The translations under genes and the position numbers were made by a program. From Eisenbergiella porci (lineage in GTDB: Bacteria; Bacillota; Clostridia; Lachnospirales; Lachnospiraceae), in assembly GCF_009696275.1 (NCBI RefSeq), contig NZ_VUMI01000062.1, forward strand, positions 1 through 33,563: a stretch of DNA of 33,563 nt, read 5' to 3'. Below the pieces are notes generated by a model that was not told where the DNA came from, did no database searches, and saw only the letters and a list, made by a program, of their open reading frames with translations. Numbering within the stretch: position 1 is the stretch's first letter; each line of letters opens with the position of its first letter. This document shows positions 1 through 33,563 of this stretch, in pieces.

Positions 1-90
1 CCTCCTTAAGTGCTTTGATAAAAATACACTTAAATCGTGATGGATTATGAAAAGTAAATCAACCAAAGAATCCTTTATTTATAAGGTTTT
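1..90. other. Left edge, no gene recognised
   Basis: No coding sequence is supported here. Position 1 begins with CCTCC, which on the minus strand is an AGGAGG-like ribosome binding site, so another minus-strand gene probably begins just outside the window. Confidence 0.35.
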
Positions 91-171
91 CTATCGCCTA
101 CTTTGCATAATGTGTAGCTTTTCATAAGCCACGCCCCCTTTCTGGTTTGCCATCACGATAATCTTACACAC
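91..171 (-). pseudogene. ParA/Soj-type partition ATPase, 5' fragment
   Basis: A GTG-started reading frame of 26 codons follows a GGAGG ribosome binding site (about 182-186 on the plus strand). Its first residues read V-C-K-I-I-V-M-A-N-Q-K-G-G-V, the N-terminus and start of the deviant Walker A motif of ParA/Soj ATPases (normally continuing G-K-T-T). After Gly-Gly-Val the match stops and a short unrelated tail runs to a TAG. ParA proteins are normally about 250 residues, so this is a remnant made by deletion or recombination inside the P-loop codons. It lies downstream of the cut-off recombinase in the same orientation. ParA genes are common in Tn1549-like elements, so this may be debris of this or a related element. 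Confidence 0.6.
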
Positions 172-219
172 GGGTTCTCAACCTCCTGTTTTCAGTGGAT
201 TTACGCTGTTTCAGCGCAT

Positions 220-276
220 AAAAAAACTTGGACTAAACTCGCACTCCGTTATTGGAGTTCTGACTTTAGTCCAAGT
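220..276 (-). terminator. Intrinsic terminator after truncated recombinase
   Basis: Perfect 12-bp arms ACTTGGACTAAA (226-237) and TTTAGTCCAAGT (265-276) enclose an inner ACTCC/GGAGT stem (243-247/254-258). On the minus strand the hairpin is followed by seven Ts (220-226). The outer arm encodes the last codons of the truncated recombinase, so the hairpin was joined directly to the broken gene. Confidence 0.75.
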
Positions 277-488
277 ATAGCTGTATCATCGGCATACACT
301 CCTGCAAATTCCCAGAGTGGATTGCTTTCAATCTTTTCCGTATAATACTCCACCTGCGTGGCATAGGATTCTGCCTGCGCCCTTGAGCCGGTACTGACTC
401 TGGCATAGGCACACACTTTTAATTTCTGCTGTGGGTGTGTACGTTTGCTTTCGGAAACTGCATTGATGACTGTTACTTTTTTAGCCAT
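249..488 (-). pseudogene. Large serine recombinase, N-terminal fragment
   Basis: This 79-residue frame matches the start of large serine recombinases that excise and integrate ICEs. Residues about 24-35 (K-V-C-A-Y-A-R-V-S-T) carry the catalytic serine of the resolvase domain, and the match continues through E-F-A-G-V-Y-A-D-D near residue 68. Intact homologues continue with a G-I-S-G-T-type segment and run to about 500 residues or more. Here the match ends and about ten unrelated residues, encoded by a terminator hairpin, precede the stop. The product lacks most of the catalytic domain and all of the DNA-binding and zinc-ribbon regions, so it cannot be an active recombinase. The start has a clear ribosome binding site, so a peptide may still be made. 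It follows a SHOCT-like small gene, the usual partner upstream of such recombinases. Confidence 0.8.
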
Positions 489-576
489 TTTCGGTTCTCC
501 TTTCCTTTGTTTTCAAGGAATTGCTCCCTTGTTAGCAACATACACTACCACACTTTTTCTATTATATCTAGCGTTT

Positions 577-732
577 TTACAGATATACTTTCGCAAGTTC
601 GGGAGAAAAGGTTTCAATGTTCAAAACACCGATTTTATCCCTTTCTTCCTCACTTATCAGTCCGCTTTCCTGCATCTTTTTAAGCAGAATTTCTGCCATC
701 TTATACATAATTTCATTGGCTTCTTTCTTCAT
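577..732 (-). CDS. Small SHOCT-like protein upstream of recombinase
   Basis: A 51-residue protein with an AGGGAG ribosome binding site. It begins M-K-K-E-A-N-E-I and has a helical segment followed by S-G-L-I-S-E-E-E-R-D-K-I, the 'short C-terminal' (SHOCT-like) pattern. It ends S-P-E-L-A-K-V-Y-L. Small proteins of this kind usually sit immediately upstream of large serine recombinases in Firmicute ICEs, which is the arrangement here. The function is unknown; a role with the recombinase is inference from synteny. It is preceded by a 32-codon ORF whose stop lies next to this gene's ribosome binding site, so the two are probably translated together. Confidence 0.6.
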   Translation of the reverse strand: MKKEANEIMYKMAEILLKKMQESGLISEEERDKIGVLNIETFSPELAKVYL

Positions 733-742
733 AGGTTGCTCC

Positions 743-841
743 CTAATCCAGTTCGTAAAGACTGACCGTCTTAAATGCCATGCAGGTGGCCACTACAAGA
801 ATTACGCCTGTTGCACATACTACAATAATGATTACTCTCAT
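743..841 (-). CDS. 32-residue single-pass membrane peptide
   Basis: The frame opens with ATG after a well-placed GGAGG and encodes 32 residues. Residues about 3-21 are almost entirely hydrophobic (V-I-I-I-V-V-C-A-T-G-V-I-L-V-V-A), predicting one membrane helix with a short polar C-terminus. It ends at a TAG overlapping the ribosome binding site of the next small gene. No family is recognised. The good ribosome binding site, the tight junction and the position in the recombinase operon argue that it is translated. Confidence 0.45.
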   Translation of the reverse strand: MRVIIIVVCATGVILVVATCMAFKTVSLYELD

Positions 842-893
842 CGCTTTCCTCCGAATTTTAGATAAACTAAATTTATATCCCAAAGAAACACAC

Positions 894-1289
894 TTACATC
901 ATCTGACACTCTGCCATAGTAACCGCTTGGTCCTCTGCAGCGAAGTACATATCTGATTCCTCTCTGGTTACCATCAAGATTTCCCCTGCTTCCTTCTCAC
1001 CCATCTGAATCGGTGCAAGATAAGGAATAATCTCTGCACACAACTTCTGATCCGGGCAGGTATTAATAAATCCACCGCAAGTATCCAATATCAGACGGTC
1101 AACCATATCGGTAATTATCATTTTCTCTGCATCATAAAAATGATTGCCAAGGAAATTTGCCATATTCTCTGGTGTTGTAGAGATAAAAAACTCCTGTCGG
1201 TTTCCTCCGTCACTCGGATAAAAATAGGCATATCCAGCCCTTTCTGTATCCAATATCTTTTCTACCATGCTTTTTTCTTCCTCTGCCAT
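894..1289 (-). CDS. ICE-associated hypothetical protein (131 aa)
   Basis: A soluble, acidic 131-residue protein with a GGAGG-type ribosome binding site. Notable segments are E-K-I-L-D-T-E-R-A-G-Y near the start, a central I-I-T-D-M-V-D-R-L-I-L-D-T-C-G-G-F-I-N region, and M-V-T-R-E-E-S-D-M-Y-F near the end. I recognise it only as a protein often found upstream of recombinase genes in Lachnospiraceae ICEs; no function is known to me. Its extreme C-terminus (A-E-C-Q-M-M) is a loose version of the Met-rich tail seen on several transfer-region proteins. It overlaps the end of a 47-codon ORF. Confidence 0.65.
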   Translation of the reverse strand: MAEEEKSMVEKILDTERAGYAYFYPSDGGNRQEFFISTTPENMANFLGNHFYDAEKMIITDMVDRLILDTCGGFINTCPDQKLCAEIIPYLAPIQMGEKEAGEILMVTREESDMYFAAEDQAVTMAECQMM

Positions 1290-1405
1290 TGGTTCTCCTC
1301 CGTTTCACGCTTCCTTAATTTTTGTGCTGCTAAAACACACAAGAATACGGCAGAAGTATCCATTACCTCTGCCGCATGAATTCTGTGATTTAGTCTCACT
1401 GCCAT
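1262..1405 (-). CDS. Possible small ORF (47 aa)
   Basis: A frame beginning M-A-V-R-L-N-H-R-I-H-A-A-E-V-M-D-T-S-A-V with a hydrophobic centre (V-F-L-C-V-L-A-A) and a basic tail. It overlaps the start of the 131-residue gene by 28 bases, consistent with translational coupling. The ribosome binding site is weak (GAAGG close to the ATG). No family is recognised; inclusion rests on codon content and arrangement. Confidence 0.35.
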   Translation of the reverse strand: MAVRLNHRIHAAEVMDTSAVFLCVLAAQKLRKRETEENQWQRKKKAW

Positions 1406-1435
1406 AATCCTTCACTTCTTATAAGTGATTTGCTC

Positions 1436-1558
1436 CTATTCGACACTACTCCCCGGAGCCGGAACGCCGCAAAGACAGAGAGAAAAATAATTCCCTGCCT
1501 GCTCATCCCTTAGGCAGTCAATCCAGACTGTCTGCGGTTTCACAGACATCACAGGCAT
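1436..1558 (-). CDS. Possible small ORF (40 aa)
   Basis: A frame beginning M-P-V-M-S-V-K-P-Q-T-V-W-I-D and ending G-S-S-V-E, 40 residues, preceded by a strong GGAGG at 6-7 bases. It contains a cysteine-rich stretch (F-S-L-C-L-C-G). No family is recognised. The strong ribosome binding site is the main evidence. It lies at the end of a structured non-coding stretch, which could be its leader. Confidence 0.4.
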   Translation of the reverse strand: MPVMSVKPQTVWIDCLRDEQAGNYFSLCLCGVPAPGSSVE

Positions 1559-1817
1559 CTCACCTCCACCACTGCGTGCTGGCTAATCTCAAGGAGTATC
1601 ATTATAGGCCATTTACATCCTCGCACCTGCCTACCACAGACAGGCTGTACCCCGGTTGTCTCGCTCGGCTCCTTAGATGCGATCTTTTTTACATTCGACA
1701 GACGGATGCAAGAGTGTCATTGCGCCCCGGTTACGGCTCTTTAAATGGCTAACGTATCTGGACTGCTGGATATGGCTGGCAAAACACATCGTGATTTTGT
1801 GCTGCTCTCGAAGCAGA
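1559..1817 (-). other. Structured non-coding stretch (candidate leader RNA)
   Basis: No convincing gene is present. The stretch contains several pairing elements: TAAATGGC (1742-1749) against GCCATTTA (1608-1615), a CCTGCC/GACAGG local hairpin (about 1626-1644), and a repeated CCCCGGTT (1650-1657 and 1725-1732). It lies between a possible minus-strand promoter and the 40-codon ORF, so a structured 5' leader or small RNA is plausible. This is inference from pairing alone. Confidence 0.35.
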
Positions 1818-1847
1818 TATAAACGTATCCCCTCCGGCATTTGTCAA
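1818..1847 (-). promoter_or_regulatory. Possible sigma-A promoter
   Basis: On the minus strand TTGACA (1842-1847) is followed after 18 bases by TTTATA (1818-1823). The -35 is a perfect consensus and the -10 is weak. It would drive the structured stretch and small ORFs to its left. Confidence 0.4.
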
Positions 1848-1909
1848 AGTACCATGAGAGGATTTCAGAAGAGACCAACCGTCTGAAAAAGTTCCTCTCA
1901 TAAGGTACT
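1848..1909. repeat. Long inverted repeat between sigma gene and promoter
   Basis: Arms 1848-1862 and 1893-1909 pair over 15 bp with a two-base bulge, and an inner TTTCAGA/TCTGAAA stem (1863-1869/1882-1888) extends it. It directly abuts the TTGACA of the possible promoter. No T-run follows on the minus strand, so it is more likely an operator or structured RNA than a terminator. Confidence 0.55.
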
Positions 1910-1936
1910 CACACAAAATCGGGTTTTGACACCCCT

Positions 1937-2362
1937 CTACTCAAAAAATTTTTTTAAATTATTTACAGCTCCTTGAATGGATTTCCACACAACATTCTGT
2001 GAAACACCGATTTTCTCAGCAATCTCCCTTGTTGTCATCCCTTCAAAAAAATAAAGATGCAGTCGTTCTCTCTGTACCTCAGTGAGTGACTGCATCGCTT
2101 TTTGTAATACTTCCAGTTCCATTTGTCTGATTACCATGTCCTCCAGTGACTCTCCTGTATCCATCATCAAATCTTCCGTATCTCCTTCCACATATCCATC
2201 CGCAGTGGTGTGTCTTAAATCTCGCATTTCCTCTGCATGAGCTTCTTTCCGAAAAGTATTTGCCAGAGCTTCATAAACTTCTCTAGTGACATAGGTATAT
2301 TCAGTTTCTCCTATTGCATCCTTATAAAAATCTTTTACTCTGATTTTTATCCATTCTGACAT
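1937..2362 (-). CDS. Sigma-70-like regulator (Tn916 Orf7-like)
   Basis: A 141-residue protein with a C-terminal sigma region 4 helix-turn-helix at about residues 80-138: L-T-E-V-Q-R-E-R-L-H-L-Y-F-F-E-G-M-T-T-R-E-I-A, then I-G-V-S-Q-N-V-V as the recognition helix. The N-terminal half lacks a recognisable region 2. Size and layout resemble the Orf7-type sigma-like regulators of Tn916-family elements, which help control excision and transfer genes. It is divergent from an XRE regulator about 475 bases away. The tail ends N-N-L-K-K-F-F-E. The role as activator of the leftward recombination genes is inference from position. Confidence 0.75.
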   Translation of the reverse strand: MSEWIKIRVKDFYKDAIGETEYTYVTREVYEALANTFRKEAHAEEMRDLRHTTADGYVEGDTEDLMMDTGESLEDMVIRQMELEVLQKAMQSLTEVQRERLHLYFFEGMTTREIAEKIGVSQNVVWKSIQGAVNNLKKFFE

Positions 2363-2837
2363 CTATGTGTCCTCCATTTCGTAATTTTTTTGAAATGAAG
2401 GACATGAGGCGGACCTCGTTCTTTGCTAATGATGCTGCAAATAAAAAATGCCCAGACAGATACATTTATCTGCTGAACATTATCTATAAACAATATTCGT
2501 TTTTTTCCACACGCTACAGACTTGTATAATGCACTTTCTTGTGTGTACTTATTTGCATCCACCGTGATGCATCTTATAAGTACCCCTTTCCACATCCAGT
2601 ATCAGTCCTAGATATGTAAGCATAAAAATATCCCCTGAAATGTGCAATAAACATAAATCTCCCAAACACATTCAAAGGATAAAAACAACGTGAAAAAACC
2701 TTTGAACACTGCGTTTTTTTATATGCAGTATCCAAAGTCCTATATTGTATTGTGCATTGTTGCCCCTCGTCAAAGTGAATTATTAGTGCATTTCCAATCT
2801 CGAATGTGAACTATACACTATATATGGAGGTGCATAT
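2363..2837. other. Divergent regulatory intergenic region
   Basis: This gap separates the minus-strand sigma-like gene and the plus-strand XRE regulator. It should hold both promoters; the only sharply defined signal I see is the hairpin at 2692-2737. An 82-codon minus-strand frame starting at 2595 overlaps the sigma gene start, but lacks a ribosome binding site and family resemblance, so it is not called. Confidence 0.5.
2692..2737 (-). terminator. Terminator-like hairpin in regulatory gap
   Basis: CTTTGAACACTGC (2700-2712) pairs with GCAGTATCCAAAG (2725-2737) over 13 positions with two G-U pairs. On the minus strand it is followed by a T-run (2692-2699). No minus-strand gene lies to its right for over 400 bases, so it may be an attenuator in a leftward leader. 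Confidence 0.55.
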
Positions 2838-3185
2838 ATGGCTGAAACTAAGAAAACTGATAAAAGCATGGGTTTTCGTCTGAAGCAGGCAAGAACTGAA
2901 CAGAAATTAACCTACGAAGAATTAGCAGAAAAATCCGGTGTTTCCTCTCGATACATCAAAGAAATCGAAAATCATGGTAACATACCAAGTATTGAAAAAT
3001 TAGGACAACTCATTCGGGCATTACATATCTCTGCTGATCCTTTTTTCTATCCAGCAGCTCCAAGTGACAACTTAGATTACCAACGGCTGCAGGTATATTT
3101 ATCTCAATGCACGGATGACCAAATAACCACCATCCTTGCTATTGTGGAAGCCTATCTTCGGACATATAAAAATCCTATGAAGTAG
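2838..3185 (+). CDS. XRE-family HTH transcriptional regulator
   Basis: One of very few plus-strand genes; 115 residues with a GGAGG ribosome binding site. The helix-turn-helix spans about residues 11-66: F-R-L-K-Q-A-R-T-E-Q-K-L-T-Y-E-E-L-A, then S-G-V-S-S-R-Y-I-K-E-I-E-N as the recognition helix. A C-terminal helical segment probably dimerises. Divergent placement opposite the sigma-like gene is typical of ICE control regions, where an XRE repressor holds the element quiescent. Repression of the sigma-like gene and of itself is inference. It ends at a bidirectional terminator shared with the convergent 3281-3616 gene. Confidence 0.8.
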   Translation: MAETKKTDKSMGFRLKQARTEQKLTYEELAEKSGVSSRYIKEIENHGNIPSIEKLGQLIRALHISADPFFYPAAPSDNLDYQRLQVYLSQCTDDQITTILAIVEAYLRTYKNPMK

Positions 3186-3239
3186 AATAACAAAGAAATC
3201 TGTATTTTAACTCGATTTTTTCTGAATTATTCTGAAGTC

Positions 3240-3280
3240 AAAAAGGCGGTTTACTCATATCAGAGCAAACCACCTTTTTT
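3240..3280. terminator. Bidirectional intrinsic terminator
   Basis: A-rich arm AAAAAGG-C-GGTTT-A-CTC pairs with GAG-C-AAACC-A-CCTTTTTT around an ATATCA loop. It has a T-run on both strands and lies between two convergent genes. Confidence 0.8.
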
Positions 3281-3616
3281 CTACTTCACTATTTTGTTAA
3301 GCAATGCTTCTATTTCATCTCGCTTATTTATAACGCCCAACCCCATAAATATCTGTATCACATCTACCATTCCTTGATAATATGCCCTCTGTTCTTCTTG
3401 AAAATGAGCATGTTCAACAGCATCCAGATAATTCTCTATACAAGTCCTATCTCCATCAGCCAATGAAGAAAAACACTCTTGAAACGCTTCATGTTCTCTC
3501 TCAAGAATCACATTAGCTTTCATTGCTTCTTCTGTCTGCACTGAGTACTCCCGGTCTCTGGCTTCGGACCTCAATTCCTCAAATACATTAGACAATGTTT
3601 CAAATAATTTATTCAT
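3281..3616 (-). CDS. Helical hypothetical protein (111 aa)
   Basis: An acidic, strongly helical soluble protein of 111 residues with no signal peptide or membrane segment. It begins M-N-K-L-F-E-T-L-S-N-V-F-E-E-L and has Y-Y-Q-G-M-V-D-V-I-Q-I-F-M-G-L-G-V near residues 80-95. I recall similar small proteins paired with XRE regulators in Lachnospiraceae elements, but cannot name a family with confidence. It is convergent with the XRE gene and separated from it by a bidirectional terminator. Function unknown. Confidence 0.6.
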   Translation of the reverse strand: MNKLFETLSNVFEELRSEARDREYSVQTEEAMKANVILEREHEAFQECFSSLADGDRTCIENYLDAVEHAHFQEEQRAYYQGMVDVIQIFMGLGVINKRDEIEALLNKIVK

Positions 3617-3708
3617 GTTGGCTCCACCTTTCTTTAAATTAAATATTGCATTTTTCAGTAGATATTATCAATCCCTAAATTCCCATTTGCTATTTTTCTA
3701 TACAAAAT

Positions 3709-3740
3709 AAGCAGCAATCCGTTCTCACCGACCACTGCTT
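3709..3740 (-). terminator. Weak terminator overlapping stop of wHTH gene
   Basis: AAGCAG (3709-3714) and CTGCTT (3735-3740) form a short stem spanning the TGA of the winged-helix gene. It is followed on the minus strand by ATTTTG. A short stem and poor T-run make it weak. Confidence 0.35.
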
Positions 3741-4162
3741 ATATTCTGATTAAACCGATAACCGACACCCCAAACCGTCTGTATATAGACAGGCTTGCTA
3801 GGATTATCTTCTATCTTTTCCCTGATATTTCTAATATGGCTCATCACGATATTATAATCGCCGGAATAGGGTTCTTTCCAAACAATATCATAAATTTGTT
3901 CTTTACTAAAAACCCTCCCTGCATTTCGTGCCAATAATTGTAATATCTCGAATTCGATAAATGTTAGATATATATTCTCCGCTTTTCGTTCAATTACTCG
4001 TTTACTAATATCAATCGTCAAATCCGAAAAGCATAATTTTTCGTCTTTCAGAGTCATTTGTGCTTCTTCTACATATACATTGTTTCTAACATTTAACACC
4101 GATAAAATCCTATCGAAAATCTCTTCCTCAGTATCTTCAATAGTTATTATTAATGTCTTCAC
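3725..4162 (-). CDS. OmpR-type winged-helix protein without receiver domain
   Basis: A 145-residue protein. Residues about 45-138 form the DNA-binding winged helix of OmpR/PhoB response regulators: L-T-F-I-E-F-E-I-L-Q-L-L-A-R-N-A-G-R-V-F-S-K-E-Q-I, then S-H-I-R-N-I-R-E-K-I, ending V-W-G-V-G-Y-R-F. The N-terminal 40 residues do not form a receiver domain and contain no phospho-acceptor pattern. Stand-alone proteins of this shape occur in Lachnospiraceae mobile elements, so this need not be a broken gene. It is the last gene of the permease operon, 13 bases after a permease. Regulation of the module independent of phosphorylation is possible but inferred. Confidence 0.7.
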   Translation of the reverse strand: MKTLIITIEDTEEEIFDRILSVLNVRNNVYVEEAQMTLKDEKLCFSDLTIDISKRVIERKAENIYLTFIEFEILQLLARNAGRVFSKEQIYDIVWKEPYSGDYNIVMSHIRNIREKIEDNPSKPVYIQTVWGVGYRFNQNISSGR

Positions 4163-4175
4163 ATAATTTCACCCC

Positions 4176-5333
4176 TTAGTATAGTCCTCTTTTCCTTTTT
4201 ATCTTTTGCCAACTTATCGCTAATACTAACAGAACTCCTGCAATCATGCCTGAGAGCAAGATGCTCCAACTTAAAACCGAGAAGCTGATTCCAAAAAATC
4301 TATATACCTCATTCCCTGTATAATAGTGTGAAAAAGCTGTCAAACGCAGAGGCATAAAATTGGCAAAATAATGGTTTACCTGCCATATGTACATCTGGTC
4401 AAAGAGCAGCAATGTAATCCAAAAAAATGCAAACACCACTGCACTATTCATTATTTTCTCCATAACTACTGTAATCAAAATCAAGATGCATATATCTAAT
4501 AAAAGTGCAACGAATCCAACTACTGCGTTTATAAAAAACTGCTGTAGATATGTAATGTTATAAAGAGAGAAAAATGTTGTCATGTTACTCTGAATATATT
4601 GCATTCCACCATTCAAACCAAATGGTATCATCTTTATTACAAAAAACACAAAAATACCAACAAAATATAAAGCTGAACCTACCGCCAATGCTGTTAATAT
4701 TCTTGCGGTATCCAATTTTTTCTTTCCATATCTGGTTGACCGATACAATTCCGTCATATTTACTTTCGGGTCATTTCCAAAAAGTGGGAACAATAGCACG
4801 GATATAAATAAAATCAACAACGGAACAAATGTACTCATGTCTCGGTTCAATACTTTCCACCCTTCCGCATAATCATATGGGATTTCGGAAAGTTCGCTTG
4901 CCTTCTGCAAAAAACTTTCTTTCTCTTCCTGAGTATATTGGATGTATCTATTTTCCCACAGCATAGATCGAATTTGGGACAAGCGTGCTTGATAAAAATT
5001 ATCTATCTCCACATTTGTTAGTTCCTGTACTGATTTTCCATAGTTTAATCTAACAATCTCATCAATACTGTATTCATCAATATATACATTGTTTTCCTGC
5101 TGCCGCATGAACGACAGTAATTCCCAATCTATCGCTTTCCCTTGAAGGTATGTCTTTGCGTGGGTGAGATTTTCTTGCCAGGTAATAGTTTCCCCATTTA
5201 CATCCAACACCTCGTAATGCCTTAAAGAAAGATACAAACTGCAAGCTGAAAACAAGAATATCATTACGAAAGACAACAAAATCGTTCTTTTACTTAAAAT
5301 CCTTTTGCTCTCTATTTTTACAATTTCTATCAT
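4176..5333 (-). CDS. ABC-2 type permease, second copy of subunit B
   Basis: An integral membrane protein of 385 residues from the preferred start. An upstream in-frame ATG (5360) exists, but GAGG lies six bases before the ATG at 5333, and that start aligns with the paralogue at 6125-7291. Layout: one membrane helix at about 18-38, an external domain of about 140 residues, then about five more helices. It shares with the paralogue the segments T-W-Q-[DE]-N-L, Y-A-E-G-W-K-[AV]-L, F-P-L-F-G-type, [RS]-S-[ST]-R-Y-G-K and F-F-S-L-Y-N-I-T-Y-L-Q-Q-F. It would work with the ABC ATPase at 9183-10070, probably in export of, or defence against, a peptide. Its neighbour partner is damaged, so it may pair with the intact A subunit instead. 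Confidence 0.75.
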   Translation of the reverse strand: MIEIVKIESKRILSKRTILLSFVMIFLFSACSLYLSLRHYEVLDVNGETITWQENLTHAKTYLQGKAIDWELLSFMRQQENNVYIDEYSIDEIVRLNYGKSVQELTNVEIDNFYQARLSQIRSMLWENRYIQYTQEEKESFLQKASELSEIPYDYAEGWKVLNRDMSTFVPLLILFISVLLFPLFGNDPKVNMTELYRSTRYGKKKLDTARILTALAVGSALYFVGIFVFFVIKMIPFGLNGGMQYIQSNMTTFFSLYNITYLQQFFINAVVGFVALLLDICILILITVVMEKIMNSAVVFAFFWITLLLFDQMYIWQVNHYFANFMPLRLTAFSHYYTGNEVYRFFGISFSVLSWSILLSGMIAGVLLVLAISWQKIKRKRGLY

Positions 5334-5374
5334 CGTTACCTCATCTCCGTTCATTAACATTATGCTTTACCCTT

Positions 5375-6064
5375 CTAGTTCAATTGATACTTTTTATATG
5401 AGAATCGCAGAAGCAACCAACATATGAATATATATGCTGCACTCAGTAAAAGAGCAATTACAAAGTAGGGTACTACCGTATTCCCAACGAATAGAAAATC
5501 TGTCAACAAAACGCTCTCTTTAAACTGTAATGGATTGAACATTTTAATCTGGCTGTATGTAGATGCTTGCCGGTACATTAAAACCAATACGACAATACCC
5601 AAAACAGTTGTAATTTTTGTATTTTTTATTTTTATTGATAAAAGCATTACAATATTTGCCATAACCAACGCCCCTGCCAATCCACAAAAAAATACGATCA
5701 ACAATGCAGAGCCAATACTTAAATTATGGACACACTCAAACCAAAATGTCTGTACAGAAGCTCCTAGACCATTCAAGCTGGCTATTCCACCATGCACCAC
5801 AATAAGCATCCCAACATATATCAGGTATGATGCAACTGTAGCGTCCTTAATGATTCTGGATGCAAGAATCGTTGTAAAACGAATCCAGTTAATCTGAATC
5901 ATCTTCATGAAACGATATACGGTATCTTTTGCAAAAGTCGGGGGATTCCGTCCTGTAAGCAGACTCATATACATACTTCTGTTAGAAAAAATCAGCAGAA
6001 AAAGATACTGAAAAATTTCTATTACCGGAATTCCCTTTGTTTTGTAGGCGTTAGATGCTTTCAA
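5375..6064 (-). pseudogene. Chimeric gene: IS transposase N-terminus fused to permease A C-half
   Basis: The frame opens at TTG. Residues 1 to about 74 match the N-terminus of IS4-like DDE transposases (K-A-S-N-A-Y-K-T-K-G, then F-S-N-R-S-M-Y-M-S-L-L-T-G, then F-A-K-D-T-V-Y-R-F-M-K, then I-N-W-I-R-F-T-T), up to about S-R-I-I-K-D-A. From about residue 76 the protein matches the C-terminal half of the permease at 7302-8504 (Y-L-I-Y-[VL]-G, then [GA]-N-[TA]-[AV]-V-P-Y-F-V, ending K-Y-[QH]-[LI]-N). The transposase catalytic residues and the permease's first helix and external domain are missing. Transposase homology seems to continue in frame upstream of the TTG for about 15 codons to a TAG. A functional permease is unlikely. 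Confidence 0.75.
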
Positions 6065-6120
6065 AGCTGAGGAAATATGAAATCTTGTAAAAAATCTTTT
6101 GTCCTATGACATCCCTATCT
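5840..6120 (-). mobile_element. Insertion sequence remnant (IS4-like, 5' end only)
   Basis: This stretch encodes only the N-terminal part of an IS4-like DDE transposase plus a short upstream piece beginning next to the stop of the permease at 6125. The remainder of the IS is absent. A deletion between the inserted IS and the permease gene best explains the in-frame fusion. I could not identify terminal inverted repeats. Confidence 0.55.
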
Positions 6121-6124
6121 CTGA

Positions 6125-7291
6125 TTAGCCTGATAATCCCTTTTTCCTATTGATGTATAACACTGCCAACCCAACTCCCAAAAAGGTCACGGATAAAATC
6201 AGAGATACAATAATGCTCCAGCTCATGCAAGAGATACTAAATCCGCAAATTCTGTACAATTCATTTCCTAAAAAGTATTGCCGAAAATCGGTCATTCTCA
6301 CAGGCATAAAATTTGTGAACCAGTGGTTTACAGGATAAAGATATACCTGATTAAAAATCACAAGCATCACCAGAAAAAATACCACGACAGAGGCACCAGT
6401 CAAAATATTCTTTAAAATAATTGTAACAATCAGTGCCAAACTAATCATGAAGATCAGTACCACATACCCTCTAAGCAGATTTAATAAAAATTGTTGTAGG
6501 TAAGTAATATTGTACAGAGAAAAAAAGGTCCTTACATTGCTCTGGATTGGCTGACTCGCCCCATCAAAACCAAAAGGTAACATTACAATAACAAAATATA
6601 TTGCCATACTGCATACATAAAGAACGGTTGCTGTCATATAAGCAGCTATAATTCTCGCCATATCCAACTGCCGCTTTCCGTATCTACTGGAACGTATCAG
6701 TTCCTCCATCCGCACCGTCGGGTCACGTCCAAACAACGGTAATACAAGAACCGATATAATAATAACAATTAGGAAAACAAAGTTCCCCATCTTTTCCGCT
6801 AACGCTTTCCACCCTTCAGCGTACTCCATAGATAAGGCAGACAATGATTCCGCCCTATCCATAAAACTCGCTATTTCCTCATTTGTATAACCCTTTTTAG
6901 TATCCTGTAAAAGATTTTCATAAATTGTTTCTGCTCTTATCTGGAAAAACTGCTCCATTTCATCATCAGATAATTCATCTAAGCTTTTTCCTTCATAGTT
7001 GCTGGATATTAATTCCATAATATTGTCACCATTCAAATAGCCATATAGGTTTGCATCCTCCCGCAGGCTTTCCATACATTCCTTATCCAGATAAAGCCCT
7101 TTGGAAGTGTTTCTCGCACCCGACAGATTATCCTGCCAGGTGACTGTAATTCCTTGTACGCCTCGCACATTATATCTATCCAAATTCCTTTGACTATCAT
7201 AAATGGAAACAACAAGAACAAATACCAGAAATCCTAATAGAATTACCCTGCTTATCATCCGTTTACACTCTAATATTGTAATCTTCATCAC
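6125..7291 (-). CDS. ABC-2 type permease, subunit B (first copy)
   Basis: A 388-residue membrane protein starting M-M-K-I-T-I-L-E. A membrane helix at about 12-30 is followed by a charged external domain to about residue 170, then hydrophobic segments near 172-190, 218-240, 263-295, 298-318 and 358-380. It contains R-S-S-R-Y-G-K-R-Q-L-D and F-F-S-L-Y-N-I-T-Y-L-Q-Q-F, shared with the 4176-5333 paralogue. It lies ten bases after permease A and probably forms a heteromeric channel with it, powered by the ATPase at 9183-10070. The substrate is not shown by the sequence; an antimicrobial peptide is a guess from the linked two-component system and lipoprotein. Confidence 0.8.
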   Translation of the reverse strand: MMKITILECKRMISRVILLGFLVFVLVVSIYDSQRNLDRYNVRGVQGITVTWQDNLSGARNTSKGLYLDKECMESLREDANLYGYLNGDNIMELISSNYEGKSLDELSDDEMEQFFQIRAETIYENLLQDTKKGYTNEEIASFMDRAESLSALSMEYAEGWKALAEKMGNFVFLIVIIISVLVLPLFGRDPTVRMEELIRSSRYGKRQLDMARIIAAYMTATVLYVCSMAIYFVIVMLPFGFDGASQPIQSNVRTFFSLYNITYLQQFLLNLLRGYVVLIFMISLALIVTIILKNILTGASVVVFFLVMLVIFNQVYLYPVNHWFTNFMPVRMTDFRQYFLGNELYRICGFSISCMSWSIIVSLILSVTFLGVGLAVLYINRKKGLSG

Positions 7292-7301
7292 ATCACCACC
7301 G

Positions 7302-8504
7302 TTAGTTTATATGATATTTTTTATAAGACAGTTTCGTACCGATGTATAAGATCACCACATACAGCACAGTTAAAACAAGGACAACGACAAAATAAGGTAC
7401 TGCTGCATTTCCTATGAATATATATCTCTTAATCAGGTTGTCGTTCTCGAAGTTCATCGGACTGATCAGTTCAATTGTACCGTACATATCTTTCGTCCGC
7501 ATAATCATAAATACTGCTATGGCGGAGAGAACAGCTGCAAGTTTTACATTTTTAAGTTTTATCGAAAACAACATGACTAAATTCGCTACAACAAGCGTTC
7601 CCAGTAATCCGCCTACAAACATGATAAGCAGTCCGTCACCAATTGTCATATTATACAGACTGTCAAACCACAGCATTTGAGCCGATACATTCCATCCAGC
7701 CAAAGTACCAATCAATCCGTTCATAATCAGTTGAACACCTAAATAAATCAAATATACGCTTACAGCAAACAGATTCCCTGCAATCCACCTCGCATTCAAA
7801 TTCATTTTTCTTCCATATCTGGAGGAAAGTGTCAACTCTGTAACACCACCCGTATTATCTTTTGAAAACAAACCAGCCAATGTAAATGCCAGCATGATAA
7901 ACACCAGACTGTAATCCTTAATATACCAGGACCTGAGATTAGCCAGTCCTTGATAATATCCAGTCACAAAAGGAGTTTTTAAATTGTCTGCCTTTCTATT
8001 CATAACAAGGAGCTGTTCATCAGAATAGAACCCATTATCCGCTAAATGTTCTTTTACTGTTTCCTTATAAGTTGTATAAAACATCTCCTCCGATTCCAAA
8101 AAATCGTAATCCAAGCCCACCTTGTCATTCCCATTTGACATATATGGTCCAAAATAAGCGTAATTAATAAAGTAATTAGGAACCATATACTTTGTCATGC
8201 CACCAGTTCCTAAATATCCTCTATGCTCCGCTAAATATGCCTTATCAAAGCTACTATTGTAACTGGTTATCAGATTTTGTATATACTCCCCGTCCATGAC
8301 TCCTTCCAGTTCTTCAGATGCATCCTTCAATGCCCTGTAAGACGCAAGACCTTCCACAATCTCTCCCTGACTGTCTATTGACCGATACTGCAGGTTTAAA
8401 TATACGAAAAGATGCAAAATTGCCACAGTACACATGGCAATAACTGCCACGCCAGCTATCTTATTCCACAACTTTCGATATTCCATCCATATTTGTTTTT
8501 TCAT
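7302..8504 (-). CDS. ABC-2 type permease, subunit A (first copy, intact)
   Basis: A 400-residue membrane protein with its first helix at about 16-36, an external domain of about 160 residues, then five or six helices starting near residue 198. It contains S-S-R-Y-G-R-K-M-N in the first cytoplasmic loop, the same place as the R-Y-G-K motif of subunit B, and ends S-Y-K-K-Y-H-I-N. Its C-terminal half is the parent of the chimeric gene at 5375-6064. It lies between the lipoprotein and permease B with short gaps, in one operon. It is the only intact A subunit in the window and so is probably essential for the transporter. Confidence 0.8.
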   Translation of the reverse strand: MKKQIWMEYRKLWNKIAGVAVIAMCTVAILHLFVYLNLQYRSIDSQGEIVEGLASYRALKDASEELEGVMDGEYIQNLITSYNSSFDKAYLAEHRGYLGTGGMTKYMVPNYFINYAYFGPYMSNGNDKVGLDYDFLESEEMFYTTYKETVKEHLADNGFYSDEQLLVMNRKADNLKTPFVTGYYQGLANLRSWYIKDYSLVFIMLAFTLAGLFSKDNTGGVTELTLSSRYGRKMNLNARWIAGNLFAVSVYLIYLGVQLIMNGLIGTLAGWNVSAQMLWFDSLYNMTIGDGLLIMFVGGLLGTLVVANLVMLFSIKLKNVKLAAVLSAIAVFMIMRTKDMYGTIELISPMNFENDNLIKRYIFIGNAAVPYFVVVLVLTVLYVVILYIGTKLSYKKYHIN

Positions 8505-8521
8505 CTTATCGCCCCTTCTTA

Positions 8522-9181
8522 CTAATTTGTTTTGTAGCTGCTACCATGATACAACACCTCCCAATCAGAGCCTTTTCCTTCCCTGACGAGAATGAGATAC
8601 TGCCAGCTTCCATTGTTGCTGAATTCGCAGAGGAATATGTTATCTGCGTCATATCCACTTGCAACTCCTTTGTCTTCATCTTCATAGATAGCAGTCATCT
8701 TAGGGTCGACGCATGACCATACTTCACTTTCCAAATTGAGTGTATCTCTTACATAAGCCCCTGCTACTTCAAATGCTTCATTCAATTCCCTTGAGTCAAA
8801 TCTGGATGTGTAATCATTACTGTCACCGATTTTATAATTATAGTTTTCCTCATTCGGAAGCTCTACCATTGTATAATTTCCAAGAGAGGAAGTTCCTTTT
8901 TCTCTCTCAGCCCGATAGTCCGCCAGCTCTTCCTCAATATTTTCTGCCGCATCTGTACCCTCTGTAGTCTGGAGCTGTGACTGGCTGCTCTCTTCCGTCT
9001 GCGAGGTCTCGGTATCTGTCTTACTCTCCTGTTCCCCTGCATTATGGTCAACATCTTCTATATCCTCGGAAGTAATGTTGTTTAATCCTTTATTTATATC
9101 ATTATCATTTGAACCACACCCTGTCATAAATGCCAAAACAAGCATTCCCGCCGCCAATAACTTTACCTGATTTTTTTTCAT
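8522..9181 (-). CDS. Secreted lipoprotein of the ABC module
   Basis: A 219-residue protein with a lipoprotein signal peptide: basic N-terminus, hydrophobic core, and lipobox F-M-T-G-C with Cys22 as the lipidation site. Residues about 25-95 are a low-complexity Ser/Thr/Glu/Gln linker. The remainder is a small globular domain containing W-S-C-V-D-P-K and W-Q-Y-L-I-L-V-R-E-G-K-G-S-D-W. It starts one base after the stop of the ABC ATPase, so translation is coupled. No named family is recognised. Lipoproteins in lantibiotic immunity operons bind the peptide outside the cell; a similar capture role is possible but inferred. Confidence 0.75.
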   Translation of the reverse strand: MKKNQVKLLAAGMLVLAFMTGCGSNDNDINKGLNNITSEDIEDVDHNAGEQESKTDTETSQTEESSQSQLQTTEGTDAAENIEEELADYRAEREKGTSSLGNYTMVELPNEENYNYKIGDSNDYTSRFDSRELNEAFEVAGAYVRDTLNLESEVWSCVDPKMTAIYEDEDKGVASGYDADNIFLCEFSNNGSWQYLILVREGKGSDWEVLYHGSSYKTN

Positions 9182-9182
9182 G

Positions 9183-10070
9183 TCACTTCACTCCTTTTTG
9201 TTTTTCATTGACAAATATATAGTAATCTTCCAAAGTTGGTATTACAGACCTACATTCAATGTTCGGAAGTTGATCTCCCACAAAGCGAATTTGAACATCC
9301 TTTCCTGCTTGTTTAATATGGATGACCGCCCTCTCACCGCTTATGGTATTTACCATATCCTGCCCAACAGTTGCCTCCCACACTTTGCCAGCCGCTCCTT
9401 CTACCAGTTGTTCGATATTGCCGTTCTCTGTAATTTCCCCTTTTCTAATTACAATTAGCTGATTCGCAATAGCTTCTATATCTGATACAATATGCGTAGA
9501 AAGCAGGATTATTTTCTCTTTTGCCATGTTGCTTAGTATATTGGAAAACCTTATCCTCTCTTTGGGATCAAGTCCTGCCGTTGGCTCATCCAGTATCAGG
9601 ATTTCAGGATCATTCAATATCGCCTGTGCAATGCCAATCCTTCTTTTCATTCCCCCGGAAAAAGTCCTCACTTTCTTATTTGCAACATCAGACAGATTAA
9701 CAAATTCCAACACTTCCGGGATTTTTACTTTCAATTTATCTGCCGGGATTCCTTTCAGTGTACCCATATAATTCAGGAAGTCCGTTGCAGTAAAACTGGG
9801 ATATACACTGTAATCCTGTGGCATATATCCAACTAAATTACGATAATTTTCATTTATCTCAATGATATTTTTTCCACCATACAGAACGCTGCCGCTGGTA
9901 GGGAAATCTACCGTGGTGAGAATCCTCATGAGGGTACTTTTTCCTGCGCCATTTTCACCTAAGAGTCCATACACCCCTTGTTCCAGCTTAAAATTCACAT
10001 CTTTTAGTGCTTCTTTTTTTCGATAGGACTTGCATAGATGCGTTACCTCCAATTCCATCCTTGGCTCCAT
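9183..10070 (-). CDS. ABC transporter ATP-binding protein
   Basis: A 295-residue nucleotide-binding subunit. Walker A is G-E-N-G-A-G-K-S (38-45), the Q-loop is near M-P-Q-D (83-86), the signature is S-G-G-M-K-R-R (138-144), Walker B is L-I-L-D-E-P (158-163), and the H-loop is L-S-T-H near 190. The family is the single-domain drug/lantibiotic exporter ATPase type (COG1131, BcrA/CcmA-like). The last 90 residues are an extra domain. GGAGG lies seven bases before the ATG. It leads the operon ATPase, lipoprotein, permease A, permease B, damaged A', B', winged-helix. Upstream are a terminator and a set of ACAACT boxes, suggesting control by the linked response regulator. Confidence 0.92.
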   Translation of the reverse strand: MEPRMELEVTHLCKSYRKKEALKDVNFKLEQGVYGLLGENGAGKSTLMRILTTVDFPTSGSVLYGGKNIIEINENYRNLVGYMPQDYSVYPSFTATDFLNYMGTLKGIPADKLKVKIPEVLEFVNLSDVANKKVRTFSGGMKRRIGIAQAILNDPEILILDEPTAGLDPKERIRFSNILSNMAKEKIILLSTHIVSDIEAIANQLIVIRKGEITENGNIEQLVEGAAGKVWEATVGQDMVNTISGERAVIHIKQAGKDVQIRFVGDQLPNIECRSVIPTLEDYYIFVNEKQKGVK

Positions 10071-10100
10071 TTTTTTACCTCCACATTGTATTTCCCATCA

Positions 10101-10140
10101 AAAAAACACTCAGATAGGATATTTATATTCTATCTGAGTG
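10101..10140 (-). terminator. Intrinsic terminator after sensor operon
   Basis: Perfect 11-bp arms CACTCAGATAG (10107-10117) and CTATCTGAGTG (10130-10140) are followed by six Ts on the minus strand. It separates the two-component operon from the ABC operon. If the ABC promoter lies to its right, the hairpin would sit in the ABC leader and could act as an attenuator. Confidence 0.8.
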
Positions 10141-10160
10141 ATGCGACTTACTTTCGGTAA

Positions 10161-10199
10161 AGTTTTGTCAAAGTTGTAAAATAGTTGTGTTATAGTTGT
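10161..10199 (-). promoter_or_regulatory. Direct-repeat operator for the ABC operon
   Basis: On the minus strand ACAACT occurs three times at exactly 11-base steps (plus-strand AGTTGT at 10172, 10183, 10194), with a degenerate fourth unit at 10161. OmpR-type regulators typically bind direct repeats of this period on one DNA face. A matching pair lies at the promoter of the linked regulator. A TTGACA overlaps the last unit, but no good -10 is visible. Confidence 0.6.
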
Positions 10200-10213
10200 A
10201 ATTTTTTCTATTT

Positions 10214-10987
10214 CTACTTTATCAATAATTGATAGTCAATACAGTCATAACTGTTTTCAAACCCAATCGACATGCTATATGAATTCTCCTGAGCATATAA
10301 TTGGCTTTCTTTTATTGCAATTTGGGTTCTTATTTCTCCAGAATCAATTTCATCATCCGATACTTGCAAACCAGCCAGTTCCACAAAAAGCCGTAATCTA
10401 TTATCTGGCCATTTTTTCGGCAATTCTTCATTCAGCGTTATTTCCGCACCCCACACCTTTCCTGTGACAGCATTTAAGTATAGTATCGCACTCATAGATT
10501 GATTGGAATACGTCACTGTCCAAAAACTAAAATACGCATCCAGCCGTTCTCCGGTATCTTTTTTCTGCTCACCTACACCTAACTCTGCGCTTACAGAATA
10601 GGATGCCGCATCCTTTTCTTCACCTATTTCCATTTCAACCAGCCATTTTTCTCCGTTCTTAATTGCTTCCTCCATTGAAATCTGCCCTGTCACCCGGTCA
10701 TGCAATATCACTCCGGTACGATTGTTCCAGCTCTGTATTGCCTCCTCTACCTGCTTCGTAGTAAGGAAATATAATTTGTCTTCAATGTCTCCACTCACGA
10801 CACTTTCATCACCATGTTCCCATCCTTCCCATTCCCGGACCGGTGATTCCACTTCTATCCTTCCCCGCTCTGTCAACAATTGTGTTTCCCTGATTCTCAA
10901 TATATAATTCATAGCTGCCATACTTCCAAAGATGAATAAAACAGCAAATATTAGGGAGATAAAGGTGTATTTGTATTTTCTTATCAT
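10214..10987 (-). CDS. Membrane-anchored accessory protein of the two-component operon
   Basis: A 257-residue protein with one N-terminal membrane helix (about 9-30) and a large outside domain. The domain has an A-I-L-Y-L-N-A-V-T-G-K-V-W-G-A segment and a repeat-like D-R-V-T-G-Q-I-S segment, reminiscent of PepSY-like folds; this is only suggestive. It overlaps the end of the kinase gene by four bases (ATGA), so it is co-translated with it. A role modulating the kinase or binding its ligand is inference from operon position. It is followed by a strong terminator. Confidence 0.65.
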   Translation of the reverse strand: MIRKYKYTFISLIFAVLFIFGSMAAMNYILRIRETQLLTERGRIEVESPVREWEGWEHGDESVVSGDIEDKLYFLTTKQVEEAIQSWNNRTGVILHDRVTGQISMEEAIKNGEKWLVEMEIGEEKDAASYSVSAELGVGEQKKDTGERLDAYFSFWTVTYSNQSMSAILYLNAVTGKVWGAEITLNEELPKKWPDNRLRLFVELAGLQVSDDEIDSGEIRTQIAIKESQLYAQENSYSMSIGFENSYDCIDYQLLIK

Positions 10988-12372
10988 TCATCTTCTCCCT
11001 TCTGCATAAAACTTAGATATATTCTGGTTCCGTTCTTTCCGTCACTGTCTATCTTCATTCTAGCTCCATGAATATCAACAACTTTAGACACAAGTGCCAT
11101 TCCCAAACCTGCTCCATGTTGTTTTCTTGCTCTTGACTTGTCAACCAGATAGAAAGCCTCCGTAATCCGCCCTAATTCCTCCGGTGGGATACCCTTTCCA
11201 TTATCCTCCAGACAGATTTGATAAATACTGCCATTTGCTTTTCCTGTGACCCATATATCTTTACAATCCGCCTTTATTGAATTGTCCACCAGATTCAGTA
11301 TCATAGTCTTGAACAGGTCATAATCCACTTTGATCCTCCCATCTGCCATTTCCATATGAAATCTCACTTCACGTTTTTGGCAAACAGGCTCTATTCCTTG
11401 CTTTAGACTTGCAAAGATTTCCTTAACAGACATTTCTTCCAGAGAAAAATCCTGCTTGTCCATCACAAATAAATCCATCAGTTTCAAGGACAGCGACTCT
11501 AGTCTCATGCCTTCATTCAAGATATATTCCGCTGCACTTTTTACCTGATCTCTTGGCATATCTTTCTGATACAGCATGTCGGCATACCCAATTACCGATG
11601 TCAGGGGGGTTTTCAGTTCATGCGCAAAATTAGCTGCAAAATTTTCCTTTTGCCTTGCCACATCTGACAATTTTACAATTGTTTCCTCCACCTGCTCCGC
11701 CATCTGATTAAAGTCGGCTGCCAATTCACTAACTTCATCCTTTCCCTTTACAGGGATTCTTTCAGAATACTTTCCTCCTGCAATTCGCCTTGCTGCTGTC
11801 CCCACTTCCTTTATGGACGCTGTGATTGCCTTAGTTAACAGAATAATTACTGGAAAACTAATGCATAAAAAACTTAGATATATTTTTTGAAAATATGTAA
11901 TCATATCTTTTTGATTCTTTATCACAGAACTTATATCTGTCTGCGTAATCAGATACATCTCGTTTCCGCCCTGACTGATATAATCACATACAAAAATATA
12001 GCCTTCTCCCTCTTTTTCATAAATCTGAAATGATATCCTATCATCTTCTCTTTCGTCAAGAGCAATCCCCTCTGGCAATAATGCCATATTTGAAAAGAAA
12101 TATTCTCCATCTATTCCATAAACAGCAATCGGAACTGTAAAATTTTTTGCAATAGCGGCACGCTCTGCTTCTCTTTCTGAAAAGAAATCCGGCTCTGCAT
12201 ACAGAATGGACTGCAAAATATATTTATTATATTGAAACTCCTGAAAGGCAAGTTCTTTTTCCTGTTCGATTGCGTTCCCATAAGCATAATTTATCAACAG
12301 ATACCCTACAATTTGAAAGGTAATGCTGAATATAACTACAAAGCACAGAAATATTTTATGAAATAATTTCAT
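10984..12372 (-). CDS. Sensor histidine kinase
   Basis: A 462-residue kinase. Helices at about 7-29 and 162-180 frame an external sensor of about 130 residues. HAMP covers about 180-233, and the phospho-accepting H251 lies in F-A-H-E-L-K-T-P-L-T-S-V. The ATPase domain has an N-box (L-V-D-N-S-I-K-A), G1 (D-N-G-K-G-I-P) and G2 (G-A-G-L-G-M-A-L). It overlaps the response regulator by four bases and the accessory gene by four bases. The large sensor domain implies detection of something outside the cell rather than within the membrane. Its signal is probably the substrate of the neighbouring ABC transporter; this is inference. Confidence 0.92.
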   Translation of the reverse strand: MKLFHKIFLCFVVIFSITFQIVGYLLINYAYGNAIEQEKELAFQEFQYNKYILQSILYAEPDFFSEREAERAAIAKNFTVPIAVYGIDGEYFFSNMALLPEGIALDEREDDRISFQIYEKEGEGYIFVCDYISQGGNEMYLITQTDISSVIKNQKDMITYFQKIYLSFLCISFPVIILLTKAITASIKEVGTAARRIAGGKYSERIPVKGKDEVSELAADFNQMAEQVEETIVKLSDVARQKENFAANFAHELKTPLTSVIGYADMLYQKDMPRDQVKSAAEYILNEGMRLESLSLKLMDLFVMDKQDFSLEEMSVKEIFASLKQGIEPVCQKREVRFHMEMADGRIKVDYDLFKTMILNLVDNSIKADCKDIWVTGKANGSIYQICLEDNGKGIPPEELGRITEAFYLVDKSRARKQHGAGLGMALVSKVVDIHGARMKIDSDGKNGTRIYLSFMQKGEDE

Positions 12373-13025
12373 TGTCCTTCCTCCAGTCGATATCCTATCC
12401 GAAACACAGTCTTAATATATTTCTCCCAATTCAATTTCCTTCTAAGCCGCTGGATATGAGAATCCAAAGTCCGGGTATCTCCCATAAACACCTCACCCCA
12501 GATCTTCTCATACAACCTGTCCCGATATAATGCAACATTTTTGTTCTGTACCAGCTCCACTAATAAATCAAATTCCTTTACCGTCAAATCTACAACTATT
12601 CCATTCTTACTAACTGTCCGTGAAACCATATCAATTTCCACATCTGCAAATGTCAGTTTTTTGTTTACTTTGCCATACCTTCTAAGTAAAGACTCCACTC
12701 TGGCAATCAATTCTCCTACTTGGAACGGTTTCACAATATAATCATCTGCTCCGAGCCTTAACCCTCTAATACGCTCCTCCACATTTCCCTTTGCTGTGAT
12801 AAAAATTACAGGAGTTCCTAATGGTTTGATATACTCCAATAATTCATAGCCATTGATTTCCGGCAACATAATATCCAGCAAAATCAAATCATAAGGGTAC
12901 TTTTCTATGTAATCTGCTCCCGCTTTTCCATCATATGCACAGACGCAATCATAGCCTTCTGCTATTAGATTGATTTTTATTAAATTAGCAATCGCCTCAT
13001 CATCTTCTACAATTAAAATGTTCAT
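12369..13025 (-). CDS. OmpR/PhoB-family response regulator
   Basis: A 218-residue regulator. The receiver domain has acidic pocket residues E7-D8-D9 and phospho-acceptor D51 in L-L-D-I-M-L-P, then I-T-A-K-G and a P-F-Q-V-G-E-L-type lysine-bearing loop. The winged helix covers about 125-215 (L-T-V-K-E-F-D-L-L-V-E-L, R-T-L-D-S-H-I-Q-R-L-R-R-K-L, I-G-Y-R-L). It is first in the operon with the kinase. A -10 box and two ACAACT-like boxes upstream suggest autoregulation, and similar boxes precede the ABC operon. Confidence 0.93.
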   Translation of the reverse strand: MNILIVEDDEAIANLIKINLIAEGYDCVCAYDGKAGADYIEKYPYDLILLDIMLPEINGYELLEYIKPLGTPVIFITAKGNVEERIRGLRLGADDYIVKPFQVGELIARVESLLRRYGKVNKKLTFADVEIDMVSRTVSKNGIVVDLTVKEFDLLVELVQNKNVALYRDRLYEKIWGEVFMGDTRTLDSHIQRLRRKLNWEKYIKTVFRIGYRLEEGQ

Positions 13026-13050
13026 GTATAATTCCTCCCATTATAGTTCC

Positions 13051-13079
13051 ATTATACACCTTAGATGTGTCATAGTTGT
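13051..13079 (-). promoter_or_regulatory. Regulated promoter of the two-component operon
   Basis: On the minus strand a consensus TATAAT (13051-13056) has no -35 hexamer at 17 bases. That place holds ACAACT (13074-13079), followed 11 bases on by ACATCT (13063-13068). This is the layout of an activator-dependent OmpR-type promoter, and the boxes match those before the ABC operon. Confidence 0.6.
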
Positions 13080-13190
13080 GTAATTTTCACTTGTTTATTT
13101 CTGAAATTTCAAATACACTTCTTTAAACTGTTTATATACAGCCTTATTAACTTTGTTTTTCTCTGTTTTCTCTTTAAAGTGATTACTTCC

Positions 13191-13238
13191 CTGCATAGGT
13201 CACAGTGAACCATACCATAGTTCACCCGACCTACGCAG
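13191..13238. repeat. Two-part inverted repeat between transfer operon and cargo module
   Basis: CTGCATAGGTC (13191-13201) pairs with GACCTACGCAG (13228-13238) with one mismatch, and inside it GTGAAC (13205-13210) pairs with GTTCAC (13220-13225). No T-run follows on the minus strand. It lies just after the last transfer gene and before the two-component promoter region. It could be a terminator stem, a protein-binding site or a scar of cargo insertion. Confidence 0.6.
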
Positions 13239-13252
13239 TATCCCCTTGGTGC

Positions 13253-13504
13253 TTATTTTATAATTCTAAACAGCAGACTGCTCCTGCCACCATTTTCCCG
13301 CCATCTCTGTTCTTTTCTGATAAAACCACTCTGCTCCAAATCATGAATGGCTCTTTTCACCGTGCTGACCGAGAGATGCAGTTCCCTGGCAATGGTACCA
13401 ATTGCCGGGAAACAAACACCTTCTTTGTTGGCACGATCTTTCAGATACAGATATACAGATACGGCTCGGTGGGGTAGTTCTGCCTCATATATTTTTCTGT
13501 CTAC
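13253..13504 (-). pseudogene. Small HTH protein of the transfer operon, start codon apparently lost
   Basis: An intact 83-codon frame carries a winged/HTH domain: E-L-P-H-R-A-V-S-V-Y-L-Y-L-K-D-R-A, F-P-A-I-G-T-I-A-R-E-L-H-L-S-V-S-T-V-K-R-A-I, ending with G-G-R-S-S-L-L-F-R-I. This resembles small HTH_36-type proteins that close transfer operons. The expected start position, seven bases after GAGGAGG, reads GTA rather than GTG or ATG, and no ATG, GTG or TTG lies in frame before the domain. Translation may have been lost by one substitution, or may use a non-standard start. It follows VirD4 by 16 bases. Confidence 0.6.
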
Positions 13505-13520
13505 AGCGATACCTCCTCAC

Positions 13521-15317
13521 TTAATCCTCTGTTCTGAGTGCCTGTCTTACCTTGGTTACCGTTTCATTCATCTGTGTCTGCTGCATTCCTCCGTTTCTGG
13601 ATGCAGTGCTTGGCTCCGTGCTTTCCGGCTCCTCATCCATGCAGCACATATATCTGCGGATGATTTCCTCTTCGATTTCCTGCTTGTCTGCATAGGCTAC
13701 CTTTCTTGCCGACTTTTCCTCAATCTCGTATGGCTCCTCGAAGGTAATTCCCCACTTTAGGAACAGTTTCAGTTTTGTTCTCATGGGATGGCTTCCTGTT
13801 TTGGATACGATAAAGTTACCTTTCGGCAGAGATTTTAACTCATCCGGTGTCATCAACGGTCTTTGTATCATCTGGAGAGACTGACTTGGATCATTCTTTC
13901 CCCTGCTGATGGAGCCAGACATGACTGTCTTATTGCCAAGGCTCTTGGACAGCACTTCGGCAGATTCGGAATTAGGAGCGAAACCGCCAAAGATGGTATC
14001 CTGACAGTTATCAATAATGATTTCTGCCCCCTCTTTTCCATAGTTTTTAGTAAGCTGTGCATAGGACTGTATCATGGGTACGATGCTGACTCTTCTGGAA
14101 CGAGAGGCAGAGAACATCATCTCCGCACTTTCAATCTTTGGTATGGTTCCAACTTCATCCCAATAGAAAACCACACGGTTATCCAGCTTTCCACCGTTCT
14201 CATCCGCCATCACAAGGATTTCCCTGTAGAGCTGCTGCAAAATCAGAGAAATAATAAAATACTTGGTATTATCCTCTTCCGGCATCACTAAAAATACCGC
14301 TGTCTTCTGCTTACAAAACATTTCAGCATCGATAGCGGTATCAAAGCACAGTATCTGCTCCAGTTCGGAATCCAAAAAGGAGTTGAGTCTGGAAAGGGCT
14401 GTGGAAAGAACAGACTGCATGGACTGCTCTGCGGTATTTAAAGCTGCCCCGGCAAACCATTTTGCTTTATGGGTATCCGGCAGTTTTGCCATCAGCAACT
14501 GAAACTGATTCTTTCCCTTTACCTTGGATGGCGCCAGTAAATCCTGAATCAGTTTAAACACACTGATGATATGCCTTTTCTCCTTTGGGCAGAATTCTGC
14601 TATTAGCAGAATGACTGCGGTCAGCACACCTTCTGCGGCATCATAGAAAAATGCGTTTTGTCCGTAGCTGGCACTGTCTGCTCCTCCGGAGGATATGATG
14701 GTCTTGGCAGTAATCTTGGCATACTTTTCTGCCTTTGCCTTGGCACTTAAATTGTTATGGTCTGCCAGATACTCATCCATGTACTTGTTTACCAAGTGGA
14801 GCATATTATCGCCATCACTTCTCGTAGGATTTCTTAAATCAATGACTGCGGTATGATACCCATAGTATTTCTTGGCAATTCCTGCATAATTACGATAAAG
14901 GTCACCCTTGGTATCGGTAGTCAGAAAACTCATTCCACAGGCACAGGCATACTCAATGTTTGGGTACAAAAAATGCGCAGTTTTACCCACGCCTGCTGCC
15001 CCTATCATAAGACAATGCACATCTCCGGTATCTACAAGGGCATACAACTTTCCTGCCCTTTCTATGCTACTCAACACAAGTCCCTGTGCTGTAGGCAAGT
15101 TCTCTCCCTGCCTCCATTTCTCCGGCTCATAGGCTACTTCCACATAGGTTTCTTCGATTTCTTTCTTGGTGGCAAACCGGGCGGTTCCATGCTGACCGTC
15201 ACCGACTGTCTTACTCTTGATTCCGTTTAATGTATAATAATGTGCCAGCAGGGATAATCCTCCAATCACAGAAAACATAATTACTCCTGCTGTCAGCAAC
15301 ATCATGACTGGCTGCAT
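13521..15317 (-). CDS. VirD4/TcpA-type coupling ATPase
   Basis: The coupling protein that brings the relaxase-DNA complex to the secretion channel. One membrane segment lies near the N-terminus. Walker A is G-A-A-G-V-G-K-T at about 106-113, and Walker B is F-Y-W-D-E-V-G near the middle. The T4SS-DNA-transfer segment D-T-K-G-D-L-Y-R-N follows Walker A. The open frame extends to 15416, but that would overlap the primase-like gene by 115 bases. The ATG at 15317 has a GGAG upstream and gives 598 residues. The C-terminal 50 residues are low-complexity. It sits downstream of relaxase and primase genes. Confidence 0.9.
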   Translation of the reverse strand: MQPVMMLLTAGVIMFSVIGGLSLLAHYYTLNGIKSKTVGDGQHGTARFATKKEIEETYVEVAYEPEKWRQGENLPTAQGLVLSSIERAGKLYALVDTGDVHCLMIGAAGVGKTAHFLYPNIEYACACGMSFLTTDTKGDLYRNYAGIAKKYYGYHTAVIDLRNPTRSDGDNMLHLVNKYMDEYLADHNNLSAKAKAEKYAKITAKTIISSGGADSASYGQNAFFYDAAEGVLTAVILLIAEFCPKEKRHIISVFKLIQDLLAPSKVKGKNQFQLLMAKLPDTHKAKWFAGAALNTAEQSMQSVLSTALSRLNSFLDSELEQILCFDTAIDAEMFCKQKTAVFLVMPEEDNTKYFIISLILQQLYREILVMADENGGKLDNRVVFYWDEVGTIPKIESAEMMFSASRSRRVSIVPMIQSYAQLTKNYGKEGAEIIIDNCQDTIFGGFAPNSESAEVLSKSLGNKTVMSGSISRGKNDPSQSLQMIQRPLMTPDELKSLPKGNFIVSKTGSHPMRTKLKLFLKWGITFEEPYEIEEKSARKVAYADKQEIEEEIIRRYMCCMDEEPESTEPSTASRNGGMQQTQMNETVTKVRQALRTED

Positions 15318-16831
15318 TCCATCTTCATCTCCTTCCTCTGTACGATTTCCTGTTTTTGATAATCTGTGGTAATAAAAATATGAGCCTTGATACATTCCAT
15401 CGTAAGGCTCATACATTTCTTCACTAACAACTCTTTATTCTCTTTTACGCTTAAATCCCTGTTATCGAATACCGCCATTGCTTCCTCAAAAGCATTCTGC
15501 ATATTCCGAAGTCTGGTTGCTAAATTTCCTTTGTCTCGGTGTGGCCGGTATCTCTTGCACAGATTTTCTAGGATTTCTTCTGCGCTGGTCTGGTGGCCTA
15601 GCTCCTTTCCCTCTTTTTCCATACATCTGACCAGCACTCCGCACAGAAGCATACCGTGACCGTCAAAAGCATCTTCCAGATTCTCCCTTTTCTGTCCTTG
15701 TTTTAAAGAGTTATATATCTCCCCATAATACCGCAGGATATATTCCCTGTTTCCATACTTGCCATCTACACATGCTGTTACTTCTTTTAAGGCATCGGTA
15801 AAGCTGTGACATTCCAATATCTTTGGATGCTCCTCTGCCGGTATTGCCTCCTGACCGTGCAGATGTTTTAAATCTTCATTCCAATCCTTATAGGTTGATT
15901 GTAGACTTCGAATGTTAGCATATCCTTTTGATACTAAAATCTCAGCAAGTCTGCCACAGGCTTCTATGCCTGCCGCGTCATGGTCTAAGCATAAAATAAT
16001 CTCTTGCAGGTAGGGATGGTCTTTTAACATTCCAAGCATGGCATGTTCCGCTACTCCATTCAGCACAATGTAACTGTTCTCCTGCCAGTTTTTCGGATAC
16101 AGCGTTAAAAAGGAAAGCAGGTCAATGGGAGCCTCAAACACATAAAGTTTCTTCCCTTTGCCTGCATATCCAAACCCATAGGACGGATTGGAACCTTCTT
16201 CATTGATTCGGAAACTCTTTCCGTCCGAGTAGGTTCCCTTTTTATGAATGTGCCGGATAGTTCCATCCTTATCCACTCCTGCAAAAACAGCATTGTGATG
16301 GTCTTCCGACTCATACAGGGTTCCCTGCTTTGCAAAGTAAGAAATCACATCCCGACTGATATATCTTTTCTGCATAAGATACGCATAGACTCTTTTCATG
16401 TTTTCATATTTCTTTGGGATGATTAATTCTTTCTTTTCCTTCTCAGGCTCCTCCACATCCTGTCCGGCTTGCGCTGTACTTTTCTCCTGTTTTCTCTTGG
16501 ATGTATTCGTACCACCATTTCCATGCACAGACCTATGATTTTTTCCTGCTCCATGAATGACCTCCCCGGTTTCTCCATTTAACAGATACGTCACTGCCTC
16601 CGGAAAATTCATTCCAAAGAATTCCTGCATGAAATCAATGGCATGGCTTCCTGTCTGCTGGCTGTGACGATACCACCGGTTTCCCCGAAAGGTTACACTT
16701 TTATGTCTTTTCCAGCGCCATTCATTCCCGGACTTTTCCACCTCTTCATTCATATCACGCAGAATATTTAATATGGGGACTGCATTGGCTCTCTCCTTCT
16801 GTTCCTCCGTAAAATAAATAAAATCTCCCAT
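15302..16831 (-). CDS. DUF3991/TOPRIM primase-like protein
   Basis: A 509-residue protein with an N-terminal DUF3991-like region (residues about 15-90; W-R-W-K-R-H, R-G-N-R-W-Y-R-H-S, G-S-H-A-I-D-F). A low-complexity linker follows, then a TOPRIM domain with V-F-E-A-P-I-D-L-L-S and L-C-L-D-H-D-A-A-G as the metal-binding Glu and Asp motifs. No CHC2 zinc-finger cysteines are seen. Such proteins are common beside ICE relaxases and are thought to prime complementary-strand synthesis in the recipient. It begins 14 bases after the relaxase stop and its end overlaps the VirD4 start by 16 bases. Confidence 0.85.
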   Translation of the reverse strand: MGDFIYFTEEQKERANAVPILNILRDMNEEVEKSGNEWRWKRHKSVTFRGNRWYRHSQQTGSHAIDFMQEFFGMNFPEAVTYLLNGETGEVIHGAGKNHRSVHGNGGTNTSKRKQEKSTAQAGQDVEEPEKEKKELIIPKKYENMKRVYAYLMQKRYISRDVISYFAKQGTLYESEDHHNAVFAGVDKDGTIRHIHKKGTYSDGKSFRINEEGSNPSYGFGYAGKGKKLYVFEAPIDLLSFLTLYPKNWQENSYIVLNGVAEHAMLGMLKDHPYLQEIILCLDHDAAGIEACGRLAEILVSKGYANIRSLQSTYKDWNEDLKHLHGQEAIPAEEHPKILECHSFTDALKEVTACVDGKYGNREYILRYYGEIYNSLKQGQKRENLEDAFDGHGMLLCGVLVRCMEKEGKELGHQTSAEEILENLCKRYRPHRDKGNLATRLRNMQNAFEEAMAVFDNRDLSVKENKELLVKKCMSLTMECIKAHIFITTDYQKQEIVQRKEMKMECSQS

Positions 16832-16845
16832 CCGCTTCCTCCTTC

Positions 16846-19671
16846 CTACTGCGTCTGTACCATTTCTTCTCTATCATCCTCAGCATGACCTTGGGCAATC
16901 TTCTTCTGCTTGATTTTCCGTGCCATCTTACGATCCACGCCGCCTCTGCCGCCTTTTCTTCTTCCTGCCACATCTTCTTCCACAATTTTTTCCAAGTGAT
17001 GAAGAAGCCTTGTGGCCATAAGCAACAGGTCCGGGTGATACCCTTCTCCCCAATGCTCCAAAAAATAAACAGCGTACACATTCCCCTGTTCCGCTGCTAA
17101 TCTAAAATATTCGTATGCCTTTTCTCTGTCCTGTTCTACATCCTTCCCTATCAGGTATAACTTGCCAAGAACATACTGAGCATATTGGTTTCCGTTTTCT
17201 GCTGCCTCTGTCAAAAGTTTCAACGCAAGAGACACATTTTTCTCCACACCTTCTCCAGTCAGATACAACCTGCCTAACCGATACATGGCATATTCGTGAT
17301 GCCGGGATGCCGCCAGTGACAAATACTTTACCGCTTTTGCCATATCCCGATACTCCTTTGACAGATAAATACTAGCCAACCTGTATTGTGCATAGGCATT
17401 TTCCTGTTCTGCCGACTGTTCCAGATAATAAATTGCCTTTTCCATATCCCTGGCAATCAAGGTTCCCTCCGCAAACAATTTTCCCAAGGCATAAGCGGCA
17501 AAGGGATTTCCCTGCCCTGCAATCTCTTCCAGACAGTTCATGGCATATTTGATTTTTGCATAGTCTGGTTCTATATCCGAATGTTCTTCTATTTTCTTCT
17601 GCTCCTGTCTGATATACATTTTGGCTAACTGATATCTGGCATGGGCATTATTGTATCCGGCAGCCTTTTTGAAATAATGCTCTGCCTTTTCCTCACTCGG
17701 CTCCGTACCTTTTCCGTGCAGATACATACAGCCTATCCGATACATAAGGTTATCATCCCTGGACTCCTTTTCCATCTTCAGAAAACCAAGAAAAGCAACT
17801 CGGAAACTTTTCTCTGCCAAATCTGCATTCTTTTCTGTTCCCCTGCCGCTTTCATATAATTTTCCAAGTTCATAGGATGCATAGGGATTTCCTTTCTGAT
17901 GGGATTTTCGGAATAGGTGGAATGCTGTTTCATCGTCCTGCTCCACACCTTTTCCCTGCAAATAAAACATTCCAAGAGAATACTCTGCATACTTGTGGTT
18001 CTTATTTACTGCCATTTGAAACCACTTGGCTGCCATTGCTTCATCTGCCTCTGTGCCTAATCCGTACTGATACATCTTACCGATACGGTATTCCAGATAG
18101 GCTTTCTCTTTTTTCTGCTCCAGTTCCTGAAATCCTGCCAGAGCAGACCGGTACCACTTATTTGATTCTTCTTTATTTGCATCAACAAAGATTCCCTTTT
18201 CATACATTTTACCCATGTCATGCATGGCATAGGCATTTCCGTTCTCTGCCTCCTCCTTCATCAATTCATAAGCAGCTTCTTCATCCGGCTCCATCTCCTT
18301 GGTACCGTACAGATAGGTCCTGGCTTCTTTGTAGGTATCAGTCCATTCGGCATACACGCTTCTTTCTTTCGGGGTTGTACCCTCTGAGGTCGTTCTATCT
18401 GGAGTTGTTTCCTCTATGGTTGCCTCTTCCCCGATATCCTCTCTGCTGTTATCTTCCGGCACAATTACGATTTCTCTAACGTCTGCATCCTCTTCTGCCA
18501 TTTCATCTTCTAATATTTCCTCCACTGTAATATCTGACTCTTCCGTATACAGATAGCCCTCTCCAAACCTTACCGCCTCTTTGATTACCATGTTCTTGAT
18601 GCTTTTAAATTCTTTTCTGGCAGACAGCGGCAGAACTTCTAATGGTGTATCCTTATAGTGTCCGACAATCTCCTGCTGGCTCTCCATCCACTTCTCATAG
18701 CATTCCGCCACCAGCTTCTCCTTTGCCAGTTCGTCCACGATATCATTTACAATGGCTTTCACATCCGCTTTTAGATATCCATAGACCTTTTTGCCTCCTG
18801 TATTCATAAGTCTTCTTGACAGCAGTTCCATTTTTTCTGCAATCGCCCTGTTATGTATCATTCCTGACTGCATCTGGCCAAGTAAATAAAGCAGGCTCTT
18901 TTCTGCCTGCTCCTTCAACTTATTCCTCTGCTGTGTTTTCTTTTCATAGATGCTCATAAAATCCTGACGAAAAATATCGTGTGCAAATGCAGACCTCATG
19001 GTTTCGATGCCTTTTTCTGTCAGATATCCTTCGGTTGGCTTAGTGGAATACACCACCAGATGTACATGTGGATGATGAGACTCATTGTGAAAGGCTGCAT
19101 ACCATTTCAGATTCCTGCTGTCTATCTTATAATTCTCTGCCAGAAGCTGCACCCGACTACGGAGCAGAGCCTGCCACTGTGCTGCATTGTCATACCCAAG
19201 TCTTTCTGCATCCTCTCTGCGCAGGCTGATGACATTCGTCCAGATCACTCCTGGATGATTTGCCACCTCCTCTGCCACCTTGGAAAGCACCACCGCCTCC
19301 CCTTCATTAGAAAACAGACCGTGAGTACCTATTTTTTCTACTCTCGGTCTGTTCGCCAGATAATCAATATAATTTTTCTTTTTTGCTATAATGTCCAGAT
19401 TGTTTTCCAATGCCTGCGTGATAAATTCCGAGGCATTCTCTCTGGTAGGTTTTTGAAGATACTCATAATACTCATGCATGCGGTCTGCATCGGGAATCTT
19501 TGACAAGATGTCTGCTATTAATTCTTTCTGCTTTATGGTTGCCGGCAGTAAAGACATTGTGCTGTCTACCTTTTCCACACCCTCACGGGTACCAATGTAA
19601 TTCATGTAATTGGAAAGGTGGGATGGTGGAGCATTTTTTAAGTAGTTGCAACGTAAAATTAACTTAGGCAT
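16846..19671 (-). CDS. MobP3-like relaxase fused to Sel1 repeats
   Basis: A 941-residue protein. Residues 1 to about 260 are a relaxase domain: the histidine cluster H-N-E-S-H-H-P-H-V-H-L-V-V-Y has H195, H199-H200, H202 and H204, fitting the HUH metal site of MobP-type relaxases. Tyr22 or Tyr25 in N-Y-M-N-Y-I-G-T-R-E-G is the likely nicking residue. A helical region to about 400 and an acidic linker follow. Then come about ten Sel1-like repeats to about residue 870 (pattern A-Y-x-L-G-x-x-Y-x-x-G), and a basic tail rich in Lys/Arg. It nicks oriT and pilots the strand; Sel1 repeats usually bind proteins. It overlaps the DUF4238-like gene by eight bases. Confidence 0.88.
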   Translation of the reverse strand: MPKLILRCNYLKNAPPSHLSNYMNYIGTREGVEKVDSTMSLLPATIKQKELIADILSKIPDADRMHEYYEYLQKPTRENASEFITQALENNLDIIAKKKNYIDYLANRPRVEKIGTHGLFSNEGEAVVLSKVAEEVANHPGVIWTNVISLRREDAERLGYDNAAQWQALLRSRVQLLAENYKIDSRNLKWYAAFHNESHHPHVHLVVYSTKPTEGYLTEKGIETMRSAFAHDIFRQDFMSIYEKKTQQRNKLKEQAEKSLLYLLGQMQSGMIHNRAIAEKMELLSRRLMNTGGKKVYGYLKADVKAIVNDIVDELAKEKLVAECYEKWMESQQEIVGHYKDTPLEVLPLSARKEFKSIKNMVIKEAVRFGEGYLYTEESDITVEEILEDEMAEEDADVREIVIVPEDNSREDIGEEATIEETTPDRTTSEGTTPKERSVYAEWTDTYKEARTYLYGTKEMEPDEEAAYELMKEEAENGNAYAMHDMGKMYEKGIFVDANKEESNKWYRSALAGFQELEQKKEKAYLEYRIGKMYQYGLGTEADEAMAAKWFQMAVNKNHKYAEYSLGMFYLQGKGVEQDDETAFHLFRKSHQKGNPYASYELGKLYESGRGTEKNADLAEKSFRVAFLGFLKMEKESRDDNLMYRIGCMYLHGKGTEPSEEKAEHYFKKAAGYNNAHARYQLAKMYIRQEQKKIEEHSDIEPDYAKIKYAMNCLEEIAGQGNPFAAYALGKLFAEGTLIARDMEKAIYYLEQSAEQENAYAQYRLASIYLSKEYRDMAKAVKYLSLAASRHHEYAMYRLGRLYLTGEGVEKNVSLALKLLTEAAENGNQYAQYVLGKLYLIGKDVEQDREKAYEYFRLAAEQGNVYAVYFLEHWGEGYHPDLLLMATRLLHHLEKIVEEDVAGRRKGGRGGVDRKMARKIKQKKIAQGHAEDDREEMVQTQ

Positions 19672-20440
19672 TTATTTCTCCTGCTAATCGTTCTAATTCA
19701 TTCTTTTGAGGACAAACAATATATCCCCATTTATATTTTAATTGAGCATTGAATGCACATTGATTCATGCACATAATATCCTTTTCTCTTTCAATTTCAA
19801 ACATCGCCATTGTTCCATCATTATTTATTACACGCTCAATATAATTTATGTGAATTAAGCAAATTGCCATCTGAGGAGATATAGGTAAATTAAAAGTTAA
19901 ATGTCCATTAAAGCTGTAATTATATACACCATCCATTGATAATACAAACGGAATATTTGTTTTGTTAATCATGAATGTTACTATATATTCACATAGCAAT
20001 CCTTCCTGTTCTGCAATGTTTATACCATTTCTGGAAATATAATCGTGACGTTTATATTCTGGTAGCAGTTGTAACAGTTCTTCTGACTCGCTATTCCGTT
20101 CCAACGTAGCACCTCTTGCAATTAATGCATAAACAAATTTTTTTATTTCACCATCAATGCTTTTATTAATCTCGATAGTTTCTCTTTGTAAAACTCCCAT
20201 TCGTTCTATGTAAGCTATTATGTTTCCAAAAGGGGTTTCAATCTCATCTCTTAAATAGTCCTCTGTATATTTTGAATAATATCCGAACTGGGTATTTATT
20301 TTTCCAGCACTTCCATTTTTTCCAATATGCCCTTTTTCTACATCATAATAAAAAAAACGGTTATACTCATTATGAAAACGCTTCAATAATAATTTTGGCA
20401 TTTGAATATGTGAATTTACTACATCGCGGCTATCACTCAT
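19664..20440 (-). CDS. DUF4238-like cargo protein
   Basis: A soluble 258-residue protein with the DUF4238 opening (H-I-Q-M-P-K-L-L-L-K-R-F near residues 12-23) and conserved F-Y-Y-D-V, F-V-Y-A-L-I-A-R-G and P-x-Q-M-A-I-C-L-type segments. The activity of the family is not known to me. It separates the RHH relaxosome gene from the relaxase gene, which are normally adjacent, and overlaps the relaxase start by eight bases. It is more AT-rich than its neighbours and has its own consensus promoter. These features suggest a later-inserted accessory gene; a defence or anti-defence role is a guess. Confidence 0.65.
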   Translation of the reverse strand: MSDSRDVVNSHIQMPKLLLKRFHNEYNRFFYYDVEKGHIGKNGSAGKINTQFGYYSKYTEDYLRDEIETPFGNIIAYIERMGVLQRETIEINKSIDGEIKKFVYALIARGATLERNSESEELLQLLPEYKRHDYISRNGINIAEQEGLLCEYIVTFMINKTNIPFVLSMDGVYNYSFNGHLTFNLPISPQMAICLIHINYIERVINNDGTMAMFEIEREKDIMCMNQCAFNAQLKYKWGYIVCPQKNELERLAGEINA

Positions 20441-20507
20441 TATACTTCTCCTATACCCTGCTAATCATGACTCTATGTTTCATCCTCTGCTCTAATAAAT
20501 AATATCC

Positions 20508-20536
20508 ATTATATCATTCAAGAAAAAACTTGTCAT
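20508..20536 (-). promoter_or_regulatory. Sigma-A promoter for the DUF4238-like gene
   Basis: On the minus strand ATGACA (20531-20536) and TATAAT (20508-20513) are separated by 17 bases. The promoter lies in the gap after the RHH gene and points into the cargo gene and relaxase. Confidence 0.65.
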
Positions 20537-20554
20537 TGGCTTCTTTCCATCACA

Positions 20555-20965
20555 TCAATCATGCTGATATTCATACGCATCCTCAAACCTCACAGCACCA
20601 TTGATTCTTTTCACTTCATCTGCACACTTTGCCTGTAACTTTTGCAATGCTCCTTCATCCACGCCATGACTGTATGCAATCACATGGGACAATTTCGAAG
20701 TTTCCACCGCCAGCTTATACATCGCTCGAGCCATTCGGTTCTCGCTATCCTTTACGGTTGCGTGCATCACAGAGGAGATAGTGGAAAGCATATAGTTTTC
20801 AATTTTCTCTGATGTCAGATAGCCGATATAAAATTTCAATGCCTGATTCAAAAATTCATTTCTGGATTTTACATTAGCCTGCTGGAGCAGACTATCTATC
20901 TGCTCCAGCACTTCCTCCTCAATATAGAATCCCTTTCTTACTTTTCCCTTCTCTTCGCTTGCCAC
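20555..20965 (-). CDS. RHH relaxosome accessory protein (MobC-like)
   Basis: A protein of 136 residues from the preferred start. The N-terminal ribbon-helix-helix motif spans about 10-55 (K-G-F-Y-I-E-E-E-V-L-E-Q-I-D, then K-S-R-N-E-F-L-N-Q-A-L-K-F-Y-I), and the rest is helical. Such proteins bind oriT and help the relaxase nick. An ATG at 20971 directly abuts the GGAGG, leaving no spacing; the GTG at 20965 lies six bases away and is preferred. It lies between the repeat-rich candidate oriT and the relaxase, as expected for MobC-like proteins. Confidence 0.75.
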   Translation of the reverse strand: MASEEKGKVRKGFYIEEEVLEQIDSLLQQANVKSRNEFLNQALKFYIGYLTSEKIENYMLSTISSVMHATVKDSENRMARAMYKLAVETSKLSHVIAYSHGVDEGALQKLQAKCADEVKRINGAVRFEDAYEYQHD

Positions 20966-20980
20966 TCTCATCCTCCTTCT

Positions 20981-21106
20981 TTACTCTTCGCAGATGTCTA
21001 CGATATGCTCATAGGCTTTCTCGACACTTCGTGTTCCTGCAAATAATTCTAATACTTTTATAGTCCCGTATCGGTAGTGGTGCGCACTCTTACCAAACAG
21101 ACACAT
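20981..21106 (-). CDS. 41-residue ORF with methyltransferase-like motif I
   Basis: A frame beginning M-C-L-F-G-K-S-A-H-H-Y-R-Y-G and continuing K-V-L-E-L-F-A-G-T-R-S-V-E-K-A-Y-E. The second part looks like the AdoMet-binding motif I at the start of cytosine methyltransferases (x-V-L-x-L-F-A-G), but the frame ends 15 residues later at E-E. It ends nine bases before the RHH start region. No good ribosome binding site is visible. It could be a gene remnant or a real small protein; the resemblance may be chance. Confidence 0.35.
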   Translation of the reverse strand: MCLFGKSAHHYRYGTIKVLELFAGTRSVEKAYEHIVDICEE

Positions 21107-21582
21107 CTGCTGGGACTACTTTTCCTTTCTTTTTTCTTCTGCCTGCAAGCATTTTAGTGAAAGGCATAACTTCAAGTTCCCACAAAGCCTTTCAATTCGT
21201 GAAAACAATAAAAACAGGCATAACAATTTCAAAATTTACGAAAAAGTTATGCCATACCACAAATCTCCCAACGGCTCTGCCGGTGGGTGTTTGACGGGTT
21301 TTGCCGCCCTAAAGCGGCATAACCCCTTTAACCTGCACTATTTTCGATCCTAGTTTTACAGCCCTAAATTCCCCGGTTTACAGGCTTTATAATGCTCCTT
21401 AAAGCTGCCATTTCCGGACATTTCCGTTACCTTTCTTCAAATCGGCTCAAACAGGGCAGAATGAGTGCTGGTCGGTCACTTTATCCACTTTTGCCAAACG
21501 ATGGCACAAATCGGCTCACGAACGCTCACACGGGGGATTTGCTTTCTCCTACCCCGGCGTTGCAACCGATTTTCCCCTCTGG
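21107..21582. other. Repeat-rich non-coding region, candidate oriT
   Basis: About 475 bases without a supported gene, next to the RHH and relaxase genes. The 8-mer GGCATAAC occurs three times in one orientation (21163, 21217, 21316) and once inverted (21246-21253); the 21217 and 21246 copies form an inverted repeat with a 21-base spacer. A hairpin at 21267-21287 (CCCAACGGC/GCCGGTGGG, one mismatch, TCT loop) and GCCGC-CCTAAA-GCGGC near 21303-21318 follow. Iteron-like repeats plus hairpins beside a relaxase gene are the usual look of an origin of transfer. The nick site is not identified. Confidence 0.5.
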
Positions 21583-21840
21583 TTACTCATTCTGAGCAGA
21601 CATTCCGGCAGATGTGCCAGTGCTTTTTGCAGTATTTTTGTTGCTTTTCTTAATGGCTGCAGGCACATCTCCTCTGCTGTCAATGTATTCTCTCACTGCC
21701 TGGGGAACATATTTTTCATACATTTTGCCCAGCACATCGTTCATTTCAGACTCAAAGTCTGCGTCCTTCTTGCCCATGTACTGCTTGATTGCGTTCAGCT
21801 TTTCCTCTTCATATTTGATGGTTACTACTGCCTGTTTCAT
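21583..21840 (-). CDS. Small DUF6103-like protein
   Basis: An 85-residue protein: K-L-N-A-I-K-Q-Y-M-G-K-K-D-A-D, then L-G-K-M-Y-E-K-Y-V-P-Q-A-V-R-E-Y-I, and a Lys/Ser/Thr-rich tail. It resembles the small helical proteins I recall as DUF6103, and shares the Y-E-K-x-V-P-Q-x-V-R-x-[YF] core with the 23774-24145 gene, so the two are paralogues. Helical, soluble, possibly dimeric; function unknown. The downstream candidate oriT begins right after its stop. Confidence 0.6.
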   Translation of the reverse strand: MKQAVVTIKYEEEKLNAIKQYMGKKDADFESEMNDVLGKMYEKYVPQAVREYIDSRGDVPAAIKKSNKNTAKSTGTSAGMSAQNE

Positions 21841-21873
21841 GTTCTCTTACCTCCATTTTTATGTATTTTCTCA

Positions 21874-22809
21874 TTACATCTGCTGAGTCATTCCCATATC
21901 CTGCCCCTGCATATCATCCAGTTTGGACAACGTCTGCTCCTGACAATCGAATAAATATATATCTGCTGTCAATACATGTTCCGGGCGAATTCTCGTTTTA
22001 TAAATGTACTCCACCAGCTCTTTCAGTTCATCCACATCCTTAATCTCATCGTTTTTCAAAAGGACACACTCATGCACCGATAAAGGAATCACCAGCATAT
22101 CTGTTCCAAATTTCTTGGCAATTTCACTCATTGCCTTGCTGTCAAACATATATGCAGCTCCGTAAAATCTCTCCGGATTGGAAAGCATATACATGGTCGC
22201 ATTCCTTCCATACTCCGGCAGTTTACTAACATCAAACTCTGCCTCTACCATGTCATGAACATCCGACAACTGATAGGGAAAATGCTGCTCCATATTGTGC
22301 CAAGCAGTTTCACGCAAGGTATTTTCATCAATTCCCCACATATCCAAATGAGAATTCTGTATCTGTATAACTCCTTCTCCATCTTCCCCCAGACTTACCT
22401 TTACATGATAAGTCAGTGCAAAGTCCTCCTTGATTTCATGGGGAACATCCTGCAGCAGTTTTCGGTTTCTTGCCGCATTGCACACAGACACACCGATACT
22501 GTCCTTTACCCTTTCATATGCAAAATCTTCCGCAGTAATATTAATATCCGGTCTGAGACTGTTTAAATAGGTATCCGCTATATATTCCATAACATCACCC
22601 ATAGGCATCCCGAACAAATGATGTACATAAAATTGTTCCAAGTAAATGGACGGTGTGGTTTTATGCTCTCCGACTATGCACAAAGCACTCAAAGAAATAT
22701 CATTGTTCTTAGTTGCCTGCCTAACGGATACCTCGGCACCCTCATATTCTTGTGGCAGATACGCTTTGATATTGTCAGCCACATACTTCTTAAATTCATC
22801 AAACTGCAT
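21874..22809 (-). CDS. DUF5688-family protein
   Basis: A 311-residue soluble protein of the ICE-associated DUF5688 type: Y-L-E-Q-F-Y-V-H-H-L-F-G-M near the middle of the first half, L-S-N-P-E-R-F-Y-G-A-A-Y-M-F, and L-V-I-P-L-S-V-H-E-C-V-L-L. The last motif recurs in the neighbouring paralogue as I-I-M-P-S-S-V-H-E-S-I. Function unknown. It ends M-G-M-T-Q-Q-M, one of the shared Met tails. It follows its paralogue by 22 bases. Confidence 0.7.
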   Translation of the reverse strand: MQFDEFKKYVADNIKAYLPQEYEGAEVSVRQATKNNDISLSALCIVGEHKTTPSIYLEQFYVHHLFGMPMGDVMEYIADTYLNSLRPDINITAEDFAYERVKDSIGVSVCNAARNRKLLQDVPHEIKEDFALTYHVKVSLGEDGEGVIQIQNSHLDMWGIDENTLRETAWHNMEQHFPYQLSDVHDMVEAEFDVSKLPEYGRNATMYMLSNPERFYGAAYMFDSKAMSEIAKKFGTDMLVIPLSVHECVLLKNDEIKDVDELKELVEYIYKTRIRPEHVLTADIYLFDCQEQTLSKLDDMQGQDMGMTQQM

Positions 22810-22831
22810 ACTTATTATCTCCTTCTTCCGT

Positions 22832-23761
22832 TCACATTTCTTGTGTCATACCATTGGTTTCATTCTGACTCTGGGACTCCAAATAATTTATCCAAGAGTC
22901 TCTTTCCACGCCAAACAAACCATCATGGGAGAGAATATCTTCTTTGGTGTCCAGCATCGCATCTGCTCCGTCCTCATACAGTTTAAAAAGTGGTACGTCT
23001 GCATCTAGCAATTCCATTGCCCTTTCTTTGGTAAGCGGCAGCATGCCATCCCAAACATATCCATAAGTGTGCATCTCTTCCATACTTATCTTATCCGGCA
23101 TCAGTATTTCTTCATGCTCCGGTACCTGCGCCTTCGACAACGTATGGCTGTCCTTATCGTATCGGTAAATCTCCCCTGACAGGATTTCCTCTTCTCTCAA
23201 CTTTGTCTGGTTCACGGAATTTACCAAATCCTTTGCTTTCCGGATATCCATTCCATGTTCCTCACAATAAACAATTGATTCATGCACAGAGGAAGGCATA
23301 ATAATGAGGTTGCCGCCCATTTTATTTGCTACCTTCTGCATGGTTTCATCATCAAACATATAGATGGCACCATTGTCATTCATCCGGTTGGTAATAACAA
23401 ACATATCCAGTAAAGGACTGATTCCTAATGACACCGGATTATCATTTTCCAAATGGTTTCTTCCAAAGTCAGCACGGCAGACATCCAGCAAATCAATCAT
23501 AATCGGAGGTCGTTTTACCATTGTATTCGTCCATGCGTCACTCTTTAATGTGTCTGCATCCACTCCCCAATGCTCTATCTGTTCCTCCGTTACCAAGTCG
23601 CAGTCTCTTTTAAAATCTGCATCATAACCACTAAGCCGATACACCAAAGCCAAGTCTTCCCTGCACTCATAAAGCACATTTTTCGGAAGTTCCTCCAGCT
23701 TCTTGGCATTATATACTTCTACAAATAAGCGTTCCTTGATATCATCCGTATATAAATTCAT
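22832..23761 (-). CDS. DUF5688-family paralogue with C-terminal extension
   Basis: About 309 residues from the ATG at 23761, which has better spacing from GGAGG than the GTG at 23767. Compared with the 21874-22809 paralogue the N-terminus is shorter, beginning near the L-x-x-V-P-type segment, and an extra domain of about 70 residues is present (Y-V-W-D-G-M-L-P-L-T, A-M-E-L-L-D-A-D-V-P-L-F-K-L-Y, S-H-D-G-L-F-G-V). It shares Y-M-F-D-[DS], [LI]-[VI]-[IM]-P-[LS]-S-V-H-E and W-G-[IV]-D. It ends N-G-M-T-Q-E-M. Function unknown. Confidence 0.65.
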   Translation of the reverse strand: MNLYTDDIKERLFVEVYNAKKLEELPKNVLYECREDLALVYRLSGYDADFKRDCDLVTEEQIEHWGVDADTLKSDAWTNTMVKRPPIMIDLLDVCRADFGRNHLENDNPVSLGISPLLDMFVITNRMNDNGAIYMFDDETMQKVANKMGGNLIIMPSSVHESIVYCEEHGMDIRKAKDLVNSVNQTKLREEEILSGEIYRYDKDSHTLSKAQVPEHEEILMPDKISMEEMHTYGYVWDGMLPLTKERAMELLDADVPLFKLYEDGADAMLDTKEDILSHDGLFGVERDSWINYLESQSQNETNGMTQEM

Positions 23762-23773
23762 CGCCACGCCCTC

Positions 23774-24145
23774 CTACATACTCATTACCATTCCACCATC
23801 TTGCTCCTGCTCCGGTTCCTGTACTCCCTGCTCCTCCGGCTGCGCTACTTCGCTATTTTCCTGCTCCTGAACAGTTTCCCTTGCAGCCTGCTGTCTGTTT
23901 CCTCGTCTTCCCTGACCTCTCCCCTGTCTTCCGTTTCCGACATCGTTCTGGGCAGGCTCCTCTGTCTGGGGAGTCATCTTACTTTCCACAAATTTTCGCA
24001 CCTGCTGGGGAACACTTTTTTCATAAGTTTTATCCAGATGCTCCTTTAACACCTTTTCTACAGTGGTATCATTCTCCCGCAAGAAAAACTCCAAAGCCTC
24101 CATTTTCACTTCCGGAAACCCAATCTTGATTTCTTTCTCTGCCAT
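23774..24145 (-). CDS. DUF6103-like protein with low-complexity tail
   Basis: A 123-residue protein. Residues 1 to about 55 match the DUF6103-like core (K-T-Y-E-K-S-V-P-Q-Q-V-R-K-F-V) of the 21583-21840 gene. Residues 65-115 are a Gly/Arg/Gln/Glu low-complexity linker. It ends G-G-M-V-M-S-M. The G-R-G-Q-G-R-R-G-N-R stretch could bind nucleic acid. Function unknown. It ends 12 bases before the next gene's ATG, with the stop inside TAGGAGG. Confidence 0.6.
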   Translation of the reverse strand: MAEKEIKIGFPEVKMEALEFFLRENDTTVEKVLKEHLDKTYEKSVPQQVRKFVESKMTPQTEEPAQNDVGNGRQGRGQGRRGNRQQAARETVQEQENSEVAQPEEQGVQEPEQEQDGGMVMSM

Positions 24146-24157
24146 TTCTCTCTCCTC

Positions 24158-24499
24158 CTACATATTCATCTGCATGCCAGCGGTCTGCGCTTCCTGCATG
24201 TCCTGATACTGACGGATGATTTCCTGTGCGGATGGTACAAAAGCGGAATATCTTGCATAAGACGAACCCTCGCTTTCCACCAGCACTCCCTCATCCATTC
24301 CCTCACCGGTTACCAACAGACAGTGCCATACACCGTCCTTTTCACACATCAAATCCACGTTTTCTTTAATAAAATCATAATCCTTCATGAGATGCTGTGT
24401 GAAATAAGCGTACTGCTCTGCCGGTAAGGTAATAACCTTTTCCACCTGAAATTCTTGAGTTTCAATCTCCGGCTCTTTTCTCATAAAAACTGCTCTCAT
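24158..24499 (-). CDS. Small ICE hypothetical protein (DUF6329-like)
   Basis: A 113-residue soluble protein with V-I-T-L-P-A-E-Q-Y-A-Y-F, D-Y-D-F-I-K-E-N-V-D-L-M, and W-H-C-L-L-V-T-G-E-G-M-D-E-G-V-L-V-E-S-E-G. I recall this as a family common in Clostridia ICEs (possibly DUF6329; name uncertain). It ends A-G-M-Q-M-N-M. No known activity. It lies after the NlpC/P60 gene and a weak terminator, and 12 bases before the next gene. Confidence 0.6.
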   Translation of the reverse strand: MRAVFMRKEPEIETQEFQVEKVITLPAEQYAYFTQHLMKDYDFIKENVDLMCEKDGVWHCLLVTGEGMDEGVLVESEGSSYARYSAFVPSAQEIIRQYQDMQEAQTAGMQMNM

Positions 24500-24517
24500 T
24501 CTGCCTCCTTCCTGTGC

Positions 24518-24540
24518 AAAAAACAGATGCCTACGGCATC
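24518..24540 (-). terminator. Weak attenuator after the NlpC/P60 gene
   Basis: GATGCC (24526-24531) pairs with GGCATC (24535-24540) around TAC and is followed by TGTTTTTT on the minus strand. The six-pair stem is short, so partial termination between channel genes and downstream accessory genes is more likely than a full stop. Confidence 0.45.
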
Positions 24541-24547
24541 ACAAAAA

Positions 24548-25633
24548 CTATTGCGGTCTGCCATACAGCACCTGCTTATCACTGTCAAATAAATTTCGAT
24601 ATACTACTTTTCCTTTGGAGTAGGATGCATCCACTACCATTCCCTCTCCGGCATATACCCCCACATGGGTGATATTCATAAACCTTCCGTTTGGCTTATA
24701 ACTCCAGAACACAAGGTCCCCCGGCTGTAAATCTTCCTTGGCTATGGTCAGATTATTTTCCACCAGATACCTTCCCTGCTCTGCGGCAGTTCCGGGTATG
24801 GTGATGCCAACCTGTCTGTAACACCACATGGTCAGGTAACTGCAATCCGTATAATCTCCTTTTCCACGATAGGTCTGGGAATATGGATGTCCTAATCGGG
24901 ACATGGCAAGTTCTACTACTTTTCCTCCCACCTCACTTGCAGGCAGGTCATAATAGGTAACATCACCGCCTCCATTCCAGTTGCTCCAGTCATCAAAGCC
25001 ATCTCCTTCCATCGGTGCTGTGGTATTATATTTCGCCAGATGCCATACATTCACAGCGTTGGATTGCTGTTCATAGGTTGCCGCTACTCCATAGTGGCTT
25101 TTTATCCGTTCAAACAATTCCACCTTGTCCGTAATGGCAATGGATGCCTGATAGGTTTCCACTTTTTCTGTTCCATCTTCCTCTGTGACCGTTCTGGTAC
25201 GCTCCTCAAAATTCACAAAGGATTCTGCAAACCGTTTATAGTCTGCTTCCGTAAGCCAGAACCAGTCCTCGCCGAAATACAGAGAGTAAAACACCGCCTT
25301 GACCAGATACCTGTCCTGAACATCTCCCTCTGCCACTGCATCAATCTCATCCATTGCCGCATCAATCTGCCCGAAGCTTTGCTGCATTTTATAAATGTAT
25401 TCTTTGTAGTCAGCAGGCATACTGATAGGGACAAAACCTCCGTGAAACGCAAGTCTTACCGCCGCCCTGTTATGATCTGCCGCTGCGGACGCAAGGTTTA
25501 AGATACACACGATGGCAAGAATGAAGGGAATACATATCCCCACAAGCACAGATGCGATTCCAGTCCAAGCCTTTTTATTCGTTCCTACCGCAATGGCGGC
25601 TTTGGCTATCATTGCAGCAGTTGTTGGTTCCAT
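24548..25633 (-). CDS. NlpC/P60 peptidoglycan hydrolase (VirB1-like)
   Basis: A 361-residue membrane-anchored hydrolase. A hydrophobic segment lies at about 25-48, a middle domain of about 180 residues follows, and an NlpC/P60 domain covers about 235-361. Catalytic residues are Cys264 (T-D-C-S-Y), His323 (T-H-V-G-V-Y) and probably Asp335 (V-V-D-A-S). Such enzymes open the cell wall for the conjugation channel. It overlaps the cyclotransferase gene by 25 bases. The order amidoligase, cyclotransferase, hydrolase suggests coordinated wall-peptide chemistry. Confidence 0.88.
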   Translation of the reverse strand: MEPTTAAMIAKAAIAVGTNKKAWTGIASVLVGICIPFILAIVCILNLASAAADHNRAAVRLAFHGGFVPISMPADYKEYIYKMQQSFGQIDAAMDEIDAVAEGDVQDRYLVKAVFYSLYFGEDWFWLTEADYKRFAESFVNFEERTRTVTEEDGTEKVETYQASIAITDKVELFERIKSHYGVAATYEQQSNAVNVWHLAKYNTTAPMEGDGFDDWSNWNGGGDVTYYDLPASEVGGKVVELAMSRLGHPYSQTYRGKGDYTDCSYLTMWCYRQVGITIPGTAAEQGRYLVENNLTIAKEDLQPGDLVFWSYKPNGRFMNITHVGVYAGEGMVVDASYSKGKVVYRNLFDSDKQVLYGRPQ

Positions 25634-26121
25634 GCCTGCTCCTCCATTCCTTCATTCTCATACCGCTTTTCCACCACATCCTTGCAATAGGACACACTTT
25701 CAAGCAATCGGTTTACATCAAACCCTGCCTCTAAATATCCCGCTGTAATGGTTTCCAGATAGCGTATGGATGGCTTTCCAATCTCATGCCCTTCGTTCAT
25801 GGTATAAGCCATAATGGATTCACATCCGTCCTCCGTCTGCACCTCCAAGTCCACCTTGCCATAGAGCCTTGGATAGCCTTCATACATATCCAGATTTCTT
25901 TCATCCTCCGATCCAATCTCCCAAATCAGAACAGGAACGCTGGCACCGGCTTTCGGCTCCACTGTGGCTACCGCAGATAAGCTGCTTCCCCTAAATAACA
26001 GTTCATGGTCTTTGATTTCTCCCTTCCCGATTACCTTTGCGGTGGGACATCTTTTTGCCATCTGTCCCAGATTTAAATTGGAACCATAGGCAATATATTT
26101 CTTTCTTTTCTCCATTTTCAC
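25609..26121 (-). CDS. Gamma-glutamylcyclotransferase-like protein
   Basis: A 170-residue GGCT-fold protein. The Y-G-S-N motif at residues 12-15 forms the substrate pocket, and Glu81 in D-M-Y-E-G-Y-P is the expected catalytic acid. The fold releases 5-oxoproline from gamma-glutamyl amines. It lies between an amidoligase and a peptidoglycan hydrolase, with eight bases to the former and a 25-base overlap with the latter. Amidoligase plus GGCT pairs are a recognised gene association predicted to make and remove isopeptide-like bonds. The substrate is not shown. Confidence 0.8.
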   Translation of the reverse strand: MKMEKRKKYIAYGSNLNLGQMAKRCPTAKVIGKGEIKDHELLFRGSSLSAVATVEPKAGASVPVLIWEIGSEDERNLDMYEGYPRLYGKVDLEVQTEDGCESIMAYTMNEGHEIGKPSIRYLETITAGYLEAGFDVNRLLESVSYCKDVVEKRYENEGMEEQAWNQQLLQ

Positions 26122-26129
26122 ATTACCTC

Positions 26130-27167
26130 CTATAACGACAGATTCATGCCCTGCTCCTGGCTTTCCTCTGCCTCCTCAACACTTCCCGTTACTTCCTCTG
26201 ACTGCATTGCTTCCTCCGCTGCCTGTAGCGACTCTTCCTTTTCCTTTTTGGCTTTCAGCCTCTCCTTTTGTTTCTCTGCCTGTGCAGGGTCCTTCCATGC
26301 AATTCCGCCCTCCAGATTTTCCAATAAGAACTTTCTTGCAGTCTTAAACTCATCCCCTATCATGCCAAGACGTAAGAGCCAAGTGCGAAAGGTATACTTT
26401 TCGTTGGTGCTGGTGGTCTTTCTGGTGGCGGCACAGGTCTGGTTTAATGCCTGCCCGGAAATGGCAAGACAAAACTGTATGTAGGTCTTTACTTTCCCGG
26501 CATGAGTGGTGGAGTTAAACAGACGAAACTCAATGGTTCCCTTCTGGAACACACTGTGCAGGTTCAGACAATGGTAGCGGCTGTCATGGTAATGCCTGTG
26601 GCTGCCATCGGCTCCCTTGTACCAGATGTTACTGACCTCTGCCAATGTCTTTGGCTTTTTCCGATTCAGACTCTGTAAAAACTCCTCTTCCACCTTCCTA
26701 CAATACCTATGCTCACGGTTTACATCCACCTGCAAAGCCTTATAAATCAAATCCTCTTTGCTGTACATGATGTTGGTGATATTCCGGAGCGTTCTGGCAT
26801 TATGGGGTGCGGCATTCACATGAACATGAATGCCACACTTTTCCCCTGCTATGGCTCCTGCATGACGGAGCTGCCTTACAATCTCCTGAATGGTTGGAAT
26901 GTCTGCATATTCACAGATGGGAGATACAAACTCTACCTTGTACTCATCTCCGGCATGGCTTCCATCCTTTTTCTTTGCCACAATACTGGAATCATACATA
27001 ACCTTCCACTTTCTTCCCTGATTGTCATAGACACTGTATTCCTCATAATAACCGCCATCATATTGATAACTGTTACCCAAGTATTTGGAGATAACCCCCG
27101 CCGCTTTCTGTCTGGTCAGTCCGGTCAGTTCGATTTCAATCCCGAATTTCTGCTCCCGCATATCCAT
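26130..27167 (-). CDS. Amidoligase-family enzyme
   Basis: A 345-residue protein of the Amidoligase_2 (COOH-NH2 ligase) type, related in fold to glutamine synthetase. F-G-I-E-I-E-L-T-G (8-16) is the metal/ATP-binding start, G-I-H-V-H-V-N-A near 112-119 and E-F-R-L-F-N-S-T further on supply the rest of the active site. The last 60 residues are Glu/Ala/Lys-rich and end E-Q-G-M-N-L-S-L. It starts two bases after the VirB4 stop and precedes the GGCT gene. It probably joins an amine to a carboxylate on a wall or peptide substrate. Confidence 0.82.
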   Translation of the reverse strand: MDMREQKFGIEIELTGLTRQKAAGVISKYLGNSYQYDGGYYEEYSVYDNQGRKWKVMYDSSIVAKKKDGSHAGDEYKVEFVSPICEYADIPTIQEIVRQLRHAGAIAGEKCGIHVHVNAAPHNARTLRNITNIMYSKEDLIYKALQVDVNREHRYCRKVEEEFLQSLNRKKPKTLAEVSNIWYKGADGSHRHYHDSRYHCLNLHSVFQKGTIEFRLFNSTTHAGKVKTYIQFCLAISGQALNQTCAATRKTTSTNEKYTFRTWLLRLGMIGDEFKTARKFLLENLEGGIAWKDPAQAEKQKERLKAKKEKEESLQAAEEAMQSEEVTGSVEEAEESQEQGMNLSL

Positions 27168-27169
27168 AC

Positions 27170-29005
27170 TTAACGACCTCCGGCACTTCCAAACAGCTTC
27201 TCCTTATACTCCGGTGCGTGTACCATCAGATTGTATCTTTCGTTACCGCACTTATAGAGGCACACTCCACGCTGGGGATAACGGATGAGATTGTACTCAC
27301 TCTTTTCAAGCTGCAAGGTATCGATGTAAAACTTGGCATCGATGTTACCGGCATTGAATAAAAAGGCATGTGTCGGGATGGAGAACAGCGGTTTTGTATA
27401 TTCACGGATACCATCAATGTTGAAGTCCTCCAGATTCTGGCTGGCAAGGATGACCGCACTGTCCTTCTTACGCACACGTTTCATAAAGTTTCGGATGTAC
27501 TCTACTGCTGTCAGATTGGTTAAGAACAGATAAAACTCATCGATGCTGGCGGCAGTATGACCATTGGTAAGCAGTTCATTGGACATGTAGGAAAGGATGT
27601 TAAATAACATAGCATCCTTCACATTTCTGCTTGCCTGAAGCAACCCTTTTACACCGAAGGTCAAGAAGCTGCTGTCCGTGATGTTGGTATGTCCGTTAAA
27701 AAATTTGGACTCCGCCCCTTTACACATGGAGTGAAGTCCTAAACAGATTTCCTGCAATAATTCTGCGGTATACAATTGTTTTTTCTTGGCATCGTAATGC
27801 TTATACTCCTCTTCCATCAAATCATAAAGGTCTGAAAGGATAGGATAATCGGCAGGTGTCAGCTTACTAAAGTCTGTATCATCCCTGATATTCCACTTTT
27901 CATACAGCTTCCCTAACATGATTTCAATGGTATCAATCTGGCTGTCCGTGAAATGCTTGTAGGTACGAAAGAAGTCCTTTAAGAAAGAAATGTGCTGGCT
28001 TAACTTGGAGGAACAGCGGAATGTATAAGGAGCCTCTGTATCTTCAGGACTTCCGTTCTCATCCCATGTTTTCGGCTCCAGTACGTTAATGATAAATTCG
28101 CCACTCATAAGGTCCACAAAGCATCCGCCCAGATTGTTTGTCAGGTCGATGTATTCATGCTCCGGATCAAGGCAGATGACCTTCATGCCGGACTCCCTGA
28201 GAATGGTTAATATCAGTTTTAACAGATAGGACTTACCCTGTCCGGAGTTACCAAGGATTAGGATATTGGCATTGGTCTTGTCATCGGCTCTCTGGTTAAA
28301 GTCCACAATCACGTTGCTGCCAAACTTATCTCTGCCGATGTAAAAACCATTCTTATCCGTCTTGCCGGAATAATTAAAAGGAAACAGATTGGCCACGCTG
28401 GAGGCAGGGAGCGCGCGTTCAAACTGCTCACGGAACACATTTCTGCCTGCCGGATGGACACACATAAATCCCTGCTTCTGTCTAAGTAGGAGCTTGTCCA
28501 CATTTAACTTGGAACGGATTAACTCTGTTAACACCTCCGTCTGCAACAGTTTTAATTTCTCCATATCCGGCGCAGATAATTCGATAAACACAGCGGTGTG
28601 TAAAAGTGGCTCCCTGTTCCTATGCATGGTGGAAATAATTGTAGTCACGTCCTGTAAGTTGCTTGCCGCAGTCACCGTTTCCTGCAAGTTTTCTGTATTC
28701 CCCTGCTTCATGCGGTTCTTATTGGCTGCATTGCTGATAATCTTTTTCTCCTCTGCCGGTGTCACCTGTCTGGTGTAGATTCTAAGGGTAACGCCATCCT
28801 TTTCCCCAAGGTGTCTTAAAATCGCCTGCTCATCCGTAGCTGTCGGATACTCCCGGAGCGCCCAGACACTGCGGTATGTATTTCCACAGATATAGTGGTC
28901 CGTATAAAACTGGATAACGGATGGGGCAATCATATCCAAATAGCCTTTCAACTTTGCCTCGGTTTCTGACTGCATTACCGTGTTTTTCTTTCTGTTTTTA
29001 TTCAT
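27170..29005 (-). CDS. VirB4-type conjugation ATPase
   Basis: A 611-residue ATPase that energises the T4SS channel. Walker A is G-N-S-G-Q-G-K-S (252-259), followed by L-D-P-E-H-E-Y, and Walker B is near S-I-D-E-F-Y. A later A-S-Q-N-L-E-D-F motif is typical. Residues 1-240 are the VirB4/TrbE N-terminal region, so the protein is complete though shorter than the usual 800. It overlaps the TrsD-like gene by eight bases and abuts the amidoligase. It has no membrane segment and is expected at the inner face of the membrane. Confidence 0.92.
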   Translation of the reverse strand: MNKNRKKNTVMQSETEAKLKGYLDMIAPSVIQFYTDHYICGNTYRSVWALREYPTATDEQAILRHLGEKDGVTLRIYTRQVTPAEEKKIISNAANKNRMKQGNTENLQETVTAASNLQDVTTIISTMHRNREPLLHTAVFIELSAPDMEKLKLLQTEVLTELIRSKLNVDKLLLRQKQGFMCVHPAGRNVFREQFERALPASSVANLFPFNYSGKTDKNGFYIGRDKFGSNVIVDFNQRADDKTNANILILGNSGQGKSYLLKLILTILRESGMKVICLDPEHEYIDLTNNLGGCFVDLMSGEFIINVLEPKTWDENGSPEDTEAPYTFRCSSKLSQHISFLKDFFRTYKHFTDSQIDTIEIMLGKLYEKWNIRDDTDFSKLTPADYPILSDLYDLMEEEYKHYDAKKKQLYTAELLQEICLGLHSMCKGAESKFFNGHTNITDSSFLTFGVKGLLQASRNVKDAMLFNILSYMSNELLTNGHTAASIDEFYLFLTNLTAVEYIRNFMKRVRKKDSAVILASQNLEDFNIDGIREYTKPLFSIPTHAFLFNAGNIDAKFYIDTLQLEKSEYNLIRYPQRGVCLYKCGNERYNLMVHAPEYKEKLFGSAGGR

Positions 29006-29570
29006 TTAATATAATCCACCTTTCTCCGTCAAATTCCTCGAATTTTTCGGTTGTTACATTCTGCTCAAAGTACACTGCAAGGATTCTTCTGATATCCTCT
29101 TCCTCTGCTCTCTTGGAGGTAAATCCCTGCTCAGTCAGCATTTTTTCAATGCGGTTTAAGTAGGAAAAAATCTCATTCTCCTTCTGGTTACGGAGACGGA
29201 TAATTAACAGAAACTCTCTTGCGGTAGCCATCTGCACCTGCATGCGGTCTAAATAATTCGCATCCTTTTCCAGAAGTTTTCGCACCACAGGGTTGGTTTC
29301 CTCCTTCATCCGTTTCTTCAGATATCTCTTGTTGTCCTCAAAATTCTCTCTGGAATTTAAGCACATCATCTCGATTTCCGTGATGCCCTTAAGCACCGTC
29401 ATCAGTCCATAGATTCTGGCTGACAGACTCTCCTCCGAAAGCACGGAGATGTTGCTTGGCTGGATTAAAAAGTACACCAGCTCATCATTTCTGTATGTTC
29501 TGATGCTGTAATCCGTCACTTCCTTGGTTCCCATCAGTTCTCTGGTGGATTCCATGTTCTTTTTACTCAT
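28998..29570 (-). CDS. TrsD-like protein upstream of VirB4
   Basis: A 190-residue soluble protein with V-Y-F-L-I-Q-P-S-N near residue 33 and a long helical/coiled region (E-D-N-K-R-Y-L-K-K-R-M, D-R-M-Q-V-Q-M-A-T-A-R-E). It lies between PrgI and VirB4, overlapping both by eight bases. A protein in this position (TrsD/TraD-like) is found in staphylococcal and enterococcal conjugation operons. It probably works with VirB4 at the channel base. I considered that it might be a detached VirB4 N-terminus, but VirB4 here has its own. Confidence 0.6.
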   Translation of the reverse strand: MSKKNMESTRELMGTKEVTDYSIRTYRNDELVYFLIQPSNISVLSEESLSARIYGLMTVLKGITEIEMMCLNSRENFEDNKRYLKKRMKEETNPVVRKLLEKDANYLDRMQVQMATAREFLLIIRLRNQKENEIFSYLNRIEKMLTEQGFTSKRAEEEDIRRILAVYFEQNVTTEKFEEFDGERWIILNE

Positions 29571-29832
29571 CCGGTGTGTACCTCCATTCGTAATGCTGCT
29601 GGTCTAATAAAAAATAAGCACAGGCATAGCGGATAAAATCCATAATGGTGGTATCCTCTACCTGTATGGTTAAAAATGCATATGCTCCTGCAATGACAAG
29701 CGGAAACCATATCCCTGCGTATGCAAACGCAAACACAGAAAACAAAATAATAATTCCAATAATGGCTAAGTCTTTTAACTCCCACAGCCACATGGTTGCC
29801 TTTGCTTTCAAGTTATCGGGATAGATATACAT
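29563..29832 (-). CDS. PrgI/VirB3-like membrane protein
   Basis: An 89-residue protein with two membrane helices at about 20-40 and 44-60 (I-I-G-I-I-I-L-F-S-V-F-A-F-A-Y-A and F-P-L-V-I-A-G-A-Y-A-F-L). It begins M-Y-I-Y-P-D-N-L-K-A-K and ends H-Y-E-W-R-Y-T-P-D-E. This is the PrgI/VirB3 architecture that links VirB4 to the membrane channel. It overlaps the methyltransferase by 20 bases and the TrsD-like gene by eight. Confidence 0.85.
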   Translation of the reverse strand: MYIYPDNLKAKATMWLWELKDLAIIGIIILFSVFAFAYAGIWFPLVIAGAYAFLTIQVEDTTIMDFIRYACAYFLLDQQHYEWRYTPDE

Positions 29833-31345
29833 CCTCTTCCTCCTCTCCCATTTTTGATAAAAAATAAGCGATACCGCATAGAATAAAATCTACGCATGGC
29901 ACCGCCACACTGTTTCCCAATGCTCTGTATCTTGCACTGTCACTTGCCCTTGGTATGTCCGTCCAGTAATCCGGGAACCCCATTAAGCGTTCACACTCTA
30001 AGGGAATCAGCCTGCGTACAAGTCTGCTTGCATCCACAATGCACTTTCCCTGTTCTACATATTGGTTGCCTATCATCTTTTCATCCCCGGCACACAGGCT
30101 TCCGATTACCTTCAGGTAAGGCTCCACCCTTTCTTTTGGGATATAAATACAATGCCTGTCCTCTGTGGTCAGGGTGTAACTGATACCCTGTTGGTAACCG
30201 CATCCGTTTCCACCATTTTTCTCTTTCCGGTTTACAACGTTTCCGGCAATGCAGAATGGCTCTTTATTTACGGCAAGGGGTGTATTATTTCCACCTGTAC
30301 CAAGTGCCGAAGTGATAGTCTGGGCAACCTCCACAGGACCGGTATAACGGGTATCCGGTCCATGATTGTCAAACAGTATGGGCTGGTTATTTCCTGCCAT
30401 CCCTGCCGCTGCTGTTATGGTCGGGCAGTATCCCACCCCGATTTCTGCATTTCCCTGACTGGTAGCCATAATAATGGGCGGATTGGAACGTCCCCGTGCA
30501 AGCAGTGTTCCGCTGATGTTTTCATGCACATTCATCCTCTCTCCGCCCTGGTCTAAGAGACAGATTACATAGTCTTTTTGGGGTTCTGTATGTCTTGGCC
30601 TGCCTGCATCAGCAGAGCCTGCTTTAAGATAGCAGGCAGTTCCTTTCCCCTCTTTTCGCTTCTTCTGATAATTCCTCCACACGCTGTCGGACTCAAATAG
30701 TATCTCTCTGGCACTGTATCCTCCAAAATCTGCGACAAGGAAGATTCGATTTCTTCTTTGGGGGACACCCCAAAATTGAGCGTCCAATACTCTCCAAGCG
30801 ACAGAGAATCCTTCTCCCATAATAATCCCGGCAGGAGTCCATGCCCCTCCCGGCGGTCCAGGTATAGATACGTCTGCCTCCTTGATGCGGCAGACTTCCT
30901 CAAGGACCTTGTGAAAATCTGCTCCGTAGGATTCTCCGCTGGAGAAGGCTCCCGGCACGTTTTCCCAGAGCATATACCGAGGTCGAATAAACTCATCTGT
31001 CCGTCTTCTATGGTTTCTCATCCTCCTTCCATCCTGTTTTCTCATTTCTTTTACAATCCTAACCTGCTCCATGAATAAGCCGGACCTTTCCCCTGAGAGC
31101 CCCTCTCTTTTTCCGGCCACGGACAAATCCTGACAGGGTGAACCGCCTGCCAGCACATCCACCACCGGCAGATTTTCCCCATGCAGTTTTGTGATATCCC
31201 CCATATGCTTCATCTCCGGAAAACGGTATGAGGTCACCGCCATCGGAAAGGGTTCTATCTCACTTGCCCATACCGGTCTGATACCGTTCATGGTGGCCGC
31301 CAGCGGAAAACCGCCGATTCCATCAAACAGGCTTCCTAATTTCAT
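29813..31345 (-). CDS. DNA (cytosine-5) methyltransferase
   Basis: A 510-residue Dcm-type enzyme that methylates cytosine at C5. Motif I is F-D-G-I-G-G (7-12), motif IV is G-G-S-P-C-Q-D-L-S with catalytic Cys71, motif VI is E-N-V (128-130), motif VIII is Q-R-R (196-198), and motifs IX-X are R-x-L-I-P-L-E-C-E-R-L-M-G-F-P and A-L-G-N-S-V. The region between 205 and 440 is unusually long and should hold the target-recognition domain. No restriction gene is nearby. It sits inside the channel operon, so it probably shields the element from host restriction. Confidence 0.92.
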   Translation of the reverse strand: MKLGSLFDGIGGFPLAATMNGIRPVWASEIEPFPMAVTSYRFPEMKHMGDITKLHGENLPVVDVLAGGSPCQDLSVAGKREGLSGERSGLFMEQVRIVKEMRKQDGRRMRNHRRRTDEFIRPRYMLWENVPGAFSSGESYGADFHKVLEEVCRIKEADVSIPGPPGGAWTPAGIIMGEGFSVAWRVLDAQFWGVPQRRNRIFLVADFGGYSAREILFESDSVWRNYQKKRKEGKGTACYLKAGSADAGRPRHTEPQKDYVICLLDQGGERMNVHENISGTLLARGRSNPPIIMATSQGNAEIGVGYCPTITAAAGMAGNNQPILFDNHGPDTRYTGPVEVAQTITSALGTGGNNTPLAVNKEPFCIAGNVVNRKEKNGGNGCGYQQGISYTLTTEDRHCIYIPKERVEPYLKVIGSLCAGDEKMIGNQYVEQGKCIVDASRLVRRLIPLECERLMGFPDYWTDIPRASDSARYRALGNSVAVPCVDFILCGIAYFLSKMGEEEEDVYLSR

Positions 31346-31363
31346 TCCGATACCATCACCGCC

Positions 31364-32224
31364 TTATGCTGCCACTGTCTTCACAACAGTCTTGGTCATG
31401 TTGATAGCGGTCTGGGCTGCATATACGCTGCTCATGATATTGGTCTTGGTGCTGGTGTCTAATCCAAACTGTCCTGCAATACGAGGCACTTCCGTACTGG
31501 ATAGCATGAGTCCAAGTCCTAAGAGCGGATGGTCACGGAACACCATAAGTCCTGCGGTTAAGATGGTAGACTGTAAAAACGCTGTGATGCAGATACCAAT
31601 GACCTGCTTGCACCACTGAATAAATCCGTCTATGTATCCCCTTGGAACAGAGAACATATAAAGGCTTCCGACTGCTATCTGAATCAGCAGAATGCCGCCT
31701 CTTTTTAAGTTGGCAAAGAACACTTTTATTACTGCATATCCCATCATGATGGCACAGAAAATCGCTAGAATAGGATTGCCTACACCCGGAAAAGATGCAG
31801 ACATTAACACCTGCTGTGCGGTCAGTCCGATGCTTTCTGCATTGGTGATTCCTGTAATCGCCGAGCCGAATGTTCCTTGCAGGGAAACGCAGAGGGAGTA
31901 CAGGTTAATTGGCACAATCGTAAACAGATTTACTGCCATGAACCCTTTAATATAATTCATGGCGGTATCCTTGATGCTGCCCCTGCCTCCCTGATATTCG
32001 ATGGCACACTCAAAGGCTCCTACCACAAGTCCGACACCGAACAATGCCCAGCCTAAGTAACCAAAAAAAGTGGTAACTGCTTCCACCCAAGGCAGGTCAA
32101 ACAGTTCCACTCCCATGTTGTTCATCATGACAAAGAAATCATTTAAGAAACCAATGATTTTCCCATATATCCAGTCAAGTATCTGGTCCAGGATAGTCTC
32201 TGCCACAAAATCAAATATAAACAT
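31364..32224 (-). CDS. VirB6/TrbL-like channel protein
   Basis: A 286-residue polytopic membrane protein. Hydrophobic segments lie near residues 20-35, 52-72, 95-115, 150-175, 180-200 and 205-230. It opens with M-F-I-F-D-F-V-A-E-T-I-L-D-Q-I-L-D-W-I-Y-type amphipathic sequence. The position just after the pilin and before PrgI/VirB4 and the number of helices fit VirB6/TrbL, the inner channel. Ends V-K-T-V-A-A. It starts 30 bases after the preceding gene. Confidence 0.75.
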   Translation of the reverse strand: MFIFDFVAETILDQILDWIYGKIIGFLNDFFVMMNNMGVELFDLPWVEAVTTFFGYLGWALFGVGLVVGAFECAIEYQGGRGSIKDTAMNYIKGFMAVNLFTIVPINLYSLCVSLQGTFGSAITGITNAESIGLTAQQVLMSASFPGVGNPILAIFCAIMMGYAVIKVFFANLKRGGILLIQIAVGSLYMFSVPRGYIDGFIQWCKQVIGICITAFLQSTILTAGLMVFRDHPLLGLGLMLSSTEVPRIAGQFGLDTSTKTNIMSSVYAAQTAINMTKTVVKTVAA

Positions 32225-32254
32225 ATAACACCACCTTCCTGCAGACTTCCTGCT

Positions 32255-32695
32255 TTACGGACTCATCTGCTGGCTCTCGAAATCCTGCGACTGTACCATT
32301 GCCATATCCTGAAAAACGGACAGATAATTTTCCACTCCGGCTGCCAGCTTCTGATAATCTGCATTTGTCGGATGAAACACATACCAGTCACTTTTTCCAT
32401 TGTCTGTCCAGATATGAGGGTTCACACCTTCTCTGAAATTAGGGTTGCTTACTTTCGGTTTGCCCCAAATATCTGTAAAGCGCAGAAGCATACTGTCTAC
32501 CACACCCTCTTTTCTGTTGATAATGGAAGTCTTCAGCCCTGCATAATGGTCATGAACTCCAAGCGTTACAAACTCAATCCTTGCACGCAAGTCCTCACTG
32601 ATAGTGCCATAACACATGCGCCCCACATACTTCTGGTCTTTCAGTATGTTACTGTTTCCCATAATCTTCTTTAATTCCGATTCAAAAAAATTCAT
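32255..32695 (-). CDS. Transfer-region hypothetical protein (146 aa)
   Basis: A soluble 146-residue protein with Y-V-G-R-M-C-Y-G, L-G-V-H-D-H-Y-A-G-L-K and P-H-I-W-T-D-N-G. It lies between the pilin and VirB6 genes with an excellent ribosome binding site. I recognise it only as a conserved hypothetical of this ICE type. The C-terminus (F-E-S-Q-Q-M-S-P) is weakly like the shared Met tail. Function unknown. Confidence 0.65.
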   Translation of the reverse strand: MNFFESELKKIMGNSNILKDQKYVGRMCYGTISEDLRARIEFVTLGVHDHYAGLKTSIINRKEGVVDSMLLRFTDIWGKPKVSNPNFREGVNPHIWTDNGKSDWYVFHPTNADYQKLAAGVENYLSVFQDMAMVQSQDFESQQMSP

Positions 32696-32707
32696 CTCCT
32701 CTGCCTC

Positions 32708-33046
32708 CTACATTCCAAGAATATCCCAGATATAAGCAGGCGCGGTCAGAGTAAACACAAGGCAGGCAAACAGAATTGCCGGAGCTGCCCACTCAAACTG
32801 TCCGTGCTTTCGGTAATCAAAGTATGCGGTTCCCAGCTTCGCAAAGAAAAATACCGCAAGGATTAAATCAATCGCCGGAAACACAACCTTGTTTACCACC
32901 GTCTTAATCTGCTCAGACGCATCGTTCCACGTTCCCTCAATGGCTCCTGCCACATCCCCGGTTCCTGCGGCACATACCGTTGTACCAAAGGTTAAGGAAA
33001 GCACAAATACCAGCATTACCATAACTAACCACTTCTTTTTCTTCAT
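32708..33046 (-). CDS. VirB2/TrbC-like pilin-type protein
   Basis: The frame is open to 33103, but the ATG at 33046 has a ribosome binding site and the longer start lies inside a terminator hairpin, so 112 residues is preferred. Layout: a lysine-rich N-terminus, a signal segment (V-M-V-M-L-V-F-V-L-S-L-T-F-G) ending near C-A-A-G, then two hydrophobic segments (F-P-A-I-D-L-I-L-A-V-F-F-F and P-A-I-L-F-A-C-L-V-F-T-L). This is the layout of VirB2/TrbC (DUF3852-like) subunits. First intact gene of the channel operon here. Confidence 0.75.
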   Translation of the reverse strand: MKKKKWLVMVMLVFVLSLTFGTTVCAAGTGDVAGAIEGTWNDASEQIKTVVNKVVFPAIDLILAVFFFAKLGTAYFDYRKHGQFEWAAPAILFACLVFTLTAPAYIWDILGM

Positions 33047-33089
33047 CTTATCTTCCTTTCTCTGTCGGGCTTCTCGCCCCTTATTCATG

Positions 33090-33119
33090 AAAAAAGACTG
33101 CACAAATGCAGCCTTTTTC
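33090..33119 (-). terminator. Intrinsic terminator upstream of pilin gene
   Basis: CTGCA (33098-33102) pairs with TGCAG (33107-33111), extended by flanking A and T runs; T-runs occur on both strands. It separates the truncated small gene from the pilin gene, so the pilin operon probably has its own promoter or read-through control. Confidence 0.65.
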
Positions 33120-33134
33120 TTCTTTGTTATTCAG

Positions 33135-33434
33135 TTACATATCCATCTGCGTGGTCGGTGTCTGCTCCTGAAGCAGTTCTGCAACCTCATATACATTTGG
33201 ATTTTCATAAAACCTTAAATCCCCTCTATAACCCACTTTTAAATGGCTGAATTCTTCTCCCAGCTTCAGCAAAGCCTCCGGTGCTTCTTCTGGGAATTCC
33301 TGATTCCATATCACCCATTCTCCGTTCTGATACCGGGGCGCCAGTTCTAAGATGACATAGTCCTCCGGCACAAATTTGGGATACTGCCTTGGAAATCCGT
33401 TTGCATCATAATATAATTTCCCCTCCTGCATCAC
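33135..33434 (-). pseudogene. Small ICE protein, probably 5'-truncated
   Basis: A 99-residue frame with Y-Y-D-A-N-G-F-P-R-Q-Y-P-K-F-V-P-E-D-Y-V-I-L-E-L-A and a C-terminus T-T-Q-M-D-M. It starts at GTG-ATG directly at a hairpin, with a TGA four codons upstream and no ribosome binding site. This suggests that the original 5' end was replaced by a mobile-element end. The remaining protein looks intact, so it may be a short derivative. Family not recognised. Confidence 0.5.
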
Positions 33435-33563
33435 AGGGTAGTGTCAAGTTTCACTACCGTTTTTTATTGTTAAACCTTGATTTTATGGGAGTTTGCAATA
33501 AAAAGAGCATTGACCTCCCTTTTATGGTATAATGTCACTCGCCAAAACAACCTTATACGAAAG
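33435..33563. mobile_element. Probable IS end with outward hairpin and promoter
   Basis: From 33435 the character changes. A plus-strand terminator hairpin, an AT-rich spacer and an extended -10 promoter (TGGTATAAT, 33525-33533) follow, a layout typical of an IS end whose transposase gene would begin outside the window on the plus strand. I cannot name the IS. The abrupt truncation of the neighbouring gene supports the reading. Confidence 0.4.
33437..33465 (+). terminator. Plus-strand intrinsic terminator at junction
   Basis: GGTAGTG (33437-33443) pairs with CACTACC (33452-33458), loop TCAAGTTT, followed by G and six Ts. It points against the transfer operon. It may protect an IS from incoming transcription. 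Confidence 0.65.

What the first reader, a model, noticed from the sequence alone, without database searches (positions are those of the whole stretch)
21874..27167. Shared Gly-Met-rich C-terminal hexapeptide on unrelated accessory proteins
Five proteins end in a hexapeptide of the form G-M-x-[M/L/Q]-x-[M/L] directly before the stop: GMTQQM (21874-22809), GMTQEM (22832-23761), GMVMSM (23774-24145), GMQMNM (24158-24499) and GMNLSL (amidoligase, 26130-27167). Looser versions end the 33135-33434 (TTQMDM), 32255-32695 (QQMSP) and 894-1289 (ECQMM) proteins. Only the two DUF5688 proteins are homologous, so common descent does not explain it. A Gln/Glu-rich stretch usually precedes the tail. The machinery proteins (VirB4, VirB6, VirD4, PrgI, NlpC/P60, methyltransferase, primase, relaxase) lack it. 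The downstream DNA differs, so it is not merely a ribosome-binding-site effect. A tag for the T4SS (protein translocation into the recipient), for a chaperone or for a protease is possible; which of these is unknown.
Basis: partly seen in the sequence, partly recalled or inferred. Interest (0 to 1): 0.85.

Follow-up and report, generated by a model that had tools for sequence, protein, structure and literature searches.

The report
Shared C-terminal tag on conjugation cargo
In a group of gut-bacterial mobile elements, many unrelated proteins end in the same short methionine-rich tail, which is probably the label that sends them through the conjugation channel into the recipient cell.

Summary
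The five tails are in the sequence. Elements with the same T4SS carry a C-terminal tag, acidic/Gln-rich linker plus alternating Met/hydrophobic residues, in 38 BLAST families, 14 of them with two or more non-redundant tagged members. At least two Met in the last six residues: 96 of 1003 non-redundant lineage proteins, 10 of 825 in other T4SS elements, 3 of 539 chromosomal, 0 of 161 beside amidoligases outside the lineage. Held-out-family scoring finds it on amidoligase, DUF5688, DUF6329 and ArdA-like proteins and, less often, on primase and relaxase; seven machinery families give 0 of 130. Tagged proteins include ArdA, YodL, LPD28, SpoVG, Fic and a DNA methylase, plausible recipient-side cargo. 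A second T4SS lineage, also present in this genome, has a different, acidic tag; in one such element the relaxase-domain protein and its neighbours share it. The tag follows the T4SS rather than host or protein family, with exceptions. Best reading (inferred): a signal read by the element's own coupling complex for transfer into the recipient. Binding and translocation are untested.

The parts
21877..21894 (-). Tail GMTQQM of the DUF5688 protein 21874-22809
   Evidence: Sequence; Pfam DUF5688; relatives end GMTQQM, GMVQGM, GMIQEM
22835..22852 (-). Tail GMTQEM of the second DUF5688 protein 22832-23761
   Evidence: Sequence; Pfam DUF5688
23777..23794 (-). Tail GMVMSM of the long DUF6103 protein 23774-24145
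   Evidence: Sequence; Pfam DUF6103; long relatives end GGMSMSM, NTMSMGM, GGMSLSM, short ones do not
24161..24178 (-). Tail GMQMNM of the DUF6329 protein 24158-24499
   Evidence: Sequence; Pfam DUF6329; held-out family score 11 of 16 above threshold
26133..26150 (-). Tail GMNLSL of the amidoligase 26130-27167
   Evidence: Sequence; Pfam Amidoligase_2; held-out family score 17 of 21
33138..33155 (-). Tail TTQMDM of 33135-33434 (3' part of a gene); relatives end GMDMTMQL, AMQMDM, EIQMVM
897..914 (-). AECQMM end of 894-1289; no relative with a tail was seen, so membership is doubtful
   Evidence: single-member family
32255..32695 (-). 146-aa protein with a degenerate end (QQMSP); relatives end GMGMGM, GMSM, GMQQMP
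15302..16831 (-). TOPRIM-type primase; window copy ends EMKMECSQS, relatives end FEMRMA, QEMKLSM, FTMTM
16846..19671 (-). MobP3 relaxase; window copy ends EEMVQTQ (no clean tag), some relatives end EQTMSL, QGLKM, QGMKLEL
   Evidence: NCBIfam MobP3
13521..15416 (-). VirD4-like coupling protein, CD1115 family; proposed receptor of the tag (inferred)
   Evidence: NCBIfam NF045973, 264.8 bits against cut-off 250; untagged family, 0 of 10
27170..29005 (-). VirB4-like ATPase, marker used to define the lineage; untagged

Best explanation
The tail is a C-terminal recruitment tag for the element's own type IV secretion system. A flexible acidic/Gln-rich linker ends in a short stretch with hydrophobic side chains, mostly Met, at alternate positions (-1, -3, -5). 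I propose that this end is bound by the element's coupling complex, most likely VirD4 (CD1115 family). Tagged accessory proteins (anti-restriction, DNA-modifying and polyvalent-type proteins, primase, sometimes the relaxase) would then pass through the channel with the DNA and act in the recipient. Each T4SS lineage would have its own tag, so that elements sharing a cell send only their own cargo. Shown: the tag, its protein-level conservation, its distribution, and a different tag in a second lineage. Inferred: the receptor, translocation and action in the recipient.
For: Specific to one T4SS lineage: 96 of 1003 against 10 of 825, 3 of 539 and 0 of 161. Holds in elements picked by VirB4 only, 40 of 429, and in five further contigs, 11 of 105. 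Held-out-family scoring: tagged accessory families, relaxase 7 of 32 and primase 5 of 22 at a 1% background, seven machinery families 0 of 130. Tagged proteins match ArdA, LPD28, YodL, DUF3849, SpoVG, RhuM, AbiEii, HipA_C, D12 methylase, Fic, HEPN, the kinds of protein predicted to be delivered by conjugation (PMC5512222, passages). A second lineage has an acidic tag, 17 of 208 then 18 of 213 against 3 of 539, with a relaxase-domain protein and its neighbours sharing it in L274. Both lineages occur in genome G000 with different tags.
Against: No experiment and no receptor model. Most relaxases of the lineage (25 of 32) do not score above threshold, the window's own included in sequence. PrgI, a machinery protein, scores 2 of 15. 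Some ArdA proteins on lineage contigs lack the tail, and one ArdA protein with a Met-rich end (L257) has no VirD4 in the 40 kb read around it. The 37-locus VirD4 cluster shows no tag by these measures, so a tag is not general. The acidic regex was written after seeing part of its first test set.
Confidence: 0.6

Rival explanations
1. The tail docks proteins onto the T4SS, the relaxosome or an element-encoded chaperone in the donor, for assembly or regulation, without being a translocation signal.
For: Same distribution data; most relaxases, the obligate substrates, lack a strong tag; no proof of transfer exists.
Against: Cargo is enriched in functions useful in a recipient: ArdA, LPD28, YodL, methylase; some relaxases and primases carry it.
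Confidence: 0.18
2. A protein-interaction motif for a replication or repair partner (for example a sliding-clamp-type motif), used after element excision or arrival.
For: Short C-terminal hydrophobic motifs with acidic linkers bind such partners (recalled); primase and relaxase are among the carriers.
Against: The Gln that opens clamp motifs (recalled) is not favoured at -6, where G, S and M dominate; a second lineage in the same genome uses a different tag, so a shared host partner fits poorly.
Confidence: 0.09
3. A C-terminal degron that limits the life of accessory proteins through a host protease.
For: Hydrophobic C-termini can be degrons (recalled); toxins and regulators are among the carriers.
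Against: Two element lineages in one genome use different tags; chromosomal proteins hardly have it, 3 of 539; the ends are Met/Leu, not the Ala-Ala of ssrA-type tags (recalled).
Confidence: 0.06
4. The tail is the substrate site of the element's amidoligase.
For: Amidoligase and tail occur together in the window and in most lineage loci, many of which were fetched through the amidoligase.
Against: Genomes G457, G296 and G173 have no amidoligase match anywhere, yet their elements have tailed ORFs: L198 3, L197 1 and L206 4, L220 2.
Confidence: 0.02
5. A DNA-level effect, such as the next gene's ribosome-binding site, shapes the last codons.
For: Three window tails run straight into TAGGAGG.
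Against: Gly, Ser, Thr, Gln and Glu codons in the tails are used as in the gene bodies; of 96 tailed genes, 22 have no called same-strand gene within 100 bases downstream and 18 have it 31-100 bases away.
Confidence: 0.01

Closest known systems
Dot/Icm (T4BSS) C-terminal effector signals: Glu-rich E-block plus hydrophobic last residues (PMC12981334, passages)
   Same: Acidic stretch upstream and hydrophobic residues at the very end, shared by unrelated proteins, read by the coupling complex.
   Different: Gram-negative effector system; here Met-alternating, with Gln beside Glu, on cargo of Gram-positive conjugative elements; no homology of the machinery was tested or claimed.
VirB/VirD4 (T4ASS) positively charged C-terminal signals (PMC12981334, passages)
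   Same: C-terminal, thought to be recognised by VirD4.
   Different: Those are positively charged; this tag is hydrophobic with an acidic/Gln linker.
Internal translocation signals TSA and TSB of F-type relaxase TraI (PMC8406263 and PMC12624023, passages)
   Same: Coupling-protein recognition of relaxase; F plasmids also send other proteins to recipients.
   Different: Internal domains rather than a short C-terminal tag.
Polyvalent proteins of conjugative elements, Iyer and colleagues 2017 (PMC5512222, passages)
   Same: Same cargo kinds (ArdC-N, YodL, LPD domains, methylase-helicase) predicted to be delivered by T4SS; Tn1549-like elements named.
   Different: That paper suggests an N-terminal ArdC-N header for delivery; the passages shown (12 of 34 places, 12 of 17) mention no C-terminal tag; I did not read it whole.

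Membership tests
C-terminal T4SS translocation signal (functional class) | Lies at the extreme C-terminus of otherwise unrelated proteins | tested here: met
   38 BLAST families, 14 with two or more non-redundant members; a few are expected by chance at the 3 of 539 background
C-terminal T4SS translocation signal (functional class) | Carried by the obligate substrate, the relaxase | tested here: inconclusive
   Met lineage 7 of 32; acidic lineage, relaxase-domain protein of L274 ends STEELDEMEF like its neighbours; the window's relaxase lacks it
C-terminal T4SS translocation signal (functional class) | Absent from the machinery | tested here: met
   0 of 130 in seven families, but PrgI 2 of 15
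C-terminal T4SS translocation signal (functional class) | Needed for and able to direct translocation; binds the coupling protein | not testable with these tools
   Needs bench work or complex modelling
Dot/Icm E-block signal | Acidic residues upstream, hydrophobic residues last | tested here: met
   Glu and Gln enriched at -9 to -12, Met and Leu at -1
Dot/Icm E-block signal | Part of a T4BSS with its adaptors | tested here: not met
   VirD4 is CD1115 family and the nearest VirB4 models are Gram-positive ICE types; adaptors were not searched for
VirB/VirD4 positively charged signal | Net positive charge at the C-terminus | tested here: not met
   Lys and Arg are not enriched at -1 to -8 in tailed proteins
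ssrA-type degron | Ends in Ala-Ala (recalled) | tested here: not met
   -1 is Met in 59 and Leu in 12 of 96, Ala in 3
Sliding-clamp-binding motif | Gln at the first motif position (recalled) | tested here: not met
   -6 is mostly Gly 25, Ser 16, Met 15 of 96
Polyvalent-type conjugation cargo | Domains such as ArdA, ArdC-N, YodL, LPD on T4SS elements | tested here: met
   only some tagged families match such domains

The most novel reading that the evidence does not exclude
VirD4-type conjugative elements of Firmicutes use lineage-specific short C-terminal address tags (Met-alternating here, acidic phi-Glu in a second lineage, perhaps Lys-rich DLEV in a third). The tag is added to many unrelated proteins and makes conjugation a protein-injection system in which resident elements keep their cargo apart.
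Probability: 0.42. Interest if true: 0.95.

Novelty: new variant of a known kind. Interest (0 to 1): 0.87.

Why it matters
[quoted passage not shown] A sequence tag would turn that into a direct test. If true it would list, from sequence alone, which element proteins enter recipients, give candidate roles to DUF5688, DUF6103, DUF6329 and unnamed families, and offer a handle on how co-resident elements keep their cargo apart.

Tried and rejected
Rejected: amidoligase as reader of the tag; ribosome-binding-site or DNA effect; common descent of the tagged proteins (38 families); restriction to G-M; host degron as main explanation. G234 was also without an amidoligase match, but its stretch L199 is 7 kb, gave no tailed ORF and had one short amidoligase match at a looser limit, so I do not count it.

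Led nowhere: a Lys-rich DLEV/DISL third tag, 9 of 141 ORFs in the seven loci that suggested it but 0 of 617 in VirD4-picked loci of the 37-locus cluster, which mostly cover machinery genes; kept as a lead. The 146-aa family had no PDB fold match at E 0.001 or better, nor had the family of 33135-33434. Rfam found nothing in window 20900-33563 or L273. Scanning viral contigs with the acidic-lineage VirD4 gave no relative; plasmid records gave two and one distant relatives. Ten paper searches showed no title or abstract start that describes such a tag; apart from passages of five papers and one section, nothing was read, and subscription journals and bioRxiv are outside the library.

Limits. Genes come from my own simple ORF caller, which adds spurious ORFs to all sets. 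L113 was fetched but put in no set. Three of 30 DUF5688 loci gave no usable ORF. Non-redundancy was applied to sets E, C1, C2 and the outside set only; counts for L207-L227 are raw. The acidic regex was written after looking at some of the loci it first scored. Of the 13 later loci, six (L214-L219) are flanks of discovery elements; the seven others (L207-L213) give 12 of 141, summed. rows (64) include duplicates from overlapping loci and close relatives. Of the 15 genomes matched, 13 were sampled (not G000, whose copy is the window, nor G439).
Full report
OBSERVATION. The five tails are present at the stated places. Pfam gives DUF5688 twice, DUF6103 twice (one tailed, one not), DUF6329 and Amidoligase_2, so there are two homologous pairs, not one. 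The element has a CD1115-family VirD4 and a MobP3 relaxase above their curated cut-offs, and a VirB4-like ATPase nearest the Mbov_0397 and CD1110 models, below their cut-offs.

CONSERVATION. A genome-contig scan with the amidoligase gave 74 loci. Grouping their proteins showed the tail inside homologous families (amidoligase ends GMNMTM, AFTMSM, TIALAM; long DUF6103 ends NTMSMGM, GGMSMSM; DUF5688 ends GMVQGM, GMIQEM) and in further families, including TOPRIM primases (FEMRMA, QEMKLSM) and some relaxases (HEQTMSL, QGLKM). To avoid picking by a tagged protein I also took loci by VirB4 alone: 15 of 391 genomes matched, and 20 stretches from 13 of them were fetched.

STATISTICS. Sets: lineage E (85 loci: window, 64 of the 74 amidoligase loci, 20 VirB4-picked stretches), other VirD4-type elements C1 (46 loci), chromosomal stretches C2 (33 loci), amidoligase loci outside the lineage (10). 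At 70% non-redundancy, at least two Met in the last six residues: E 96 of 1003, C1 10 of 825, C2 3 of 539, outside 0 of 161 (Fisher p 4e-16, 2e-15 and 6e-7). Without the amidoligase family and the window, E gives 78 of 957 in 36 families, 13 with two or more members; at the C2 rate about five of these proteins would be chance. VirB4-picked elements alone, raw ORFs: 40 of 429. Five further contigs, raw: 11 of 105. Of 53 lineage loci of at least 15 kb, 52 have a tailed ORF and 45 have two or more. The 96 tailed proteins hold 212 Met in their last six residues against 17 expected from residues -60 to -7; they were selected for Met, so this describes the shape rather than tests it.

SHAPE. Among the 96, Met is at -1 in 59, at -3 in 47 and at -5 in 43, against 23 at -2 and 25 at -4; Gly, Ser and Thr are frequent between; Glu and Gln are enriched at -9 to -12. 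Codon use in the tails matches that of the gene bodies, and gaps to the next called gene vary (56 within 30 bases, 18 at 31-100, 22 beyond or none). The protein, not the DNA, is conserved.

WHICH PROTEINS. A profile trained without the family being scored, threshold at the 99th percentile of C2, gives amidoligase 17 of 21, DUF6329 11 of 16, the 146-aa family 9 of 10, ArdA-like 6 of 7, DUF5688 7 of 8, DUF7768 7 of 10, DUF6103 10 of 35, relaxase 7 of 32, primase 5 of 22 and GGACT 4 of 23. VirB4, NlpC/P60, RHH, VirB6, methyltransferase, Maff2-like and VirD4 families together give 0 of 130, and PrgI 2 of 15. So the relaxase is enriched but most relaxases score low. Tailed proteins of other elements match ArdA, LPD28, YodL, DUF3849, SpoVG, RhuM, AbiEii, HipA_C, a D12 methylase, Fic and HEPN; of 20 tailed or nearly tailed representatives given to Pfam, eight had no match at E 0.01. 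These are kinds of protein that Iyer and colleagues predict to be delivered by conjugation (PMC5512222, passages).

CONTROLS BY FAMILY. DUF5688 proteins outside the lineage: 1 of 27 read. ArdA, 64 rows: 11 of 15 rows on lineage loci have the Met tail, many of them close relatives. Five short ArdA rows ending GIFEIVY have none. Those of G201 and G270, whose elements have a VirD4 59% identical to that of acidic-lineage L151, end DEMEV, DDMEF and EEEMEM. Eight further rows with two Met lie on loci not flagged as lineage; three are on G257:C180, a contig that carries a lineage VirB4, one is on G000:C122, one is the acidic EEEMEM, and for three the T4SS was not established. Against the pattern, some ArdA proteins on contigs with a lineage VirB4 end LGQQML, GGIKFE, ISLSME or ESMEVS.

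SECOND LINEAGE. Nine elements with a distinct VirD4 cluster have acidic ends such as DMEL, ENEMEL, EDLEI and DDFEL: 17 of 208 against 3 of 539 in C2 and 7 of 617 in the 37-locus cluster; later loci gave 18 of 213 (p 4e-8), 12 of 141 in the seven that are not flanks of discovery elements. Proteins with such ends match DUF3991/TOPRIM, RadC, ToxN and DUF4314 and ArdC-N, peptidase and YodL domains in one 750-aa protein. In L274 a relaxase-domain protein ends STEELDEMEF while neighbours end EETDEMEV, EDDMEF and EEEMEM. Genome G000 holds both lineages with different tags: 6 Met and 0 acidic in 41 window ORFs, 0 and 9 in 65 ORFs of two acidic-lineage elements. G273 and G263 show it weakly (3 and 1 against 1 and 2; 3 and 0 against 0 and 1); G316 and G195 have no acidic hit and do not inform.

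MECHANISM. The tag follows the T4SS lineage better than it follows protein family or host. The simplest reader is therefore an element-encoded T4SS component, most likely VirD4 or a partner bound to it (inferred). The arrangement resembles Dot/Icm signals, in which acidic residues precede hydrophobic last residues (PMC12981334, passages); that is likeness of working, not membership. Monomer models put low confidence on the tails: the last blocks score 52 and 34, consistent with a free linear motif. For the family of 33135-33434 the best PDB matches are Tpt1/KptA and DarT (E 0.011 and worse, TM about 0.35 to 0.42), a weak hint of an ADP-ribosyltransferase-like fold.

NOVELTY. The ten paper searches listed in Tried and rejected showed no description of such a tag in titles or abstract starts. 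A 2025 review (PMC12857230, section 22 read) calls effector translocation by Gram-positive T4SSs a long-standing question. I rate it a new variant of a known kind: C-terminal T4SS signals are known in Gram-negative systems.

Noticed in passing
33135-33434 and L273:1-300 (G000:C122): The window's 99-aa protein is the 3' part of a gene whose homologues have 154-168 aa; a matching 5' part lies at the end of another contig of the same genome, and both parts break at the same codon, so something may be inserted between. Not joined or mended.
   Followed up: partly
L273:9246-15739 (G000:C122): This contig probably continues the window's element: two SpoVG-family proteins end GMSMGM and MDMTGM and an ArdA-like protein ends GMNMSC.
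   Followed up: partly
L276, L278, L279, L282, L283: Accessory proteins near ArdA in other elements end in Lys-rich stretches plus DLEV, DISL or ALEV (three neighbouring ORFs in L279 all end NDLEV): a possible third tag, not confirmed in an independent set.
   Followed up: partly
13521-15416: The window's VirD4 holds a tag-like stretch, GGMQQTQM, about 17 residues before its own C-terminus.
   Followed up: no
25609-26121: GGACT-family relatives often end in KWW (LFGFGGLKWW, LFGMKWW) rather than in the Met tag; perhaps a variant of it.
   Followed up: no
27170-29570: VirB4 appears split in two genes: 28998-29570 matches the N-terminal part and 27170-29005 the rest of the VirB4_plasma model.
   Followed up: no
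4176-13025: Cargo block: an ABC ATPase-like protein, four related membrane proteins (one family) and a sensor kinase/response regulator-like pair (labels by eye and recall).
   Followed up: no
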